This document shows positions 1 through 64,000 of a stretch of 64,000 nucleotides of DNA, one piece after another. The translations under genes were made by a program, and so were the position numbers. The notes below the pieces were generated by a model that was given only the letters and a program-made list of their open reading frames with translations, did not search any database and was not told the origin of the DNA. Every line of letters begins with the position of its first letter. Position 1 is the first letter of the stretch. The stretch is taken from contig NZ_BLWF01000004.1 of assembly GCF_013167955.1 (NCBI RefSeq), positions 62,001 to 126,000 on the forward strand. The letters run 5' to 3'. Source of the stretch: Thermanaeromonas sp. C210 (GTDB lineage Bacteria > Bacillota > DSM-521 > Neomoorellales > Neomoorellaceae).

Positions 1-182
1 TGCTCCCTGAACTCTTCCAGTTCCTCGCGGGGAACCCGGCCCCTCAGCATGAAGGAAAACTTTAGTATGCGGGCGCCCGGTTCATAATTGATGGTCCCTA
101 TCTCCGGATAGCGCACCAGTATAGAGATTAATAGTCCCACGCTGTCGGATATCTCGCCGTTGTACCGGTATCGTACGCCCAT
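1..182 (-). CDS. Hypothetical protein (partial, runs off left edge)
   Basis: The first 60 codons of a minus-strand gene begin at ATG 182-180 and run off the window without a stop. The translation opens MGVRYRYNGEISDS and continues with a mixed beta/alpha pattern (IGTINYEPGARILKFSF). AGGTGG lies just upstream of the ATG. The gene follows rny on the same strand after about 165 bp, so it may share the transcript. I do not recognise the family and infer no function. Confidence 0.55.
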   Translation of the reverse strand, partial: MGVRYRYNGEISDSVGLLISILVRYPEIGTINYEPGARILKFSFMLRGRVPREELEEFRE

Positions 183-347
183 ACTGTGCCACCTGCCTTC
201 TACCTAAACGGTGTTCAAGGCTTAGTTCTGCGCCTTCTTCAAAAAATCCTGCCATCTTTTAGTTCGGGCCGCAAAAAATATGGTGGCAGAGATGGCAATT
301 TAAGGCCTCTCCCTGCCACCCCTGCCTGTAAGCAACACCTTCCCGGC

Positions 348-1892
348 CTACTTGGCATAGTCCACGGCCCTTGTTTCCCGAATGACCACTACCTTAATCT
401 GGCCCGGATATTCCAGTTCATGCTCGATCTTCTTCACTATGTCCCGGGCCAGCTGCACGGCCATGGTATCGTCTATTTTCTCGGGCTTGACTATGATGCG
501 GATCTCGCGGCCTGCCTGTATGGCGTACGCCTTATCCACTCCGCTAAAGGAGTCGGCAATCTCCTCTAGTTTTTCCAGACGCTTGATGTAGGCCTCCAGC
601 GTTTCCCGCCGCGCTCCGGGCCTGGCGGCGGAGATGGCATCGGCCGCCTGCACCAGCACAGCCTCGAGGCTGCGCGGCTCTATATCCCCGTGGTGGGCTG
701 CAATGGCGTGGATTACCTCCGGGGACTCCCGGTATTTCTTGGCCAGCTCAACCCCGATATTGACATGGGGCCCTTCTACTTCGTAGTCTACGGCTTTCCC
801 GATATCGTGGAGCAGGCCGGCACGCTTGGCCACCTGGACGTCGGCCCCCAGCTCGGCCGCCATGGAGCCCGCCAGAAAGGCCACCTCCAGCGAATGTTTC
901 AGGACGTTCTGGCCGTAGCTGGTCCGGTACTTAAGCCGGCCCAACAACCTGATAAGTTCCGGGTGCAGGCCGTGAACGCCGGCCTCAAAAGCAGCCTGTT
1001 CACCCTCCTCCCGGATCTTCTGCTCGATCTCCCGCCGGGCCCTTTCCACCATTTCCTCAATGCGGGCCGGGTGAATGCGGCCGTCGGCAATGAGCTTCTC
1101 CAGGGCAATACGGGCTATTTCCCGGCGGATGGGGTCAAAGGCTGATAAAATGACGGCCTCCGGAGTATCATCGATAATTAAGTCCACACCGGTCAGGGTT
1201 TCCAGGGCGCGGATATTGCGTCCCTCGCGCCCGATGATGCGCCCCTTCATCTCATCGTTGGGCAGGTTAACCACGGAAACAGTGGTTTCGGCCACCACTT
1301 CAGGAGCACACCGCTGAATGGCCCAGGTGATGATCTCTTTGGCTCGTTTGTCGGCTTCCTCCTTGGCCTCCGTTTCCACTTGTTTGATCAACAGGGCGGC
1401 CTCATGGCGCACCTCGTCCTCCACGCTTTTCAGCAGCAGCGCCTTGGCCTCTTCGGTCGTCAAGCCGGAAAGGCGCTCCAGTTCGGCCACCTGCTGCCGC
1501 TTGAGCTCCTCCAGATGCTGCTTGAGGCGTTGCAGGTCTTCTTCCTGCCGCTGAAGATGGGCTTCCCTTCGTTCGAGACCCTCGGCCTTCCGCTCCAGAG
1601 CTTCCTCCTTCTGCAGCAGGCGGCGCTCCAGGCGCTGGAGCTCACTACGCCTTTCGCGGTTTTCCCGCTCCACTTCATTACGGAGGCGATGGACCTCTTC
1701 CTTAGCCTCCAGGAGGGCCTCCCGCTTCCTGGCCTCGGCCTCCCTTTTGGCCTCCTCGATGATGGCCGCCGCCGACTTTTCCGCGGAAGCTATCTTAGTC
1801 TCCACCAAATATCTACGGAGAACATACCCAATTCCCGTGCCTGCCGCCAGAGCCGCCAGCAGGGATGCTATCCAAACTAAAATCTCTCTCAC
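348..1892 (-). CDS. rny: Ribonuclease Y
   Basis: RNase Y is a membrane-anchored endoribonuclease that starts mRNA turnover in Firmicutes. The product has the full family layout: an N-terminal membrane helix (residues 4-25), a long charged coiled coil (about 30-190), a KH domain with [10 protein letters not shown] at 217-226, and an HD domain with LHDIGKA around 361-367 carrying the metal-binding His-Asp. Length (514 aa) is normal. The annotated start is GTG 1892, but the near-perfect Shine-Dalgarno AAGGGGGTGA overlaps that codon. The in-frame ATT at 1883-1881 sits 8 nt after AAGGGGG and may be the real initiator. A sigma-A promoter and a long leader separate it from recA. Confidence 0.96.
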
Positions 1893-1903
1893 CCCCTTGA
1901 CAT

Positions 1904-1931
1904 AAAATAAAGCCGAGCAGAAACCCGGCTT
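1904..1931 (-). terminator. Terminator- or attenuator-like hairpin just before rny
   Basis: AAGCCG (1910-1915) and CGGCTT (1926-1931) form a six-pair stem around a 10-nt loop. On the minus strand it is followed by TATTTTATG, so it looks like a short intrinsic terminator about 20 nt before the rny start. It may attenuate transcription from the upstream promoter or end a small leader RNA. Confidence 0.4.
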
Positions 1932-2189
1932 AGGAAAGGCATCCTACCAATTTTTCCCTTGAAAAAATACAGCTATGCACCTGTTGGCTAAGAACTGGCT
2001 AACGGGACCCTCTTCTACTCCGGCCTAACGGCACAAGAAAGGCCTCTACTTCTCCGCAGTCCGTATTTTACCCTGATTATGCTCAAAGGCCGCCAACTGA
2101 CCCCTTAATATCTAAGGCACAAGCCTATCACGGTGCATCTATTTCAAGGACTTGGTAGTACGCCTTAACACCTAGTTTCCCTCGATGGT

Positions 2190-2219
2190 ATTGTATTATT
2201 TTCGGTAATTGGCTGTCAA
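2190..2219 (-). promoter_or_regulatory. Sigma-A promoter upstream of rny
   Basis: On the minus strand TTGACA (2219-2214) and TACAAT (2195-2190) are separated by 18 bp, a near-consensus housekeeping promoter. Transcription would start near 2183, leaving a leader of about 290 nt before rny. The leader (2183-1893) holds several small hairpins (such as CCTTA-GATAT-TAAGG) but no riboswitch class I can name. Confidence 0.7.
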
Positions 2220-2280
2220 GCAAGTTCCGGCCAGCCCCTGGACGCCGCGTGCACCGCCGCCGGACGCCCGAGACCACCCT

Positions 2281-3321
2281 TTAATCTTCTCCGTCGCCTT
2301 CCCTCGGCCGGGTAAGGAAGGTGGCCACATTAGCACTGGCCTTCTGGGCTAACTGCCCGGCCAGGGCGGCGGCCAGCTCGGCATGCTGGCGCAGGTACTC
2401 CTTCGCCGCCTCGCGCCCTTGGCCCAGGCGCTCTTCCCCCACCGAATACCAGGTGCCGCTCTTCTTGACGATGCCCAGGTCTACGGCCAAGTCGATAAGA
2501 CACCCTTCTTTATCGATGCCCCGTCCGTAAATAATATCGAATTCCGCCTGCCGGAAGGGAGGAGCGACCTTATTCTTGACGACCTTGACCCGGGTCCGGC
2601 TGCCTATAATGTCGGCCCCCTGCTTGATATTGTCGACTTTACGCACATCCAGCCGGACCGAGGCATAGAACTTTAGGGCCCGGCCTCCCGGCGTAGTCTC
2701 GGGATTACCGAACAGCACTCCCACTTTTTCCCGCAGCTGGTTTATAAAGATGGCCACCGTGCGGGACTTGGACACCACACCCGCCAGTTTCCTCAGGGCC
2801 TGGGACATAAGCCGGGCCTGGAGCCCTACGTGGGCATCCCCCATTTGGCCTTCGAGTTCGGCCCGGGGAACCAGGGCGGCCACCGAATCGATCACCACCA
2901 CATCGATGGCCCCGCTCTTTACTAAAACTTCGGCTATTTCTAAAGCTTGCTCACCGGTATCGGGCTGGGAAACCAGGAGGTTGTCGATGTCCACTCCCAG
3001 ATTGCGGGCGTAGAGGGGATCCAGGGCATGTTCCGCGTCGATGAAGGCGGCGGTACCCCCTTGCTTCTGGGCCTCGGCTATGATATGGAGGGCCACGGTG
3101 GTCTTACCGGAAGACTCCGGCCCGAATATCTCCACAATGCGCCCCCGGGGTACCCCTCCCACTCCCAGGGCCAGGTCCAGGGGCAGGGCACCCGTGGGTA
3201 TAACTTCCACATTGAGGCGGGCGCTGGCTTCCCCCAACTTCATTATGGAGCCCTTGCCGAAATGGCGTTCGATCAGGTTAAGGGTGTGCTCCAGCATCTT
3301 CTGCTTTTCTGATACTTCCAC
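2281..3321 (-). CDS. recA: Recombinase A
   Basis: RecA forms filaments on single-stranded DNA, drives homologous strand exchange and triggers LexA cleavage. The protein has Walker A GPESSGKT (about residues 67-74), the VVIDSVAAL Walker B region, and the conserved [13 protein letters not shown] and [13 protein letters not shown] loops. I start it at GTG 3321-3319 because GGAGGAGG lies 9 nt upstream. The ATG at 3354 has no ribosome-binding site and would add 11 residues unlike the family. The result is 346 aa, the usual size. It is followed by rny as in related clostridia. Confidence 0.96.
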
Positions 3322-3355
3322 CCTTGGGTTCCTCCTCCAGGTTACTATTTCCATT

Positions 3356-3922
3356 TTAGAAAAATTTTTGACCTGAAGTCAAGGTAAATGTTTCTAAAAC
3401 CTCGTAGCGGGGTCCCCGGGGGGTTAGATGACTCTGCATGAGCACTATCTCTTTTACCCTCTCTTCTCCCCAATTTTCTCCCTGACAGAGCCGTAGCCGT
3501 TGCTCAAGTTGAGTCCAATTGGCCCTGGACCGCAAACGCCCCAAGGTTAAATGGGGAGTAAAAGGCTCAGAGCCAAAGCCCAGGGGAAGAAGTGCGCCCT
3601 CTACGCGCCGGTGGAGATCCATTAAAGAAGGATTGGGATCAAGGCCCACCCAAATCACCCGGGGCCGGGACCAAGCAGGGAAGACGCCTATGCCCTTGAA
3701 GTGCAGCACCAGCTCTCCATATCCCTCCATATCCTGCCGTAGGCGGGGAACCATTTGTAGGGCCTGCGCCGGTTCGACTTCGCCCAGAAACTTCAGGGTT
3801 AGGTGAAGGTTTTCCCTTTCTACCCATTTAACGTCGGCCCCGCAGGTACGGAGTTCATCCTGCAGGGAAGCAAGGCGGCTATTCAATTCCCCAGACAGGG
3901 TTATGGCCACGAACAGGCGCAC
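3356..3922 (-). CDS. thpR: RNA 2',3'-cyclic phosphodiesterase
   Basis: This 2H-phosphoesterase family (formerly 2'-5' RNA ligase, LigT) opens 2',3'-cyclic phosphate ends. Both catalytic HxTx motifs are present: HLTLKFLG in the N-terminal half and HLTLGRLR in the C-terminal half. The likely start is GTG 3922-3920 ([11 protein letters not shown]), with GGAGG 8 nt upstream. A TTG five codons earlier would overlap that ribosome-binding site. The 188-aa length is typical. The gene lies between the FtsH-like gene (terminator between them) and recA, and recA starts 34 nt after it. Confidence 0.9.
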
Positions 3923-3981
3923 CTTTCTCTCCTCCAACCTGTCTTAAGGATAACCCAGCTCCACTTTTTTGGCAATAGATA

Positions 3982-4020
3982 AGATAAAAGGAGCCGGGAA
4001 CCTCAAGAGGCCCTGGCTCC
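3982..4020 (-). terminator. Intrinsic terminator after the FtsH-like gene
   Basis: On the minus strand GGAGCCAGGG pairs with CCCGGCTCC (one bulge) and is followed by TTTTATCTTATC. The stem includes the last codons of the FtsH-like gene. Confidence 0.65.
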
Positions 4021-5508
4021 TGTCGTAAGAAGGGAACGTAGAGTCTCCCCTTTCAAAGTTTCCTCCCTCAGCAGCCGACCGGCTATCCCCTCCAGCAAGT
4101 CCCTGTGCTGGAGCAGCAGTTCCCCTACTTTTTTCTCCTGGACTTTAATAATCTCCGCAGCGGCTCGGTGCATCTGCTCCTTGCTCAGGCACTCCTCGTC
4201 CACCACTCCCAGGTCCGAAAGTCCGGAAACAATGATCACTTTCGCCAACCGCACTGCCTCCTTAAAGTCGTTCAGCGAACCGGTACTGCGGTTACCCAAG
4301 AGCAGGTCCTCGGCCGCCGCACCGGCCAGGCAAATGCGAAGTTGCCCCTCCAGGTGTTCCCGGGTATAGAGGTACGCATCGTCGAGTTTCTGCCGGGTGT
4401 ATCCGAGGGCTTGGCCCCGGGAAGCAATGGTAACCCGGGTTACCGACCCCGGCTGGACCAGTTCCGCCACCAGAGCGTGCCCGGCCTCGTGAACCGCAAG
4501 CCGGTAGAGCTCCTCCTTGCTGGGTTTACGCCCTATCTTCTCACCCAGCATAACTTTATCCACCGCTTCCTGCAGGTGTTTCTGCCGGATAACAGGAGAA
4601 TTGGCCCTCAAGGCCAGGATAGCCGCTTCGTTGGCCACGCTTTCCAGGTGGGCCCCGGAAAAGCCGAAAGTCTCCCGCGCTATACTCTCCAGATTAACAT
4701 CGGGGCCCAGGGGTTTGTTGGACGTATGGAGCCTAAGAATCTCCAGGCGGCCCTCCCGGTCCGGCAGCTCTACCTTAACATGACGGTCAAAACGGCCGGG
4801 CCTTAAGAGGGCGGGATCCAGCAGGTCGGGCCTGTTGGTCGCGCCGATCACCAAAATTTGGGTGTCTTCCCCGGTCCCCAAGCCGTCCATTTCCACCAGG
4901 AGCTGATTCAGCGTTTGGTCGTATTCCAGGTGGGACGAGTGACTCCCCCTCTTACCACCAAGGACCTCGAGCTCGTCGATGAAAATAATGGCCCGGTTCT
5001 TCCCCGCCCTGCGGGCCAGGCACCTGGCCTCGCGGAAGAGGGATCTTATTCTCTGGGCGCCGACCCCCGCATAGACCTCGATGAATTCACTGCCGCTGGC
5101 GGCCAGGAACACCGCATCCGTATACGTGGCCGCCGCCCTGGCCATCAAGGTCTTACCCGTTCCCGGAGGCCCGCTTAAGAGAATGCCCTTCAGAGGCCTG
5201 ATGCCCATACTGTGCAACTGGTCACTGCGCCGCAAAAATTCCAGGGCTTCCTTAAGTTCCTGGACGGCTGCAGCCTGGCCACCTATATCCTCAAAGGAAA
5301 TGTTCTGCCGGGGATAGTAAGGGGCGTAGGACCTCGCCGTAAGCATCCCCTTTTTGTCCAGCAGCCAGTAAAGGACCACCCCCATGCCGCCTAGCAGGAG
5401 CAGAGGAGCCACGTCGTAGCCCTGGAAAAGTAGAAAGATCAACAGGCCCAGCGCTCCGCCGGCCGCGAGCTCCTTAAGCACCGGCAGCCTCACCTCCCGC
5501 GGCCCCAT
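4003..5508 (-). CDS. FtsH-like AAA+ membrane metalloprotease
   Basis: An AAA+ ATPase fused to an M41 zinc peptidase, expected to extract and degrade membrane proteins. Two membrane helices lie at about residues 15-50. The ATPase has Walker A GPPGTGKT (113-120), Walker B IIFIDE (about 174-179) and the arginine-finger region GATNRPDLLDPALLRPGRFD. The peptidase has HEAGH (340-344) and a later STGSLNDF segment matching the third zinc ligand. At 501 aa it is shorter than classical FtsH, and the gap between the two helices is only a few residues, so the usual external domain is missing. It overlaps the upstream membrane-protein gene by 35 bp. GTG 5496 is an alternative start. It is probably a paralogue rather than the main FtsH. 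Confidence 0.85.
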   Translation of the reverse strand: MGPREVRLPVLKELAAGGALGLLIFLLFQGYDVAPLLLLGGMGVVLYWLLDKKGMLTARSYAPYYPRQNISFEDIGGQAAAVQELKEALEFLRRSDQLHSMGIRPLKGILLSGPPGTGKTLMARAAATYTDAVFLAASGSEFIEVYAGVGAQRIRSLFREARCLARRAGKNRAIIFIDELEVLGGKRGSHSSHLEYDQTLNQLLVEMDGLGTGEDTQILVIGATNRPDLLDPALLRPGRFDRHVKVELPDREGRLEILRLHTSNKPLGPDVNLESIARETFGFSGAHLESVANEAAILALRANSPVIRQKHLQEAVDKVMLGEKIGRKPSKEELYRLAVHEAGHALVAELVQPGSVTRVTIASRGQALGYTRQKLDDAYLYTREHLEGQLRICLAGAAAEDLLLGNRSTGSLNDFKEAVRLAKVIIVSGLSDLGVVDEECLSKEQMHRAAAEIIKVQEKKVGELLLQHRDLLEGIAGRLLREETLKGETLRSLLTTGARAS

Positions 5509-6058
5509 CCCCCTGGAGCCGGCACGGAACGATCTCGTACAGGTAATAGGGTCCCTGGTAGAGGGCCACGTAAATGCGTCTGCCGTCCATATCCAATTTT
5601 ATATCCATGCCGGCGGCGCGGGCCTGGCTCTCCAATTCACGGGCCATGGCAGTGAAATTGCCCCTAACCGCCGCCTCATAAACCGCAAACTGACCTTTAT
5701 CCCACAGCTCTTCCAGGGCCGGGGAACGGCGGTCCGTAATGAGCAGCTGGAAGGTGCCCGGCCGGTAATACCGCTCCAGAGTCCCTTCCAAGCTCCGGTA
5801 AGTCGCCTCCAGGTTTTCTACCCGTCCCAATTCCACCACCACTTCCTCCGTGCCGTCGGCCCTTTGAACCTTCACCCTTTCTACCCCGGGCTCGGCCTGC
5901 AACTCTTCCCATACCGGCCGGTCAAGAAAGAATCTCTCGTATACGAATTGTCCGCCGAAAAAAAAGGCCGCACTGAGGAGGCAAGCCACTACAACATATG
6001 GAAGGCGCCAACCTTGCCCTAGCAAAGGCAACACTCCCCTCCCGTTAGCACCTTCCAT
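5474..6058 (-). CDS. Membrane-anchored protein of unknown function
   Basis: A 194-aa protein with one hydrophobic helix near the N-terminus (about residues 19-37, PYVVVACLLSAAFFFGG) and a soluble domain predicted outside the cell. The soluble part carries alternating beta and helical stretches (VERVKVQRADGTEEVVVELG) and ends in a glycine/alanine-rich tail. AGGAGG lies 10 nt before the ATG. The gene overlaps the FtsH-like protease gene by 35 bp, so the two are probably translationally coupled. It could be an adaptor or substrate of that protease (inference). I do not recognise the domain. Confidence 0.7.
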   Translation of the reverse strand: MEGANGRGVLPLLGQGWRLPYVVVACLLSAAFFFGGQFVYERFFLDRPVWEELQAEPGVERVKVQRADGTEEVVVELGRVENLEATYRSLEGTLERYYRPGTFQLLITDRRSPALEELWDKGQFAVYEAAVRGNFTAMARELESQARAAGMDIKLDMDGRRIYVALYQGPYYLYEIVPCRLQGDGAAGGEAAGA

Positions 6059-6109
6059 TATAACAAAACCTCCTGCCGGAAACCTTAGTAATTCCTTGGT
6101 ACTGCTGGA

Positions 6110-7438
6110 TTAAACCACAACCTCTCCCCCGAGGTCATAGACACCCTCTACGCCGGTTATCCTGACCCTTACCATATCTCCCGGCCGGCACTTCCCGCGG
6201 ATGTATATCACCCCGTCCACCTCCGGGGCCTGCCGGAAGCTACGGCCCACGTACACTTCTCCCTGTCCGTCATCTGCCTTTCCCTCCACCAGGACTTCCA
6301 GTTCCTTGCCGACCCAGGCCGCGTTGTTTTCTTCGGTAATGGGCTCCTGGTGTTCAAGGAGGCGCCTGTACCTCCTCTGCTTCGTCCTTTCCGGTACTTG
6401 CCCCGGCATACCGGCTGCCGGCGTACCCTCCTCCGGCGAATAAGTAAAAGCTCCCACCCAATCGAAGCGGACCTCTTCCAGGAACCGCAACAATTCGCGA
6501 AAATGCCCTTCCCTTTCGCCGGGGAAGCCCACGATGAAGGTCGAGCGCAAGGCTATGTGGGGTAAAAGGGCCCTCAACCTGGTAATAACCTTGCGGGCAA
6601 GGGCTAAAGTGCCGGCTCTCCCCATGGCCCGAAGAATATCCGGATGAGCATGCTGCATCGGCAGGTCCAAGTAGGCACATACCTTATCTTCGCCGGCCAT
6701 AACTTCTATGAGTTCGGAGGTTATTCTGCTGGGGTAGGCGTATAATAACCGGAGCCACCTTACTCCGGGAAGGCGGGCCAGAGTCTTCAATAATTCGGGC
6801 AGGGCGTACCTTCCGTATAGATCCATCCCGTAGGCTGTAGTATCCTGAGCAACCAGTACCAGCTCCCGGGCACCCCGGGAAACCAGCCATTCTGCCTCCC
6901 TTAGCAGCTCTTCCTTAGGCCGGCTGCGGTAGGTCCCTTTAATCAGGGGTATGGTACAGTAGGCACAGGCATTGTCGCAGCCTTCGGCTATCTTCAAATA
7001 GGCCGTAGGGCCGGTGGTGAGCCTGCGGCGGGGCAGGCCCCGGAGATCCTCTTCCCCGGGTCCCGGTATGTCCACCAAACGCTCCCCCCGCAACACGCGC
7101 TCTATTATCTCCGGCAGCCGCGGGATGGCTTCCGGCCCTATAAAAGCCCCTACCTCCGGTAATTCCTGCCAGAGTTCCGGCCCATGCTGTTGGGCCAGGC
7201 ACCCTGCTACGATGAGGGCGGGACAACTTTCTCCTCTCGTGGGGGTCAGGCTCAAGATGGTACGAAGGGCCTCTTCCTTGGCCGCCCTTATAAAGCTACA
7301 GGTATTGATGATAACTACTTCTGCCTCTTCAGGGGTTTCAACCAGCTCATATCCCTTTTCTTCCAGTACTCCCAGCATATATTCGCTGTCTACTTCGTTC
7401 TTGGCGCAGCCTAAGGTAATTACCGCTACTTTAGCCAT
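6110..7438 (-). CDS. rimO: Ribosomal protein uS12 methylthiotransferase
   Basis: A radical SAM methylthiotransferase that modifies the conserved aspartate of ribosomal protein S12. It has an N-terminal UPF0004 domain with cysteines at 11, 47 and 80 for the auxiliary cluster. The radical SAM motif is CDNACAYC (Cys154, Cys158, Cys161), followed by a C-terminal TRAM domain (about 375-440). At 442 aa the length fits RimO rather than MiaB, and RGARELVLVAQDTTAYG is typical of RimO. It lies downstream of rodZ, as in several clostridia. Confidence 0.93.
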   Translation of the reverse strand: MAKVAVITLGCAKNEVDSEYMLGVLEEKGYELVETPEEAEVVIINTCSFIRAAKEEALRTILSLTPTRGESCPALIVAGCLAQQHGPELWQELPEVGAFIGPEAIPRLPEIIERVLRGERLVDIPGPGEEDLRGLPRRRLTTGPTAYLKIAEGCDNACAYCTIPLIKGTYRSRPKEELLREAEWLVSRGARELVLVAQDTTAYGMDLYGRYALPELLKTLARLPGVRWLRLLYAYPSRITSELIEVMAGEDKVCAYLDLPMQHAHPDILRAMGRAGTLALARKVITRLRALLPHIALRSTFIVGFPGEREGHFRELLRFLEEVRFDWVGAFTYSPEEGTPAAGMPGQVPERTKQRRYRRLLEHQEPITEENNAAWVGKELEVLVEGKADDGQGEVYVGRSFRQAPEVDGVIYIRGKCRPGDMVRVRITGVEGVYDLGGEVVV

Positions 7439-7494
7439 TACGTCTAAACTATCCGTTGGGCTCCTTTCCCTCGGCTAAGGCTTGCCCCTACCGT

Positions 7495-8253
7495 TCACTC
7501 TTCGCCGGCCTCCGGGGCCCTGAAGGTCCGGGTAACCACCTCGCCCACTTTGCCCAGGGGCGGCAACACCTCGCCGTTGACGGTGACTTCGGCCCTCCCG
7601 GCGCTCCCCAGGGTAAGGGTTATGGCTTCGTCCCCGCGAAAAGTTCGGGTGTCTCCGGCCCGAAGGGTGCCGGAGAAGGTGTCCTTCCCATCGACTCGAA
7701 CACCTATCCAGCATTCCTGCTCTCGGACGTACACCTTAACTTCCACTCCGCTGATTTCGGGAACCTGGGACGGAGGCGGCTCCGACGGGGAGGGAGCTGG
7801 CGGCGGAGCCGCAGGAGGTGTCACCCCGCCGTTCCTCGCGGGAGGGGGCAACTGCGGGCTTTCCTCGGGAACCGGCCGAGATTGATTATAAAGATAGTTC
7901 AACCCCCAGAGGAGGAACAACACCAGAACCACTGCCCACCAGCGGCTGATACCCCTTTTCTTGGTCTTTTCCCGGTGTCCTTCTCTGGGAGAGGCAACTC
8001 TGTATTCTTCCTCCTCTTCCGGAGGCAGCTCGGCCTTCAGCTCTTCCACCAGCTCCTGGGGATCTAACCCCAGATAGCGGGCATAACTGCGCAAGAAACC
8101 AATAGCATATACCCGCCCCGGGAACTGCTGGAAATCCTCCTTCTCCAGGGCATCCAGGTACTTCAGGCGTATTTTGGTGGCTTCCTCAGCCTCCCGTAAA
8201 GTGATACCTTTTTCTTCCCGCGCCCGGCGCAGCTCCTCACCTATTCTCCCCAT
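7495..8253 (-). CDS. rodZ: RodZ-like helix-turn-helix membrane protein
   Basis: This family links the MreB cytoskeleton to the wall-elongation machinery (B. subtilis YmfM). An N-terminal HTH_25 domain (IGEELRRAREEKGITLREAEE, about 3-70) is followed by a basic stretch, one membrane helix (WWAVVLVLFLLWGLNYLYN), a proline-rich linker and a C-terminal DUF4115 domain (about 165-245). I start it at ATG 8253-8251, which has AGGGGTGGGG upstream. An ORF extension to 8295 lacks a ribosome-binding site. The position directly after spoIIIE matches the conserved cluster. Confidence 0.88.
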   Translation of the reverse strand: MGRIGEELRRAREEKGITLREAEEATKIRLKYLDALEKEDFQQFPGRVYAIGFLRSYARYLGLDPQELVEELKAELPPEEEEEYRVASPREGHREKTKKRGISRWWAVVLVLFLLWGLNYLYNQSRPVPEESPQLPPPARNGGVTPPAAPPPAPSPSEPPPSQVPEISGVEVKVYVREQECWIGVRVDGKDTFSGTLRAGDTRTFRGDEAITLTLGSAGRAEVTVNGEVLPPLGKVGEVVTRTFRAPEAGEE

Positions 8254-8335
8254 AGCCCCACCCCTACAACCCTTTCTTCCGGGCATATCGCCCACTTTGG
8301 TTCTTCGACAAGGACCTATGAAATCCTTCTATAGA

Positions 8336-10648
8336 TCAAATATCGGCTGTTTCGCCAAAAATACGCCGGTACTCATCCCAATTAATAAGGATAGCGCGCG
8401 GTTTGGTGCCCTCAGGTCCCCCCACAAAGCCCCGGGCCTCCATCATATCCATCAGCCGTGCGGCCCGGGCGTATCCCACCCGCAGTCGCCTCTGGAGCAT
8501 GGAGATGGACGCCTGGCCCGTTTCCAGTACTACCCGCACTGCATCGGGCAGCAGTTCGTCACCACCGTTCTCCTCAGAAGAAAGCTGTTCTTCTTCCTTA
8601 AGGAAATTAGGATCGTAATCGGGGCGGGCTTGCTGCTTTATGTAAGTGACCAAATCCTCGACCTCCCGGTCGGAAACATAGACTCCCTGGACGCGAATGG
8701 GCTTAGTAGCCCCTGTGGGCAAAAAGAGCATGTCGCCCCGGCCGAGGAGCTTTTCAGCTCCCGCCATATCCAAGATGGTCCGGGAATCGATCTGGGAAGA
8801 GACGGCAAAGGCTATCCGGGCCGAGATATTGGCTTTGATCAAACCCGTGATAACATCCACCGACGGCCGCTGGGTGGCCACCACCAGGTGTATGCCCGCT
8901 GCCCTGGCCATCTGCGCCAGGCGGCATATGGCATCTTCCACATCGGCAGGGGCCACCATCATAAGATCGGCCAGCTCGTCGATGAGGACCACTATCAGGG
9001 GCAAGGCACCTTGTCCCTCGTTCTCCTTTTGCTGCAGGCGGTTATAACGGGTGAGATCTTTTACTCCTGCCGCAGCAAAAAGCTCATAGCGCTTCTCCAT
9101 CTCATTTACCACCCAGTGCAGGGCGGCAGCTGCCTTCTTGGGGTGGCTGACCACCGGCGCCAGGAGATGAGGTATGCCGTTGTACTGGGTAAGTTCTACC
9201 ATTTTGGGGTCGATCATCAGCAGCTTCAGCTCATGGGGCTTGGCCTTAAAAAGCATGCTGCAGATAAGGGAATTGAGGCAGACGCTCTTCCCCGAGCCGG
9301 TAGCCCCCGCGATAAGAAGATGGGGCATCTTCGCCAGATCCGCGATCACCGGATTGCCGGCAATGTCCTTGCCCAGAGCCAGAGTCAGTTTGCTGGGAGA
9401 CTCAGTAAAGGCGGGGGTTTCCAGCACTTCCCGCAGGTGAACCAGGGCTACTTCTTTATTGGGCACTTCAATACCCACGGCGGCTTTACCCGGGATCGGC
9501 GCTTCAATCCTCACCTGGGGTGCGGCCAGGCTGAGGGCAATATCGTCGGCCAGGCTTACTATGCGGCTCACTTTAATACCTGGCGCCGGCTGCACTTCGT
9601 AACGGGTAACAGCTGGGCCACAGCTCACCTGGGTCACCTTTACTTTGACGCCAAAACTGTCTAGAGTATCTTCTAAGATTTTGATGCGCTCGGCAATATC
9701 CTTTTCTAAGCGGGGATTTTTAACCCTTACGGGCTTGCTCAGTAAATTAAGAGGCGGCAAAACGTAATCCCCCGAGGAGCCCCCCCCCGCCGACAAAGGA
9801 AGTTCCTCATCCGTTTGTTCTGCGGAAGGCAGGGGGCTACGGGAACGCCGGCGCCGCTTTCCCTCCTCGTCTACCGCCGGGGGTGGAGGAGTATCGGGAT
9901 AAATCCTGGGCGATGGTTCCTCTTTAGCCTCAGCCGTTACCACCGGCGCGGCAGGACGGGTGTCCACAATTACCGGAACCACTTCCCGCTCGGTCTTGGC
10001 GTTTAATTTAGGCGCTTTTTCCTCCGCGCCATTATCCCCTGCTTCGTCAACCGTCACTTCGGTATAAAGGAAATTGACCAGCCACTCCTTAAGGCCGGAG
10101 CCCGCGGTCCTAAACCGGTGCCAGACCGACGCCAGCCCCTTGGACAGGGAAACCCCCGTAAAAAGAAGAAAAGCTATTAATACCAGGGATCCCAGAATAA
10201 TCCAGGTGCCTATCCGACCGAACACCGTCCCCAAAATTACAGAAAGCACGGCTCCGATGAGCCCGCCACCACCGCCGGCCATGCCTATGGCCAAAACTTC
10301 CCTGGCACCCCGCCCAGGCAAGTAAGGCTGGTGCAGTGCGCTCAGCAAGGTCAGGATGAAAATTAACACCCCGATCAGGCGGGCATTCAAATCGCGGGCC
10401 CGGCCGCCGATGATCAACCTCAGGCCCCACATTCCGAAAAAAATAGGAACCAAAAATTTGCCCTGGCCCGTCAAACCCTGAAGAACACGGACCATGAACT
10501 GGCCCAGGGCTCCGATGCTTGCGCCGGGGGACACCCACCCTACCGAGGTAGTATACAGGCCTGCTGCAAACAGGAGGGCCAAAGCCATCAGCAGGACGCC
10601 CATTATTTCATTCTTCAACCTGTTGGTAACCGTTTTGGTCTGCGGCAT
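8336..10648 (-). CDS. spoIIIE: DNA translocase FtsK/SpoIIIE
   Basis: A septal DNA pump that moves the chromosome during division and into the forespore. The 770-aa protein has an N-terminal block of about four membrane helices (15-170), a proline/charged linker (200-290), the alpha-beta motor with Walker A GATGSGKS (448-455) and the Walker B region [12 protein letters not shown]. The C-terminal gamma winged helix ([19 protein letters not shown]) reads orientation sequences. GGGGGG lies upstream of ATG 10648. It follows ylzJ, so normally it sits in the tepA-ylzJ-spoIIIE order. Here that neighbourhood is broken by the element in tepA. Confidence 0.95.
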
Positions 10649-10705
10649 TTTGCATCCCCCCAGCAGGTACTATTTCTACACGGGGGAAAAAATTCCTTGT
10701 CGTAC

Positions 10706-10948
10706 TCACTCCTTCCAGGGGTCCGTGACACGGCCGGGAACGAAACTCACCACCCGGCCAGGCTGGTAGGGGCTGTAAAGGTAATCGGCAGGGTCGGTGC
10801 TCAACAGGCGCACAACCCGCGCCTGCTGGAAGCCCAGGGGTTCTACCAGCAAGGTCAACCTTCCCACCTGTATCTCCTGGAAGCTGGGCCGGAACCCGTC
10901 AGCTCCCTCCCAGATCAATTCCGGTATCATGGGAGTATAGATTACCAT
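10706..10948 (-). CDS. ylzJ: YlzJ-like protein
   Basis: An 80-aa protein beginning MVIYTPMIPELIWEG, the pattern of the small YlzJ family found between tepA and spoIIIE in spore formers. The body (QEIQVGRLTLLVEP, ARVVRLLSTDPADYL) fits a short all-beta fold. Function is unknown. Its ATG overlaps the tepA stop codon at 10948, indicating translational coupling to tepA, and with tepA split it would be translated only from the 3' part of that message. Confidence 0.85.
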   Translation of the reverse strand: MVIYTPMIPELIWEGADGFRPSFQEIQVGRLTLLVEPLGFQQARVVRLLSTDPADYLYSPYQPGRVVSFVPGRVTDPWKE

Positions 10949-11310
10949 TAGTGGAGACCTCCCGGACCCGGAGCACCTTCGGCTATCAGGGTCTTCAAGT
11001 GATTTACCGCCTGGGACAATCCTCCCACTTCATCTATGAGCCCCACTTCGACGGCATCCCTCCCAACCAGAACCGTACCAATATCCCTGGCCAGCTCCCC
11101 TGTGCGGAACATCAACTCACGGAATTTCTCTTCGGAGATTCTGGAATGCTCAGTGACGAAGCGCACCACCCGGTCCTGCATCTTATCCAGATATTCGTAG
11201 GTCTGGGGCACACCGATTACCAGGCCCGTCAGCCGGATGGGGTGCACCGTCATGGTAGCGGTTTCCGCAATAAAGGAGCGGTTGGCGGCGACAGCGATGG
11301 GCACCCCCAT
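10948..11310 (-). pseudogene. tepA: tepA 3' part (gene split by the intervening element)
   Basis: This is the C-terminal part of a ClpP-like protease of the TepA/YmfB family, from [13 protein letters not shown] through [15 protein letters not shown] (the His of the active site) to the end, [13 protein letters not shown]. The 5' part lies at 37670-38083. Upstream of 11308 the reading frame continues into unrelated element sequence, so the homologous portion ends exactly at the 14-bp repeat 11294-11307. An in-frame ATG (11310-11308) is created at the junction but lacks a well-spaced ribosome-binding site. Joining the two repeats restores a continuous 249-codon tepA (135 + 114 residues). Confidence 0.9.
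11294..11307. repeat. Left attachment-site core (14-bp direct repeat)
   Basis: GCGATGGGCACCCC, identical to 37680-37693. The next base differs (C 11308 versus T 37694), marking one limit of the shared core. On the minus strand the core reads through tepA codons for G-V-P-I-A. The element-side flank 11311-11324 provides half of the palindrome seen at the predicted circle joint. Confidence 0.85.
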
Positions 11311-11437
11311 CGACCCCAAGTAGCTACCAACCGGAATTCCACAGCTATTAACATAGAGACGCCTTACACTCGACGCAGTAGTAACTAACTGGTAAAAAAA
11401 TAAAAAGAAAGTAATTTCCATTAATGGAAGGATAGTT

Positions 11438-11615
11438 ATGGCTAGACTGAACCGTAAACTGGAGAAAATCACTCTTTCCCCTCAGCAGTTTAAAAAATTG
11501 ACGGATTTCATCCGCAGTCAGGGGGATGCCCTCGCTTTTTTATCTATGGCTCCTACGGGACAGAGCTACAAACTCCGTTGTCGGATATTGATTTTGCCGT
11601 TCTACCAATGCCGAC
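11438..11615 (+). pseudogene. Truncated, frameshifted nucleotidyltransferase (MNT-type) remnant
   Basis: The reading frame from ATG 11438 encodes [18 protein letters not shown] and runs to DALAF. It must then shift frame at a six-T run (about 11538-11543) to continue as FIYGSYGTELQTPLSDIDFAVL. That is the GS-x10-DxD signature of minimal nucleotidyltransferases, the antitoxin partner of HEPN toxins. The ORF then runs into the 3' end of the serine recombinase gene on the other strand and loses similarity. It is therefore both frameshifted and truncated. No HEPN partner lies beside it on this strand. Confidence 0.65.
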
Positions 11616-13316
11616 CTACAGGGACACTGCCACCCGGAGTTCCACCGTACCCTCTCCTTCACCTCCGGCCAGGCGGGCGAACTCGGTGAGGTCCACGCGG
11701 TAGCTTATCTCTAGTCTATCCTTCCAGAGGGTAACCTTGTCAATAATCTGGGCCAGCATCCTCTTCTGCACCGGTACAGGAGCCGTGATAAAAATGTCAA
11801 ACCACCGGGGCGCCAACCTGGCGAATTCCTGAAGTTTTTCCCGCTCGTAAGTGCAGGCCCTCAATTCCGCCCTAGTCGCGGCTACCTTCTTTTCCAGGTC
11901 GGCTATCTCCTCCTGGGCCCTTTTTATCTCGGCCGCCATGAGTTCCTCACTGTAAAGGCTTCCGGCAGGATCGGAAAAATATTGGTTTAAACGTTCCACC
12001 CAGTTCTTGAGCCGCCGCTTGGCCTTTTCGAGCTCGGCTTCGAGGTGTCTTATCTCCTTATTAAGCCTCATAACCGTTAACTGTTGGCGGCTGTCGATAT
12101 AGGCCTCCAGGTTACCCAGGTCGAGGTTGGATAGGAACATCCGGAGCTCATTTAGGAAAATGGTATCTATCTTTCTCTGGGAGTAACTTCCCTGGCCGGG
12201 ACAAAATTCCTTGCCTATTCTGGCGTGAGTAATACAGCGGTAGTAAGCGCGCTCGTAGATGTAAGTCTTCCCATTAGGCTTGGTTATTTTAGCCCTGTTG
12301 CTCCTGCTCGAGATAAAGCCCCGCCCGCAGTACCCGCACTTAAGGAAGCCGGTAAGTAGCGCCGGGCCATCTAGGGCCCTGGCATCAGGCTCCTCGTTCC
12401 GGGCGGAAGCTTTCATCTTCTGCATTACTTTAAGCCAGGTTTCTAGGGGGATTATAACATACTCCTCAATGGGCCTGGGATTGCCGTCTTCATCCCTGGG
12501 AATAATTATCTCCGGATTATTAAGGTCATACCGGTCTTTCACTCGACACCGGGAGGTAGGAGTATTGCCGGGCCTGGTACGGTTGTAGGCCGGTAGTCCA
12601 GCTATAATGGGGTTTTGCAGTACATCCCTTACTCGCCCGTCGCGCCACAGCTTCCCTTCCCTCGTCCTTAAGCCCCGGCTATTGAGTATCTCCGCGATCT
12701 TCTTGCTTCCCACGCCTTCTTCCAGGTAAAGGCGCACCATCTCTTTTAGAACATCGGCTTCCACCAGGTCTATCTCCAAAGGCAAACCGTTCTTGCGAGA
12801 AGACAGCCGGAACCCATAAGGCGGTCTGCCCCCGCTCCATTTACCCTGCCGGGCCAGATCGAGCATCGCCTGGGAAACGCGAATTGAGGTGTTCTTGCTT
12901 TCGGTTTCCGCCTGCCACCCCTCGATAAAGCGGAGGAGCTTTTCCATCTGGTCGTCCACGTTAAGCTTCCGACCCCCAGGGGCATCGGCCACCGCAATAA
13001 CCTCCACCCCTGCGCGGTAAAGCCGCCACAGTACCATCGGGTACTCGAAGCTATTGCGGCTAAGGCGATCGGCCTTGAACACAAGTAGCACGTCATACTT
13101 ACCGGCTTCGGCCTCGCGGAGGGCATCCTGTAAAATATCCCTGTCTATTGAAGATAGCTTATAAGCCGATACCCCTGGCTCTATATATTCAGCAACAAGT
13201 TCCCAGCCGCGCTCGGCCGCGTACTCCCGCAGTAAATGTTGCTGGACAGGGATACTGTCTTCTTCGGTCTTAACTTGCTTTTTCGTGCTCACCCGGTATA
13301 GAGCGGCTGCCCGCAA
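11616..13316 (-). CDS. Large serine recombinase (site-specific integrase)
   Basis: A 566-aa large serine recombinase, the class that integrates and excises elements such as the B. subtilis skin element and phage phiC31. The N-terminal resolvase domain has the catalytic Ser in LYRVSTKKQ (residue 10) and the KADRLSRN motif. It is followed by a Recombinase domain (PPYGFRLSS onward) and a zinc ribbon (CGYCGRGF ... CITHARIGKEFCPGQ). A C-terminal coiled-coil segment (about 410-510) is of the type that controls synapsis. It starts at TTG 13316 with GGAGG 8 nt upstream, and its ribosome-binding site overlaps the end of the upstream 60-codon gene. Its 3' end lies about 310 bp from the left att core. 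It is inferred to catalyse element movement in tepA. Confidence 0.95.
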   Translation of the reverse strand: MRAAALYRVSTKKQVKTEEDSIPVQQHLLREYAAERGWELVAEYIEPGVSAYKLSSIDRDILQDALREAEAGKYDVLLVFKADRLSRNSFEYPMVLWRLYRAGVEVIAVADAPGGRKLNVDDQMEKLLRFIEGWQAETESKNTSIRVSQAMLDLARQGKWSGGRPPYGFRLSSRKNGLPLEIDLVEADVLKEMVRLYLEEGVGSKKIAEILNSRGLRTREGKLWRDGRVRDVLQNPIIAGLPAYNRTRPGNTPTSRCRVKDRYDLNNPEIIIPRDEDGNPRPIEEYVIIPLETWLKVMQKMKASARNEEPDARALDGPALLTGFLKCGYCGRGFISSRSNRAKITKPNGKTYIYERAYYRCITHARIGKEFCPGQGSYSQRKIDTIFLNELRMFLSNLDLGNLEAYIDSRQQLTVMRLNKEIRHLEAELEKAKRRLKNWVERLNQYFSDPAGSLYSEELMAAEIKRAQEEIADLEKKVAATRAELRACTYEREKLQEFARLAPRWFDIFITAPVPVQKRMLAQIIDKVTLWKDRLEISYRVDLTEFARLAGGEGEGTVELRVAVSL

Positions 13317-13319
13317 GGT

Positions 13320-13502
13320 CTATTCCTCCAGTTTGGCCCAAATCATTTGTGCTGCAAGGTAGCGGAATGTCTCTAGTCTCTTATCGGCATCTGTAGCATC
13401 GCGGGGAAATTTGTTTTCTACCGTAATATCACCATATTTACGGGTATAAACAACGTGATCTCTTTCTTCTTTTATATTATACTGTGCTTGTAGATCGCCC
13501 AC
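13320..13502 (-). CDS. Small protein coupled to the recombinase; candidate directionality factor
   Basis: I place the start at GTG 13502-13500, since AGGGGGGTGG lies about 7 nt upstream. The frame is open further to TTG 13571 but without a good ribosome-binding site. The 60-aa product is charged and soluble (MGDLQAQYNIKEERDHVVYT then GDITVENKFPRDATDADKRL). Its stop codon sits within the ribosome-binding region of the recombinase gene, so the two are co-translated. Small genes next to large serine recombinases often encode recombination directionality factors. I have no sequence-level proof of that here. It could equally be an unrelated accessory protein. Confidence 0.6.
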   Translation of the reverse strand: MGDLQAQYNIKEERDHVVYTRKYGDITVENKFPRDATDADKRLETFRYLAAQMIWAKLEE

Positions 13503-13767
13503 AACGCCACCCCCCTGTTTATAGGCTGCCAAAGAGGAATCAAAATATGCAAAATAAGAAAACCGGACCAAGAAAGCCTGGTTATTCCAATGAAGTAAAC
13601 CTCCGCCGCGCTTATTTCGGCATCCTCTTCACATACGCTGCCTCTACAAAACGGTGGGCTTCATGAGGCTGGTACTATATTGCGGCCTGGTTGACAAAGG
13701 TCGAAGCACCAAAGGCTTTACCTGGCATGTGGGAGGGCGCCCCCGGGGCGCTTAACCTGCATTTAAA

Positions 13768-13882
13768 GGGAGGAGCACCTTTGGCGTCGCTCCTCCCACT
13801 AGAATCAGGAAGGCCTGCACGTGCAGGCCCTCCTGAGTGGTGCCCATATAAGCATAACGCCCGGCTGGTATCCACCGGGCAG
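13768..13882. repeat. Cluster of three inverted repeats (hairpins)
   Basis: Three inverted repeats follow one another: GGGAGGAGC/GCTCCTCCC (13768-13797); a near-perfect 32-bp palindrome centred on GGCCTGCACGTGCAGGCC (13805-13836); and a CCCGG-type terminator hairpin (about 13858-13882). The second and third have relatives beside the intact HEPN gene at 35807-35834 and 35905-35930. They lie between the recombinase module and a HEPN remnant, in an otherwise gene-free stretch (13572-13900). Confidence 0.6.
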
Positions 13883-13899
13883 TATCGGATAAGTGCGAT

Positions 13900-14080
13900 T
13901 GCTGACTTCTTCTGCTATAAGATATTCAATTTGGCGAATTAAGTATTTAACTTCGTCAAACCAGGGAGCAACATCACTCTTGCCTCGAAGTTGACCAGGT
14001 CTGCATAGTCCGCCTTCCGCCGGGCGTCATAGAGCCTATCGGATAACACCGTCAGGCGGTTCCTCCGTTGCTTAAGCGAG
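13900..14080 (-). pseudogene. HEPN-domain toxin remnant
   Basis: On the minus strand LYDARRKADYADLVNFEARV closely resembles LFDARQKADYADLVKFEADI of the intact HEPN protein at 35969-36376. After that, similarity continues only in another frame (WFDEVKYLIRQIEYLIAEE), showing a frameshift near 13965. Only the C-terminal half is left, and the N-terminal half and start are missing. It is a dead relative of the HEPN gene at the other end of the element, with a similar terminator hairpin downstream. Confidence 0.7.
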
Positions 14081-14233
14081 CGCGGGGCACAAGTGGTAGT
14101 CGTCAACCCCATGAGGACCAGACTACGCCGAGGCACCAAGTATGTATCGCGCTGATTATACCAGCTCCCAAAGGCCGTAATAAACACACTCCACAGGCCT
14201 TGAAAGGTCCACTGGCAGAAGGGCTCACCATAG

Positions 14234-14911
14234 TTACCAATAGTTACCTGTTCTAAATTCTTCCGGATCTACCGCTCGACCCGGGAATACCTCTAGGAAA
14301 TCCTCTCCATCTAATTGCAAATTTATGAGACGCTCTAGCCACCTTAAATCACCTTGCAATTCATCATAATGCAAATTACAGAAAGCAGCAAATGCCCGGG
14401 TATACTGCCGGTCCTCTACACCCTGGCTTTGCCCTGTATCGATGAAGGCCACGCGGGTATACCCTTTAAGCATCTCTTTTAAAATCCACCTGGCCGTCTC
14501 GCCTCCGTAAAGGGGAACACATCGCTGGTATTCTTTGTAGGGGTCGGAACCGAATTCTATCCAACCTCGGCTTAAATAATAAGCATTGCCCTTCTCTTTA
14601 TCCCTTTCATGGGCCGCACGAGATCCTAAAAGCAACCCGATGCAGTCGTCAGCCTTAGGAATCACCAGACGACAGCGGCGGGTCTGCAAACCGGTTATAC
14701 CATTGCCACATAAGCCATAACCAAGAATAATAGTACTATTAAATCCTTCTTTTTCCATTCGTTCGATATTTTCCTGCACCGTAACCCGGAGTAAATCCGG
14801 TGTCCGGTGTAAACCTTGCTTTAAAAAAGTAACTTCTTTTAAGTTTACCCCTAAGCTTTCTAGCTCGTAGCGCAAAACCTCGCAGGCAATAATATATCTT
14901 ACTAGCTGCAA
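14234..14911 (-). CDS. DUF1638 family protein
   Basis: A 225-aa protein with features I associate with DUF1638: IILGYGLCGNGI, then IPKADDCIGLLLGS and YYLSRGWIEFG. Members are often found beside corrinoid methyltransferases and URO-D-like methylcobamide:CoM methyltransferase genes, and the next gene upstream here is a URO-D-family fragment. No precise reaction is known to me. The conserved Cys and Asp residues suggest a metal or cofactor site. The start is TTG 14911 with GGAGG 10 nt upstream. The ORF appears intact, although its partner is truncated. Confidence 0.75.
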   Translation of the reverse strand: MQLVRYIIACEVLRYELESLGVNLKEVTFLKQGLHRTPDLLRVTVQENIERMEKEGFNSTIILGYGLCGNGITGLQTRRCRLVIPKADDCIGLLLGSRAAHERDKEKGNAYYLSRGWIEFGSDPYKEYQRCVPLYGGETARWILKEMLKGYTRVAFIDTGQSQGVEDRQYTRAFAAFCNLHYDELQGDLRWLERLINLQLDGEDFLEVFPGRAVDPEEFRTGNYW

Positions 14912-14947
14912 AAATAGAGCACCTCCGAAGCAAAACAGGGATCCTTT

Positions 14948-15466
14948 CTAGGCTCCCAGAAGCGTTCCCCACTCGTTTACCATCTCACCGATTCTTTTAA
15001 TACGAGAAAATTTGGCGTTAGCCGGTACAGTATCGGCTACACCGAGGATAAACCGGTAACCTGGTGCTATCTCTTTAAAAAGCCTACGCATAAAGATCTC
15101 AAATTCTTCATCGGTCATACTCTCTTCCTCTAGCGCCACCGAAGGTACCCCACCAAAAATAGTCACTTTATCCTTAAAGGCTTTCTTGATCTCAGGAATT
15201 GTACATTTGGTCATAGGTTGAGGACATATGGCCTCCGCTATGTCCATCCCGCTTTCAGCTAAAAGGTTTAATAATCCCTGATTTTCCCCGTCACAATGGC
15301 ACAAAAGAAGCTTACCTTTTTCATGAAGTAAACTGGATAGATTTTGAAGGTAAGGCATGATATATTTCTCGAAAAAGGGTGGATAAGTTAGCATTTCATC
15401 GAAATTAGCCCCCGAAAATACCACTTCTGCCGGAGAATCAGCTAAAATACGAAAATACGCTGTCAA
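14948..15466 (-). pseudogene. URO-D/MtaA-type methyltransferase, N-terminal half missing
   Basis: The 172-residue ORF matches the C-terminal half of the uroporphyrinogen decarboxylase-like family used for corrinoid methyl transfer. Visible signatures are SPAEVVFSGANFDEML, LLCHCDGENQGLL and VTIFGGVPSVALEEE. Family members are about 340-380 aa, so half is missing. It begins abruptly at 15466 (TTG), just downstream of a strong hairpin and about 225 bp from the 3' end of a group II intron. His-x-Cys in LCHCDG looks like the zinc/substrate region of MtaA-type enzymes. It was probably inactivated by a deletion at its 5' side. Confidence 0.7.
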
Positions 15467-15506
15467 GTGTCATCATAGGTCATCAGCTCACTTTTTTAGA
15501 GTTGTG

Positions 15507-15530
15507 ACCAGGGGCGAAAGCCCCTGGTCA
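15507..15530. terminator. Strong hairpin (12-bp inverted repeat)
   Basis: GACCAGGGGC pairs with GCCCCTGGTC around a GAAA-type loop (12 paired positions in all). There is no U-run on the minus strand, and only AAAGG follows on the plus strand. It may be a terminator or a deletion scar at the edge of the truncated URO-D gene. Confidence 0.4.
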
Positions 15531-15538
15531 AAGGAACA

Positions 15539-15679
15539 TTAATTTAACTCTAACGGATATTTCCCATATTTTTTCACAGCCCGGGCCAGGGCCCAAACAT
15601 TCTCCACCTTCGCCTCCTTCTGTCTTTCCACTTCCTGCAGCCAGGCGTGAGTGGCAAACTCGAGCGCGAGGGAAACCAC
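15539..15679 (-). CDS. Short ORF of unknown function just after the group II intron
   Basis: A 46-codon frame from GTG 15679 encodes a helical peptide (LEFATHAWLQEVERQ, VENVWALARAVKKYGKYP). It begins about 12 nt past the intron 3' end, with GGGAGGTG overlapping the start. It may be the C-terminal tail of a gene whose front was lost when the region was rearranged. I do not recognise the family. Confidence 0.3.
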   Translation of the reverse strand: MVSLALEFATHAWLQEVERQKEAKVENVWALARAVKKYGKYPLELN

Positions 15680-15690
15680 CTCCCATAATA

Positions 15691-17581
15691 ATCGAGTAGG
15701 AGGGGGCGGCTAGCCCCCGTCCTCTCACACCACCGGACATGCGGGTCCGCATCCGGCGGTTCATCAAGCTTGACGAAGACAAGAATAGCGGTCGGTTAAG
15801 CTCATGAGGCCCTGGGACTGCCAATAGGCATTGCCCAGGGCTCTATTCATTGGCCCATGGGCCATCCGCCATGGCCCTTTGCGAGCATTGGCAAATTGAT
15901 GTACTACCCACTCTGGTAGCCCCAGTGCACGCAGTTCGCGGTATCTTGTCCGTACTCGCTTCCACTGCTTCCAGAGACACATGCGTAGCCTCCTCCGCAT
16001 CCAGCCTTCTATCTCCTCAAAGACGCTGGGCGTTTCGGCCAGGGCAAAGTATCCTATCCACCCGCCCAAGTAGGCGTTGAGACGCTCTATACGCTCGGCC
16101 ATACTCACGGGTTTATTCCGGGCAGTTATCTCCCGAATTTTCCCTTTCACCCGCTCGATGGTCTGAGGCGCCAGGCGGATAAGAATTTCTCCTGTCTTGC
16201 GTTTGTGCATGCTGAACCCCAGGAATTTCAGTTTCCACGGTCGGTCTACCGCGCTCTTTTGCTCATTAATCTTGAGCTTCAACCGCTCCTGCAGGAAGTT
16301 GCGGATACTTGCCATGACCCTTTCTCCCGCTCGTTTGCTTTTGACGTAGATGTTGCAGTCGTCGGCGTAACGGACGAATTTGTGGCCCCTCTTTTCCAGT
16401 TCTTTGTCCAGGTCGTCCAGGAGGATGTTGGCCAGTAACGGGCTTAAAGGTCCACCCTGCGGCGTCCCTTCTGCCGTCTCTATGACTATTCCGTTTACCA
16501 TGACGCCTGCCTGGAGATAACGGCGGATAAGGATGAGTACCCTCTTATCCGTTACTTTTCGGGCCACTCGGGCCATGAGTATGTCGTGGTTTACCCGGTC
16601 GAAGTATTTCTCGATGTCCAGGTCCACAGCCCATTCGTATCCTTCTTCTACGTACTGCCGCGCCTTCTTTACCGCGTCGTGGGCTCTCCTTCCGGGTCGA
16701 AACCCGAAACTGCCTTCTGAAAACTGCGGTTCGAAGATGGGCGTCAATACCTGCAGGAGGGCCTGCTGGATCAGGCGGTCCATCACTGTGGGTATCCCCA
16801 GCTTCCGTTTGCCTCCCCCGGGTTTCGGGATTTCGACCCGGCGCACGGGCTTTGGTCTGTAGGTTCCCGCGAGCAGTTCTCCCCGGATGCGCGGCCTTGT
16901 CAAACGCGTATTTGGTCCCGCAACCCTTCGGCCGGGATGCCGTCCACGCCGGGCGCGCCTCCGTTCCGCTCTACCCGCTTTAACGCGGCCAGCATGTTGC
17001 TCCTTTCCACCACCTGCTCCATCAGGCCGCTACCTTGGCCTCCGCGAGGTGACGTTCCGCTTTGTGCCGGAGAAGAACTCGGCCCTCCCGCGGTCCCCCG
17101 TGGCTTCACCACTTCCTCCCGCGGACAGGCCCCTTGCGGGGTTTTCTGCTGTCTTCGTCCTTCTCGCGAACGCATCGGTTTCACCTCTGACTTGATGTTC
17201 GGGCCTTCCCCTGGTGTTCATGACCCCCTGGGTACTATGCCCTCTGCTGACTCCTGCCGGTTCAGCCGTGCCTTCCGACACGGGTTGCCAGCTTTCCCTG
17301 GCTTATCCGGCAGGCCTCCCCGGGTAAGAGCGTTAACCTTCGCCCCGCGCCCGCCCCATCTACTCTACCGCCCCTTGGCAGCCTGGGATTTCGCTGTGTG
17401 TTGCCAGCTCATCCGAACGGTCTAGCCTCCTATGGGGTTCTTGTTCATCGGGCCGTGGCTTTGCCTCCGGCTTCCTTCGAATCCTACCTCGCGGTAGGCA
17501 CCCTTGCCTTTGGCTAGCAGACTGTGCTGCCTCGCCTGCAGCGGACTTTCACCACCAAGTTAACGCCCATGCCGGGCGCAC
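15691..17581 (-). mobile_element. Group II intron (class C type)
   Basis: The minus strand carries the full intron. The 5' end at 17581 reads GTGCGCCCGGCATGGGCG followed by the domain I start GGTGGTGAAAGTCC. Domain V is the hairpin GAACCGCCGGATGCGG ... CCGCATGTCCGGTGGT at about 15725-15770. Domain VI is ACGGGGGCTAGCCGCCCCC with the 3' end CCTACTCGAT at 15691. The 5' exon is an intrinsic terminator stem, the favoured target of group IIC introns. The 1,891-bp intron encodes a maturase/reverse transcriptase that is frameshifted, so the intron RNA may be intact but immobile without help in trans. Confidence 0.9.
15764..17184 (-). pseudogene. ltrA: Group II intron reverse transcriptase/maturase, frameshifted
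   Basis: Two frames together make one class C intron-encoded protein. The first part (GTG 17184 to 16900) contains KTPQGACPREEVVKPRG and MEQVVERSNMLAALKRVERN, ending at DQIRV and a stop. The second part starts in another frame with RPRIRGELLAGTYRPKPVRR. It includes the reverse-transcriptase blocks GIPTVMDRLIQQALLQVL, GFRPGRRAHDA, TPQGGPLSPLL, the catalytic FVRYADDC and a C-terminal maturase region ending LTDRYSCLRQA. Adding one G near 16903 gives a continuous QIRVW-T-RPRIR, so a one-base loss explains the break. There is no HNH endonuclease domain, as is normal for class C. Confidence 0.85.
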
Positions 17582-17582
17582 A

Positions 17583-17609
17583 ACAAAAATCGCCCTCCTA
17601 ATGGAGGGC
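17583..17609 (-). terminator. Intrinsic terminator forming the 5' exon of the group II intron
   Basis: On the minus strand GCCCTCC-ATTA-GGAGGGC is followed by GATTTTTG. The intron begins immediately after this at 17581. The stem includes the stop codon of the 42-codon ORF. Confidence 0.8.
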
Positions 17610-17726
17610 TACTTCTTCGCCTACGGTTTCCACTGCATGTTCGTAATGCCTTATGGGTATATCGGCTATGGACCCCTCACCGTGGAAGGGCTCGTAGGTT
17701 TTAAGCTTTACTTCTTTGCCGTCCAT
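17598..17726 (-). CDS. Short ORF of unknown function
   Basis: A 42-codon frame from ATG 17726 (MDGKEVKLKTYEPFHGEGSI, then ADIPIRHYEHAVETVGEE) ends inside the terminator stem. Codon use looks like real coding sequence and the stop-terminator arrangement is that of a gene end, but the ribosome-binding site is weak (AGGG). It could be a small intact gene or the tail of a lost one. No family recognised. Confidence 0.4.
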   Translation of the reverse strand: MDGKEVKLKTYEPFHGEGSIADIPIRHYEHAVETVGEEVALH

Positions 17727-17762
17727 GGTGCGCGTGCTGCCCTATGATCAAGACCGTCGCTT

Positions 17763-18680
17763 TTACAGGTCATTCAAAGAGCCAAAGGAGTAACCTCTGC
17801 TCTTTAATTCCTCTATTACCTCACCGAGCACCTCCGAGTTACTGCGGCTCACCGCATGGAGCAGGAGCACGGATCCGGGCACCGCGCCTGCCAGGATAGT
17901 CTTCTTGGCCAATTCCGGCTCCGGTTGGTTGTCGGTCAGCCAATCGCGATAGGCAAAGCTCCACAAGACCGCGCGGTAGCCGTGGTCGCCGGCCGTTTTC
18001 AAGACCACCTCACTTAAAACCCCCTGAGGTGGCCGGAAAAACTCGGTAGACGGTAATCCCAAAGCAGCCAGCAGGCCATCAACAGCCTTCAACTCGTGGA
18101 GAATTTCACTGGGGGAAAGTTGACTCAGGTCGGGATGCGACTCGGTATGATTGCCGATGAGGTGACCTTCGGAGGCTATCCTCTTTACCAGCTGGGGCTG
18201 GTTCTTCACGAAGCTACCGGTGACGAAAAAGGCTGCTTTGACGCCTTGCTGTTGTAGGGTATCCAGAATCTTGGGGGTAAAGCCGGCTTCATACCCCAGG
18301 TCGAAAGTCAAATAAACCGTCTTCTGAGGCGGCCCGACAAAAATACCTTCATACTCGGCCAGGAGCTGTTCTATTTCCGGGGCTGTATTCACCCTGCCGG
18401 CCTTAAGCTGGTACCAGAAGCTGAGGGACTTAGCAGACACGTTGTCCTGCCCAGGTGTCTCCACTGGCCTTGGCGGCTCATCCTCTTCTTCCTCCGATTC
18501 CTTAATCTCCTCTTCTTCTGGGAGATCAATCTCTTCTTCTTCCTCCTTGACTTCCTCTATAACCTCTGGAGGGTGTCCTTCGCTTATTGGCGGATTATTT
18601 TGGACAGGAGGAATATAAGAACAAGCAGCAAGGAGACTAGCAAGTACGGCCGAGAATAAAAACAATAAGACCCTTTTCAT
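17763..18680 (-). CDS. Polysaccharide deacetylase lipoprotein
   Basis: A NodB-homology carbohydrate esterase expected to deacetylate peptidoglycan or another surface glycan outside the membrane. The start is ATG 18680 with GGGGG 9 nt upstream. A lipoprotein signal follows, with lipobox LLAAC (about residues 18-22), then a proline/acidic linker rich in E (about 40-85) and the catalytic domain. Motifs are TFDLGYEAG (metal Asp region), GNHTESHPDLS (metal His pair) and FFRPPQGVLS. The 305-aa protein resembles the clostridial PdaA-like enzymes used in spore cortex modification, but the exact substrate cannot be told. It is transcribed toward the group II intron. Confidence 0.85.
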   Translation of the reverse strand: MKRVLLFLFSAVLASLLAACSYIPPVQNNPPISEGHPPEVIEEVKEEEEEIDLPEEEEIKESEEEEDEPPRPVETPGQDNVSAKSLSFWYQLKAGRVNTAPEIEQLLAEYEGIFVGPPQKTVYLTFDLGYEAGFTPKILDTLQQQGVKAAFFVTGSFVKNQPQLVKRIASEGHLIGNHTESHPDLSQLSPSEILHELKAVDGLLAALGLPSTEFFRPPQGVLSEVVLKTAGDHGYRAVLWSFAYRDWLTDNQPEPELAKKTILAGAVPGSVLLLHAVSRSNSEVLGEVIEELKSRGYSFGSLNDL

Positions 18681-19128
18681 GACAAAATACCCCCATGCTG
18701 GCAGTATCTTCTGCATAGATCGACATTCGTGAGCACTTTAACTCTAACATATTTGCATAAGGGGATCTGCAGGAATTATCACCCATGGTTCCGGCGCCGC
18801 CTGCCGGAGAAGAGCTCCGTATGTTCAATAGCCTCTGTTGCATAAGGGGCGACTAGAAGGGCGGCCCTACGGGACAGCCCCAGGGCCGTTAAAGGCGAGA
18901 CGATCATTTAGGCATAATGAAGAGAGCAAAAGCAGTAAAAAAGGGAGGAGGTCTAGGGCCGCAGGGGGACACCTTTTCTAAGGGGCATTCCCTTGGGCCA
19001 AACCCGGTTCAAGAAGGAAAAACCGGGATTACCCTCCCGGTACCGCTGCCGTTCATCCTTGCCAGGCAGATAGAAAGATTTATATGGTTACCTTTTCCCT
19101 TCGCCCGAAACCCGGCCCAGAAGAAAAA
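18681..19128. other. Intergenic region between the ligase and deacetylase genes
   Basis: No convincing gene. A weak terminator-like hairpin on the minus strand (CCCGGTT ... AACCGGG, 19003-19027, followed by TTTGG) could end the ku-ligase transcript. A plus-strand frame at 18917-19132 has no ribosome-binding site or recognisable motif and is not called. Confidence 0.4.
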
Positions 19129-20058
19129 CTAGCATAATCCCCGATAGCTGGGATGGCGGAGGCGGCCCTCCGGCGTCTCCTCCAGATACTCCACTTTGCA
19201 CACCAGACGGGGTTCCACCCACCGGACCCCCCTGATACCCGCCAGCCCTTCTACCTGATGGGGCAGAAGCGAGGGCAGTTTTTCCAGCTCCGCCAGGAGA
19301 TGCCTCTCTTCCTCCCGGTCGAAGCCGGTGCCCACCTTTCCCCGGTACACCAGCCGGCCATCCAGGTATTCACCCAGCAGAAGGGCACCCAACTCGCGGC
19401 GGCCGGTCCCCGGCTGGTACCCCAGAATGAGGAATTGCCCCTCCCGGGTACGCCTGAACTTTCGCCAGTAACTAGAGCGACGGCCCGGAAGGTAAGGGCT
19501 CCCCTTCTCCTTGGCCATAACCCCTTCCAAACCCTGCTCGAGGCAGGACTCGAAAAACCTGGTCCCATAGGTGCTGATAAAGCCGGATATTATGAGGTTA
19601 TCCGTAGGCCGCACCGCTTCCTGAAGCCAGCCTTTGCGCACCTCCAAGGGCCTGGCCATAACATCTTGACCGCGGTAATACAGAACATCGAAGACCACCA
19701 ACAGGGCGGGCGCCCGCGCGGCCGCCCTGCGCACCTTCCACTCGTCAATTAGATTTCCCCGAGCCTTAAGGAAATTAAAGGAAGGGCGACCCGTATCGTC
19801 CAAAACTATTATTTCTCCGTCCAGTACCAACGGCTGACCCTTAACTGAATGGTGAAAGTAGGACAGATCCGGGAAGGAACGGGTGAGATCCTGCAGGTTG
19901 CGTGATTGAAGGATGGTTTTCCCGTCAATATAAGCCAGACAGCGGTAGCCGTCCCACTTTATTTCATATATAAAGTCGGGCGAGTCAAAGGGTTCGCTGG
20001 ATACGGCCAGCATGGGCCGGAGCCTGTAAAGCGGCAGCCCTGTATGGCCCGGTGTCAT
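19129..20058 (-). CDS. ATP-dependent DNA ligase (LigD ligase domain)
   Basis: A stand-alone version of the ligase module of bacterial LigD, sealing DNA ends in non-homologous end joining. The 309-aa protein has the adenylation motif EIKWDGYR with the nucleophilic Lys (residue 30), VLDGEIIVLD, the LVVFDVLY segment and EGVMAKEKGSPYLPGRRS. An OB-fold C-terminal domain (about 205-309) includes the nucleotidyl-transfer motif region WRKFRRTR. Its ATG overlaps the ku stop codon by 4 bp, so ku and ligase are co-translated. In most bacteria the ligase is fused to the polymerase, but here that is a separate gene at 21331-22227. Confidence 0.92.
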   Translation of the reverse strand: MTPGHTGLPLYRLRPMLAVSSEPFDSPDFIYEIKWDGYRCLAYIDGKTILQSRNLQDLTRSFPDLSYFHHSVKGQPLVLDGEIIVLDDTGRPSFNFLKARGNLIDEWKVRRAAARAPALLVVFDVLYYRGQDVMARPLEVRKGWLQEAVRPTDNLIISGFISTYGTRFFESCLEQGLEGVMAKEKGSPYLPGRRSSYWRKFRRTREGQFLILGYQPGTGRRELGALLLGEYLDGRLVYRGKVGTGFDREEERHLLAELEKLPSLLPHQVEGLAGIRGVRWVEPRLVCKVEYLEETPEGRLRHPSYRGLC

Positions 20059-20873
20059 GAGGTCTTTCGCCGGCGCCGGGCACCGGCCTTTTCCTCTTTT
20101 TGCACCATCTCAATACTGGCTTTAAGGGCCTCCATAAGGTCCACCACTTTGTGGGCCTCGGGCCGGGCCGGGACCTCCACCTCTTGCCCTGCTATCTTAG
20201 CCTCTACCAACTTTCTCAGAGCCTGGCGGTACTCGTCGGTGTACTTTTCCGGCCGGAATTCCGCCGTCAGGGTGTTAATCAGGGTAACCGCCATTTCGAC
20301 CTCTTTGGTCTCCAGGCGCACCTCATATTTAAGCTCCGCGAGTTCCCCTACCGAACGCAGTTCTTCGGGGTAGATCATGGTATTCAGCATAAGGCTCTTA
20401 TCATACACCCTTACGGCGGCCAGGGAGGTTTTATTTCTTAAGGCGACCTTGGCAATGCCTATTTTCCCCGTCGCCTTTAGAGCCTCCCACAGTAAGGCAT
20501 AGGCCTTTTGCCCCCCGTCGGCGGGTGTCAGGTAATAAGAGCGGTCAAAGTAGACAGGGTCTATCTCCCGGAGGTCCACGAAGTCGAGGAGGTTAATAGT
20601 TCTGGTAGCTTCCCGGGGCAGATCTTCCAGGTCTTCTTCCCGCAAAACAACGTACTTCCCCTTTTCGTACTCATATCCCCGCACAATCTCCTCCAGGGGC
20701 ACCTCTACCTGGCAGTAAGGGCAGTACCTCCGGTATCTGATAGGGGTTTTGCACTTGGCGTGCAGGTAGTTAAACTTTACACCGTTGCTTTCGGTAGCCC
20801 TGTACAGCTTTACCGGTATGTAAACCAGGCCGAAGCTTATAGCTCCCTTCCAGAGCGGACGCACACCCTTCAC
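20055..20873 (-). CDS. ku: Ku DNA end-binding protein
   Basis: Bacterial Ku forms a homodimeric ring on DNA ends and recruits LigD for end joining. The protein opens VKGVRPLWKGAISFGLVYIP, the standard Ku N-terminus, has CPYCQ in the strand-gripping region, and ends in a basic tail (ARRRRKTS). I start it at GTG 20873. A sigma-G-like promoter at 20913-20942 would start RNA near 20905, so the upstream TTG at 20909 would not be transcribed. The length is about 272 aa. It overlaps the ligase gene by 4 bp. B. subtilis ku (ykoV) is a forespore sigma-G gene, which fits the promoter here. Confidence 0.93.
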   Translation of the reverse strand: MKGVRPLWKGAISFGLVYIPVKLYRATESNGVKFNYLHAKCKTPIRYRRYCPYCQVEVPLEEIVRGYEYEKGKYVVLREEDLEDLPREATRTINLLDFVDLREIDPVYFDRSYYLTPADGGQKAYALLWEALKATGKIGIAKVALRNKTSLAAVRVYDKSLMLNTMIYPEELRSVGELAELKYEVRLETKEVEMAVTLINTLTAEFRPEKYTDEYRQALRKLVEAKIAGQEVEVPARPEAHKVVDLMEALKASIEMVQKEEKAGARRRRKTS

Positions 20874-20912
20874 TCCAACCCTTATTCCCGGACACCCCGG
20901 TTTTTTCAAATG

Positions 20913-20942
20913 TAGTATGTCTCCCCATACCCCCTGTAATAC
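20913..20942 (-). promoter_or_regulatory. Sigma-G/F-like forespore promoter of ku
   Basis: Minus strand GTATT (20942-20938), 18-bp gap, CATACTA (20919-20913). CATACTA is the sigma-G -10 consensus, and the -35 matches G-N-A-T at 4 of 5 positions. Exactly the same layout (GTATT-18-CATACTA) precedes the 5' part of tepA. Confidence 0.6.
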
Positions 20943-21330
20943 CTGCCGCCGGCTCCGGGGACCTCGGGCGGAAACCGCCCTGCCGCTCCGTTAACCGCTG
21001 CTCAAAGTTTCCACCCGCACCTAGGTAAACACCTGGCGCATCCCTACTTTTTAGCGGGGCGTGATTTAACTCCCGCTCGCCCCGTGAGCCTCGCGGACTA
21101 ATACTTGTGCTCAATTTTCAGCCTCCGGCGGGGTCCCCGACTCATTTGGCTTCCGTACCTCAGGAGCTGGCCTCGCCGTCCATAGCCTCGGCCCCGCCTC
21201 CGTCCTCAATTTCGCAAAAGACTGCCTTCCGCTCAGGTCAAGTCGCTCGCTTACCTAAATCACCCTTATCAAAATAGTGGATACATCGAGGGTAAACACT
21301 TCATCCTTGCCAACGTGGAAAAGCCGCTCT
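20943..21330. other. Intergenic region between ku and the LigD polymerase gene
   Basis: About 390 bp with no supported gene. The ku promoter lies at its left end. No clear terminator for the upstream polymerase gene was found. Confidence 0.4.
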
Positions 21331-22227
21331 TCAAGGGGACACTAAAACCCGGGCCGCCTCCAGAAGGGAGGTAAGGTCGTTGCGGCCCTCGAGTAAACCC
21401 CGGTAAAGATCCCCCCGCTCCTGGAGGCGGCTGCAGATGGTGTGGATGTTAAAATCCTGGGGGACTATTCTCCCCTCTTCTACCTCCTCCCAGGTCAGTG
21501 GTGCGGACACCGGAGCCCCGGGCAGAGGCCGCAGGCTGTACGGAAAGGCCATGGAGCGGCCCCGGGCATTCTGTCTGTAGTCGAAATATACTTTACCCCT
21601 GCGCCTGGCTATTTCATGGGCAATGGTTACCTTGGCCGGATATATCTCGGCCATCATGCCGGCCAAAGCGCCCACGGCCGCCGTCACCTCGGAAAAAGTC
21701 CACCTGGGTGCCAGGGGAATAAAAACGTGAAGTCCCCTGGCTCCTGAAGTCTTGGGATAACCGGTAAGCCCCAATTCTTTCAGAACCCCGCGCAAAAGAA
21801 CGGCCACTTCCAGGACATCCCGGAAAGTGGCTCCTTCTGCCGGGTCCAGGTCAATCACAGCTATATCGGGATACTCCAGGTGCTCCGCCCGGGAAAGCCA
21901 GGCATGGAGCTCGATGCACCCCAGGTTGGCCAGCCAGGCCAGGGTCTCCGGATTATTGCACAAAACATAGTTAACGCGCTTGCCGCTCTCGCGGTGGTGC
22001 ACGGTTACGGTCTCCACCCAGGGCGGGGCACCGGCGGGGCATTCCCTCTGGTAAAAGGCCTGCCCCTTTATTCCGTCCGGGTATCGCTTCATTATCACCG
22101 GCCGACCCTTGAGGTAGGGAAGGACCACCGGAGCCAAATCGATATAGTGCTTTATAAGGTCAAATTTGGTCAACCCTTCTTCCGGCCAGAAAACCTTATC
22201 CAAATTGGTTAATTCTATTTCGTTCAT
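21331..22227 (-). CDS. LigD-type primase-polymerase
   Basis: The polymerase module of NHEJ (archaeo-eukaryotic primase superfamily), which fills gaps at joined ends and favours ribonucleotides. The 298-aa protein opens MNEIELTNLDKVFWPEEG, a signature of LigD polymerases. It has the catalytic pair in VIDLDPAEG, TSGARGLHVFIPL, and FDYRQNARGRSMAFPYSLR near the C-terminus. The start is ATG 22227 with GGGGCAAGG upstream. An extension to 22338 has no ribosome-binding site. It is separated from ku-ligase by a 460-bp gap but lies on the same strand. No phosphoesterase module was seen. Confidence 0.92.
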   Translation of the reverse strand: MNEIELTNLDKVFWPEEGLTKFDLIKHYIDLAPVVLPYLKGRPVIMKRYPDGIKGQAFYQRECPAGAPPWVETVTVHHRESGKRVNYVLCNNPETLAWLANLGCIELHAWLSRAEHLEYPDIAVIDLDPAEGATFRDVLEVAVLLRGVLKELGLTGYPKTSGARGLHVFIPLAPRWTFSEVTAAVGALAGMMAEIYPAKVTIAHEIARRRGKVYFDYRQNARGRSMAFPYSLRPLPGAPVSAPLTWEEVEEGRIVPQDFNIHTICSRLQERGDLYRGLLEGRNDLTSLLEAARVLVSP

Positions 22228-22450
22228 AGCCTTGCCCCATCGACTTTTCTCTAGGGCGAATCTCCTCCAAGGTCCGCAGGCCTTTCTTCTGGCCGGTTGG
22301 CAACCCCAACCTAACCGGCTAAGCTTACATCCTTCCATTCAAGGTTAAGTATTTCCGCGCTACTACTTGGGATATTCGGCCGAACCTGGCGAAAGTAAAT
22401 TAACCCTCTTATTCGGCGCCTAGAAAAACCGGCTGCCCCTCGGTAGCTTT

Positions 22451-22485
22451 AAAAAGAATAAACCCCGGTGTGCCGCCGGGGTTTA
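22451..22485 (-). terminator. Intrinsic terminator after the copper-amine-oxidase-like gene
   Basis: On the minus strand TAAACCCCGG and CCGGGGTTTA form a 10-bp stem with a 7-nt loop, followed by TTCTTTTT. It starts about 8 bp after the stop codon at 22493. Confidence 0.85.
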
Positions 22486-22492
22486 TGTCGTC

Positions 22493-23761
22493 TTATCGGT
22501 TTGAGGACAGCGCTCTTAGCCAGTAATCCTGGATAATGCTCTGGCCGTAAGTGGTTCCCGGTACCGCCCAGCGGGCGTTGAGCTCTACCCATCTTTGCGC
22601 CGAGCCTCGCTGGACCAGATTGAACCGCGGGTCGTACAGGGTTTTCCCCGGAGGCAGGGGCTCCTTGGTAGCATAGGCATAGAGGTGCTGGATATGAGCC
22701 TCCACCCCGATGGCCGGGGACGCAAAGGTGGCGCCGTAAAGGCCGGGCTGCAGGCTGACGGCCGACGGGTCGGCCCCATTCAAGGACTCCTGTCCTGTTA
22801 GGGGCTGGCTGGTTGCCCACAGGCCGCAGTAGTTATTCTGAAAGGCCTTTACGCTACCCGTGAACTGGAAGTAGCGGGTCTCCTTGACCGCCTGGGCGAA
22901 GGCCAGGTCGCCCCGCACGCCGTATTGCTTGCCGATCTTGATATACAACTCTGGTAGTTCATCGGGGATAGGCAACATTTCCCGTCCCTCCCGCCGCATC
23001 ATCTCAGCAATACGCGGCGTCTCCTTGGCCATCCAGGCCTTGAGGTCATCTGCCGTAAGTATCGGTTCGCCCATAATGGTCAGGTCGGCCGTCTTAATTA
23101 CGGTTCCGCCCGGCAGTTTGATTTCGTGTTTATACGGGGCCAGGAGTTCCAGCATCTTTTTAAACTCCTGCACTTGGGCGGGACTAAAGGCCTCTTCCCC
23201 CATGGCAGGCAGTTCGGAGGAATTCACAACTCTGCCGTCCAGCAGGCGCAGGTTGGAGCGGTAAGCGGCCAGATCCTCCAGCAGCTTGAATGTAAGCGAC
23301 TTTATTTCTACCACCCTCGTTGCCTGTACCCAATGTACCTCACAGCCCAGGGCCTCGCCCACCGCCCGCAGGGGAACCACCGTCCGGCCGGCGGCGGTTA
23401 TCCGGGCCTTGCCGTAAGAAGGAGGAATATTAAGCGCTTCCCCGTTCACAACTATCTCCACATCTGTATTCTTACCGGTACGCGGCGGCACCGCATATGA
23501 GTTATCGTCCCCAGAGGTGATGACCACCTGTCTCGTATCCTGCCGCCATTCCACTAATGCGCCCAGTTTTTCGGCGATGATGCGCAGCGGGACGTAAGTA
23601 CGGCCTCCCTCTATAAATGGCGCCTGGTCACCCGGCGGAATACTTACCTCCCTGTTATTAACATAAATACGCGCCGGCGCCGTCCCTGCCACCGCCGGAA
23701 CGCTAGTTAACACCAAAATCCCCGTGCATAAAATACACGTAACCGCCTTTTTAAAAAACAT
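22493..23761 (-). CDS. Exported protein with copper-amine-oxidase-like N-terminal repeats and glucosaminidase-like domain
   Basis: A signal peptide (about residues 1-26, VTCILCTGILVLTSVPAVAG) is followed by two copper-amine-oxidase N-terminal-like repeats (PF07833 type). Each has the PLR core: GGRTYVPLRIIAEKLGA and AGRTVVPLRAVGEALGC. A mixed helical spacer leads to a C-terminal glucosaminidase-like domain (about 265-420) with QAVKETRYFQFTGSV and NNYCGLWATS. Such proteins bind and cleave cell-wall glycans. I start at ATG 23761, preceded by GAAGGGG. The upstream frame extension to 23860 has no signal. The substrate is inferred from the fold only. Confidence 0.8.
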   Translation of the reverse strand: MFFKKAVTCILCTGILVLTSVPAVAGTAPARIYVNNREVSIPPGDQAPFIEGGRTYVPLRIIAEKLGALVEWRQDTRQVVITSGDDNSYAVPPRTGKNTDVEIVVNGEALNIPPSYGKARITAAGRTVVPLRAVGEALGCEVHWVQATRVVEIKSLTFKLLEDLAAYRSNLRLLDGRVVNSSELPAMGEEAFSPAQVQEFKKMLELLAPYKHEIKLPGGTVIKTADLTIMGEPILTADDLKAWMAKETPRIAEMMRREGREMLPIPDELPELYIKIGKQYGVRGDLAFAQAVKETRYFQFTGSVKAFQNNYCGLWATSQPLTGQESLNGADPSAVSLQPGLYGATFASPAIGVEAHIQHLYAYATKEPLPPGKTLYDPRFNLVQRGSAQRWVELNARWAVPGTTYGQSIIQDYWLRALSSNR

Positions 23762-24149
23762 CGTCGCTACAACCCCTTCCGGGGTTGTATATTCGACGAG
23801 AAAGCCTATAATTCCTCCGCTTAAGGAACCATCCCGCGAAAAAAAGACGTTCCAATCCAACCGATGCTATTACGTCATGTTAGACTTCTAAGCAGCAGGG
23901 GAAAATAAAGGCCAACCCTGGAATGCGCCTTGAGGTCGTAACCTAAACGCACCTTGCCATTAACTTATACTTAACCATCCTTCTCCGCCCCACCTAAAGT
24001 ACATCTCCCTACCAAGTCCGTTTATTGAACATACGTATTATAAAGTAACACTTAAACGTCATGGGCTGGACCAAGACGTTTACTTGGGCAGGACGATATA
24101 AATTTCTCGAATATGGTTTCCTATACTGAATGCCGGGGGGTACAGGAAG
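23762..24149. other. Intergenic region between divergent genes
   Basis: About 390 bp between the exported protein (minus) and the GICGF-family gene (plus). It must hold both promoters. A TATACT box at about 24119-24124 lies shortly before the plus-strand gene, but I could not pick a convincing -35 element. No gene is supported. Confidence 0.35.
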
Positions 24150-24471
24150 ATGGCTTATGCTAAGATAGATGCGGGCATTTGCGGTTTCATCACGGAAGTA
24201 GAAGTAACCGCCAGCGGTGTAACGCAGGCCGGGGTGAAAATCAGCAGCACCTGCCCTAATATCCAAAAAATAGCTGCTAAGCTCACCGAGGTTAATCCCC
24301 TAGAAGAGATTGGAAGCAAGAATGAACGCAGCCGTATTCGCGAACTTTTCCGGCGGTATAGCCCCCATGCAGCCTGTCCGGTCCCTTCCGGGGTGGGAAG
24401 TGGCCGCGGGTCTCGCCCTACCCCGGGACGTCCACATTCACGTATCCCACTTATTATACGGGCTTTTTTGA
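24150..24471 (+). pseudogene. Small conserved GICGF/CPHAACPVP-family protein, frameshifted
   Basis: The first frame encodes AKIDAGICGFITEVEVTA, then STCPNIQKIAAKL and SPHAACPVPSGV. These belong to a small (about 100-aa) cysteine-rich family of clostridia that I believe is catalogued as DUF6951. After PSGV the family sequence continues only in another frame as EVAAGLALPRDVHIHVSHLL up to a stop at 24471. The expected residues between the two parts are also missing, so a small deletion at about 24398 both shortened and shifted the gene. AGGAAG precedes ATG 24150. The conserved cysteines suggest metal binding. A sequencing error is possible. Confidence 0.6.
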
Positions 24472-24534
24472 GGCCGGGACGATCCGGTTCACGGTATACG
24501 CCTTGCCGTGTTGACCTCAATAGTAAGAAAAACG

Positions 24535-24572
24535 TCCCTGCCCGGCACCCAAGTACCGGGCAGGGATTTTCT
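24535..24572 (+). terminator. Intrinsic terminator
   Basis: TCCCTGCCCGG and CCGGGCAGGGA form an 11-bp stem with a 10-nt loop, followed by TTTTCTT. It is read from the plus-strand gene. The minus-strand side also has an A/T-rich tail and could serve the dmsA-like gene, which ends at 24692. Confidence 0.8.
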
Positions 24573-24691
24573 TGGGCTCTGGGCTAACACATTATCGCCC
24601 GGGACGGAATATACTAATATACCGTCGCCCCCTCTCCTTCTTTTCCCGGGGCTTGCCTACCCTTGTTCCCTTAGCCCTTTTTTCACCATCC

Positions 24692-27067
24692 CTAAGCTTT
24701 GACAACCTCTACCAGGTTGGTGTGCTGGGGATTGCCGAAGGCTAGGGGACTGGGATGGTACTTGGTAATGACATTGGCACAGCCCCGTTGATCGATGCCG
24801 TCGGCATCAGGCGTCCACCAGGCGCCCTGGGGTACGGAAACCACCCCCGGCATAATCCGCGGGGTAACCTTGGCGCAGATGATCATAGCTCCCCGGTCAT
24901 TGAACACCTTTACTTTGTCCCCATCTTTTATACCCCGGACCTCAGCATCTATCGGGTTAATCCATACCACCTGGGGAGCCGCTTCCTCCAGCCACGGCAC
25001 GTTGTCAAAAGTTGAATGAGAGCGGCGGCGATAATGGGGAGTGATACACTGCAGGGGATATTTCTCCCGCAGGGGATCCTGGGGTCCCTCCCAGGAAGGA
25101 ATATATTTCGGTACAGCCGGTATCTCCTCGGGATTGTTCATTTTCCATAGACGTTCGGAGAAAATCTCAATCTTGCCCGACGGTGTGGGGAAGGGATTGT
25201 TGTCGGGATCTTCTATCTGCTCTTTGAAGGCAATGGCCGGTTCCGGATATTGCCACCGATAATAACCCTTTTGTTTGAACTCTTCGTAGGTGGGAAACTC
25301 CGGATGGTTTTTCCGGGTTGCGTCCACGATATAGCGCAACCAGTCTTCCAGTGTCTTCCCTTCGGTGAACTGCTCCCTAATGCCCAGCTTCTCGGCCAGA
25401 TCGCTAATCCAGTCATAACCGTTGCGGCACTCGAAAACCGTATCCACTGCTTTGTTTATAAAAAGGACATAGTCTCCGAACCCCCATGGGGTTACTATGT
25501 CATCCCTTTCCATGGGATTATCTGCCGGTAGGAGGACATCGGCAAACTTGGCGCTGGGGGTCATGAAATGTTCGCTAACCACAATCAACTCCACGAGGCT
25601 TTCATCCTGGAGCAGTTTGGCAGTACCGTTGCAGTCAGAATGCTGGTTGATTAACGTATTGCCGGCCAGATTAAAGATTATCTTAATGTTCGCCGATAAT
25701 TGCTCTACCCCTTGGACCCCGTCCTTGGCCCCCATACCCTTGCCCCGCTTAATGGCGTCCGGCCAGATAAAGCAGGAAATGCTGGCCTTGCACGGATTGT
25801 TTACTGGAATGCTGCCGACCTTCTGCCCCCGCGCCTGGTAGCCGGCGCCCGAGGCCCAGCCGCCGCTAATACCGACGTTGCCCGTCATGGCCGCCAGGAC
25901 GGTACCTCCGCGGACGAACTGTTCTCCATAGGCCTGCCGCTGGGGGCCCCAACCCTGAATGAGAGCAGCCGGTTTCATGGTGGCGTACTCCCGCGCCAGC
26001 TGGATAATCTTCTCTTTGGGCACCCCAGTGATGGCCTCAGCCCATTCCGGTGTCTTGGGCGTTTTATCTTCGCCCAGCCCTAAGACATAGCTCTTATAGG
26101 AGTTGCCCGGAGGTATTCCCGGCGGCATGTGCTCCTCGTCGAAACCGAGGCAGTATTTGTCCAGGAAAGCCTGATCGTGCAGGTTTTCCGTTATCATTAC
26201 GTAGGCCATGGCATCCATAAGGGCGTTATCCGTAGTGGGCCGGATAGGGATCCACTCGTCGGCCAGGTTAATGGCCGTGTCGGTATAGCGCGGGTCGATA
26301 ACAATTATCTTGGCACCGGCATCCTTGGCCCGCCGTAGGTAATAGATGGTGTTGGTGCCGTGAATAGTTTCAGCGGGATTCCAGCCCCAAAGGATAATCA
26401 ACTTGGAATTGACCCAGTCTTCCCGGCTGTTGCCTGTACTGATGGTGCCGTAGGTGTAAGGTGTCGCCATCTGCGTCTGGGCGGTACTATAGGTACCGTA
26501 GTAATTTAGATAACCACCGTACAGGCCCAGGAGGCGCTGCATCCACACCCTTTCTGCCGTTTTCCCGGCGTTACCAGAAGCATAGTGTATATATATGGCT
26601 TCCGGTCCATACTCCTGCATGACACGTTTGATATGTTCAGCAATGATAGTGAGGGCCTCATCCCAGCTAATGCGCTCAAATTTTCCCTCCCCCCGTTTGC
26701 CGACCCGCTTCATGGGATATTTCAGGCGATCGGGATGGTACAAACGGTTGCGGTAGGACCGACACCGGAGGCAGGCGCGCAGCTGCGGCAGGTCTTCGGT
26801 GTCTGGAGCATCGTCGGTGGTAATTCGTACGATCACGCCGTCTTTGACATGGGCTTTGACGATGCAACGGCCGCCGCAGTTATGGGCGCCGGAAGTTGGA
26901 ACAATTTTTACGCCGTCATCCCCGGTTGCCGCATTAGCATTTGCACCCGCCCTTTTCCCCAGGGGCATGGTCAGCAGGGCAGCCGCTCCACCGGCGGCAG
27001 CGGCGCTCAAGGCTAAGAATTTACGCCTGGAAATAGTTTTGGGCCAGAATTTGGTTTCCTCCGCCAT
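24692..27067 (-). CDS. DmsA-like molybdopterin oxidoreductase (DMSO reductase family)
   Basis: A 791-aa molybdenum enzyme most like the catalytic subunit of anaerobic DMSO reductase. A Tat signal (SRRKFLALSAAAAGG, about 13-27) sends it across the membrane. An iron-sulfur region follows (NCGGRC ... RACLRCRS), then YPMKRVGKRGEGKFERISWD, the Mo-ligand region YGTYSTAQ with a Ser, IIDPRYTDTA and QGWGPQR. Relative to E. coli DmsA the first cluster cysteine is replaced, and an extra Cys lies in CLRC. No DmsB or DmsC gene is adjacent. The only partner is a radical SAM gene just upstream. GGAGG is 8 nt before ATG. The true substrate is unknown. Confidence 0.88.
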   Translation of the reverse strand: MAEETKFWPKTISRRKFLALSAAAAGGAAALLTMPLGKRAGANANAATGDDGVKIVPTSGAHNCGGRCIVKAHVKDGVIVRITTDDAPDTEDLPQLRACLRCRSYRNRLYHPDRLKYPMKRVGKRGEGKFERISWDEALTIIAEHIKRVMQEYGPEAIYIHYASGNAGKTAERVWMQRLLGLYGGYLNYYGTYSTAQTQMATPYTYGTISTGNSREDWVNSKLIILWGWNPAETIHGTNTIYYLRRAKDAGAKIIVIDPRYTDTAINLADEWIPIRPTTDNALMDAMAYVMITENLHDQAFLDKYCLGFDEEHMPPGIPPGNSYKSYVLGLGEDKTPKTPEWAEAITGVPKEKIIQLAREYATMKPAALIQGWGPQRQAYGEQFVRGGTVLAAMTGNVGISGGWASGAGYQARGQKVGSIPVNNPCKASISCFIWPDAIKRGKGMGAKDGVQGVEQLSANIKIIFNLAGNTLINQHSDCNGTAKLLQDESLVELIVVSEHFMTPSAKFADVLLPADNPMERDDIVTPWGFGDYVLFINKAVDTVFECRNGYDWISDLAEKLGIREQFTEGKTLEDWLRYIVDATRKNHPEFPTYEEFKQKGYYRWQYPEPAIAFKEQIEDPDNNPFPTPSGKIEIFSERLWKMNNPEEIPAVPKYIPSWEGPQDPLREKYPLQCITPHYRRRSHSTFDNVPWLEEAAPQVVWINPIDAEVRGIKDGDKVKVFNDRGAMIICAKVTPRIMPGVVSVPQGAWWTPDADGIDQRGCANVITKYHPSPLAFGNPQHTNLVEVVKA

Positions 27068-27170
27068 GACGTGCGCCTCCTTATTGTAAGATTCTTAACA
27101 ACCGAGGGCAATCACCCAGACCTCTTGCCCTCCCAACGGTTTCCTGACTACCCCCTTCCCCGAAACCGGG

Positions 27171-28496
27171 CTAAACATCGGCTGCCGGATCAAATATCTC
27201 CGGCCAGGTCAACTGGATCTTTAATTCGCGTAAGTAGCTGCCATCCTCGCGCTCCTCCATGACGCTAGTGGATATGCCTACTTCCACTTCCAGGCCTTTT
27301 AGCTCTTTAACCTGGTTTACATGAAACTCCAGAAATTGGAATGTCTTGTTGAGGTTATACCAGCGATAGTTCCTCTTCTTGAATACCCTCAGGACCCGCG
27401 GGATGTCGCCGCCGAACACTTTGGCCGACTTAATAAAGTAATCACGGGGAGAAAAATGGAGAAAGGGCGCTGCCCCGTGGCCGTAGTTTTGCCGGTAGAT
27501 CTGGCTGGTATTTTTATTTTCTAAAGAGCAATAGTGGATACCGATTTTTAGCCCCTGTTCGAGGGCAAAATCCATCAGTTCCAAACAGTCCAGCTCGCTC
27601 CCGGCCACCGGGAGTCCTCCGCCGTACCAGTAGTTGTAAAGCACCCGGTAAGGAGGATTCTTAATCTTGTACCCCTTTTCCCTGTAAACGTCGGCATTGT
27701 TAAATGGGTAGCAGAATTCCAGAAGGTTAATCCCAAAAATGTTTAGTCGTTCCAGCTCCAATAATATCCCTTGCATCTCGGGTACGGTTCCGGGCAGAAC
27801 CGGCATTTCCACCATTACCCGAGGGATATAATCCCGCGCCAGGGCTATATGCTTGAAGGTGCGCTGCCGCACCCCCTCTGGGTCGTGGAGCCTTATGCTA
27901 AAACGAATTTCATCCAGGCCGGCCCCTTGCAGGGCTGCCAGCATGTGGCGGTCGGCCAGGTCTCCAGCCGTATATAGGCGGGTATAAACACCGGGAAATT
28001 TTTCTTTGGCAGCGCGGAAAAAGGCCAGCATTTCTGCCGGGTGGAGAAGGGGCTCTCCTCCCGTTAACGCCAGGTGGGTTATTTCCTGCCCGGCCCTTTG
28101 TAAGTAATCTAGTTCCCGGAGACAGTCCCTTTTATTTTGGCTGTAATAGTCGTAGTTCTCCTGGTTGGGATTAAAGCAGAAGAAACAGCGGCGGTGACAC
28201 TGCAGGGAAAGGAATAAGGTGAGGCTTCCCACACCCTTCCGGCAGGCCAGGCAAGCAGGTGAGATGCGGTTTATATACAGGCTCTTAGCATCGTTCCGAA
28301 CTACTACACCCTTACGGCGCAGGTTCTCTATCCGATTCTTGGTTTCTTCTTGCCAGTTGTCCTCGGCTATTTCTATACCGGTCCGTCGGACTTGGTGCAA
28401 AAAATCTTCATATATCTGAAGGTATGTTCCGGCATACTTGGCTAGGACCGGATTTCTAATCCGGGGGAGAGTTTCCGGGCAGATATCAATGATCAC
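27171..28496 (-). CDS. Radical SAM protein upstream of the DmsA-like gene
   Basis: The radical SAM motif CHRRCFFC (about residue 105) and the glycine-rich LALTGGEPLLHP place this about 441-aa protein in the radical SAM superfamily. An earlier CLACRKG, with cysteines around 82-85, may pair with others for zinc or a second cluster. SRLHDPEGVRQ-type sequence and a C-terminal beta region follow. The start is chosen at GTG 28496 with GGGGTG about 7 nt upstream. GTG 28505 is possible but overlaps that site. It precedes the DmsA-like gene by about 100 bp on the same strand, so a role in maturing or modifying that enzyme is possible, but this is inference. Confidence 0.75.
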   Translation of the reverse strand: MIIDICPETLPRIRNPVLAKYAGTYLQIYEDFLHQVRRTGIEIAEDNWQEETKNRIENLRRKGVVVRNDAKSLYINRISPACLACRKGVGSLTLFLSLQCHRRCFFCFNPNQENYDYYSQNKRDCLRELDYLQRAGQEITHLALTGGEPLLHPAEMLAFFRAAKEKFPGVYTRLYTAGDLADRHMLAALQGAGLDEIRFSIRLHDPEGVRQRTFKHIALARDYIPRVMVEMPVLPGTVPEMQGILLELERLNIFGINLLEFCYPFNNADVYREKGYKIKNPPYRVLYNYWYGGGLPVAGSELDCLELMDFALEQGLKIGIHYCSLENKNTSQIYRQNYGHGAAPFLHFSPRDYFIKSAKVFGGDIPRVLRVFKKRNYRWYNLNKTFQFLEFHVNQVKELKGLEVEVGISTSVMEEREDGSYLRELKIQLTWPEIFDPAADV

Positions 28497-28983
28497 TCTC
28501 GCCACCCCTGCTACCGGCTGCGGTCAAGGCCGTCCGCCCCCAGGCGGATTGGCCGGTTAAATGGAGAGCGGAAGGTGGGAAAACCGTAGATAAGATAGGC
28601 CCATCCACACCAGAGCGCTGGTTTGGCCGGCCTCTGTTTTAGGAATATCCTAGCATTCACATTTTTGTAGATTCCACGTTGGCGCTTCCCTTCCCTTTAT
28701 CTAACGCAACAAACCTAACCCCTGGCTTTTTATATTAGCGTACAAAAATACCGTTACTAACCAGCCGCCATAACTGGCCGTATCAGGGGTTAGGAAGAAC
28801 AGGCTTTCTCGCAACCGTGGCCGGTCACATATGTTGCTACCTGCTGCAAATGAGATGAAAGAGATCATAATGTTAGTGGGTATTCATTTAAGGAAAGGAG
28901 GGTACGCCTCCCCCCATGTCGCAAGTTTAAAGGGGGGAGGCGTTAGGACGCAAAGTAGAGATTGACTTCTTAAAGGCGGGTCA
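28497..28983. other. Intergenic region with a long GC-rich hairpin
   Basis: About 490 bp without a supported gene. It contains a perfect 12-bp inverted repeat, ACGCCTCCCCCC (28904-28915) and GGGGGGAGGCGT (28932-28943). No U-run follows on either strand, so it is not a standard terminator. Confidence 0.5.
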
Positions 28984-29366
<383 letters not shown>

Positions 29367-29405
29367 AAACTCTCCTTTTCTTTTTTAAAGTTTTAAGATA
29401 TGCCC

Positions 29406-30527
29406 TTACCTACCCCCTGCTGCCACGCGGCCTTCGTTTCCGTTGACAAACCGCAACGCTGCTGTGGACATATCTGGATAGGCGTCCTCTCCGTGCTGTG
29501 AGAGATCCAAACCTACTTCTTCCTCTTCAGTGCTGGCCCTTAAAGGCGTAAGCAACCCCACTACTTTAAGGATTACAAAAGTAGCTGCAGCGACAAAGAC
29601 CCAAGCCGCAAGAACCGCTATTAACTGCGTTAATAATAGGGGGAGGGATTACCATAAAACAGCCCGTTGTTACCTGCCGGATTTACAGCTTGCGAGGCAA
29701 ACAGACCGGTGGCCAGGGACCCCCACGTACCTCCTATACCATGACAACCAAAGACGTCGAGGGCATCATCATAACCGATTCTTCTCTTTAGAATGCTCAC
29801 GGCAAGGCAACACAGTATTCCGGCTATTAGGCCGATAATTATAGAGGCCAAGGGTGTTACGTAACCCGCGGCAGGGGTAATGGCTACCAACCCTCCAACA
29901 GCACCACTTGCTGCTCCCAATACGGTCGGTTTTCCATGAAGCATCCACTCGGTAAATATTCAACCCAGGACAGCCGCTCCTGCTGCCGTATTGGTAGTAA
30001 TGAAGGCACTGACCGCTAGTTCAGACGCTCCCAAAGCACTACCGGCATTGAAGCCAAACCACCCAAACCATAAAAGGGCCGTTCCCATAACTGTCATAGG
30101 TAAATTATGGGGAGGCATGGGAAGCTTGCCATAGTCCATTCTGGGACCTAAAACCAGAGCGCCCACTAGACCGGCCACACCAGCGCTGATATGCACCACC
30201 GTGCCTCCTGCAAAGTCCAGAGCCCCCTAGATTGCGCAACCACCCATTTACGGCCCATACCCAATGGGCTAAAGGATCATAAACAAAAGTTGCCCAAAGC
30301 AGAACGAACAAGAGATAAGCGGGAAAGCGCATTCTTTCAACAATAGCTCTAGATATTAAAGCTGGTGTAATTATGGCAAACATTAACTGAAAGGCAGCAA
30401 ATACTTGATGGGGAATGCCAGACGCGTAGTCGGGATTAGGAGTTAGTCCTACCTGGCGAAACCATATCCAACTAAGATTTCCTATAATGTTACCTACGTC
30501 TGGGCCAAAGGCCAAGGAATAACCCAT
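29406..30527 (-). pseudogene. amt: Ammonium transporter, decayed
   Basis: Ammonium-transporter membrane segments are spread over several frames: NLSWIWFRQVGLTPNPDYA and IPHQVFAAFQLMFAIITPAL (from 30527), [19 protein letters not shown] (30199), [20 protein letters not shown] (29944) and a C-terminal cytoplasmic tail ending about 29406. A one-base insertion near 30225, a TGG-to-TGA stop near 29957 and a frameshift near 29640 separate them. The first roughly 100 residues are absent, because similarity stops at the edge of an unrelated pyrophosphatase remnant at 30535. Confidence 0.88.
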
Positions 30528-30534
30528 AAGTATC

Positions 30535-30908
30535 CTGGTCTTATGGAAGGCAAAGCCAGGCCCAGTATGGGAACTGCGCAGACATAGTGACCCGTGGGGC
30601 CTTAAAGGAAATGGTATTGTCAGGTATGGTAGTAGTGGTAACTCCCATGCTTGTAGGCTTGATTCTGAAGGCGGAAGCCGCGGCGGCCTTCCTTATGATA
30701 CTTCCTTAACAACGGGGGCGGTGCGTGGGATAACGCCAAGAAATTCATTGAATTAGGCAATTATGGAGGTAAAGGTTCCGAGGCCCATAAGGCCGGGGTG
30801 GTAGATGATACAGGGGGAGACCCGTAAGGATCGGCAGGGCCTTCCTTACAGGTTCTTGTTAAGCTCATCAGTCCTATAACCTTAGTGTTAGCTAGGCTTT
30901 TCGTGTAA
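30535..30908 (+). pseudogene. hppA: Membrane-bound pyrophosphatase, C-terminal remnant
   Basis: On the plus strand the peptides PGLMEGKARP, then CADIVTRGALKEMVLSGM and [20 protein letters not shown], then [15 protein letters not shown] and GPSLQVLVKLI match in order the last quarter of proton/sodium-pumping pyrophosphatases. They are split by at least two frameshifts, a TAA in place of the DPFKD lysine region, and a deletion before the GGAWDN helix. The front three quarters are missing. It abuts the truncated amt remnant head-to-head. Confidence 0.85.
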
Positions 30909-30944
30909 TGACTTGGAAAGAGACTTAGGAGTGTGCTGTTGTGC

Positions 30945-31437
30945 AAAGCGAGGATGCTCTAAAGCTTCTACATCAATATTTAAAATCAATATTTAAAGAC
31001 ACCCAACCTCATTAAGCATTCCTTGGCTGTGGAGGCTATTATGCGGGCCCTGGCCAGGCATTTTGGCGAAGATGAGGATAAATGGGGACTGGCCGGGCTC
31101 ACCCATGATATAGATTTAAGAGGAAACTAAGGATAATCCCCAGCGCCATAGCCTGGTGGGCGGGGGGATTTCGGAGCGAGAAGGGCTGGACCCAGAGATC
31201 GTCTATGCTGTAAAAGCCCATAATGAAGCCCATGATCTTCACCGGAAGGCTCGCTTAAGCCGCGCATTGTACGCTAGCGATCCCTTAACTGGACTTATCG
31301 TGGCTGCTGCCCTCATCCGGCCGGAGAAGAAGCTTTCACCTGTGGATGTGCGATTTCTCCTCAACCGATATCATGAGAAATCCTTCGCCCGAGGGGCCAA
31401 GCGGGAACAGATAGCGTCCTGCCGGGAACTGAGGTGA
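30945..31437 (+). pseudogene. HD-domain phosphohydrolase, frameshifted and truncated
   Basis: The family sequence begins at about 30945 as DALKLLHQYLK and resumes as NLIKHSLAVEAIMRALARHF and LAGLTHDIDL (the His-Asp pair). It resumes again in another frame as RHSLVGGGISEREGLDPEIV, then YAVKAHNEAHDLHRKARLS and AALIRPEKKLSPVDVRFLL. A perfect 13-bp tandem duplication (ATCAATATTTAAA at 30972-30984 and 30985-30997) causes the first frameshift, and a stop-rich gap near 31130 the second. The C-terminus is also short. The family is of unknown substrate. Confidence 0.75.
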
Positions 31438-31462
31438 ATAAAAGGGGGCGGACACGCCCCTT
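31438..31462 (-). terminator. Terminator after the DUF2225 gene
   Basis: On the minus strand AAGGGGCG and CGCCCCCTT form a stem with a 4-nt loop followed by TTATT. The stem begins at the stop codon of the DUF2225 gene and can also stop plus-strand reading. Confidence 0.65.
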
Positions 31463-32147
31463 ATTGATTTTCCGACTTGTCTTCGGCGATCTTCTCCTTA
31501 TAATACTCCCATATCTCCATGAGCAAGTTGCGCAGATAAGGCTCCAAGCTAGGTACGTGCAGGAGGCGGCTAAGCCACTGGCGGGCTACAACATAATTTC
31601 CCAGCCTCCCCTCTATTTCACCTATGAGGTAGAGCCACAGGTGGGCTTCCTCGGTCGTCTTGGTATCTTCCTGGGCGTAGGCTTCTTGATAAAGTTCGCT
31701 GGCCCGGCGGAGATAACGGTGCTCTTCCTTAGGTTCGTGGCTATAGCGGTAGAACCAGCCTAGCCTCAGGCAGAGGCTGGCGAGGAGGGAACTTTTTTCT
31801 TGATTTAGAGTGCCGGTTAGGTAAGCCAGCTTATATACTTTAATAGCCGTGGGTAAATCTCGCCGGCCAGTATAATCTTTGTACTTGATCTTTTTTATAT
31901 ATTGCTCTGTAATAAGTTCCCGCCGGTCCTTTTTCACCGGCCCGAAGTTCGCCGTAAAAGCATATCCGCAATGGGGACACACAGCCACATCATAAAAGTA
32001 AGGGTTTTCCCCCTCGAAATAGCCACAAAAATCGCTGTCGCGCCCTACCTGGCGTATAGAAATTAAGCGCACCTTCTTATTGGTAAATTTCTGCTGGCAG
32101 AAGAGGCATTGATAGCGCTTATCATATAGGGGTTCGAGTTTGGACAT
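31461..32147 (-). CDS. DUF2225 family protein
   Basis: A 228-aa protein with two Cys pairs of a zinc ribbon (CLFCQQKF near residue 14 and CPHCGYAF near 57), followed by an all-helical TPR-like body (LAYLTGTLNQEKSSLLASL, AHLWLYLIGEIEGRLGNY). This is the layout of DUF2225, a family common in Firmicutes with no established reaction. It lies directly downstream of motB (17 bp gap) on the same strand, so it is probably cotranscribed with the motor genes. The C-terminus is charged (EKIAEDKSENQ). Confidence 0.85.
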   Translation of the reverse strand: MSKLEPLYDKRYQCLFCQQKFTNKKVRLISIRQVGRDSDFCGYFEGENPYFYDVAVCPHCGYAFTANFGPVKKDRRELITEQYIKKIKYKDYTGRRDLPTAIKVYKLAYLTGTLNQEKSSLLASLCLRLGWFYRYSHEPKEEHRYLRRASELYQEAYAQEDTKTTEEAHLWLYLIGEIEGRLGNYVVARQWLSRLLHVPSLEPYLRNLLMEIWEYYKEKIAEDKSENQ

Positions 32148-32164
32148 CTTTTAGCCAGCCCTTC

Positions 32165-32944
32165 CTAGGGTGAAGGAGACTTAGAATTAGAAGTAGGATT
32201 TTGGTTTGCGTTACCGGTTAGGAAAGGATTATGCTTATAGATAATAACATCCACGCGCCTGTTCTTTTTACGGTTTTCCTCGCTAGTATTGGGAAAGAGC
32301 GCGTGATATTCTCCATAACCTAAGGCTACAAAGCGGGTGGGATTTAGGCCTGCATTTTCCGTAAAGTAGCGTATTACAGTCGTAGCCCTGATAACCGAAA
32401 GCTCCCAGTTACTGAGGAACTGAATGGTATTAATAGGTAGATCGTCAGTAGAACCTACGACACCAACGTAGTTGGGTACCGTTTTTAAAAGGGCTGCGAT
32501 TTTATCTAAAATAGGCAGGGCTTCTGGTCGTAGCTTGGCCTCTCCCTTATCGAAGAGGACGGACCCAGTAAAGCTTATTATAACTCCCTGCTCAGTTATG
32601 GTAATGTAAACTTCGTTTTTAAGTCCCTGCTCAGCGATGTATTCGCTTATCCCTGCGGCTAGAGTAGCGAGGGGGTCGCCGGGTTCCTCGAGCGGGACTA
32701 CGGAGGAACCACCGCCTAGTTCAGGCAGAATCATTGCCGAACCCCCGGCAAAAATTTGGGCTAGGGCCTGGACAAGTTGCTGATAACGCACTGTATCTAC
32801 CTTAGAAATGGCATACATTACGATGAAGAAAGCCATGAGGAGGGTAATCAGATCGGCGTAAGTCAAAAGCCAGCGCATGATACCGGCTGTTTCGTGGCCT
32901 CCACCATGGCCCTCATCCGGATCCATTTTATCCCAAGAACGCAA
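32165..32944 (-). CDS. motB: Flagellar stator protein MotB
   Basis: MotB anchors the flagellar stator to peptidoglycan and supplies the proton-binding Asp. One membrane helix carries the ion-binding residue in LLTYADLITLLMAFFIVMY (about 25-43, Asp in YAD). An OmpA-like peptidoglycan-binding domain follows (about 135-240), with NWELSVIRATTVIRYF and RRVDVIIY. At 259 aa it is a normal size. The start is TTG 32944 with GGGAGGGGTG upstream. ATG seven codons later is an alternative. It follows motA after 54 bp. No other flagellar genes are in the window. Confidence 0.93.
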   Translation of the reverse strand: MRSWDKMDPDEGHGGGHETAGIMRWLLTYADLITLLMAFFIVMYAISKVDTVRYQQLVQALAQIFAGGSAMILPELGGGSSVVPLEEPGDPLATLAAGISEYIAEQGLKNEVYITITEQGVIISFTGSVLFDKGEAKLRPEALPILDKIAALLKTVPNYVGVVGSTDDLPINTIQFLSNWELSVIRATTVIRYFTENAGLNPTRFVALGYGEYHALFPNTSEENRKKNRRVDVIIYKHNPFLTGNANQNPTSNSKSPSP

Positions 32945-32998
32945 CTAACACCCCTCCCCCCTCTATTCTTCCCGGCGCCGTTCGGGGGACGGCTTTTC

Positions 32999-33739
32999 CT
33001 AGAGTTTAAGTATTTCCAATTCCCGCCGGATAAGGCGCGGGTTTTTGCCCTGCACAATACCTAATACACCATCAAGTATTATCTGATTAGCTACCATTTC
33101 CTCTGCTGCTTTGGCTTTGAGCTTACCGGCAATGGGTAGCCACAAAATATTAGCGCTGGCGATTCCATAGAAGGTGGCCAGGAAGGCTACAGCGATGGAC
33201 CCGGCGAGTTGATTCACATCGCTTATATTGCTTAGCACGTGTACTAGGCCCACTACAGTACCTATAATACCCATAGTGGGCGCATAACCACCGGCTGTCT
33301 CAAAGATAGCGGCTGCCTGTTTAGCTTGGCGCTGGCGTTGAATTATTTCATTTTCCATAACGCGGCGTATCTCTTCAGGATCTATTCCATCTACGGCGAA
33401 TCCCAAGCCGTTCCTTAAGAAGGAATTTTCTTCTTGATTAGCGTGGGATTCTAAAGCTATGAGCCCTTCGCGTCTGGCTATTTCTGCTAAACGTACTAGA
33501 TTATCGATTAACTCATCTATGTTGATTTCATCCCGAGTGAAGGCCTTAATCAAAAGGGCTGGAACACGCTGGATCTCCCGCATAGGGAAAGAGAACATGG
33601 TAGCCCCGATGGTACCACCTAAGATTATTACTAAGGCTGGCAGATTTAGCATTCCACTAAGGCTTATGCCTTCCATCAGTATGGCAACCAGAAGGGCAAG
33701 TACAGCTAGGGACAAACCGATGATGCTGGATATGTCCAT
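32999..33739 (-). CDS. motA: Flagellar stator protein MotA
   Basis: MotA forms the channel of the stator and interacts with the rotor. The 246-aa protein has the expected four membrane helices (about 5-25, 30-50, 145-170, 180-205). A large cytoplasmic loop between helices 2 and 3 has charged residues (PMREIQRVPALLIKAFTRDE), and the channel segments include GGTIGATMFS and YAPTMGIIGTVVGLVHVL. The start is ATG 33739. AGGAG lies rather far upstream. An insertion sequence begins about 110 bp upstream and may have displaced the native promoter. Confidence 0.93.
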   Translation of the reverse strand: MDISSIIGLSLAVLALLVAILMEGISLSGMLNLPALVIILGGTIGATMFSFPMREIQRVPALLIKAFTRDEINIDELIDNLVRLAEIARREGLIALESHANQEENSFLRNGLGFAVDGIDPEEIRRVMENEIIQRQRQAKQAAAIFETAGGYAPTMGIIGTVVGLVHVLSNISDVNQLAGSIAVAFLATFYGIASANILWLPIAGKLKAKAAEEMVANQIILDGVLGIVQGKNPRLIRRELEILKL

Positions 33740-33847
33740 GAAGCTTGCGGTGCAAAAAGGCTCCTAAAAAAGGGCCTGCACCTGTGTCACCTCCCGTGTA
33801 ATCTCCCTGGCTTCCCACCAAGTTACCCATTTGTATTATATCGTCTT

Positions 33848-35787
33848 ACCCGAGTTCGACAGTTGCTAGGCAAAAATGGGTGCTTTTTAGGTGAAGAAGC
33901 CTTATAAATCAAGGGTTTTCGGTTTCGGGGAAGTCCAAAAATGAAAAACTGTATAGGCACACGATTGAGAGTTTATCCCTTGATGATAAGGTAGTACATG
34001 GGCTATAATATAGACATGTACATACGAACTGTTTCCCGCAAGAACAAGGACGGCTCTGTTGTCCGTTATATTCAGCTGGCCCACAACGTCTGGGACCCTA
34101 AAGCCGGCTACCCGAAAGCTAAAGTACTCTACAACTTCGGCCGTGAAGAGGAGGTAGACCGGGAAGCCCTGGTCCGCCTGGTAAAGAGTATTACGCGTTT
34201 TTTGGGACCGGAAGAGGCTTTATGCACCCAGGCAGAGTTAAATGGCGGCACTCCCCTGAAATTCATCTCCAGCCGGCCTATGGGTGGCGTCTGGGTGTTA
34301 AACGAGCTCTGGAACCGGCTGGGTATCAACCGGGTTTTGGCCGGATTGCTGGCCAAACGTAAGTTCCAGGCGCCGGTCGAACGGGCCATTTTCGCTATGG
34401 TAGCCAACCGGGCTTTGAACCCAGCCAGTAAACTTAAGACCGAGGATTGGGTCAGCCACGATGTTTTCATTCCCGGCCTTGCGGAGGTGCCGGTGCAAAA
34501 CCTTTACCGGGCCATGGACTTCTTACTGGAAGCTGCTGAAGAACTGCAAAAGGATATCTTCTTCTCCGTGGCCCACCTCTTTAACCTGGAAGTCGATCTC
34601 TTATACTTCGATACCACCTCAACCTACTTTGAAGTAGAGGAAGAGGATAATCCTGAAGATAACAAGCAGCACTTACGCCGTAAAGGCAACTTTAAGGACC
34701 ACCGGCCGGATTTACCGCAAGCTGTAATAGGTCTGGCTGTCACGAGGGGAGGCCTACCGGTACGCTGCTGGGTCTGGCCGGGCAATACCGCCGACATGGC
34801 GGTAATCGAGCAAGTCAAAAAGGACCTGGTGGGCTGGCAACTGGGCCGGGTCATCACCGTTGTTGACCGCGGTTTTGCTTCGGAAGATAATCTCCGTTAC
34901 CTCCAGCGCGCCGGCGGCCATTATATTGCCGGTGAAAAGATGCGCGGCGGCAAAGATACAGTGGCAGAGGCCCTGGCCCGGCCGGGCCGTTACAAAACCG
35001 TCAGAGATAACCTTGAAGTTAAAGAAGTTATTGTCGGCGACGGTGAAAAAAGGGTACGGTATATCCTGGTACGCAACCCTAAAGAAGCAGAAAAAGACAG
35101 ACTGGAGCGTGAGGAAATCCTGGCCCGCCTCAAAGAAGAACTAAGGGCTATCGGGGACCTTAAAGGCGAACCCCATACCAAAGCCTGTTGTCAACTCATC
35201 GCCCACCCCACCTATGGCCGCTATCTCAAGACCGACAAGAAGGGTCAACCGTATGTCGATATGGCCAAGGTAAAAGCCGAAGAAAAGCTGGACGGCAAAT
35301 ACCTGTTAAGAACCTCTGACGATACCTTAAGTGCTGAAGACGTAGCCCTGGGATATAAGCAGCTTCTCGAAGTAGAAGACGCCTTCCGCACCATGAAGCA
35401 GTCGCTAGAGCTGCGGCCTATTTATCATCGTCTGAGCGACCGCATCCATGCCCACGTCCTCCTGTGCTGGCTAGGGCTGCTCCTAATCCGGGTAGCTGAA
35501 ACGAAAGTGCAGGATAGCTGGCGGAACATCCGCCAGACCCTAGAACGCATGCACCTGGGCGAATTTGTTGGTCCTGAGGGCAGGGTCCTTCAAAGGACGG
35601 AAACAACCCCACCACAGCAGCATATCTTTAAGGCCCTCGGGATAAAGGAGCCGCCGCAAATAATCGCGGTTGAAATAAAAGGCCAAAAGCAGTCCCTAGT
35701 AACACGAGCTCAAAAAGCCGATCCCTGAAACCCTTGCGCAACAAGCTGTTGCGCTTATTATTCACCTAGTAACTGTCGAACTCGGGT
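33848..35787 (+). mobile_element. IS1634-like insertion sequence
   Basis: A complete element about 1.94 kb long with terminal inverted repeats ACCCGAGTTCGACAGTT(G/A)CTAGG (33848-33870; complementary copy 35765-35787). The two copies differ at one base. It carries one transposase gene. No clear target duplication was seen (flanks ATCGTCTT and TTACCTGG), so the original target is uncertain. It sits between motA and the HEPN-MNT pair. Confidence 0.88.
33998..35728 (+). CDS. IS1634-family transposase
   Basis: A 576-aa DDE transposase. After an N-terminal beta region (YIRTVSRKNKDGSVVRYIQL), the catalytic core has LLYFDTTSTYFE (first Asp), AVIGLAVTRGGLPVRCWV and VITVVDRGFASEDNLRYL (second Asp). 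The YKQLLEVEDAFRTMKQSLEL block carries the final Glu. The ATG at 33998 has AAGG about 7 nt upstream. An in-frame ATG 34016 is an alternative. The gene is intact and the terminal repeats are nearly identical, so the element could still be active. Confidence 0.93.
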   Translation: MGYNIDMYIRTVSRKNKDGSVVRYIQLAHNVWDPKAGYPKAKVLYNFGREEEVDREALVRLVKSITRFLGPEEALCTQAELNGGTPLKFISSRPMGGVWVLNELWNRLGINRVLAGLLAKRKFQAPVERAIFAMVANRALNPASKLKTEDWVSHDVFIPGLAEVPVQNLYRAMDFLLEAAEELQKDIFFSVAHLFNLEVDLLYFDTTSTYFEVEEEDNPEDNKQHLRRKGNFKDHRPDLPQAVIGLAVTRGGLPVRCWVWPGNTADMAVIEQVKKDLVGWQLGRVITVVDRGFASEDNLRYLQRAGGHYIAGEKMRGGKDTVAEALARPGRYKTVRDNLEVKEVIVGDGEKRVRYILVRNPKEAEKDRLEREEILARLKEELRAIGDLKGEPHTKACCQLIAHPTYGRYLKTDKKGQPYVDMAKVKAEEKLDGKYLLRTSDDTLSAEDVALGYKQLLEVEDAFRTMKQSLELRPIYHRLSDRIHAHVLLCWLGLLLIRVAETKVQDSWRNIRQTLERMHLGEFVGPEGRVLQRTETTPPQQHIFKALGIKEPPQIIAVEIKGQKQSLVTRAQKADP

Positions 35788-35806
35788 TTACCTGGTCCCT
35801 GGAATC

Positions 35807-35834
35807 AGGAAAGCCTGCGCTGGCAGGCCTTCCT
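35807..35834. repeat. Inverted repeat related to 13805-13836
   Basis: AGGAAAGCCTGC-gctg-GCAGGCCTTCCT, flanked by AATCAGGA as in the palindrome at 13805-13836. It is one of a pair of short palindromes, each next to a HEPN gene or remnant. Confidence 0.6.
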
Positions 35835-35896
35835 TTGTAATCCTGGTCCCGTATATATGGCCGCCAGGCCCTGGCCGAAGCCAGCGCCTGGTGGCG

Positions 35897-35930
35897 AAAT
35901 AAAACGCCCGGCAGGGTTCCCTACCGGGTG
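35897..35930 (-). terminator. Intrinsic terminator after the HEPN gene
   Basis: On the minus strand CCCGG-T-AGGG-AA-CCCT-G-CCGGG is followed by CGTTTTATTT. It lies about 40 bp past the HEPN stop codon. Confidence 0.8.
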
Positions 35931-35968
35931 CTTTGCTGCAATCAATTTACTTTCTACCGCTGGATAGA

Positions 35969-36376
35969 TCAATCAGGACTCCGAATCTCTTTAACCACAA
36001 GAGTTTCAATCTGATCGACAAAAGATTTTACTTCATCAAACCAGGTAGCAACAATATCGGCTTCAAATTTGACCAGGTCGGCATAATCAGCTTTCTGGCG
36101 GGCATCGAACAGTCTGTTATATAATGTTCCGGCCGAAGGGTTAACCAAACCAGCTTTTACGATCTTCTGATGGAAAAGCGAACGGATACCTGAATGTTTG
36201 GCTGACCAGTAACCCTGGGCAAGGAGAATGGCAGAAACAGCGTAGAAACAAGCATAATATAACCGGTTAACGGAAGTACATATATGGCCTTCTGAAAAAA
36301 GCAATTCCGCCTCAGTTATAGCTTCTTTAGCGCGTTCCATCCTGTATAGGACTAACCGTTCAATTTCTTCTTTCAC
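35969..36376 (-). CDS. hepT: HEPN-domain toxin of MNT-HEPN system
   Basis: A 135-aa, all-helical HEPN protein (PF05168-like), the toxin or effector partner of a minimal nucleotidyltransferase. Visible are RAKEAITEAELLFSEGHICT, SVNRLYYACFYAVSAILLAQ and the C-terminal helix DARQKADYADLVKFEADIV. In this type of pair the nucleotidyltransferase neutralises HEPN by modifying it. Its start overlaps the nucleotidyltransferase stop by 4 bp (ATGA), so translation is coupled. A decayed relative of this gene lies at 13900-14080 at the other end of the element. Confidence 0.9.
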   Translation of the reverse strand: MKEEIERLVLYRMERAKEAITEAELLFSEGHICTSVNRLYYACFYAVSAILLAQGYWSAKHSGIRSLFHQKIVKAGLVNPSAGTLYNRLFDARQKADYADLVKFEADIVATWFDEVKSFVDQIETLVVKEIRSPD

Positions 36377-36747
36377 AGAACTATCCCCTCACGTTTTACG
36401 TTCTGGGTGAAAGGCATAGCCTGGTATAGAGGGGAATTCCACTCCTGTTCGCTAAAAACCGCTATAGACAAAGCTGCTCCTGTCTCTAACTCCAGCGGAT
36501 AAAGTTTCTCGCGAATCGCATCTTCCAGGTGCCAATTAACAGGTCCTTTCGTAAGGATTAGTACATCATAGTCCGAATCGGCTTCGGCATCACCACGAGC
36601 CCTGGAGCCATATAATATTACTGTCGCACCTGGAACAACTTCGCGAATAAGATCACGACAGCGTTCTAACAAGCGTTGTTCCTCATCGTCTGGGTAGTGG
36701 CGAATGACTCGGTAGCTTATCTGACTGCTCTTGTCCTCAACGGCCAC
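36373..36747 (-). CDS. mntA: Minimal nucleotidyltransferase antitoxin
   Basis: A nucleotidyltransferase with VILYGSRARGDAEADSDYD, the GS-x10-DxD signature (residues about 43-60). It modifies the paired HEPN protein in known MNT-HEPN modules. I start it at GTG 36747-36745 since AGGGGTGA lies 8 nt upstream. The ORF extends to 36768, but that overlaps a TATAAT box (about 36771-36776). The length is about 124 aa. It is cotranscribed with hepT. Confidence 0.88.
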   Translation of the reverse strand: MAVEDKSSQISYRVIRHYPDDEEQRLLERCRDLIREVVPGATVILYGSRARGDAEADSDYDVLILTKGPVNWHLEDAIREKLYPLELETGAALSIAVFSEQEWNSPLYQAMPFTQNVKREGIVL

Positions 36748-36817
36748 GTTAGTAATCACCCCTGCCACTATTATACACTATGGCCACAACTGCATACCAG
36801 TATTTTCAAACTTTAGG

Positions 36818-37060
36818 TCACGTGGTCAAAATTGTTGTTAATTCCAACCTGGCCACCAGGGCATTGTCTATCCCTTTTTCCTCCTTAGACCTGGCTTCCC
36901 AAACCGTCTCCCGCACCGTTATGCCCATTTTGCTCAATTCTGCCGCCAGCATTCTTTTGGCGGTGGCTACCGTCTTGTTGCTCTTATAGTCCATATCGTA
37001 GGCTATCACCACATTGCTCAAAAGCCTTCAGGATGTCCTCGGGAAGAGCATCATCGAAAT
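36818..37060 (-). pseudogene. Toprim-like (DUF3854-type) remnant
   Basis: Two minus-strand frames join into one sequence. [15 protein letters not shown] (from about 37060) is followed in another frame by [20 protein letters not shown] and [15 protein letters not shown]. The acidic VVIAYDMD strand and the following helix resemble the toprim-like DUF3854 domain of mobile-element primases. Both ends are missing. Identification is tentative. Confidence 0.45.
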
Positions 37061-37063
37061 CGG

Positions 37064-37305
37064 GTGCCAGTGTGATTACGGCTAAGCTGATCAAGGTCCT
37101 CCAGGGGCTGGTTGACGCCGCCAACACCGTCATCGTCATCGAGCACAACTTAGACGTCATTAAGTGCGCCGACTGGATCATCGACCTGGGTCCCGAGGGC
37201 GGTGAAGCCGGTGGGGAGGTGATCGCTGAGGGCACGCCGGAGCAGGTGGCCGCGGTCGAGAAATCGCATACCGGTCGATTCCTCCGGCCTTTATTGCGAC
37301 GCTGA
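37064..37305 (+). pseudogene. uvrA: UvrA C-terminal remnant
   Basis: Plus-strand frame encoding [20 protein letters not shown], then [20 protein letters not shown] and [13 protein letters not shown]. This is the conserved last 75 residues of excinuclease UvrA, including the D-loop/H-loop of the second ATPase. The rest is missing and the 5' edge is abrupt near 37064. It is a fragment left by a rearrangement, not a working gene. Confidence 0.85.
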
Positions 37306-37659
37306 GGAAGAGAGGCAGACCAACATATTCGCCGAAGAACTCCTTATCCCCTTTTCGTTTCTCAGGAGAGTACTGGCGTCAGGCTTGATCAGGTCAGTAC
37401 ACCAGCTCATGTCATTTTCCACGTCTCCAGGGAGGCGCTAGAAATCGCGCTCAAGCGTCACCTCACGCCCTATCAGATACTCCGGCTGACAAACGTCCCT
37501 CCAATACCTATTTCCTTTATTGAGTTCATGGGAAAGAAAGTAACAGTGCCCGTCAGATGCCCCCACTGTTTAGGTCAGGGCTTTAACTTATATCCTGTCC
37601 GGCAATTGGTAGAGGAACCTGAGGATGTTATTCAGGTGTTGGGCAAACGGACGGAGTAG
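37306..37659 (+). pseudogene. ImmA/IrrE-type metallopeptidase remnant
   Basis: Plus-strand sequence ERQTNIFAEELLIPFSFLRR is the helix after the HExxH site in ImmA/IrrE-family peptidases, encoded by many mobile elements to relieve repression. After a frameshift near 37395 it continues as VIFHVSREALEIALKRH. The tail carries a CPHC pair and ends at TAG 37657-37659. The zinc-binding HExxH itself is missing. It lies next to the right att core. Confidence 0.5.
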
Positions 37660-37669
37660 AATATATTCG

Positions 37670-38083
37670 CTACTTAGGCGCGATGGGCACCCCTATGCTG
37701 TGTCCACCCCCCAGGACCAGGGATACAACGGGTTTGGACATGCTCACCAGCATTTCGGCTATGGCGAGGCCCGCTTCTACATCACCGCCGACGGTATTCA
37801 ACACCACCAACAGGCCCTTGATGTCCCGGTCCTGTTCCACGGCTACCAGCTGGGGAAGGACGTGCTCGTACTTAGTGGCCTTATTCTGGGGTGGTAGAAC
37901 CAGATGGCCCTCTATCTGCCCCACGATGGGCAGACAATGAATCTCGCTCTTAACTTCCGGGACGGTCGTCTGCCCCAGCTCGCGAATATTTTCCAGCTTC
38001 CTGTTGGCCGGGCGAGCCGTCACCTGTCTCCTCTGGCCGTTGGGCTCTTCTTTAGAGGGGGGCTGTAGCGGTTGGTCTTGCAT
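37670..38083 (-). pseudogene. tepA: tepA 5' part (gene split by the intervening element)
   Basis: The N-terminal 135 residues of a TepA/YmfB ClpP-like protease plus two codons (Pro-Lys) and a stop contributed by the element. Seen are [38 protein letters not shown] and [17 protein letters not shown], which ends with the active-site Ser region. The catalytic His lies in the 3' part, so this piece alone cannot be active. GGAGG is 8 nt before ATG 38083. A sigma-G-like promoter at 38123-38152 drives it. Excision at the 14-bp repeats restores the 249-codon gene. Confidence 0.92.
37680..37693. repeat. Right attachment-site core (14-bp direct repeat)
   Basis: GCGATGGGCACCCC, identical to 11294-11307. 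The element-side flank (37670-37679) reads GCCTAAGTAGC on the minus strand and supplies the other half of the palindrome predicted at the circle joint. Confidence 0.85.
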
Positions 38084-38122
38084 TTGGCCTACCTCCGATA
38101 ACAAATTTAAACTCCTCCCTTT

Positions 38123-38152
38123 TAGTATGGGAGCCGGCAGGTACAAAAATAC
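38123..38152 (-). promoter_or_regulatory. Sigma-G/F-like forespore promoter of tepA
   Basis: Minus strand GTATT (38152-38148), 18-bp gap, CATACTA (38129-38123), followed by a leader with GGAGG and ATG 38083. CATACTA is the sigma-G -10 consensus. It lies after the RNase J terminator, so tepA is its own transcription unit. Confidence 0.65.
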
Positions 38153-38183
38153 GACCGGGGCAAGGTGCCTTTACTGGCGGGCC

Positions 38184-38224
38184 GAAAAAGTAGGCCTGGA
38201 CCCGCGCAGGACGGGTTCAGGCCT
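38184..38224 (-). terminator. Intrinsic terminator after RNase J
   Basis: On the minus strand AGGCCTG-A-ACCCG pairs with CGGGT-C-CAGGCCT around a short loop and is followed by ACTTTTTC. Confidence 0.8.
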
Positions 38225-38239
38225 CAGAGCCGAAGTAGA

Positions 38240-39904
38240 TTAAACTTCCATGATAATGGGCAGGATCATGGGGCGGCGCCGGGTCTTTTCATACAAGAAC
38301 TTACTAAGAATATCCCTTATATTGGCCTTGATGGTCGACCAGTCGGTGATTTTCCGTTCCTCGCACCTTTCCAAAACCTGCCGGACCCTGGCCTTGGCTT
38401 CCTCGAGGAGTTCCTCGGCCTCCCGCACATAGACGAAGCCCCGCGAAACAATATCGGGACCGGCCAGGATGGTTCCCGTATCCTTGTTAAGGGTCAAGAC
38501 CACAATGAGGATGCCGTCCTGGGCCAGCTGCCTACGGTCCCGCAAAACGATATTGCCGACATCCCCCACTCCCAGGCCGTCTACCAGAATTCGGCCGGCG
38601 GGAACCCGGCCGGCCACCTGGCCCTTGTCCCGGCTAAATTCCAGAACCTGGCCGTTCTCGGCCACGAATATATTTTCCTCCGGAATACCGAGCTCCTGGG
38701 CTAGGCGGGCGTGTTTAATGAGCATACGGTACTCGCCGTGGACGGGAACAAAGAACCGGGGTTTGACCAGGCTGATCATAAGTTTCAACTCTTCCTGGTT
38801 GGCGTGACCGGAAACGTGGATCCCGGCCACCGCTTCGTGGTAAACATCCGCTCCCTGCTTAAAGAGGTGGTCCACGGTGCGGGCCACCAGCTTTTCGTTT
38901 CCTGGTATAGGGAGGGCGGAAATAATCACCGTATCACCGGGCACTATTTCCACTTGCCGGTGCTCTCCCATGGCTATCCGGAACAGAGCCGACATGGGCT
39001 CTCCCTGGCTGCCGGTAGATATGATAACCGAACGATTCTTGGGAAGATGAATGAGCTCATCAAGTTCCACCAGCGTTCCCGGCGGTATATTTAGATATCC
39101 CAGCTCAGCGGCGATGTTCACCACGTTTACCATGCTGCGGCCCACGATGGCCACCTTGCGGTTGTACTTATGGGCGATGGAAATAACCTGCTGCACCCGG
39201 TGAATATTCGAAGCAAAGCTGGTAACTAAGACCCGGCCTTTGGCCTGGCGAATAACCTCGTCGATGGTATTACCTACCGTGCGCTCCGACATGGTAAAAC
39301 CGGGTCGTTCCACGTTAGTGCTGTCCGAAAGGAGCACCAGGACGCCCTGCTCCCCCAGTTTGGCGAACTTGTAAAAATCAAAGACCTCCCCGTCGATGGG
39401 GGTGTGGTCGATCTTGAAATCCCCCGTGTGGACTATAGTGCCCACCGGAGTATGCACGGCCAGACCCACAGAGTCTGCTATGCTGTGACTAACCCGCAGG
39501 AACTCGACACGGAAGGGGCCAAGCTTCAAGGTATCCCGGGGTTTCACCTGGTGCAGGCGAACGCTGGTTAATCCGTACTCCTTCAGTTTAGCCTGGATAA
39601 GGGCCAATGTCAGCTTAGTGCCGTATACTGGAACATTGATCTCCCGCAGAACATAGGGTAGCGCCCCGATGTGGTCTTCATGGCCATGGGTCACGATAAT
39701 GCCCTTTATCATGTGCCGGTTCTCGAGCAAATAAGTGATATCCGGTATGACCACATCAACGCCGAACATTTCATCCTCCGGAAAAATCAAACCGCAGTCG
39801 ATGACCAAAATGCTGTTGCCGTACCGTATAACCAGCATATTTTTGCCGATCTCCCCGAGGCCGCCCAGGGGAATTAGAGATACTCTTTGCTCGTTTTCGC
39901 CCAT
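38240..39904 (-). CDS. rnjB: Ribonuclease J
   Basis: A metallo-beta-lactamase/beta-CASP ribonuclease with 5'-exonuclease and endonuclease activity, central to RNA decay in Firmicutes. It has GGLGEIGKNMLVIRY, the zinc motif VTHGHEDHIGALPY (about 70-83), SHSIADSVGLAV, the beta-CASP motifs SDSTNVERPG, STGSQGEP and HVSGHANQEELK, and a C-terminal domain ending at residue 554. I start at ATG 39904, which has GGAGG 7 nt upstream. ATG 39934 would lie in the dapA terminator. The gene matches rnjB (ymfA) of the B. subtilis cluster by position. Whether a second RNase J exists elsewhere cannot be told. Confidence 0.94.
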   Translation of the reverse strand: MGENEQRVSLIPLGGLGEIGKNMLVIRYGNSILVIDCGLIFPEDEMFGVDVVIPDITYLLENRHMIKGIIVTHGHEDHIGALPYVLREINVPVYGTKLTLALIQAKLKEYGLTSVRLHQVKPRDTLKLGPFRVEFLRVSHSIADSVGLAVHTPVGTIVHTGDFKIDHTPIDGEVFDFYKFAKLGEQGVLVLLSDSTNVERPGFTMSERTVGNTIDEVIRQAKGRVLVTSFASNIHRVQQVISIAHKYNRKVAIVGRSMVNVVNIAAELGYLNIPPGTLVELDELIHLPKNRSVIISTGSQGEPMSALFRIAMGEHRQVEIVPGDTVIISALPIPGNEKLVARTVDHLFKQGADVYHEAVAGIHVSGHANQEELKLMISLVKPRFFVPVHGEYRMLIKHARLAQELGIPEENIFVAENGQVLEFSRDKGQVAGRVPAGRILVDGLGVGDVGNIVLRDRRQLAQDGILIVVLTLNKDTGTILAGPDIVSRGFVYVREAEELLEEAKARVRQVLERCEERKITDWSTIKANIRDILSKFLYEKTRRRPMILPIIMEV

Positions 39905-39931
39905 CAATCCACCTCCGTTTGTCATTTTGAC

Positions 39932-39966
39932 CAATAAAAAACCGGGCGTTTACTGCCGGCCCGGTT
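39932..39966 (-). terminator. Intrinsic terminator after dapA
   Basis: On the minus strand AACCGGGC and GCCCGGTT form an 8-bp stem with an 11-nt loop, followed by TTTTATT. RNase J begins just after it. Confidence 0.85.
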
Positions 39967-40060
39967 TGTATACACCGCTCAACACCAGCTGTATATTATT
40001 ATAGCCTATTTCTGCCCATACAGCAACCGCTGCACCGCCATTACCTACCACTTTCTTCCT

Positions 40061-40945
40061 TCAGGAAAGAAGCCCCGCAGACCGGAGGGCCTGAGTTATT
40101 TTTTCCTTTTCGGCCGCCGTCGCCTCTACCAGAGGCAGGCGTACCGGACCCGCAGGCAGGCCCAGCATGTTGAGGGCCGCCTTGACGGGGACGGGGTTGG
40201 TAGTAACGAACAGGGCCTTGAAGACGGGGAAAAGCTCCTGGTGAATGGCTGCCGCCTCAGCGGTATTACCCTGGACGTAGGCCCGGACCATGGCCTGCAT
40301 GCGCTCTCCTACCACATGGGCGGCCACGCTGACAATGCCGTACCCCCCCACGGACATTAGGGGGAGGGTCAGGGAGTCATCCCCGCTGTAGACCAAAAAG
40401 CCTTCCGGGGCATTCCGCAAAATGGTCGTCACCTGGTCCAGGTCCCCGCTGGACTCCTTTACGGCCACAACATTATCGATGGCCGCCAGTTTCAAAGTAG
40501 TGTCAGCCTCCATGTTGCGCCCGGTCCGGGAAGGAATGTTGTAGAGGATAATAGGCAGGGAAGTGGCCTCGGCCACGGCCTTGAAGTGCCGGTATAGACC
40601 TTCCTGGGACGGCCGGTTATAGTAGGGGACCACCAGCATCAGACCGTCCACGCCCACTTTCTCGGCCTCCCGGGAAAGTTCAATGCTGGCGGAGGTAGAA
40701 TTACCCCCTGTGCCGGCAATGACTACCGCCCTGTCCCCTACCGCCTCCTTTACCGCTGCGAAGAGGGCTATCTTTTCCTCATGGGTCAAAGTCGGCGATT
40801 CCCCCGTGGTGCCGGCGACCACCAGGCCGTCGCTGCCATGCTCCACCAGGTGGGAAGCCAACTTCCTGGCTCCCTCGAGATCCAGCTCCCCGGTCTGCTT
40901 AAAGGGGGTCACCATGGCTGTGAGAATGCGGCCCCACTTTACCAA
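40061..40945 (-). CDS. dapA: 4-Hydroxy-tetrahydrodipicolinate synthase
   Basis: It condenses pyruvate with aspartate semialdehyde, the first step toward lysine, meso-diaminopimelate and dipicolinate. TIM-barrel protein of 294 aa with the [14 protein letters not shown] phosphate/substrate motif, the tyrosine of [11 protein letters not shown] and the Schiff-base lysine in [10 protein letters not shown]. The start is TTG 40945 with GGAGG 9 nt upstream. It is last in the asd-dapG-dapA run and is followed by a strong terminator. Its product feeds DapB, also encoded here. Confidence 0.96.
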
Positions 40946-40966
40946 GGACTATCACCTCCGCAATTT

Positions 40967-42172
40967 CTAGGCGCTGAGTTTAAACTGGCGGTGAAGGGCC
41001 CGCACAGCTTTCTCCATGTGGGCTTCGTCTACGAGGCACCAGATGGACGTGTAAGAGTCGGCGGATTGTAATATGGCAACCTCTTCCTGGGCCAAGGCCG
41101 TAACGATGGCCGCCATAACCCCCGGAACCCCGCGCATGCCGGCGCCGACGGCAGCCACCTTGGCACAATTAGGGCGCACTTCAACGTCAAACCCCTGTTC
41201 CCTTAACGAAGCCAGCGCCCGCTCGGCCACCTTGTTGCTCACCGTGAAGATAGCTTCATCCGGGAAGAGGTTGATAAAATCGACACTTATCCCTTCGGAC
41301 GCGAGATGGCAAAACAGATCCCTGGCCTTCTTTTCTCCGGTCAGCTTAACCCGGAGCTGAGTTAATCCTCCAACGTTGGTAATGCCCGTGATCAGCCGGT
41401 CGCCGCCAATGCGGGTGCCCCCGAAAACCGCCTGGGAGGCCACCACCAGGGTGCCCGGGTCATCGTTAAAGGTGGAGCGGATGCGCAGGGGTATGTTTTT
41501 CTCCCGGGCAATTTCTACGGCCCGGGGGTGAATCACCCTGGCCCCTTCGTAGGCCAGCTGGCACAACTCGTTATAGGTGACGGTCCGCAGGGTCTTGGCA
41601 TCTTCCACAATATGTGGATCGGCGGTCTTGAGGCCATCCACGTCGGTAAAGATTTCTACCGCTTCTGCCTCCAGGGCCACCCCCAGGGCGGCTGCGGTGG
41701 TATCGCTCCCACCCCGGCCCAGGGTGGTAATCTCCCCCTCTGCCGAAACTCCCTGGAAGCCGGCCACCACTACCACCCGGCCCGCCTCCAGCTCCCGGCG
41801 GACGCGCTGCGGCTCCACCCGGATGATGCGGGCATCGCCGAAATGGCCGTCGGTAATAATACCCGCCTGGGCCCCGGTCAGGCATACGGCCGGTAAGCCC
41901 GCCTCCTTAAGGGCCCCTACCAGCACTACACCAGATATGATCTCGCCGCAAGAAAGAAGCAGGTCTTTTTCCCTTTCACCCACCTCCTGACCCGCAATTA
42001 AGTCCAGCAGCGTATCAGTGGCATAGGGCGCGCCCCGCCTTCCCATGGCGGAAACCACTACTACCACGCTGTAGCCTGCCTGCCGCGCCTTGAGGACTTG
42101 CTGTACTACCCTTTGGCGGTCTTCGGCCTTCGCCACGGAAGAACCGCCGAACTTTTGTACGAGGACCCGCAA
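40967..42172 (-). CDS. dapG: Aspartate kinase
   Basis: It phosphorylates aspartate to start the lysine/threonine/dipicolinate pathway. The 401-aa protein begins RVLVQKFGGSSVAK and has the GRGGSDTTAAALGVAL active-site segment, then two ACT domains in the C-terminal 130 residues (GITNVGGLTQLRVKLTG and VAAVGAGMRGVPGVMAAIV). The start is TTG 42172 with GAGGTGA upstream. By context it is the DapG isozyme, which in B. subtilis responds to diaminopimelate and serves the sporulation-linked branch. The isozyme assignment rests on gene order. Confidence 0.95.
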   Translation of the reverse strand: MRVLVQKFGGSSVAKAEDRQRVVQQVLKARQAGYSVVVVVSAMGRRGAPYATDTLLDLIAGQEVGEREKDLLLSCGEIISGVVLVGALKEAGLPAVCLTGAQAGIITDGHFGDARIIRVEPQRVRRELEAGRVVVVAGFQGVSAEGEITTLGRGGSDTTAAALGVALEAEAVEIFTDVDGLKTADPHIVEDAKTLRTVTYNELCQLAYEGARVIHPRAVEIAREKNIPLRIRSTFNDDPGTLVVASQAVFGGTRIGGDRLITGITNVGGLTQLRVKLTGEKKARDLFCHLASEGISVDFINLFPDEAIFTVSNKVAERALASLREQGFDVEVRPNCAKVAAVGAGMRGVPGVMAAIVTALAQEEVAILQSADSYTSIWCLVDEAHMEKAVRALHRQFKLSA

Positions 42173-42189
42173 GGGATCTCACCTCGCTT

Positions 42190-43200
42190 TTACAGAAGGC
42201 CCTCCCGGAGCAGAACCTCGGCTATCTGCACAGCGTTGGTGGCCGCTCCCTTACGCAGGTTGTCGGCCACAACCCACAGACTTAAACCGCTCTCCACCGA
42301 AATATCTTCGCGAATGCGGCCTACAAAAACTTCATCCCTGCCAGAGGCGTGGACGGCCAGGGGATAGGCCTTGGCCTGAGGATCATCTACCACTACTATC
42401 CCCGGCGCCCGGCTTAGGATTTCCCTGGCTTCCTCCGCCGTCAGTTTCCTCTCGGTTTCCACGGTAACTGCTTCCGAGTGGCCGTTGAAGACCGGTACTC
42501 GCACTGTGGTAGCGGTGACCCTAATGCTGGGGTCTCCCATGATTTTCTGGGTTTCGTAGACCATTTTCATTTCCTCTTTGGTATAGCCGTTCTCCAGGAA
42601 TACATCAATATGGGGTAGGCAGTTGAAGGCAATCTGATGGGGAAAAACGGCGCCCCGAACTTCCTTTTCTCCCTTCAGGACCTGCCGGGACTGCTGCCGG
42701 AGTTCCTCTATGGCCTCCTGGCCGGCCCCGGAAACCGCCTGGTAGGTAGCCACCACCACGCGTTTGATGCGCGCCGCGTCGTGGAGGGGCTTGAGAGCCA
42801 CCACCATCTGGATGGTGGAGCAATTGGGATTCGCAATAATCCCTTTATGCCACCGGACGTCCTGGGGGTTTACCTCCGGCACTACCAGGGGGACTTCGGG
42901 GTCCAGGCGGAAGGTGCTGCTGTTGTCAATGACTACTGCCCCGCGGGCTGTGGCTTCGCGGGCAAAAAGTTTGCTGGCTTCTCCGCCGGCAAAAAGGGCC
43001 AAATCGACTCCCTCAAAGGAAGCCGGCGTCGTCTCTTCCACGGTATAGTCCTGGTCTTTAAATCTTACCGTGTTCCCCGCCGACCGGCTGGTAGCGAGTA
43101 CTTTCAATCTTCCAACCGGAAAGTTCCTCTCGGCCAGCACTTGCAGTATAGTCTGCCCCACCGCACCGGTGCCTACAACTGCTACGTTGAGTTGGCGCAT
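42190..43200 (-). CDS. asd: Aspartate-semialdehyde dehydrogenase
   Basis: It reduces aspartyl phosphate to aspartate semialdehyde with NADPH. It has the N-terminal nucleotide-binding motif VVGTGAVGQTI, the active-site cysteine in GIIANPNCSTIQM (about residue 130), EAIEELRQQ and the substrate-binding H in RVPVFNGHSEAV. At 336 aa the length is normal. It lies between dpaB and dapG with short gaps, as in other spore formers where the aspartate pathway supplies dipicolinate to the developing spore. Confidence 0.95.
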   Translation of the reverse strand: MRQLNVAVVGTGAVGQTILQVLAERNFPVGRLKVLATSRSAGNTVRFKDQDYTVEETTPASFEGVDLALFAGGEASKLFAREATARGAVVIDNSSTFRLDPEVPLVVPEVNPQDVRWHKGIIANPNCSTIQMVVALKPLHDAARIKRVVVATYQAVSGAGQEAIEELRQQSRQVLKGEKEVRGAVFPHQIAFNCLPHIDVFLENGYTKEEMKMVYETQKIMGDPSIRVTATTVRVPVFNGHSEAVTVETERKLTAEEAREILSRAPGIVVVDDPQAKAYPLAVHASGRDEVFVGRIREDISVESGLSLWVVADNLRKGAATNAVQIAEVLLREGLL

Positions 43201-43220
43201 GCTCTGGCTATCCCTCCAAA

Positions 43221-43829
43221 CTATGATGTTTTGGCCACCCCCTTGGCAGGAGCCAGTAAGAGGGGCTGCAGCTGCTTCCCTGCCAGGGCGGCTACAACAG
43301 TATCCACTATTAAACTCATATCGGCGATCAGAGAATTAGCCTTCTTAAAGGGATCATCCTGCCCAAAGGGCACCCAATAAATGTTCTTAGCATTTAGGAG
43401 CAGGCCCAGATTCTTCGCATTTGCGCTGAGGCCGTCGTTGGTGGAGATGGCTATCACCACCGGCCGCTGGTTGCGCAGTACTGCTTTAGCAGCCATCAAA
43501 ACCGGAGAGTCCGTGATCCCATTGGCCAGCTTAGCCAGGGTATTCCCGGTACAGGGAGCGATCACCAGCACGTCCAGAAGCTTCTGGGGTCCAATGGGTT
43601 CTGCTTCGACGATGGTCGTGATGGCCGGGCGGCCTGCCAGGCGCTCAAGCTCCCCCTGCCAAAAGGCGGCCGTCCCGTAACGGGTATCTGTTTCCTTTAC
43701 TGACCAGGATAGAATAGGGAAGACTTCGGCCCCTTCCTCTACCAATTTCTTAATTTCCGGAACAACCTTCTCCAGAGTGCAGTAAGACCCGGTAACGGCA
43801 AACCCTACTTTTTTCCCAATCAGTCGCAT
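43221..43829 (-). CDS. dpaB: Dipicolinate synthase subunit B
   Basis: DpaB (SpoVFB) is the flavoprotein-like subunit of dipicolinate synthase, which makes the dipicolinic acid that fills the spore core. The 202-aa protein has GFAVTGSYCTLEKVVPEI at its start and the Pac/flavoprotein-type LVIAPCTGNTLAKLANGI motif. I start at ATG 43829, with GGAGG 9 nt upstream. An ORF extension upstream lies in another gene. It directly follows dpaA with a 23-bp gap. Expression in the mother cell by sigma-K is expected from the family. Confidence 0.95.
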   Translation of the reverse strand: MRLIGKKVGFAVTGSYCTLEKVVPEIKKLVEEGAEVFPILSWSVKETDTRYGTAAFWQGELERLAGRPAITTIVEAEPIGPQKLLDVLVIAPCTGNTLAKLANGITDSPVLMAAKAVLRNQRPVVIAISTNDGLSANAKNLGLLLNAKNIYWVPFGQDDPFKKANSLIADMSLIVDTVVAALAGKQLQPLLLAPAKGVAKTS

Positions 43830-43852
43830 TGCCACGCACCTCCGGGTAGGGG

Positions 43853-44746
43853 TTACAGTCGTTCCAGGCCATCTAAGATGAAGCGGGGATACAGCCGGGC
43901 CAGAATCTCGCCGGCCGTTTGAGGGGCTACCTTGCCGGGTAACCCGGGAGCCAGTACGGCCCTTCTTCCCAGTTTCTGGGCCGCAGCAAAATCCGTTCCT
44001 CCCGGCGCGCTGGCCAGATCGATGATGAGGCACTGGGGTGAGGCGGCAGCCAGAACTTCTTCCGTCAGCACAGGGGCCGGCACGGTATTGAACACCACCT
44101 GTGCCCAGCCGATGGCCGTGGGAAGTTCCTCGAAGGAAATGGCCCTCCAGCCCAGGGCCAGGGCGCGCGCCCGGTCGGCTGCTCCCCGGTCCACCACCGT
44201 AACCCTGGCTCCCATTCCGGCCAGCATATGGGCCAAGGTTAAACCCGTTCGTCCTAATCCCAAGACGAAGGCCTCGCTGCCGTGGAGGGTGACGGGCATC
44301 TCCTGGAGAGCCATCATGATGGCCCCCTCGGCCGTGGGAACCGAGTTAAGGATAGCCATTTCATCCCTTTCGGCCGTCTCTACCAGCTTCCAACCCTTTT
44401 CCCGGGCCACCTTCTTCAGTACCGGCCGGGCTACACCCACCAGCACGAGGGTTCCGGGTGCTACCTCGTCCACCCAGCCTTCATCGAGCCGGAAGGTATG
44501 ACCGGTAAGCGTCCCCTTGATGACGCCCCTCTCATCTGCGCCGGGCACCGGAAGAATGAGGACATCTGCCTGGCGGACGGCATTGCTCGCCTCCTTAAAC
44601 AGGAGGCAATCCTTAAGTTCCGGTAACGGCGGATATCCCGCCACCCGTACCTCGGCTCCCAGGCGAACCAGTTCCTGCAGGAGGATTATTTCCCGGGCGT
44701 CGCCGCCCAGTAGGGCTATCTTTATCCCCGCCAGCATCTTACCCAT
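43853..44746 (-). CDS. dpaA: Dipicolinate synthase subunit A
   Basis: DpaA (SpoVFA) is the dehydrogenase-like subunit that acts on dihydroxy-tetrahydrodipicolinate. The 297-aa protein opens IKIALLGGDAREIILLQEL and contains the NAD-binding segment VLGLGRTGLTLAHMLAGMGA and the C-terminal APGLPGKVAPQTAGEILA. The start is ATG 44746 with GGAGG 10 nt upstream, which removes a 19-residue extension with no signal. It heads dpaAB-asd-dapG-dapA, the dipicolinate and DAP supply cluster. Confidence 0.95.
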   Translation of the reverse strand: MGKMLAGIKIALLGGDAREIILLQELVRLGAEVRVAGYPPLPELKDCLLFKEASNAVRQADVLILPVPGADERGVIKGTLTGHTFRLDEGWVDEVAPGTLVLVGVARPVLKKVAREKGWKLVETAERDEMAILNSVPTAEGAIMMALQEMPVTLHGSEAFVLGLGRTGLTLAHMLAGMGARVTVVDRGAADRARALALGWRAISFEELPTAIGWAQVVFNTVPAPVLTEEVLAAASPQCLIIDLASAPGGTDFAAAQKLGRRAVLAPGLPGKVAPQTAGEILARLYPRFILDGLERL

Positions 44747-44845
44747 GCCGGAACGACCTCCTGCTTGCTGACACCTTGTTACTTGCAATATATGTGCGAG
44801 CAAGACCGGAGGTGCTTATCTGGGGCCCTATTAGACCCGCGCCTG

Positions 44846-45652
44846 CTATAGGTCCAGGAGCTTTTCGAGGCCGAAGACCACCCCCCTTAAATGCAGGACT
44901 TTTTCAATGGCCAGCAGCAACCCCGGCAGAAAGGCCTCCCGGCTGATGGTGTCATGCCGGATGGTCAGCAGCTGGCCGCAGCCGCCGAAGATAACTTCCT
45001 GGTGGGCCACGGCCCCGGGCAGCCTAAGACTATGCACGTGGAAGCCCTTATAGGTGCCGCCCCGCACACCCTTTAACCTTTCCGGGAACCTCCTTCCCGT
45101 TACCCCTTCCTGCCCCTGGGCTTCGGCCATCAATTCGGCCGTCTTGAGGGCGGTTCCCGAAGGGGCATCCCGTTTTTCTTCATGGTGCATTTCGATAATC
45201 TCCGCCTGGGGGAAATAGCGGACGGCCAGTTGGGCAAAATGCATCATTAACACGGCCCCTAAAGCGAAGTTGGGTGCCACTACTGCGCCCAGCCCTTTTT
45301 CTTCGCAGAGGATATGTAGCTCCTCTAAATCCTCCCTGGATATTCCCGTGGTCCCGATCACCGGTCGCACCCCGTGTTCCACAGCCACGCGGGCATTATG
45401 CAGGGCGGCCTCGGCCACCGTAAAATCTACCAGTACCTGGGGCCGGGTCACCTCCAGGGTGGCCGCCAGGTCAGAAGTTATGGAAACTCCAGCCGGTGTA
45501 CAGCCGCTTAAGGTGCCGATATCAGTGCCTGTTTTCACCACGTCGACGGCGCCCACCACTTCTATGCGAGGGGAAGCAAGAAGTCCTCTGACCATCTCCC
45601 TCCCCATCTTACCAGCTGCCCCGGTAATTACTACCCTTATTTTGTCACCCAA
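44846..45652 (-). CDS. dapB: 4-Hydroxy-tetrahydrodipicolinate reductase
   Basis: It reduces hydroxy-tetrahydrodipicolinate toward DAP and lysine. The 268-aa protein has the dinucleotide-binding GAAGKMGREM, VDFTVAEAALHN, VIGTTGISREDLEEL and the catalytic EMHHEEKRDAPSGTAL. The start is TTG 45652 with GAGGTGA 6 nt upstream. A lysine riboswitch lies directly upstream (45749-45936), so the gene is predicted to be turned down when lysine is plentiful. In B. subtilis dapB is not in this cluster, so its position here is lineage-specific. Confidence 0.95.
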   Translation of the reverse strand: MGDKIRVVITGAAGKMGREMVRGLLASPRIEVVGAVDVVKTGTDIGTLSGCTPAGVSITSDLAATLEVTRPQVLVDFTVAEAALHNARVAVEHGVRPVIGTTGISREDLEELHILCEEKGLGAVVAPNFALGAVLMMHFAQLAVRYFPQAEIIEMHHEEKRDAPSGTALKTAELMAEAQGQEGVTGRRFPERLKGVRGGTYKGFHVHSLRLPGAVAHQEVIFGGCGQLLTIRHDTISREAFLPGLLLAIEKVLHLRGVVFGLEKLLDL

Positions 45653-45669
45653 ACTTCTTCACCTCTTAT

Positions 45670-45735
45670 AAAAAATAGGGGAAAACCATGAGCATTCTTG
45701 CTCCGGTCCTCCCCGGATGGACGAAGAATACTCAT
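45670..45735 (-). terminator. Riboswitch-controlled terminator
   Basis: On the minus strand ATGAG-ATTCTT and AAGAAT-CTCAT form the stem around a smaller CCGG hairpin, followed by a U-rich tail (TTTTCCCCTATTTTTT). It is the expression platform of the lysine riboswitch, ending RNA before dapB when lysine is bound. Confidence 0.75.
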
Positions 45736-45748
45736 CTCGCTGAGTGAT

Positions 45749-45936
45749 CCGTGCGAGGAGCGCTCCACTACCCCGTCTAGGTAGTGACAGTCTGGTACTT
45801 GTTCAGCACCAGCCCAGCAGCAGGGCCCGGGAAACCCGGCTGCTTCGGCGGCCAGCCCTTTCCCGTCCCTTCCTCGCTTCCCAGGCTCCAGGGCGGTACT
45901 CATGCTATGCCGCGCCTCTACCCCGCTCCGCACGAG
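45749..45936 (-). ncRNA. Lysine riboswitch (L box)
   Basis: The minus-strand RNA closes with a P1 stem (CTCGTGCGGAGCG with CGCTCCTCGCACG). It carries the L-box landmarks in order: TAGAGGCGCGGC, AGTA, AAAGGGCTGG, CGCCGAAGC, GCTGGGCTGGT, ACTGTCAC and GGTAGTGGAG. These match the conserved aptamer core by eye. A terminator follows and dapB lies downstream. Confidence 0.88.
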
Positions 45937-45966
45937 ATGAGGCTTTTTGGCTCGTTATTTGTTATT

Positions 45967-45996
45967 ATGCTAGCACAAACCTTCGAAGCCTGTCAA
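45967..45996 (-). promoter_or_regulatory. Promoter of the lysine riboswitch-dapB transcript
   Basis: Minus strand TTGACA (45996-45991), 18-bp gap, TAGCAT (45972-45967), with TG just upstream of the -10 (extended -10 type). Confidence 0.55.
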
Positions 45997-46016
45997 TGAC
46001 CTCAAAACTAAAGAAT

Positions 46017-46256
46017 TCAATACTGAAACTCAACCGTAATGATTTCCGCTCCTACTTTGCGGACGGCCGACCAGGGTATCACCAGTTCTTGCCTCCGGCC
46101 CCACAAAGCCGCCAGGCCCCTTTCCCCTGGCAATACCAGGGCATTGATTTGGCCCGTCTCCAGGTCAATAATGAGGTCGCCCTCTTTAAGGAAACCCAGC
46201 CGCGAGCCGTCATGTATGTTAATGATTTCCTTGCCCCTTAACTCCATCAACCGCAC
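46017..46256 (-). CDS. ymxH: YlmC/YmxH family PRC-barrel protein
   Basis: A 79-aa single-domain PRC-barrel protein of the YlmC/YmxH sporulation family: MELRGKEIINIHDGSRLGFL, then IIDLETGQINALVLPGERG and a final beta strand. The function is not defined. The family is widespread in spore formers and lies near mlpA and spoVF in B. subtilis, as here. The start is GTG 46256 with GGAGG 7 nt upstream. The ORF extension to 46358 overlaps the neighbouring gene and has no ribosome-binding site. Confidence 0.85.
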   Translation of the reverse strand: MRLMELRGKEIINIHDGSRLGFLKEGDLIIDLETGQINALVLPGERGLAALWGRRQELVIPWSAVRKVGAEIITVEFQY

Positions 46257-46273
46257 CTTCTCACCTCCTGCCT

Positions 46274-46594
46274 TTAACGCCGCGGCCGCCAGGATAAGAG
46301 AAGGGGCTGGAGAAGGGCGACGGTGAGGGCTAGCAGGGCTAAGGGATCCACCTGCCAACCGCCTACGCTGACGGTTTCCGGCAGGCTCAACTTAAGAAAA
46401 CTTACCAGCATAATCAAGGACAAATAAATACCACCGGCCACCGCCACCAATTCGGCTAGGGCCCGCGAAGCAGGGCTGGGTACTCCTTCAACGTTCCCCG
46501 TTAACCGGTAACGCCGCACTTTGGCCCTTAAGGCTAAGTAAAAGAGTAGTAGCAGGATGCAGAGGGTTGTTATCTGGCCCCCCATAACTTCCAC
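46274..46594 (-). CDS. Small membrane protein of unknown function
   Basis: A 106-aa protein with three likely membrane helices: about 9-23 (TTLCILLLLFYLAL), 51-68 (VAVAGGIYLSLIMLVSF) and 84-98 (LLALTVALLQPLLLSW). No domain is recognised. It is in the same direction as, and close to, ymxH downstream and the Spo0E-like gene upstream, so it may belong to the sporulation cluster. Confidence 0.65.
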   Translation of the reverse strand: MEVMGGQITTLCILLLLFYLALRAKVRRYRLTGNVEGVPSPASRALAELVAVAGGIYLSLIMLVSFLKLSLPETVSVGGWQVDPLALLALTVALLQPLLLSWRPRR

Positions 46595-46621
46595 CCCCGC
46601 TAAAACATATGGGGGCGGGAA

Positions 46622-46801
46622 TTATTCTATTACTTTTACTCCTTCCCTCTGCAGCCGCGTGTATCTGACTACCAGATCGTCCAGCCTGCGGCTCAAATCC
46701 GCCACTTCCCTACTATCCATTGGAACACCCCGGCCGATAAGGGCCTCCAGTTGTTGCCTTAATCTTTCTATCTCCTGGGCCATGTTCTCCGCAGCATCCA
46801 T
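46622..46801 (-). CDS. Spo0E-like aspartyl-phosphatase family protein
   Basis: A 59-codon gene from ATG 46801: MDAAENMAQEIERLRQQLEA then EVADLSRRLDDLVVRYTRLQ. It is all-helical with the LSxxLDxLV core of Spo0E-like peptides. These form a helical hairpin that dephosphorylates the sporulation regulator Spo0A~P. The usual consensus is SQELD, while here it is SRRLD, so the phosphatase activity is not assured. It starts 2 bp after the dUTPase-like gene stop, implying coupled translation, and lies within the sporulation cluster. Confidence 0.7.
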   Translation of the reverse strand: MDAAENMAQEIERLRQQLEALIGRGVPMDSREVADLSRRLDDLVVRYTRLQREGVKVIE

Positions 46802-46803
46802 TG

Positions 46804-47175
46804 TTACCCGTCCTCGCTCCCCGGGGCATAACCTTCCCGGGAGGATAGGCCCCTCTGCCGCCGGAAATTCTCCTCGTTCTTGGCCACATACGCCTGGTAG
46901 AGGTCTTCGGCGCTAAGCCCGGCCTTCAGGCACATACTGATAAAAAAATGGAGTATGTCCACCAACTCATCCTTTACGGCCTCGGAATTAAGGGGCCGGG
47001 GCACCTTCCACCACTTAAAATTGACTTCTTCCAATAGCTCTCCCAGCTCCACCATAATGGCCAGCACTTCCTTCTGAATCCACTCTGAAAAGCTCATTTC
47101 CGGCAGCCGGTGGCCGGCCCTTATTTCCTCATCCAGTTGGGCCTGGAGTAGAAACATATGTTCAAGACGGTCCAC
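46804..47175 (-). CDS. dUTPase-like all-alpha NTP pyrophosphatase
   Basis: A 123-aa member of the all-alpha NTP-PPase superfamily, close to dimeric dUTPases (dUTPase_2). It has MVELGELLEEVNFKWWK (first metal site, E-x-x-E) and VKDELVDILHFFISM (second metal site, E-x-x-D). It is expected to hydrolyse dUTP to dUMP and keep uracil out of DNA, though other nucleotides are possible. It is immediately upstream of the Spo0E-like gene and 26 bp after the M16 peptidase gene. Confidence 0.85.
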   Translation of the reverse strand: MDRLEHMFLLQAQLDEEIRAGHRLPEMSFSEWIQKEVLAIMVELGELLEEVNFKWWKVPRPLNSEAVKDELVDILHFFISMCLKAGLSAEDLYQAYVAKNEENFRRQRGLSSREGYAPGSEDG

Positions 47176-47201
47176 TATTTCTCCCCTCCCTTCTCACCCT
47201 C

Positions 47202-48470
47202 CTACAGCCCGGCTTGTACCGCCATGGACTGCAAATCCAGGTCGTCGTCTAAGGCAGGACCCAGGGTGGTAAGGGATAGCCGCTGGGGGGAAAATAACTG
47301 CCGGGCCACCCTTTGCACGTCGTCCACGGTGACCTCGCTGAGCCGCTCAATGGTTTCTTCCACTGTAATAACCCGGCCCAGGCACAGCTCGGTCCTGCCC
47401 AGGCGGCTCATGCGCTGACTCACATTCTCCTGCCCCAACAGCAGGTTGCCCCGGATCTGGTCCTTGGTACGCTTCAACTCGGCTTCGGTGACCCCCTTCT
47501 GTTTAATGAGGGCCATCTGCTCTAAAATCAGCCGAATAACTTCCAGGGCGCCTTCCGGGCTGGTTCCAGCGTAAACGGTGAACAGACCGCTGTCTGAATA
47601 TCCGGCATGATAGGAGTAAACAGAGTAGGCCAGGGCCCTGTCCTCCCGGACCAGCTGGAACAACCGGGAGCTTACGCCTCCACCTAAGATGTTATTAAGG
47701 GCCTGCAATACATAGATGTCCGGGTGGTCCTGGGCCAAGCCGGGCACACCCAGACATATCTGGATTTGCCCGGTTTCCTTAACATTGACACTTACTGCAG
47801 CCCTTTCCTCCGGAGCGCGGCAGGGAACCCCCCCTTCGCCCAGGGGCCGGCGGCCGAAGGCCTCAGCAAGCTTGTCCTCCAAATCCCGGGTCTTAAAGTT
47901 CCCCGCCGCGGCCAAGACGATGCGCCCACCCTGGTAGTGTTCCCGGTAATATCCGCAGATCCCTTCGCGCTGCAGTTCCTGAATGGAGCTATAGGTCCCC
48001 AAAATGGCCCTCCCCAAGGGGTGGCCCGGCCACACGGTTTGGGCGAAAAGGTCATGGACTATTTCATCCGGTGAGTCCTCGTACATCTTTATCTCTTCCA
48101 GGATAACCTTTTTCTCTTTAGCTATATCCTCGGGGTCGAAACGGGCATTGAAGAACATATCGCTCAATACGTCTATGGCCAAGTCCAGGTATTCGGCTAG
48201 CACCCGGGTATAGAAACAGGTATATTCCTTGGTAGTAAAGGCGTTGAGCACTCCTCCTACCGACTCCAGGGCCTCGGCTATCTCCCTGGCGTTCCTCCTA
48301 TGGGTTCCCTTAAAGAGAAGGTGTTCCAGAAAGTGGGACACCCCGTGGTTCTCATCCGTTTCGTGACGCGAACCTGCCCCCACCCAGATCCCGAGAGCTA
48401 CGGAATGGACATAGGGCATTTCTTCGGTTACGACACGGATACCGTTAGGTAGAATTGTTTTGCAATACAT
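47202..48470 (-). CDS. mlpA: M16 family zinc peptidase (MlpA/YmxG-like)
   Basis: A 422-aa insulinase-family peptidase. It begins MYCKTILPNGIRVVTEEMPY, has the inverted zinc motif HFLEHLLFKGT (about 51-55) and the downstream Glu in EYTCFYTRVLAEYLDLAIDV. A C-terminal M16 domain with RTKDQIRGNLLLGQEN-type sequence follows. The start is ATG 48470 with GGAGG 6 nt upstream. The family degrades small peptides; B. subtilis MlpA is encoded at the same place, after ylxY. It follows a carboxypeptidase gene after about 23 bp. Confidence 0.92.
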   Translation of the reverse strand: MYCKTILPNGIRVVTEEMPYVHSVALGIWVGAGSRHETDENHGVSHFLEHLLFKGTHRRNAREIAEALESVGGVLNAFTTKEYTCFYTRVLAEYLDLAIDVLSDMFFNARFDPEDIAKEKKVILEEIKMYEDSPDEIVHDLFAQTVWPGHPLGRAILGTYSSIQELQREGICGYYREHYQGGRIVLAAAGNFKTRDLEDKLAEAFGRRPLGEGGVPCRAPEERAAVSVNVKETGQIQICLGVPGLAQDHPDIYVLQALNNILGGGVSSRLFQLVREDRALAYSVYSYHAGYSDSGLFTVYAGTSPEGALEVIRLILEQMALIKQKGVTEAELKRTKDQIRGNLLLGQENVSQRMSRLGRTELCLGRVITVEETIERLSEVTVDDVQRVARQLFSPQRLSLTTLGPALDDDLDLQSMAVQAGL

Positions 48471-48493
48471 CCCGGTCCTCCCCGTCTGGTCTT

Positions 48494-49597
48494 TTAATTT
48501 GGCCCCTTCAGGAAGCGGGATAACCACGACTCCGCCTGGATCTCCCGAGCCGCCACCAGAGGCGCAGAAGCAACCTCCTCTCCCCGGTACAGGAGCTGTA
48601 TGGTGCCCACTACTTGTCCCTTCCGTACCGGTGCTTTAACGGCCCGGGGCAAAAGAACTCTTTTCTCCAGCCCCTCCATGTCCTCCACCGGCACCGTCCA
48701 GGCAACGTCCGAGGAAGATACTACTGGCAACTCCTGCGGCCGCCCGTTGGGGACGTAAATGGTTCCGACCCTTTGGCCGGCCTGCACCAGTTCCAGGTGA
48801 AAGGCATTAAAGCCGTAGTCCAGCAAACGGCTAGCATCCTCGTACCGATCCCAGCTCCGGAGCACCACGGCTATGAGCTGGCGGCCTTCCCTGGTAGCCG
48901 AGGCCACCAGGCACTGACCCGCCTCTTCGGTGGTACCCGTCTTGACCCCGTCGGCCCCGGGGTAAGAGGTCAGGAGGCGGTTGGTATTGTACAGTAGACG
49001 CTTCTGGTCGGGGGAACCGTTAATTTCGTCCTCCCGGGTGGCCACAATCCGTCGGAACACGGGATGTTGCAGGGCGTATCGGCTCATCACCGCCAGATCG
49101 TAGGCCGTGCTGTAATGATTGTCGGCCGGAAGCCCGTTGGGGTTGACGAAATGGCTGCGGTAGGCCCCTATCAGGCGGCTTTTGCGGTTCATCATCCAGG
49201 CAAAGGTCTCTTCCGAGCCCGCCAGGTGTTCCGCAATGGCTACCGTGGCGTCATTGCCGGAATTCATGAGGGCGCCTTTAATAAGGTCTCCCAACCTCCA
49301 GGTGGTGCCCGCCACCAAATCGATGCTGGCCCCCGGCGTAGTCGCCGCATATTTGCTTACCGTTACCTCGGCGTCCAGCCTACCGAGCTCCAGGGCCAAA
49401 ACGGCCGTCAGGATCTTGGTAGTACTGGCAGGCGGCCTTTCTGCATGGGCATTCTTGGAATAGAGGAACTGTCCCGTCCTGGCCTCCATGAGGGCCGCCC
49501 ACGGAGCGCTGATTAGGGGCTCTTCCGCTCCGAAAGCGGCACGGGGCAAGCTTAAACACAAAAAAAGCCAGGGCAAAACCCTTAACCACCGAAACAT
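48494..49597 (-). CDS. D-alanyl-D-alanine carboxypeptidase (DacF-like)
   Basis: A penicillin-binding protein that trims the terminal D-Ala of peptidoglycan stem peptides. It has a signal peptide (about 1-23), the active-site SxxK in PPASTTKILTA (about residue 57), the SGN triad motif in MNSGNDATVAIAEHLAG, DGVKTGTTEEAG (KTG box) and a C-terminal PBP5-type anchoring domain (about 270-367). DacF homologues act during spore cortex formation. The role here is inferred from the sporulation cluster. GGAGG precedes ATG 49597. Confidence 0.9.
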   Translation of the reverse strand: MFRWLRVLPWLFLCLSLPRAAFGAEEPLISAPWAALMEARTGQFLYSKNAHAERPPASTTKILTAVLALELGRLDAEVTVSKYAATTPGASIDLVAGTTWRLGDLIKGALMNSGNDATVAIAEHLAGSEETFAWMMNRKSRLIGAYRSHFVNPNGLPADNHYSTAYDLAVMSRYALQHPVFRRIVATREDEINGSPDQKRLLYNTNRLLTSYPGADGVKTGTTEEAGQCLVASATREGRQLIAVVLRSWDRYEDASRLLDYGFNAFHLELVQAGQRVGTIYVPNGRPQELPVVSSSDVAWTVPVEDMEGLEKRVLLPRAVKAPVRKGQVVGTIQLLYRGEEVASAPLVAAREIQAESWLSRFLKGPN

Positions 49598-49679
49598 GTT
49601 TTTCCTCCTCGCACCAGCCTTATAAATGTATTATGTTCGAGGAGGAGAGCCGGTATTAATGTTCCGCTAAAAACCTTCC

Positions 49680-50390
49680 TCAAAGAATCTCAGAAACCGT
49701 GGCTAGCTCATAACCCCGCTTCCGGAGCTGGTTAATGATCTCTCCCAGCGCTTCGGCAGTGGGGCGGGTTGGGTGCAACAGAACAATGGCCCCGTTCTGA
49801 CTGTGGGAAACCACTATTTTGATGATATCCTCCGCCGCGGTCCCCGGCAAGTAGTCTCCCGTGTTGACCGTCCACATGATAAACTTGTACCCCAGGTCGG
49901 CTGCGGCGGCGACAACGTGGGGCTTACTTTCACCGTACGGCGGAGCATAAAGGGCCGGTCGGCGTCCCGTGAGGTCCGCCAGCACTCCTTCGGCCTTCCT
50001 TATGTCTTCGCGATTTTCTTCGCGGCTTAAGTTATCTACGTGCTGATGGCTGTATCCGTGGTTGCCGATCTCATGGCCTTCCCGGGCCATCTGCCTGACT
50101 AGGTCCGGGAATTTAACGGCCCACTGGCCCGTCACGAAAAATGTAGCCCTCGCCTGGTTGCGGGAAAGGGTTTGTAATATGTCGGGCAAAAATTCTTCTC
50201 CCCAGTCCACATTAAAGGCCAGGGCGACGGCTTTTTTGTTAACGTCACCCTGGTAGATGGGCTGCACTTTAAATACCGGGGCATCCTCTCCCTGCACCCA
50301 ACGCCAGGCCATCATACCGATAAACACCGCGGCGAGAACCGCGGCCAGGAAAATCCACACGCGCCTCCGCCGCCAGTAGAGCACATACAT
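49680..50390 (-). CDS. ylxY: YlxY-like polysaccharide deacetylase
   Basis: A 236-aa NodB-homology deacetylase with an N-terminal membrane anchor (about 12-28, IFLAAVLAAVFIGMMAW). Motifs are ALAFNVDWGEEFLPDILQTL (metal Asp), EIGNHGYSHQHVDNLS (metal His pair) and YAPPYGESKPHVV. In B. subtilis ylxY lies after pnp as here. The substrate is probably a cell-wall glycan, but YlxY-type proteins sometimes lack activity. The next gene is the DacF-like carboxypeptidase, consistent with wall or cortex remodelling. Confidence 0.9.
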   Translation of the reverse strand: MYVLYWRRRRVWIFLAAVLAAVFIGMMAWRWVQGEDAPVFKVQPIYQGDVNKKAVALAFNVDWGEEFLPDILQTLSRNQARATFFVTGQWAVKFPDLVRQMAREGHEIGNHGYSHQHVDNLSREENREDIRKAEGVLADLTGRRPALYAPPYGESKPHVVAAAADLGYKFIMWTVNTGDYLPGTAAEDIIKIVVSHSQNGAIVLLHPTRPTAEALGEIINQLRKRGYELATVSEIL

Positions 50391-50472
50391 ACAGCCGTCA
50401 CCACCCGCCGAACTGTCTTACCAAAAATATATGCCCTACCGGCGCAGATTATCGTAAAAATGTTGGAAGAGA

Positions 50473-52692
50473 TTAGCGGCTCCTCCGCTCCCGGCCGTAC
50501 CGGCGAGAAGGCTGCCGTCCCGGCGTACTGCCGTCTTCCAGGGTACGCAGGGCCTCCTTGCGCGAAAGTTTGAGCCGACCCTGGGGATCGAAGCCGATGG
50601 CTTTGACGAGGATCTCGTCTCCTTCCTTAACCACTTCCTCCACCCGGCCTACCCGGCCTTCGGCCAGCTGAGAAATATGGACCAGGCCCTCCTTGCCGGG
50701 CATTCCCAGTACTCCGGGGATTACTTCCACGAAGGCCCCGAAGTCGGTCACCCTGGTTACCCGGCCGCTGTATATTTTGCCCACTTCTACATCCCTGGTC
50801 AGGGCTTCGATTATTTGCAGGGCCCGCTCTCCGGCTTTGGGATCGGTAGCGGCGATGAAGACCCGCCCGTCATCCTCAATATCGATTTCCACGCCCGTTT
50901 CCTCAATAATCTTCTTGATAACCTTGCCTCCCGGGCCTATAATATCCCGGATCTTATCGGTGTCCACCACCGTGGTAAGCATACGCGGAGCATAGGGAGA
51001 AAGTTCTTTCCGCGGCTCCGGCAGTACCTCCATCATCTTAGCCAGAATGTACAGGCGAGCCTGCCGTGCCTGTTCCAAGGCCCGGGTAAGGATAGAACGG
51101 TCGATGCCGGGAATCTTGATATCCATTTGGAGGGCGGTTATTCCCCTGGCAGTACCCGCCACTTTGAAGTCCATATCCCCCAGGGCATCTTCGATACCCT
51201 GAATATCGGTCAAGACGGCTACTTTATCGCCATCCTTAACCAAGCCCATGGCTACCCCGGCCACCGGCGCCTTAATGGGCACCCCGGCATCCATCAACGC
51301 CAGGGTACTGCCGCAGACGCTAGCCATAGAGGTGGACCCATTGGAGCTCAACACCTCGGATACCAGGCGAATGGCATAGGGAAATTCCTCTTCCGGCGGT
51401 ATCATGGGCTCGAGGGCCCGCTCGGCCAGGGCTCCATGGCCGATCTCCCGCCGTCCCGGAGCCCGGATAGGCCGAGCCTCGCCTACCGAATAGGGCGGAA
51501 AATTATAATGGTGCATATAACGTTTAGATTCTTCTACTCCCAGGTCGTCAAGGATCTGCTCATCACTGATGGAACCCAAAGTGGCCACGGTAAGCACCTG
51601 GGTTTCTCCCCTGGTGAACAGGGCGGAGCCATGGGTACGGGCCAGGACGCTCACTTCGCAGGTTATAGGTCGAATATCTTCCGGTCCCCGGCCGTCTACC
51701 CGCCGGCCTTCCTCCAGGATGAGCTTGCGGACGATTTCCTTTTCCACCTGGGTGACCACATCTCCCACCAGTTTGGCCACCTCGGGCTGTTCCTCCGCCA
51801 CCTCGCTGTAGGAGGCCAGCACTTCCTCTACGATAGCGTCTTTACAGGCCTTGAACTGCTTTTCCCGCTCCTGCTTGTTCCACCTTTCCTGGATGCCCCG
51901 GCGGATGATTTCCTGCAACCGGGGAGCCGCCAATTCCCTGGTCCTCTCCTCTATTTCCGGCAACAACTCGACAACAGTTACTTCTTGTTTTTCTTTAGCC
52001 AGGCCCAGGGCCCTGGCTTCCTCGTGGAATTCCTGGATAAAGGCGACGATGCGCTTGATCTCCTCATGACCGGCCATGATGCACTCCAGCAGCAGGTCTT
52101 CGGGCACCTCGTGGGCCCCGGCCTCCACCATCATGATGGCTTCGGCCGTCCCGGCGACCACCAGGTGGAGCTGACTCTCTTCGTCCTGCTGGAGGGTAGG
52201 GTTAATGATAGGTTGGCCTCCGATAAGGCCCACGGCTACGGCGCCGATGGGTCCGTTAAAGGGGATATCGGAAAGGGTCAAGGCTGCCGAGGCGCCTATA
52301 ATCCCCGCCACGTTGGGCGGGCAGTCCTGGTCCACGGACAGGACCGTGGCCACCACGTGCACGTCACGGCGGTAGGTTTTGGGGAAGAGCGGTCGAATGG
52401 GACGGTCGATTAAGCGGCTGGAAAGTATAGCCTTTTCACTGGGTTTGCCCTCCCGCTTAATAAAGCCGCCCGGGATCTTTCCCGCAGCATAAAGCCGTTC
52501 CTCATAATCCACCGTAAGTGGGAAAAAATCTATGCCTTCCCTCGGTTCGGCCGACGCCGTGGCAGTAACTAAAACCATAGTTCCCCCGTACTGTACCAAA
52601 ACGGCGCCGCCCGCCTGTCTGGCCAGGCGGCCGGTTTCTAAAACCAGCTCCCGCCCGGCCAGGGGAAGGGCTTTGCGCAGTACCTCCTGCAT
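50473..52692 (-). CDS. pnp: Polynucleotide phosphorylase
   Basis: A phosphorolytic 3'-5' exoribonuclease and degradosome component. The 739-aa protein has two RNase PH domains (about 1-220 and 310-540) joined by a helical domain. It carries the phosphate-site segments [35 protein letters not shown] and [19 protein letters not shown], followed by a KH domain ([18 protein letters not shown]) and an S1 domain ([19 protein letters not shown]). A basic C-terminal tail follows. It is downstream of rpsO after a terminator, the standard arrangement. Confidence 0.97.
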
Positions 52693-52815
52693 TCCTTTTC
52701 TTGTTCCTCCTCTGCTCTATCCTCAATAAGCTAGTATTTCTTCGACATTTATCATAGTATTTCCTGCTTTTGCAGGGCTTAAATCCCGCCCCCGGCCGAT
52801 ATATTAATGATATAT

Positions 52816-52846
52816 TAAAAAGGAGCGGCTTCCCGCTCCCTTTTTC
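52816..52846 (-). terminator. Intrinsic terminator after rpsO
   Basis: On the minus strand GGGAGCGG-gaag-CCGCTCC is followed by TTTTTAA, between rpsO and pnp. Confidence 0.85.
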
Positions 52847-52854
52847 CCCTTCTC

Positions 52855-53124
52855 TTAATGCCTCAGGCCCAGGGCTTCTACTACCCGGCGGTATCTCTCA
52901 ACATCATTCTCCCGCAGGTAGTTGAGCAGTCGCCGGCGCTGGCCCACCATCTTAAAAAGCCCCCTGCGGGAATGATGGTCCTTCCGGTGGACCTTTAGAT
53001 GCTCCGTCAGGGAATTAATGCGCTCCGTTAAGAGGGCGATCTGTACTTCGGGCGAACCCGTGTCGTTTTCGTGTTGCTGAAAGCGCTTGATGATTTCCTG
53101 CTTCTTTTCTTTTTCCAAAGCCAC
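52855..53124 (-). CDS. rpsO: Ribosomal protein S15
   Basis: A primary binding protein of the 30S platform. The frame from GTG 53124 gives 89 aa, the usual size, with [20 protein letters not shown], the [23 protein letters not shown]-binding block (spread over about residues 40-65) and the C-terminal [21 protein letters not shown] lies about 11 nt upstream. The longer ORF to 53136 is not needed. The leader contains a hairpin (AAGGAAAGGCG ... CGCCTTTCTTGG) that may be the S15 autoregulatory site. Confidence 0.96.
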
Positions 53125-53230
53125 GGCGCCTTTCACCTCCTTCTCCCATCCTATCCCCAGCAGGCCAAGAAAGGCGTCGGAGGCTCGCCTTTCCTTGCCA
53201 CAGGTTCATCTTTTATCCTTACAAGTAAAG

Positions 53231-53259
53231 ATTATAGTCTACCGGAACCCTGCTTGCAA
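53231..53259 (-). promoter_or_regulatory. Sigma-A promoter of rpsO
   Basis: Minus strand TTGCAA (53259-53254), 17-bp gap, TATAAT (53236-53231). RNA would start near 53224, about 100 nt before rpsO. Confidence 0.8.
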
Positions 53260-53278
53260 CTTTATTGTGATAGGTAAG

Positions 53279-53500
53279 CTACTTGCCTATAACGGTTATT
53301 ACAATCCTTCCAGCCGGTACATCTTTGACGACCAAATCAAAGAGTCTCCCCGACGCAGCCATGAAGCCCCTAAACCGAGTGGCCACTGCGATTCGGCCGG
53401 GAAGCTGGCGGGCGGCAGAAACGATGTCCGCCGTGAGTATGCCCTCCTGGCGCAGCTCTCTCAATCGTTTCCGGGCATGGGAAGTAATGATTACCCGCAC
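53279..53500 (-). CDS. DUF4258-like small protein
   Basis: A 73-aa basic protein opening MRVIITSHARKRLRELRQEG and ending in beta strands (FDLVVKDVPAGRIVITVIGK). The HARKRLRERG-type start is typical of DUF4258 and related RelE/BrnT-like folds that include toxins. No antitoxin-like partner is adjacent. It lies between ribF and rpsO, on the same strand as both. It might be a toxin-fold protein put to another use. Function unknown. Confidence 0.6.
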   Translation of the reverse strand: MRVIITSHARKRLRELRQEGILTADIVSAARQLPGRIAVATRFRGFMAASGRLFDLVVKDVPAGRIVITVIGK

Positions 53501-53576
53501 TGCTACCAGCTCCTGCTTCCCTGTTGACCAAAAGTTAGGGCTCCAGTATTATCTTACGTCAGGGACCAAGAGCTGG

Positions 53577-54506
53577 TTACGCCTGCAGGAGCTCCCGGGC
53601 TAATCTTACATCCCGCTCGATCTGGGCTATCAGCTCCTCCTTACGGGCAAAGGCCTGCTCAGGCCGCAAGAAGGCCCTGAGCTCCAGACGGACTTGACCA
53701 CCGTAAAGATCGCCGGAGAAATCCAGTAAGTAAACCTCCACCGTCGGCGAAAAACCCTTTCCGAAAGTGGGCCTTTGTCCTATGTTAGCCACACCGGAGC
53801 GCCAGGTGCCGTCGGGCAACAACATGCGGCAGGCATATACACCGTATGCGGGAAGCCTTATCTCCCCCGGCACCGCTATGTTGGCCGTGGGAAAGCCCAG
53901 GGTACGTCCCCGCCCGTCCCCCTTTACCACCCTTCCCGCCAGGGTGGGCCAGTAGCCGAGCATGTCACGGGCCAGGCCGATCTCGCCGGCCGCCAGGGCC
54001 TCCCTTACGGCTGTGCTGCTCACTATTCGCTCCCCTATTTTTACCGGCGGCAGAACAACTACCTCAAACCCCATTTCCGACCCCAGGGCTTCCAGTAAAC
54101 CGGGATTACCCCTCGCACCCCGGCCAAAGGAATAATTAAAACCCACCGCCACCAGGGAAGGCCTGAAGGACGGCCACAGGAGATCCTTTACAAAGTCTTC
54201 CGGCGGCAAGGCGGCCAGGGAGGACGAAAAGGGCAGAAAATACAGGTAATCCACTCCCAGGCCCGCGATCAGCTCTTCCTTCTGGCTCTGGGTAGTTAAG
54301 AGGTCGGGAGACGCGCCCGGCGCCAGAACGGCCGCAGGGTGGGGATCGAAGGTCAGCACTACGGAGGCCCTCCCCCTTTCCCTAGCCTTTTCCACCGCGA
54401 GCCCTATGAGGGCCCGGTGTCCCCGGTGAACGCCGTCGAAGTTGCCCAGGGCCAGACAGCACCCCTTTACCGCGGTCGTTTCCTCAATTCCATAGTAAAC
54501 CTTCAT
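53577..54506 (-). CDS. ribF: Bifunctional riboflavin kinase/FAD synthetase
   Basis: It converts riboflavin to FMN and FAD. The N-terminal FAD synthetase domain has LGNFDGVHRGHRALI (about 23-37) and SSTAVREALAAG. The C-terminal riboflavin kinase domain (about 185-305) has GRGRTLGFPTANI and GVANIGQRPTFG. At 309 aa the length is standard. It follows truB directly, the usual infB-rbfA-nrnA-truB-ribF order. Confidence 0.96.
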   Translation of the reverse strand: MKVYYGIEETTAVKGCCLALGNFDGVHRGHRALIGLAVEKARERGRASVVLTFDPHPAAVLAPGASPDLLTTQSQKEELIAGLGVDYLYFLPFSSSLAALPPEDFVKDLLWPSFRPSLVAVGFNYSFGRGARGNPGLLEALGSEMGFEVVVLPPVKIGERIVSSTAVREALAAGEIGLARDMLGYWPTLAGRVVKGDGRGRTLGFPTANIAVPGEIRLPAYGVYACRMLLPDGTWRSGVANIGQRPTFGKGFSPTVEVYLLDFSGDLYGGQVRLELRAFLRPEQAFARKEELIAQIERDVRLARELLQA

Positions 54507-54530
54507 TACTTATTCCGCCCTTCACCTCCC

Positions 54531-55445
54531 TCACGGGAAAACCTTTTCCGGCTTAAAGCCCTCGACCGATCTTTTCCCCATGCAGCGGGCCACGGCCAGG
54601 AGCACCCCTTCTTCCCCGTGAAGCCGCACCAGATCTCCCCTCTGTAGCCCCGGCGGGACATTCCGGCACCCGTCGGAAGCCAGAAGGGCACCCCGCAGTA
54701 CAACCCTTACTGCTTCTGGCTTAACCACCACGGCCGGCAGGTGATGGACTCCGGCCGCCGGGGGCAGGAGAAAATCGTGACGGCCTTCCTGCAAGGCCGC
54801 CTCTATTTCCTCCAGGGTCCAGGCACCATCTATGGTAAAGGGGCCCGTTCTGTACCTCAAGAGAAAGTACACAGCGGCGCCGCAGCCCAGGTAGGTACCC
54901 AGGTCGTGACATAGGGTGCGGACATAAGTGCCTTTGGAGCAGACAACATCCAGCAGGGCCCGTGGGTAGGGGCCCCGGGGCCACAACTTTAAAAGCTCCA
55001 GACGGTAAATCACCACCCGGCGCGGTTGGCGGGGTACTTCTTCACCCCGGCGCGCCAGATCATAAAGCCTTTGTCCTTGATGGCGCACGGCCGAAAACAT
55101 AGGGGGGACCTGTTCCTGCACGCCGGTAAAGCGGGACAAGGCTGCCTCCAGTTCCCGGGCGTCGAGCTCCTCAAGGGGTCTCTCATTTATTACTTCTCCG
55201 GCCATATCCTGGGTGACAGTTTCGAGACCGAAGATTACCTCCGCCCGGTAGGCTTTAGAACCTTCCTGAACATATTCTAGCAGGCGGGTGGCCCGCCCGA
55301 GGGCCACAGGCAGCACCCCGGCCGCCAGTGGGTCCAAGGTGCCCCCATGGCCCACCCTTTTGACCCCCAGGAGGCGCCTTATCCTCTGGACCGCGTCATG
55401 GGAGGTAGGTCCGGGCGGCTTTAAAAGGTTAATAAAGCCCTCCAT
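54531..55445 (-). CDS. truB: tRNA pseudouridine(55) synthase
   Basis: It makes pseudouridine 55 in the T loop of tRNAs. The 304-aa protein begins [20 protein letters not shown], has the catalytic aspartate in GHGGTLDPLAAGVLP (about residue 39), KAYRAEVIFGLETVTQD and SKGTYVRTLCHDLG. It ends in a PUA-like region (about 240-300). The start at ATG 55445 overlaps the nrnA end by 17 bp. The longer ORF is not supported. Confidence 0.95.
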   Translation of the reverse strand: MEGFINLLKPPGPTSHDAVQRIRRLLGVKRVGHGGTLDPLAAGVLPVALGRATRLLEYVQEGSKAYRAEVIFGLETVTQDMAGEVINERPLEELDARELEAALSRFTGVQEQVPPMFSAVRHQGQRLYDLARRGEEVPRQPRRVVIYRLELLKLWPRGPYPRALLDVVCSKGTYVRTLCHDLGTYLGCGAAVYFLLRYRTGPFTIDGAWTLEEIEAALQEGRHDFLLPPAAGVHHLPAVVVKPEAVRVVLRGALLASDGCRNVPPGLQRGDLVRLHGEEGVLLAVARCMGKRSVEGFKPEKVFP

Positions 55446-56412
55446 CGCAGTCCAGGCGTGCCTCCACGGCCTTAACAACCTTTTCTACGGCCGCCTCCAG
55501 GGGACCGGGGATGGTGCAGCCTGCCGCCCTCTTGTGGCCGCCACCCCCAAAGAGGCCGGCTATTTCGTTGACATCCACTTGTTTTTTGGAGCGCAGGGCC
55601 ACCTTTATCATCCCGTCCTCCAACTCACGAAAGGCCAGCCCCACTTCCACCCCGGCAACCGAACGAGGATAGTTTACCAGGCCCTCCACGTGTTCCGGTC
55701 CGGCTCCCAGGCGTACCATAACTTCTTGCCTGATGACTACCCACGCCACCTTGCCCCCGCAGGCGAGGGAAAGGGTGGAAAGGACATGGGCCAGCAGGCG
55801 GAGACTCAGGAGGGGTTTGCTCTCCCAGAGAAACTCGCGGATAAGTTGCATGTCGGCACCCAGGTCCATCAACTCGGCCGCCATCCTCAAAGTGTCCGCC
55901 CGGCAATTTTCGTATTGAAAAGAGCCGGTATCCGTCACCAGGGCGGTGTAGAGGGCGGTGGCTATAGGCGCGTCTACGGCCGTCCCCATTTCCTTTAATA
56001 TCCCATAGACCAATTCGCCCGTAGCCGCCGCCCCGGGATCCACCAGGTTAAGGTCACCGAAAAAGGAGTTACTTACATGGTGATCGATGTTGATTATGCG
56101 TTGGACCTCACGGCGCCGCTCCCCGAAGCCTTCCCTGACGCGCTCCAGATCGGTACAATCCACCACCACCAGCAGGGGCGGCAGGGCGGCAATCTCATGG
56201 GGCAACACCACTTCTTCGCTCCCCGGCAAAAAGCGGTACATGGGAGGCACAGGATCCCCGATTATGGTGGTAACCGCCGCTCCCTGCCGGCGCAGTGCTG
56301 CAGCCAGGGCAAGGGTGGAGCCGATGCAATCGCCGTCGGGAAGGCCGTGGGAAGCTATGGCCACTTCCCTAGCTCCGGCCAGCTCCTCAGCTATCGCTGC
56401 CACCAGATTCAT
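55429..56412 (-). CDS. nrnA: DHH phosphoesterase (NrnA-like)
   Basis: NrnA-type enzymes degrade nanoRNA and pAp, and some relatives act on cyclic dinucleotide products. The 327-aa protein has [16 protein letters not shown] (motif I), [10 protein letters not shown] (motif II), [18 protein letters not shown] (the DHH motif), and [15 protein letters not shown] in the DHHA1 domain. It overlaps rbfA upstream and truB downstream, in the usual operon. Confidence 0.92.
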
Positions 56413-56764
56413 GCTTCTCAGCTTCCTCCGCCTTGATACGGTACAACAGCCTGGCTATACGGTCCCCGTGCTCAATGGATTCGTCGAACTTAAAAACAAT
56501 TTCAGGAGTCAGCCTCAGTTTGATGCGCCGGCCTATTTCCCGCCGCACGAAGCCCGTAGCCCGGGCCAGCGCCTCCAGAGTCTGCTTCTTTTCCTGTTCG
56601 TCCCCGTAGATGCTAACGTATACCTTGGCATGCTGCAGGTCGCTGGACAACTCCACAGCGGTTACGGTAACAAAGCCTACGCGCGGGTCCTTAATTTTAT
56701 CCCGGAGGATCTGGGCTATTTCTTTCTTCATCTGCTCTGCCACACGCTCGGCCCGCAAAGACAT
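56387..56764 (-). CDS. rbfA: Ribosome-binding factor A
   Basis: RbfA assists 16S rRNA 5'-end maturation and cold adaptation on the 30S subunit. The 125-aa KH-type protein opens [19 protein letters not shown] and has [31 protein letters not shown] and [24 protein letters not shown] precedes ATG 56764. It lies after infB and overlaps nrnA by 26 bp. Confidence 0.95.
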
Positions 56765-56779
56765 GGGACCTCACCCCTC

Positions 56780-59335
56780 CTACAATTGCCGCTTTATCTC
56801 CTCGATGGTATAGGCCTCTAGAACATCGCCCTCCTTGATGTCGTTGAATTTTTCCAGGCCGATGCCGCATTCAAAGCCCTGCACGACTTCTCGCACATCA
56901 TCCTTGAAGCGCTTCAGGGAAGCCACGCGGCCCTCGTACACTACTACCCCGTCTCGGATCAGCCTTACCAAGGCCTTGCTGGTGACCTTCCCTTCCGTAA
57001 CGTAACAACCGGCAACCGTTCCCACCTTGGGCACTTTAAAGGTCGCCCTTACTTCCGCCCGTCCCAGGATTACTTCTCTCTTCTCCGGCTCCAGCAGGCC
57101 CGCCATGGCCGCCTTAATATCGTCTACGACTTCATATATGATCCGGTAGAGGCGTATTTCCACCCCGGCATTCTCGGCAGCCTTGCGGGCGTTGGCATCA
57201 GGCCGGACCTGGAAACCCACGATAACGGCATTGGAAGCTGCCGCCAGCATAACATCCGACTCCGTAATGGCACCCACGCCGCTGTGGATAAGGACCACTT
57301 TTACTTCATCCGTGGACAGGCGTTCGAGGGCATTGCGCAGGGCCTCCACCGAGCCCTGGACGTCGGCCTTTACAATGAGCCTGAGTTCCTTGGCCTGGCC
57401 GGCGTCCATTTGCTTGAAGATCTCTTCCAGGGAAGTCTTGCCGCCGGCCTGCAGATCCTTTTGGCGTTTTTCTATCTGGCGCTGCTCGGCTATCTGGCGG
57501 GCCAGTTTTTCGTCTTCCACCACCTGGAATATATCACCGGCCTCCGGGACCTCGTCCAGGCCTAGAATTTCGACGGGCATAGAGGGCGGGGCCGCGGTTA
57601 CGCGGTTGCCCCGGTCGTCGAACATAGCCCGTACCCGCCCGAAGACACTGCCGGCCACTAGATTGTCCCCTACCTTCAGGGTTCCCTTCTGCACCAGTAC
57701 GGTAGCCACCGGGCCCCGGCCCCTATCCAACTTAGCTTCCACCACTACCCCGCGGGCGGGCCGGTCGGGATTGGCCTTCAGATCGGCCAGTTCGGCCACC
57801 AGCAGCACCATCTCCAGCAGTTGGTCTAAACCCTGTTTTTTCAGGGCCGAGACCGGCACCATAACCGTGTCCCCGCCCCATTCCTCGGGGACCAGGCCGT
57901 ACTCGGTCAACTGCTGCTTAACGCGGTCGGGATTAGCCCCCGGTTTGTCTACCTTATTAACGGCTACGATAATGGGAACCTGGGCTGCTTTAGCGTGATT
58001 TATAGCCTCCACCGTCTGGGGCATGACCCCGTCATCCGCCGCCACCACCAGAATAGCAATATCTGTAACCTGGGCTCCCCGGGCACGCATGGCGGTAAAG
58101 GCCTCGTGACCCGGGGTATCCAGGAAAGTTATTTTCCGCCCTTTGACCGTTACCTGGTAGGCGCCGATATGCTGAGTTATCCCCCCAACCTCGCTAGCAG
58201 TTACATTGGTGTGGCGTATGGCATCCAGCAAGGTGGTCTTGCCATGGTCCACATGGCCCATGACCGTTACCACGGGCGGACGCGCTTTGAGGGTAGCCGG
58301 GTCATCAGGGACATCCGGCAGCTCGGTGATGGGCGTCTCTATCTTGACTTCTACCTCGGCTCCCATTTCCTGGGCCACGATGGCCGCCGTATCCACATCC
58401 ACTTCCTGATTAATGGTAGCCAGGACGCCCAGGCTCATGAGCTTCTTAATAACCTCGGCCGCCGTTTTGCTGAGCTTCTTAGCCAGCTCCTGGACCGTCA
58501 GGGGGCCGCTCAGAACTACGCGCGGTACAACGGGGCTGGGTTCAGGCTGCTGTTCCTTGCTCTTAGCCCGGACCTTCTCTCGCCGCAATACGCGTTCTGC
58601 TTCCCGCTCCTCAAAGAACTTATCCCGCGTCCTTTCCCGCTCTCTCGCCTCCGTCTTGCCGGGACGGTCTCTCCTCTTCTCCGGCTGGTCCTTGGTGACG
58701 GCCTCCGGAGGCTTAGGGATACGCAGCGGCTTGCCTTCTGGGCGTTTACGGGGGGCAGCCCCTTTTCCGGCCTCTCCCGGTTTGCGGGCCCGGCGCCCGT
58801 GGTCGCGCCGGGGTTTTTCTCGCCCGGCCTCCGGGATGCTCCTAGGACCCTCCGGTCCCCGGGCCGCCTCGGTTTCAGGAACTTTAGGGGTGTGAGGCCG
58901 TGCGGCCCTCGGGGCCGCTACCTCGCCGCCTGTTGCCTCCACCTCCGGCCAGGCATCCCTCTGTACGTCCTCCACCTTACGGGGACCGCTCCGGGTCGCC
59001 TGCTCCCCTTCGGGCAGGACTTCCTCCTTGGGCCGGGGCTCGGCTCCCCCTGTGGTCACCTCAGCCTCCTGGGTTTGGGCTGCAGGCACCTGCTCCGCCG
59101 GCTTTTCCTCCGGTTGTGGTGCCACCGTAAGGGAAGCCTGGGCTGCAGCTTGGGCTGCTGCTTTGGCCGCCCTCCGCAGCCGCCGGTAATGATTGCGGAT
59201 CTTAATAACCTCGCCGTTCTCCAGTACGCTCATATGAGACCGAGTATAAATACCCAGACTGGCCATGGTATCCATGAGTTCTTTATGGGAAACCCTTAGT
59301 TCTTTGGCCAGTTCATATACCCTCGTCTTCCCCAT
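56780..59335 (-). CDS. infB: Translation initiation factor IF-2
   Basis: A GTPase that brings initiator tRNA to the 30S subunit. The 851-aa protein starts with an IF2_N domain ([20 protein letters not shown]), a long proline- and charge-rich linker (about 70-270), a second IF2_N segment, the G domain with [16 protein letters not shown] (G1), DTPGHEAF (G3) and [10 protein letters not shown] (G4), and then domains II-IV. The linker has low-complexity arginine/glutamate stretches, as is common in this family. It is the largest gene of the operon. Confidence 0.96.
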
Positions 59336-59369
59336 AGAATCACCTCCATAGTCTAACCCGCTTGCCAGC

Positions 59370-59669
59370 TTATCCCACCACCTGCCCTATCAACCTGGCA
59401 AAACCCGGGTCCTCCACTGCTGCTACTGCGCTAGGAGGTTTGCCCATGGCCAACCCTAATTCGGCCTTGGTACCCCAGACCACCAGTGGGACGGCCGATC
59501 TACGGCAGAGCAGTTCGAACTCTCTCCTCAGGCGGGGACTGGCGTCCTCGGTAATAATGACCAAATAAGCCCGGCCCTTTCTCAGGTCTTCCCTGACCGC
59601 CCTGGACCCCCAGGCCACCTTGCGGGCGCGCAGGGCTAAGCCGAGAAGTTCAGCCATTCTCCTGCTCAT
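59370..59669 (-). CDS. L7Ae-like ribosomal protein (YlxQ)
   Basis: A 99-aa L7Ae/L30e-fold protein that binds kink-turn RNA. Seen are [38 protein letters not shown] and [17 protein letters not shown]. This is the YlxQ-like protein commonly encoded between ylxR and infB in the nusA operon. Its start overlaps the ylxR gene by 20 bp. The exact ribosomal or RNA-processing role is not settled. Confidence 0.88.
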
Positions 59670-59940
59670 GGGCCCTCTTTTGGAGATCGGCCTCCAGTTG
59701 CGCCAGTATTTCGGGGCTAACCTGCATCCCCAGGTTCCTCTCCAGGGCCTTGCTCTTAATAGCCTTTTGCAAACACTCCACTTGAGGACACAGGTAAGCG
59801 CCCCGCCCCGCCTTTTTTCCGGTCGGGTCGATAACCAATTGCAAATCCGGGGTACGGACCACTCGTATCAATTCCCGTTTCTCTTTTCTGCTGCGGCAGC
59901 CTACACACATGCGCACGGGAAACTTCTTTGGTCGAGGCAC
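59650..59940 (-). CDS. ylxR: YlxR family RNA-binding protein
   Basis: A 96-aa YlxR-family protein (also studied as an RNase P-modulating factor). It has PVRMCVGCRSRKEKRELIRV and the GRGAYLCPQVECLQKAIKS tail, both family signatures with conserved cysteines. The start is GTG 59940 with GGAGG 9 nt upstream. It lies between nusA and the L7Ae-like gene, the standard order. Confidence 0.92.
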   Translation of the reverse strand: MPRPKKFPVRMCVGCRSRKEKRELIRVVRTPDLQLVIDPTGKKAGRGAYLCPQVECLQKAIKSKALERNLGMQVSPEILAQLEADLQKRAHEQENG

Positions 59941-59958
59941 AGGTCTTCGCCTCCGTTC

Positions 59959-61032
59959 TTAAACCTCGGCATCCAGGTCTTCATCCCACGGTTCCCAGTC
60001 TCCAGCTTCACTCTCACTCTTAATATCGATTTTCCATCCCGTGAGCTTTGCCGCCAACCGGGCATTCTGTCCCTCTTTGCCGATGGCCAGGGACAGCTGG
60101 TTGTCAGGCACGATCACCTTTCCTATTTTGTTCTCGTAGTCCACCTCCACATCCAGCACCCTGGCCGGGCTGAGGGAGTTAGCCACGAACACGGCCGGGT
60201 CATCGCTCCATTTAATAATATCGATTTTTTCCCCCCGGAGTTCGTTCACCACTGCCTGGACCCGGACACCCTTGGGCCCAACGCAGGCGCCCACCGGATC
60301 CACCCTTTCTTCCCGGGAGTGCACGGCTATCTTGGAACGCACGCCAGCCTCACGGGCCACCCCTTTAATTTCTACTATTCCATCATGGATCTCGGGCACT
60401 TCCAGTTCAAACAACCGCTTCAGCAGACCCGGGTGGGTACGGGAAACCAGGACTTGGGGACCTTTGGTGGTCTTCTTGACTTCCACCACATAAACCTTTA
60501 TCCTTTCTCCCGGGGAGTAGCTTTCCGTAGGTATCTGTTCGGTAGGCGTCATTATGGCTTCAACGCGCCCGAGATCTATAATCCAGTTTTTCCCTTCGTG
60601 TCGCCGCACAATGCCGGTGATAATATCGTTTTCATGGGCGATAAATTCTTCGTAAATAAGGTTGCGCTCAGCTTCCCGTATCCGCTGGATTACCACTTGT
60701 TTAGCCGTTTGGGCCGCAATGCGTCCGAACTCCTTAGGCGTGATTTCCTTTTCGACAATATCCCCGATTTCATAAGTGCTGTTCAAAGAGCGGGCCTCGC
60801 TTAAAGCGATTTCCGTTCGGGGATCACCTACCCTTTCCACCACCTTTTTCTGGGCAAAAACTCTGATCTCGCCCGTTTCCGGTTCAATATGAACCCTTAC
60901 ATTCTGGGCCGAGCCAAAATTCTTTTTATAGGCGGATACCAGGGCGGCCTCAATAGCTTCCAGCAGAACGGCCATTTTAAGCCCTTTTTCCCGCTCCAAG
61001 TCCCTTAAGGCATGGATGAATTCGGTATTCAT
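59959..61032 (-). CDS. nusA: Transcription termination/antitermination factor NusA
   Basis: NusA binds RNA polymerase and modulates pausing, termination and antitermination. From ATG 61032 (GGTGG 8 nt upstream) the 357-aa protein has the N-terminal polymerase-binding domain ([20 protein letters not shown]), an S1 domain (about 130-200, [20 protein letters not shown]) and two KH domains ([20 protein letters not shown] and [19 protein letters not shown]). An acidic tail follows. The four extra codons to 61044 are not needed. Confidence 0.95.
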
Positions 61033-61045
61033 TCTTAAACCCACC

Positions 61046-61513
61046 TCACTCCTCCCTGGGTTCGTACTTCAGCCTGGCGCTGGATATTTCCCGGCGCGGA
61101 ATGCTTAATTGTTCCCCTGCCGGTGTCAGGATGTGGACCATTTCACCTTCCAGCCCCAACAGCTGCCCTTCGAACTTGCGCCGCCCCTCCAGGGGCGCGA
61201 AGGTTCGCAGGGTCACTTTGCGGCCCTTGAAACGCTCAAAGTCGGCGTCTTTTTTCAAAGGCCGCTCCACCCCAGGCGAAGACACCTCCAGATAGTAGCT
61301 GTGGGGAATGGGATCCTCGCGGTCGAGTTCAGTTTCTACTGCCCGGCTTACCCTTTCACAGTCGTCCAGGGAAATACCTTCCGGGCTGTCGATGTATAAC
61401 CGCAGGAAGTAACGCCGGCCCTCGCGGCAGTACTCTACGTCTACCAGCTCATAACCCATGGCCTCAATTATGGGCTCCACTAGGCTCTGCACCGCCGAAG
61501 CTATTTGACTCAA
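61046..61513 (-). CDS. rimP: Ribosome maturation factor RimP
   Basis: RimP helps assemble the 30S subunit. The 155-aa protein has PIIEAMGYELVDVEYCREGR, DCERVSRAVETELDREDPIP and YLEVSSPGVERPLKKDADFE, then a C-terminal SH3-like domain. The start is TTG 61513 with GGGGGG 6 nt upstream. It precedes nusA by 2 bp and follows a terminator after polC. Confidence 0.94.
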   Translation of the reverse strand: MSQIASAVQSLVEPIIEAMGYELVDVEYCREGRRYFLRLYIDSPEGISLDDCERVSRAVETELDREDPIPHSYYLEVSSPGVERPLKKDADFERFKGRKVTLRTFAPLEGRRKFEGQLLGLEGEMVHILTPAGEQLSIPRREISSARLKYEPREE

Positions 61514-61527
61514 CGCCTTCCCCCCTC

Positions 61528-61558
61528 AAGATAAAAGAGTGGGTAAGTACCCACTCTT
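61528..61558 (-). terminator. Intrinsic terminator between polC and rimP
   Basis: On the minus strand AAGAGTGGGT and ACCCACTCTT form a 10-bp stem with a 4-nt loop, followed by TTATCTT. It separates polC from the rimP-nusA-infB operon. Confidence 0.85.
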
Positions 61559-61655
61559 CTACATACAATAGGCCCTCTCCTTCGCTAAACACGAAGTAAA
61601 AAAACCTAGCCTTAGTATAGCATAGCCTTCAAGGCCATGCAACCCTTGGCCCCCT

Positions 61656-64000
61656 CTAAAATAGTGCCAGCTGGTCGGTAGCCGGCAACCCTGCCAGGCA
61701 CCCGTGGCGCTCCAAAACCTCCAGTACCGACCGGTTTATCCGGCTACGGCGCTGCAGGTCCTCCACCGAAGTAAAGGGTTTTTCCCTTCTGGCCCGATCA
61801 ATGGCCTCGGCCGCCGACCGCCCCACCCCGGCCAGGGAAGCCAGGGGGGGAAGCAATTGGCCGGGAGCGGTTAAAAAGCGGACGGCGTGGGACCTGGCCA
61901 GGTCCACGCGCTTTAACGTAATGCCGCGGCAAAACATTTCTCGGGCCACCTCTAAGATGGAGAGGAAGTTCTTATCCCGCGCGCTGGCCTCGTTGCCCTT
62001 ACGCTCTAGGGACCTGATTTCTTCCTGCACCCGGTCCAGGCCCTGGCAGATGATGTCGGCGTCGAATTCTTCGGCCCGCACGCTGAAAAAGGCGGCGTAG
62101 AAGGCTTCGGGGTGGTAAACCTTATAGTAGGCAATGCGAAAGGCCATCATGACGTAGGCCACGGCATGGGCCTTGGGGAATAAGTAGGTTATCTTTTTGC
62201 ATGATTGAATGAACCATTCGGGCACCCCGGCCGAGCGCATTATATCTTCATATTCCTTCTTTACCCCCTTCCCCTTGCGCACGTCCTCCATCACGCGAAA
62301 GGCCACTTCCGGGGGCACTCCCTTATGGAGCAGGTAGTTCATAATATCGTCCCGGGTGGATATGGCCTCGCTGAGGCGGGCGGTCCCGCTCCTGATAAGG
62401 TCCTGAGCGTTATTCAGCCATACGTCGGTGCCGTGGGAAAATCCGCTGATGCGCACCAGCTCGGCAAAGGTCCGGGGCCGGGTTTCTTCCAGCATTTGCC
62501 GTACAAAGCGGGTCCCGAATTCAGGGATCCCTAAGGTGCCCACCTGGGTGCCTATATCCTCCGGCCTCACCCCCAGAGCTTCCACGCTGGAAAAGAGGGA
62601 CATGGTTTTTTTCTCGTCCAGGGGGATCTCCCGGGCAGGTACCCCGGTTAAATCCTCCAGCACCTTAATGACCGTAGGATCATCATGGCCTAGCAAGTCT
62701 AACTTCACCAGGCGCTCACTCAAAGCCTCATAATCAAAGTGGGTGGTGATAACGGTGCTGGACTGGTCGTCTGCCGGGTGCTGGAGGGGTGTAAATAAAT
62801 GTATGTCAGTTCCCCGGGGTACCACCATCAATCCCCCGGGATGCTGCCCGGTGGTCCGCTTCACCCCGGTACACCCGCGCACCAGGCGGTTGACCTCCGC
62901 CTGCCTCAGCTTCAAATTATGCTCTTCTAGATATTTTTGTACAAAGCCGTAGGCGGTTCGTTCGGCTATGGTAGCGATGGTACCGGCGCGGAAAACGTGA
63001 TCCTTGCCGAACATCTCTTCGGCGTAACGGTGGGCCTGGGCCTGGTATTCGCCGGAAAAATTCAGGTCGATGTCTGGGACTTTGTCCCCTTTAAAGCCCA
63101 GAAAGACTTCAAAGGGTATGTCATGGCCGTCCTTGACCAGACTTTCCCCGCACCGCGGGCAGCATTTGTCGGGGAGATCCGCCCCGCAGTTAACGCTGCC
63201 GTCCTGGACAAACTGGGTATAGCGGCAACCGGGGCACCGATAATGGGGGGGCAACGGATTTACCTCGGTGATTCCAGCCATGGTGGCCACCAGGGAGGAA
63301 CCTACCGACCCCCGGGAGCCAACCAAGTAGCCGTCTTCATTGGATTTTTTGACTAACCTGTGGGCAATGAGGTAGAGCACCGCAAAACCGTGCTGAATAA
63401 TGGCCTTGAGTTCCTTGTAGAGCCGACCCTGAACTTCGGGCGGGAGGGGGTCACCGTACCATTCCCGCGCCCGCCGGAGGACGATGTCGGTTAGCTCTTC
63501 CTCGGCTCCCGGGATCTCGGGAGGATAGAACTCGTCGGGAATGGGTTTAAGGTCCTCCACCTGGGTGGCCAGGAGCCGGGGGTTTTCGATTACCACTTCC
63601 CGGGCCGTCTCTTCCCCCAAATAGGCGAATTCGGCCAGCATTTCCTCCGTAGTACGGTAATAAAGGGGAGCCTGAACCTCGTCTTCATAGCCCTGGCCGT
63701 GCAGGAGGATCTGGCGGAAGATAGCATCCTCCGGCTCCACAAAATGGACGTCCCCGGTGGCCACCACCGGCTTGCCCAGTTTTTTGCCCAGGGCCACGAT
63801 GCGGCGGTTCATCTCTTCCAGAGCCCGCCGGTCGGGCATTTTACCCTCCCGGATTAAAAACTCATTGTTGGCCAGGGGTTGAATTTCCAGATAGTCGTAA
63901 AAGGCCGCTATGGCCGCCAGCTGCTCTTCGTCAGCCCCGGCCAAATAGCTGCGGATGAGTTCACCGGCCTCACAGGCAGTGCCGAGAAGCAGCCCCTGCC
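61656..64000 (-). CDS. polC: DNA polymerase III PolC (C-terminal part, partial)
   Basis: The replicative polymerase of Gram-positive bacteria. The open frame runs past the right edge, where the sequence QGLLLGTACEAGELIRSY is in frame at 64000. Visible are the rest of the PHP domain, the catalytic palm with DIDLNFSGEYQAQAHRYAEE, the fingers and thumb (GTIATIAERTAYGFVQKYLE), and the C-terminal region ending DQLALF. The window holds about 780 codons. The N-terminal and exonuclease parts lie outside. It is followed by a terminator before rimP. Confidence 0.95.
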   Translation of the reverse strand, partial: QGLLLGTACEAGELIRSYLAGADEEQLAAIAAFYDYLEIQPLANNEFLIREGKMPDRRALEEMNRRIVALGKKLGKPVVATGDVHFVEPEDAIFRQILLHGQGYEDEVQAPLYYRTTEEMLAEFAYLGEETAREVVIENPRLLATQVEDLKPIPDEFYPPEIPGAEEELTDIVLRRAREWYGDPLPPEVQGRLYKELKAIIQHGFAVLYLIAHRLVKKSNEDGYLVGSRGSVGSSLVATMAGITEVNPLPPHYRCPGCRYTQFVQDGSVNCGADLPDKCCPRCGESLVKDGHDIPFEVFLGFKGDKVPDIDLNFSGEYQAQAHRYAEEMFGKDHVFRAGTIATIAERTAYGFVQKYLEEHNLKLRQAEVNRLVRGCTGVKRTTGQHPGGLMVVPRGTDIHLFTPLQHPADDQSSTVITTHFDYEALSERLVKLDLLGHDDPTVIKVLEDLTGVPAREIPLDEKKTMSLFSSVEALGVRPEDIGTQVGTLGIPEFGTRFVRQMLEETRPRTFAELVRISGFSHGTDVWLNNAQDLIRSGTARLSEAISTRDDIMNYLLHKGVPPEVAFRVMEDVRKGKGVKKEYEDIMRSAGVPEWFIQSCKKITYLFPKAHAVAYVMMAFRIAYYKVYHPEAFYAAFFSVRAEEFDADIICQGLDRVQEEIRSLERKGNEASARDKNFLSILEVAREMFCRGITLKRVDLARSHAVRFLTAPGQLLPPLASLAGVGRSAAEAIDRARREKPFTSVEDLQRRSRINRSVLEVLERHGCLAGLPATDQLALF

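Follow-up and report, generated by a model that had tools for sequence, protein, structure and literature searches.

The small gene and the adjoining recombinase gene

The minus strand of the window (the whole stretch of 64,000 nucleotides analysed here) carries at 11616..13316 a gene encoding a large serine recombinase (LSR, integrase) of 566 aa with a TTG start codon. The product matched the Pfam models PF00239, PF07508 and PF13408 over the cut-off, as well as PHROG 95 (integrase), and its catalytic serine motif, YRVS, is invariant. Its two long helices (403-448 and 457-511), forming a coiled coil, were modelled well, while the structural model as a whole was poor. The presence of Resolvase, Recombinase and zinc-ribbon domains, a coiled coil and the catalytic serine motif places this protein among the LSRs.

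Directly upstream, on the same strand, lies the 60-codon frame at 13320..13502 for which a role as directionality factor (RDF) had been suggested. It starts with GTG, stops with TAG and encodes a charged protein, as originally described (10 K+R and 12 D+E among 60 residues). A Shine-Dalgarno-like stretch, GGGGGGTGG, can be read at 13507..13515 (minus strand); the genome designated G014 has AAGGAGGTG at this place. The two genes adjoin but do not overlap as the original prediction had stated: the stop codon of the small gene (13322-13320) and the TTG start of the LSR (13316-13314) are separated by 3 nt and are in the same frame. The Shine-Dalgarno sequence of the LSR, GGAGG (13325..13329, minus strand, read from the sequence), is contained in the final codons of the small gene, and translation coupling is therefore possible. 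The predicted co-translation is thus plausible in the window, but it is not a fixed feature of the family, since in eight related loci the spacing between the two genes ranges from a 62-nt overlap (-62) to a 58-nt gap (+58), with +3 in the window. A small coding gene that abuts or overlaps the start of the LSR gene on the same strand corresponds to the layout of skr and spoIVCA in the skin element of B. subtilis.

A terminator-like hairpin, weak in the consensus scan, was found just 5' of the small gene (13567..13582, minus strand) and may insulate an operon comprising the small gene and the LSR gene. The consensus scan yielded no sigma-70-type promoter. The sequence TTGTGG-17-TATAAT at the start of the small frame was considered as a promoter for the LSR alone but is not put forward as one, having a poor -35 box and a -10 box that coincides with conserved Tyr-Asn codons. 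Read-through of the stop codon to give an RDF-LSR fusion was not supported: the two genes are in frame at 5 of the 8 loci and out of frame at the other 3, and the stop codon varies between TAG and TGA.

The element interrupting tepA and its attachment sites

The original prediction treated the integrase apart from its setting and overlooked that the ClpP-like sporulation gene tepA is split by an element with the LSR at one of its ends. The LSR adjoins the 3' portion of this gene (10948..11304, minus strand); the 5' portion is located at 37690..38146 (minus strand), its open frame continuing to 37670 within the element, and the intervening element, with ends mapped from the att sites, occupies 26.4 kb (11304..37690). 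On the minus strand, attL (11280..11330) consists of the LSR-side arm, GTAGCTACTTGGG, and the 3' part of tepA, with a crossover GT at 11304-11303, and attR (37662..37715) consists of the 5' part of tepA and the far arm, CCTAAGTAGC, with a crossover GT at 37690-37689.

The arms of the element form an inverted repeat, GCTACTT - 28 nt - AAGTAGC, centred on GT. The stretch common to both element ends starts at GT in G051 and stops at GT in G014. Because the centre of the repeat and, independently, these limits of the shared stretch coincide, GT was taken as the crossover dinucleotide. It falls in the Val codon of SIGVP, and computational joining of the flanks at this position gave a full-length TepA in frame. 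These comparisons show that the ends of the element are sites of the LSR type and that recombination at GT would restore tepA. As in a sporulation gene-intervening element, the gene is split at LSR sites and its frame would be restored by precise removal.

A tepA gene similarly split beside an LSR was found in six other genomes (G004, G007, G018, G051, G128 and G288), and in G014 with the element inverted. Interrupted sporulation genes described in the literature include sigK, spsM, spoVFB, gerE, yabG and kamA; no report of tepA as an interrupted gene was found in the freely accessible journal papers searched.

Gene content of the element and its relatives

The cargo of the window element includes an NHEJ set (LigD ligase, Ku and LigD primase-polymerase, 19129-22338), an apparently broken ammonium transporter gene (29630-30527), MotAB (32165-33739) and a HEPN/nucleotidyltransferase pair (35969-36768). 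Genes for a molybdopterin oxidoreductase, a radical SAM protein, a DDE transposase and a group II intron reverse transcriptase were also observed. No conjugation genes were found among the element genes searched. The G014 element, by comparison, encodes a TraG/VirD4-type coupling protein, a secretion ATPase and a DUF3854 primase, and the window element may be a decayed copy. A 67-aa frame near attR (36818-37021, minus strand), conserved among the elements, was considered as an alternative RDF gene and rejected as a remnant of the DUF3854 primase, of which G014 has a 328-aa version (L112:387-1373). Among the four complete elements compared, no genes except the LSR gene and the small gene were intact throughout.

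Two relatives have a distinct organisation. The G014 element (G014:C1:2745447-2823069; L008, L109-L112) is 78 kb long, carries the conjugation genes and is inserted in tepA the other way round. A GT core appears only when it is read in the reversed direction, as though the dinucleotide had been flipped relative to the LSR gene. The tepA gene of G007 (G007:C1:1333313-1740204; L006, L007, L089-L108) contains two elements in tandem, of 57 kb and ~350 kb. An intact attP-like site separates them at 1390413, and a cluster of six tRNA genes lies in the larger part.

Conservation of the small gene and its linkage to the LSR

Homologues of the small gene with 92, 68, 68 and ~45% identity were found at the equivalent position in G007, which has two copies, and in G014 and G018, and a GTG start following a Shine-Dalgarno sequence is kept in the four closest copies. 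For the two closest copies pS was 0.35 versus a pN of 0.04 (dN/dS ~0.09); against more distant copies the values were ~0.77 at synonymous and ~0.15 at non-synonymous sites. On account of its conservation across genomes and the low dN/dS, we conclude from these sequence comparisons that the small gene is a real protein-coding gene under purifying selection.

Relatives of the LSR were sought in 61 and then in 398 genomes, and the region 5' of each was inspected. A homologue of the small gene was located directly upstream of all eight testable intact LSR loci of the clade, which belong to 7 genomes. These include G051, G128 and G288, with LSRs of 57-65% identity, where the divergent small protein escaped the first sequence search. 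The eight loci do not comprise G004, where the contig stops within the LSR gene, nor G337, whose LSR is 44% identical and is preceded by a small frame of no established kinship. A profile built from the eight small proteins gave strong matches in the 398 genomes only at these LSR loci, the next match having E = 0.003. The small gene resides on the LSR's own element and is conserved together with the LSR, as is characteristic of RDF genes.

The small protein has diverged more quickly than the LSR: between G051 and G128 the LSRs are 97% identical and the small proteins 55%. At these loci (L040 and L043) the DNA identity falls sharply, from ~97% in the body of the LSR gene to ~70% over the small gene and the 5' end of the LSR gene. 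The drop suggests an exchange, and this upstream module may have been swapped by recombination.

No family comprising the small protein or its relatives was found in Pfam, PHROGs or NCBIfam, the phage and plasmid records contained no match to it, and the viral contigs matched neither it nor the LSR. A weak match of 30% identity on a 5-kb contig of a Lachnospiraceae genome, where no recombinase was seen, was attributed to chance. The predicted structure of the single chain consists of three strands and a helix (mean pLDDT 81). Neither the sequence search of the PDB (best E 1.3) nor Foldseek with the model (best E 0.08 for PAXX and 0.05 for a viral protein) gave significant matches, and no sequence similarity was detected between the family and SprB, the RDF of SprA in phage SPbeta. 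To our knowledge, the known RDFs are not alike one another, and similarity is no requirement for membership in the class.

Possible function of the small protein

The small protein is probably the RDF of the adjacent LSR, which we regard as its most likely function on the basis of sequence comparison and analogy. This is the best reading because of the linkage to the LSR, the selection on the gene, its retention in a degraded element and the precedent of Skr in size, place and setting. The role originally put forward is thus supported in part and indirectly; no resemblance to a known RDF was found in sequence or fold. The small gene, the LSR gene and the attachment sites most likely act as a single unit of site-specific recombination within an integrative element resident in tepA.

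Skr is the closest precedent. The gene of this 64-aa RDF, which is required for excision, lies immediately 5' of spoIVCA in the skin element of B. subtilis (PMC6957869). As compared by size, place and setting, the Skr-SpoIVCA and window pairs have in common a small gene immediately 5' of the LSR gene, a shared transcript (predicted in the window) and an element that splits a sporulation gene which excision rejoins (likewise predicted in the window); on the other hand, skin targets sigK, a mother-cell gene, the genes overlap by 101 nt, and the function of Skr is experimentally established while here it is inferred (PMC6957869). SprB and SprA of phage SPbeta (PMC4191935; NC_001884) similarly combine a 58-aa protein with an LSR that excises the element from a sporulation gene, but sprB is located beside the opposite attachment site rather than upstream of sprA, and SprB has no detectable homology to the present family. 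Two further systems were compared by description. CD1234 of the C. difficile skin element is a small RDF acting in excision only, and the gene of its recombinase, CD1231, adjoins the 3' portion of the interrupted gene as in the window; the RDF gene, however, lies apart from the recombinase gene and is under its own sporulation control by sigma-E and SpoIIID (PMC5025042). The gin element in gerE of B. cereus is a non-phage element targeting a sporulation gene, and its 42-aa RDF, GirX, was found via conservation between related elements; unlike in the window, girX is separate and away from girC, and gin is not known to be conjugative (PMC5595907). A directionality gene beside the integrase gene is also typical of the xis-int operons of lambda-type tyrosine integrases, whose recombinase chemistry is unrelated. 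Xis is a DNA-bending protein.

In known cases the RDF binds its LSR near the zinc-ribbon/coiled-coil hinge. By extension from other systems, the small protein would bind the zinc-ribbon/coiled-coil region of the LSR and would switch it to attL x attR recombination, while the LSR alone would favour attP x attB. LSRs usually integrate unaided and require an RDF for excision (PMC5025042, PMC11530663). The small gene and the LSR gene would be expressed together, and the element would be released whenever the operon is on, possibly in conjugation, sporulation or stress. Several points count against an RDF: neither sequence similarity to SprB nor a significant fold match was found, an RDF made jointly with the integrase would hinder integration, the consensus scan established no promoter for the LSR alone, and the small protein evolves faster than its presumed partner.

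One could also suppose that the small protein is a partner of the LSR other than an RDF, restraining or stabilising the integrase or being needed in both directions, with directionality set elsewhere. Linkage and selection would fit any LSR partner, and joint expression suits a chaperone or an inhibitor as well as an RDF. Nevertheless, we consider such a role rather unlikely, because the protein encoded at the equivalent place in the skin element is an RDF (PMC6957869) and the complete elements have no other small gene in common, the one other shared frame being the primase remnant. A role in cargo or transfer functions, with the integrase operon shared by happenstance, seems distinctly improbable: the family is devoid of any annotation and one related element is conjugative, but in the profile search of 398 genomes the protein was never found away from an LSR of this clade, and its gene persists in the window element, where conjugation genes were not found and the primase is fragmentary. 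If the frame served only as a translated leader with an inert peptide and controlled LSR expression through coupling, this would explain the placement of the LSR Shine-Dalgarno sequence inside the frame in the window; given that amino acids are conserved while synonymous sites are saturated and that the distance to the LSR differs so widely between loci, we regard it as very unlikely. Finally, frames of similar size end at the LSR start in a fraction of about 0.1-0.45 of shuffled upstream sequences, but a chance frame is contradicted by cross-genome conservation and low dN/dS and can practically be dismissed.

Small genes upstream of other LSRs

The host genome contains six other LSR-type loci. 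At 15 of 21 scorable loci, a frame of 38-120 codons terminated at the start of the LSR gene, versus 5.5 expected from shuffled upstream sequence; this is a crude count drawn from this and related genomes, with related loci, a simple shuffle and a few frames that look like chance. For four cross-genome pairs of other upstream genes the pS/pN values were 0.70/0.16, 0.51/0.11, 0.21/0.03 and 0.24/0.01. Since pS far exceeds pN in all four, upstream small genes of this kind are real in at least five LSR lineages, the present one included. The small proteins of the other lineages look, from their sequences, like one strand followed by a helix and gave no significant alignment with the present family.

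Small coding genes of their own, ending at the LSR start, were noted at L122, L123, L125, L134, L138, L139, L141, L144, L148, L149 and L150, and several of these are conserved between genomes (e.g., ...FEVIITRSGSQDEREQAYRKAIRFLLFRL...). Two or three LSR genes in tandem, resembling a cassette chromosome element, were observed at G001:C40:10708-14448, G024:C7 and G024:C14.

We tentatively propose, as a possibility still open to considerable doubt, that small genes directly upstream of LSRs form a general and largely unannotated class of RDF genes, so that for many LSRs the RDF could be read from gene position. If true, this would turn many LSRs into reversible tools. The LSR and its neighbour described here, with mapped attP, attL and attR sites, provide a pair that is ready to be tested.

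Possible timing and consequences of excision

The tepA gene of C. difficile is listed in the sigma-F regulon (PMC3789822), and tepA of B. subtilis and B. cereus is repressed by SpoVT (PMC5061766). If tepA is expressed in the forespore, the future spore, as in C. difficile, excision that restores the gene would have to occur within the spore lineage. Transfer would be an equally good reason to excise for an element descended from a conjugative one. Restoration of tepA in the forespore would strip the element from the inherited chromosome, unlike in the classical mother-cell cases.

Follow-up and report, generated by a model that had tools for sequence, protein, structure and literature searches.

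The window analysed here, a stretch of 64,000 nucleotides from Thermanaeromonas sp. C210, carries on its minus strand a radical SAM (rSAM) gene next to a gene for a DmsA-like molybdoenzyme subunit with a Tat signal. Both open reading frames proposed in the initial annotation were confirmed; they are unbroken, lie on the same strand and are separated by a gap of 103 bp. The features of the locus are as follows.

27171..28505, minus strand: rSAM protein, 444 aa (intact ORF; PF04055, 65.9 bits)
24692..27067, minus strand: DmsA/YnfE-like molybdoenzyme catalytic subunit, 791 aa, with Tat signal peptide (TIGR02166)
27014..27031, minus strand: Tat motif S-R-R-K-F-L, residues 13-18 (translation)
26762..26890, minus strand: FS0 region with Gly60 (CysI position), Cys64, Cys68, Cys99 (CysIV) and an extra Cys102 (alignments)
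26486..26488, minus strand: Ser194, counterpart of the YST serine in DMSO reductase 1eu1 (alignment)
24535..24566, minus strand: terminator-like hairpin after dmsA, 14 bp stem and T run (consensus scan only)

The rSAM gene may instead start at GTG 28496, the end given in the initial annotation, in frame and three codons downstream of GTG 28505, since the start in one relative aligns there. The two-gene unit probably ends at 24566-24535, because the terminator-like site follows dmsA; the consensus scan returned 15 such sites across the region, compared to 6.9 expected from shuffles. No Rfam riboswitch match was obtained at gathering scores near the unit, and the 103-base gap between the two genes folded no better than shuffled sequences (z -0.51). 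Broken amt fragments lie just upstream of the pair.

The DmsA-like subunit matched TIGR02166 (dmsA_ynfE) with 1067.4 bits over residues 12-791, above the cut-off of 777.7, and its SRRKFL motif predicts Tat export, in agreement with its first description as a Tat-exported DMSO-reductase-type subunit. Its best solved fold match was TorA (9h4t; Z 44.4, rmsd 2.6, 701 residues aligned). Ser194 was invariant in 38 rows and occupies the position of the YST serine of DMSO reductase, which we take to be the Mo ligand. The subunit had also been called an orphan lacking DmsB, DmsC and DmsD. This description holds locally but not for the whole genome, since dmsB and dmsC are found on contig C2 and a torD-type gene on contig C3. 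None of the 35 DmsB-type matches in the genome (E<=0.001) falls inside the window, nor does either of the two DmsC matches, on C2 and C1; the adjacent dmsB and dmsC of a canonical DmsABC locus are absent beside the window dmsA. The sole TorD-type (PF02613) match of the genome is the one on C3. On C2, dmsB (one match over the cut-off) and dmsC adjoin two tandem dmsA paralogues, as in the ynf operon of E. coli, where two A subunits precede one B and one C gene.

The rSAM protein scored well above the Radical_SAM cut-off of PF04055 (29.5 bits), and its CX3CX2C SAM-cluster motif (C103-x3-C107-x2-C110) was conserved in 46/46 rows. Three further cysteines, the upstream C85-x2-C88 and C326 (HYCS), were equally invariant, so that six family cysteines are retained in all 46 rows, and again in all 53 rows of a separate alignment in which one row repeats the window protein. 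From this pattern we infer that C85, C88 and C326 may hold an auxiliary Fe-S cluster. The protein stayed below the curated cut-offs of all listed named NCBIfam rSAM families, including PqqE; the best score was for HxsC (45 bits, cut-off 267.9), and MoaA reached 29.5 bits (cut-off 284.05) and TIGR04311 19.1 (cut-off 400). Its AlphaFold2 model had a mean pLDDT of 94.6. The nearest solved folds were NifB, PFL-activase, MoaA and viperin (Z about 14.6-17.0, rmsd 2.5-3.7), with 187-220 residues aligned within residues 80-343 at about 14-19% identity; this comparison thus covers mainly residues 80-343 and barely touches the N- and C-terminal parts. The fold comparison left several families nearly tied and pointed to no function.

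The gene-neighbourhood survey suggested for the pair tied the rSAM family to DMSO-reductase-family operons and TorD chaperones. We compared 48 core rSAM loci (L050-L097) with 18 loci of distant homologues, using the full ORF set of the flanking DNA. A DMSO-reductase-family gene was found near the rSAM gene in 39/48 core loci versus 0/18 distant-homologue loci, DmsB in 37/48 versus 1/18 and TorD in 28/48 versus 0/18, counts that were obtained with MOCO, TorD, DmsB, DmsC and ferredoxin-like profiles built from matches in partly the same loci. Among the 34 core loci with at least 5 kb of flank on each side, the corresponding numbers were 31 (DMSO-reductase family), 31 (DmsB) and 24 (TorD). Nine core loci had no molybdoenzyme in the available flank (L054, L058, L059, L065, L068, L075, L082, L085 and L091), several of them being short or at contig ends. 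Four further rSAM loci from the phylum sample (L132-L135), a set that does not extend to G142 and G320, also had no molybdoenzyme gene in the available flank. TorD lay within 300 bp of the rSAM gene in 12/39 loci (about 0.13 expected) and within 5 kb in 26/39 (about 0.94 expected). In a phylum sample of 398 genomes, 10 encode the rSAM. All of them fall within the set of 78 genomes that carry PF02613 (hypergeometric p 5e-8), and 8 belong to the 17 genomes in which TIGR02166 is matched at E<=1e-180 (p 7e-11); because loci and rows are related, these and the other p-values given here overstate significance. The rSAM was missing from 9 of the 17 TIGR02166 genomes, and DmsA-type enzymes are therefore not generally dependent on it. 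Moreover, the molybdoenzymes adjoining the rSAM gene span several subfamilies and hence do not point to one particular client.

The occurrence of this rSAM elsewhere beside DMSO-reductase-type enzymes and their chaperones suggests that it may perform an unrecognised building step. It is best read as a so far uncharacterised enzyme in the maturation of TorD-dependent molybdoenzymes, and the early suggestion of an unusual maturation step fits these associations. Alternatively, the rSAM could make or degrade a small molecule of the same respiratory pathway, such as a reductase substrate, a quinone or a signalling compound, and leave the enzyme unmodified; the shared pathway would then account for the clustering of the genes. 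The variety of molybdoenzyme subfamilies is equally compatible with a common small molecule and with a common maturation step, and the nearest folds, NifB and PFL-activase among them, also comprise the nucleotide-acting enzymes viperin and MoaA. However, the steadiest companion of the rSAM is a TorD-type chaperone, an assembly factor, which is encoded in 39/39 rSAM genomes tested and in 10/10 of the phylum sample, and within 300 bp of the rSAM gene in 13/48 core loci. We thus regard the small-molecule explanation as unlikely.

The adjacency of the two genes is not a peculiarity of one strain, an outcome that had been named as refuting the proposed redox system: the rSAM gene adjoins a dmsA-type gene in three family relatives. 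Conservation of the very same pair was ruled out, since the rSAM-adjacent DmsA of these relatives is a different paralogue. That of G006 and G014 groups with the window genome's own L034:11805, and the downstream DmsA of G011 falls in yet another group. The pair in the window might then be a relic, in which the rSAM gene outlived the break-up of a larger dms cluster and lies close to dmsA by accident. Such a history would agree with the position of the rSAM gene inside a larger dms cluster in the three relatives, with the dmsABC genes that the window genome keeps elsewhere, with the lack of orthology between the adjacent DmsA proteins and with the upstream amt debris. It is at odds with the intact state of both frames, the full set of invariant cysteines in the rSAM protein, and the compact arrangement on one strand with a terminator-like site after dmsA. 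On balance, a relic appears rather doubtful, and a functional unit is preferred.

The FS0 site of the window DmsA departs from the canonical CX3CX3CXnC motif in two ways, confirming the initial annotation in that the first iron-sulfur ligand is absent from its usual place and an extra cysteine is present in CLRC. CysI is replaced by Gly60 (TSGAHN-CGGRC), and Cys102 lies at CysIV+3 (CLRCRS). A canonical four-cysteine FS0 has CysI at -4 or -5, both of which occurred in our survey; the window protein has Gly at -4 and Ser at -5. In E. coli, CysI stands at -4 and the +3 residue is Gly in each of DmsA, YnfE and YnfF. The change recurs in relatives. CysI was missing in 11/110 readable DmsA relatives, and a cysteine at CysIV+3 was present in 4 of these 11 rows versus none of the 99 CysI-bearing rows (Fisher 5.7e-5). 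Parsimony on the tree requires three or more gains of the +3 cysteine, each of them within CysI-less rows. Among independent pairs, three changed in the same direction, none in the opposite one and two showed no difference, which is too few for the sign test (p 0.25). Two formate-dehydrogenase-like proteins (L079), which do not belong to the DmsA rows, combine CysI with a +3 cysteine; these have nothing aligned at CysIII and fall under the score limit of the 110-row survey. No other replacement cysteine emerged, as no column had Cys in all 9 CysI-less rows and in none of 14 others, a set of nine that includes L122, incomplete at the motif, and L062, which has Cys at -5 and was counted as CysI-bearing in the 110-row survey. 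Positions 471 (Cys in 4/9 versus 0/14) and 683 (3/9 versus 0/14) are far from the motif in sequence.

This pattern suggests, at the level of alignments, that an FS0 ligand has been relocated to CysIV+3. Alternatively, CysI-less DmsA proteins could have no FS0 or a three-ligand cluster, Cys102 being a chance or neutral residue. Indeed, 7/11 CysI-less rows have no +3 cysteine, so the family would tolerate the loss; residues 61-70 of the AlphaFold2 model are only moderately confident (pLDDT 68), and DorA/TorA-type enzymes are not known to carry an FS0. These possibilities do not readily explain why the +3 cysteine is confined to CysI-less rows although the tree calls for three or more changes, nor why the four swapped rows keep the three other cysteines, the Asn before CysII and the Arg at CysIV+2. 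We consider FS0 loss or a three-ligand cluster rather improbable and retain the relocated ligand as the preferred reading.

The initial annotation linked both oddities, and in a strong form of that idea they make up one system, the rSAM being dedicated to assembling or servicing the altered FS0 site. In its favour, rSAM and swapped DmsA occur together in the window and, 1.5 kb apart, in an Anaerolineales locus (L055). This idea is disfavoured, and we give it very little credence. G053 has a swapped DmsA and no rSAM match at E<=1e-20, and most rSAM-linked enzymes have the usual CysI. Likewise, the clade holding the CysI-less rows is represented in 4/8 genomes with the rSAM and in 4/7 without it (15 phylum-sample genomes with TIGR02166 over the cut-off). 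Another swapped DmsA (L182/L216) is encoded in what reads as an ordinary torD-dmsA-dmsB-dmsC operon. Because of G053 and of this ordinary-looking operon, the rSAM and the cysteine swap are probably separate. Given the L182/L216 operon and the dmsB and dmsC genes of the window genome, the different electron donor that had been envisaged for the pair is not supported.

We thus favour, at roughly even chances, a two-gene unit consisting of a maturation rSAM that assists TorD/NarJ-type chaperones and a client-type DmsA whose FS0 is remodelled around Cys102. The cytoplasmic rSAM would work with these chaperones in building DMSO-reductase-family molybdoenzymes, the adjacent Tat-exported DmsA paralogue being one enzyme of the client type. 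Its SAM cluster (C103/C107/C110) would generate the radical, and a second cluster on C85, C88 and C326 would assist or bind the substrate. Electrons could come from a ferredoxin-like partner, encoded within 300 bp of the rSAM gene in 12/48 loci, a quarter of those of its relatives, four of them with 4-base overlaps. The target would be the chaperone-held catalytic subunit or the pterin cofactor, prior to Tat export. In the window DmsA, where the first FS0 ligand is lost, Cys102 would most likely serve as fourth ligand from its place in a predicted helix, three residues past CysIV, and an FS0-like relay would be kept toward DmsB/DmsC encoded elsewhere in the genome. A more ambitious version, in which a dedicated rSAM maturase puts a hitherto unseen covalent modification on the chaperone-held TorD-dependent Mo/W-bisPGD catalytic subunit or pterin in Bacillota, Chloroflexota and gut Actinomycetota, and in which the FS0 ligand moved across the motif in the window's client-type enzyme, is tentative and stands at less than even chances.

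If the rSAM family does act in maturation, a class of respiratory and gut-bacterial molybdoenzymes, including those of Eggerthellaceae, would bear an unsuspected modification or depend on an additional factor, with possible consequences for their production in other hosts. Should Cys102 be an FS0 ligand, the swap would represent a recurrent natural experiment in metal-ligand relocation, for which the ordinary paralogue L034:14317-16668 of the same genome offers a control. In the portions of the open-licence PMC literature available to us, we recognised no paper that connects DMSO-reductase or TorD operons with an rSAM, or that describes a +3 cysteine in FS0.

Compared with known systems, the window subunit shares with E. 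coli DmsABC and YnfEFGH the whole-length TIGR02166 match, the Tat signal and the serine at the Mo-ligand position, and with TorA and DMSO reductase the fold. It differs from DmsABC/YnfEFGH in having no CysI in FS0, a cysteine at CysIV+3, an rSAM gene upstream and no adjacent dmsB, dmsC or dmsD. The rSAM protein has the radical SAM core in common with NifB, PFL-activase, MoaA and viperin, at low identity only. In the FS0 of NarG/ethylbenzene dehydrogenase-type enzymes, a His stands at the CysI position, whereas in the window DmsA the ligand seemingly shifts to the opposite end of the motif. An FS0 with three Cys and one His in this type (subfamily II) is described in PMC8840923. For DmsA-type FS0, the spacing variants C3X and C4X, in which the first cysteine shifts, appear in a preprint that also terms DorA/TorA-type function FS0-independent (PMC12636705); these variants retain a CysI, in contrast to the window DmsA with its +3 cysteine. 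Finally, an rSAM protein at the quinohemoprotein amine dehydrogenase locus has been proposed (PMC2147049) to help form the cofactor. It is likewise encoded with a redox enzyme, its client is another one, and the likeness drawn here is one of gene context.

The two genes of the pair lie on the reverse strand of the window (G000:C4:62001-126000), part of a 2.68-Mb genome in 19 contigs, and are followed by a terminator-like hairpin. By resemblance, the host would be a Moorella-like bacterium of the Bacillota.

27171-28505, reverse strand: radical SAM gene (rSAM) encoding 444 aa, with its GTG start codon at either 28505 or 28496
24692-27067, reverse strand: DmsA-like gene, 791 aa, 103 bases after the rSAM gene
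24566-24535, reverse strand: terminator-like hairpin after the DmsA-like gene

The DmsA-like protein scored 1067.4 bits against TIGR02166, the DmsA/YnfE A-subunit profile (cut-off, 777.7), and its translation carries the Tat motif SRRKFL. rSAM passed PF04055 (Radical_SAM) in a profile search; among the NCBIfam families compared, it fell below every curated cut-off and was claimed by no model. Directly upstream of rSAM, we observed an amt-glnB pseudogene region (28980-30600, reverse strand), in which an ammonium transporter (PF00909) is split over at least two broken frames (30105-30527 and 29630-29944), with a PII-like remnant, recognised by eye, behind it. The window also holds a group II intron (15691-17498, reverse strand, three Rfam matches) with an internal 379-aa ORF (15764-16903), which we presume to be its reverse transcriptase; a lysine riboswitch (45750-45928, reverse strand, 105.9 bits, Rfam); a transposase with a DDE_Tnp_1 domain (33998-35728, forward strand); and a Ku-like gene with separate ligase-like and polymerase-like genes (19129-22338, reverse strand), named by reading translations and resembling a bacterial end-joining set divided over three ORFs.

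rSAM is a conserved family linked to molybdoenzymes. At E<=1e-10, matches were present in 5 of 61 genomes (the host and 60 relatives): that of the window, three from family relatives (67-77% identity) and one that is distant (28%). The gene-neighbourhood survey proposed in the initial annotation placed rSAM within a cluster of dmsA-type, dmsB and dmsC genes in the family relatives G006, G014 and G011, with torD in the examined stretch of the G006 and G014 clusters. A scan of genome contigs then yielded 66 rSAM loci, of which 48 form a core at >=37% identity (L050-L097) and 18 lie at <=33%; neighbours were called with profiles built for this analysis.

Loci with each neighbour of rSAM (48 core loci, examined flank; 34 core loci with >=5 kb on each side; 18 distant loci)
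DMSO-reductase-family gene: 39; 31; 0
DmsB: 37; 31; 1
TorD: 28; 24; 0
Ferredoxin-like: 16; 15; 3
DmsC: 11; 10; 0

Of the 39 loci with known genome counts, 12 had TorD within 300 bp of rSAM, where about 0.13 were expected, and 26 had it within 5 kb, where the expectation was about 0.94. The ferredoxin-like gene and rSAM overlap by four bases at L050, L051, L069 and L070. Within the examined stretch, no molybdoenzyme neighbour was found at L058, L059, L065, L068, L132, L133 and L135. For the phylum-sample loci L132-L135, none of the four examined stretches held a molybdoenzyme and two held a TorD gene; L134 is close to a contig end and seemingly the same place as L054. The distant relatives at L098-L115 (25-33% identity, mostly titled Elusimicrobia), where molybdoenzyme and TorD neighbours were absent, probably represent a sister family with another function.

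Co-occurrence was examined across genomes. In a 398-genome phylum sample, all 10 genomes with rSAM at E<=1e-60 were among the 78 with PF02613, the TorD-type chaperone (p 5e-8), and 8 of these 10 also belonged to the 17 genomes that matched TIGR02166 at E<=1e-180 (p 7e-11). These p-values serve as guides only, since rows and loci are related. PF02613 was present in 39/39 genomes behind core loci (39 of the 48 loci covered), and TIGR02166 in 29/39 at E<=1e-100 and in 21/39 over its cut-off; the two genome sets overlap, the L054 genome looking like G315 of the phylum sample (identical coordinates). Even where rSAM is solitary (L058, L059, L065 and L068), the genome still holds a TorD-type chaperone. 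As rSAM was absent from 9 of the 17 TIGR02166 genomes of the phylum sample, it is an addition to such genomes rather than a general requirement.

The DmsA-like subunit had been described as an orphan, which holds within the window but not genome-wide. DmsC matches occur at C2:457392-458177 and C1:470854-471636, and one of 35 DmsB-type matches passed the TIGR02951 (DmsB) cut-off, at C2:458295-458777, adjoining two more TIGR02166 genes (C2:458810-463661). At this locus (L034, G000:C2:458810-463661), a tandem pair of dmsA paralogues is followed by a single dmsB and dmsC, after which come a further molybdoenzyme gene and one of ferredoxin-like type. PF02613 has one match in the whole genome, on C3.

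The reported absence of the first iron-sulfur ligand from its usual place and the extra Cys were both confirmed: in the FS0 motif of the window protein, CysI is absent and a Cys stands at CysIV+3, a swap that recurs in three other proteins. We surveyed 113 rows (the window protein and relatives at >=250 bits, including E. coli DmsA, YnfE and YnfF) and dropped three of them, whose motif was truncated or misaligned (L138, L213 and L056). The CysIV+3 Cys was found in 0/99 rows with a Cys at -4 or -5 ahead of CysII and in 4/11 rows lacking CysI (Fisher 5.7e-5), in an uneven sampling with many rows from rSAM-bearing genomes searched on purpose. The four are the window protein, L182 (G485), L038 (G053) and L055 (Anaerolineales), and all share an Asn preceding CysII and an Arg at CysIV+2. 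Two formate-dehydrogenase-like molybdoenzymes (L079:1192-3522 and 6833-9130) carry CysI, CysII, CysIV and the CysIV+3 Cys, with no residue aligned at CysIII; the former matches TIGR01591 (Fdh-alpha) below cut-off, and the pair is possibly another case of a relocated FS0 ligand. These rows, together with the seven CysI-less rows without the +3 Cys, argue against a simple swap rule. A quick tree of 76 rows (motif columns removed; rows <480 bits and L138 excluded) required at least three changes for the +3 Cys and at least five for the CysI state. In five independent pairs differing in CysI, the +3 Cys differed in the same direction in three and in the opposite direction in none (sign test 0.25). 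In this tree, the window protein pairs with its C2 paralogue L034:14317 (SH-aLRT 97), a fork left undecided by an earlier careful tree; the paralogue retains the ordinary FS0 motif.

The swap probably has no tie to rSAM: G053 has the swap without an rSAM match, and L182 (1072.8 bits against TIGR02166) sits in what, judged by translation, reads like a torD-dmsA-dmsB-dmsC operon. Judging from genomic association, rSAM would act on subunits of the DMSO reductase family ahead of their export, together with a TorD-type chaperone and, in many cases, a ferredoxin-like donor. By family, the substrate of the window DmsA would be an S- or N-oxide or a comparable acceptor, reduced at a Mo-bisPGD centre with Ser194 as the ligand to Mo; electrons would pass via FS0, in which Cys102 is probably the fourth ligand.

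An unusual FS0 ligand, His in subfamily II (PMC8840923), and two spacings of the first FS0 Cys (PMC12636705, preprint) are already known. In the open-licence literature consulted, we recognised no description of the +3 Cys in FS0, nor any that links an rSAM with operons for DMSO reductases or TorD. The most interesting part is thus the uncharacterised enzyme family. Six rSAM cysteines (C103, C107, C110, C85, C88 and C326) are invariant in 46/46 rows and in a second alignment of 53 rows (one row repeats the window, and 25 others were excluded as short or low-scoring). C103, C107 and C110 form the SAM cluster; that C85, C88 and C326 would hold a second, three-Cys cluster is a natural inference. 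With a pLDDT of 94.6, the AlphaFold2 model is a confident one, and its core fold resembles viperin, NifB, PFL-activase and MoaA (Z ~14.6-17.0), a resemblance that does not indicate the reaction. Given the dmsB and dmsC genes elsewhere in the genome, one BC set could serve the window DmsA and its C2 paralogues, much as the arrangement of the ynf operon suggests that YnfE and YnfF use a common one.
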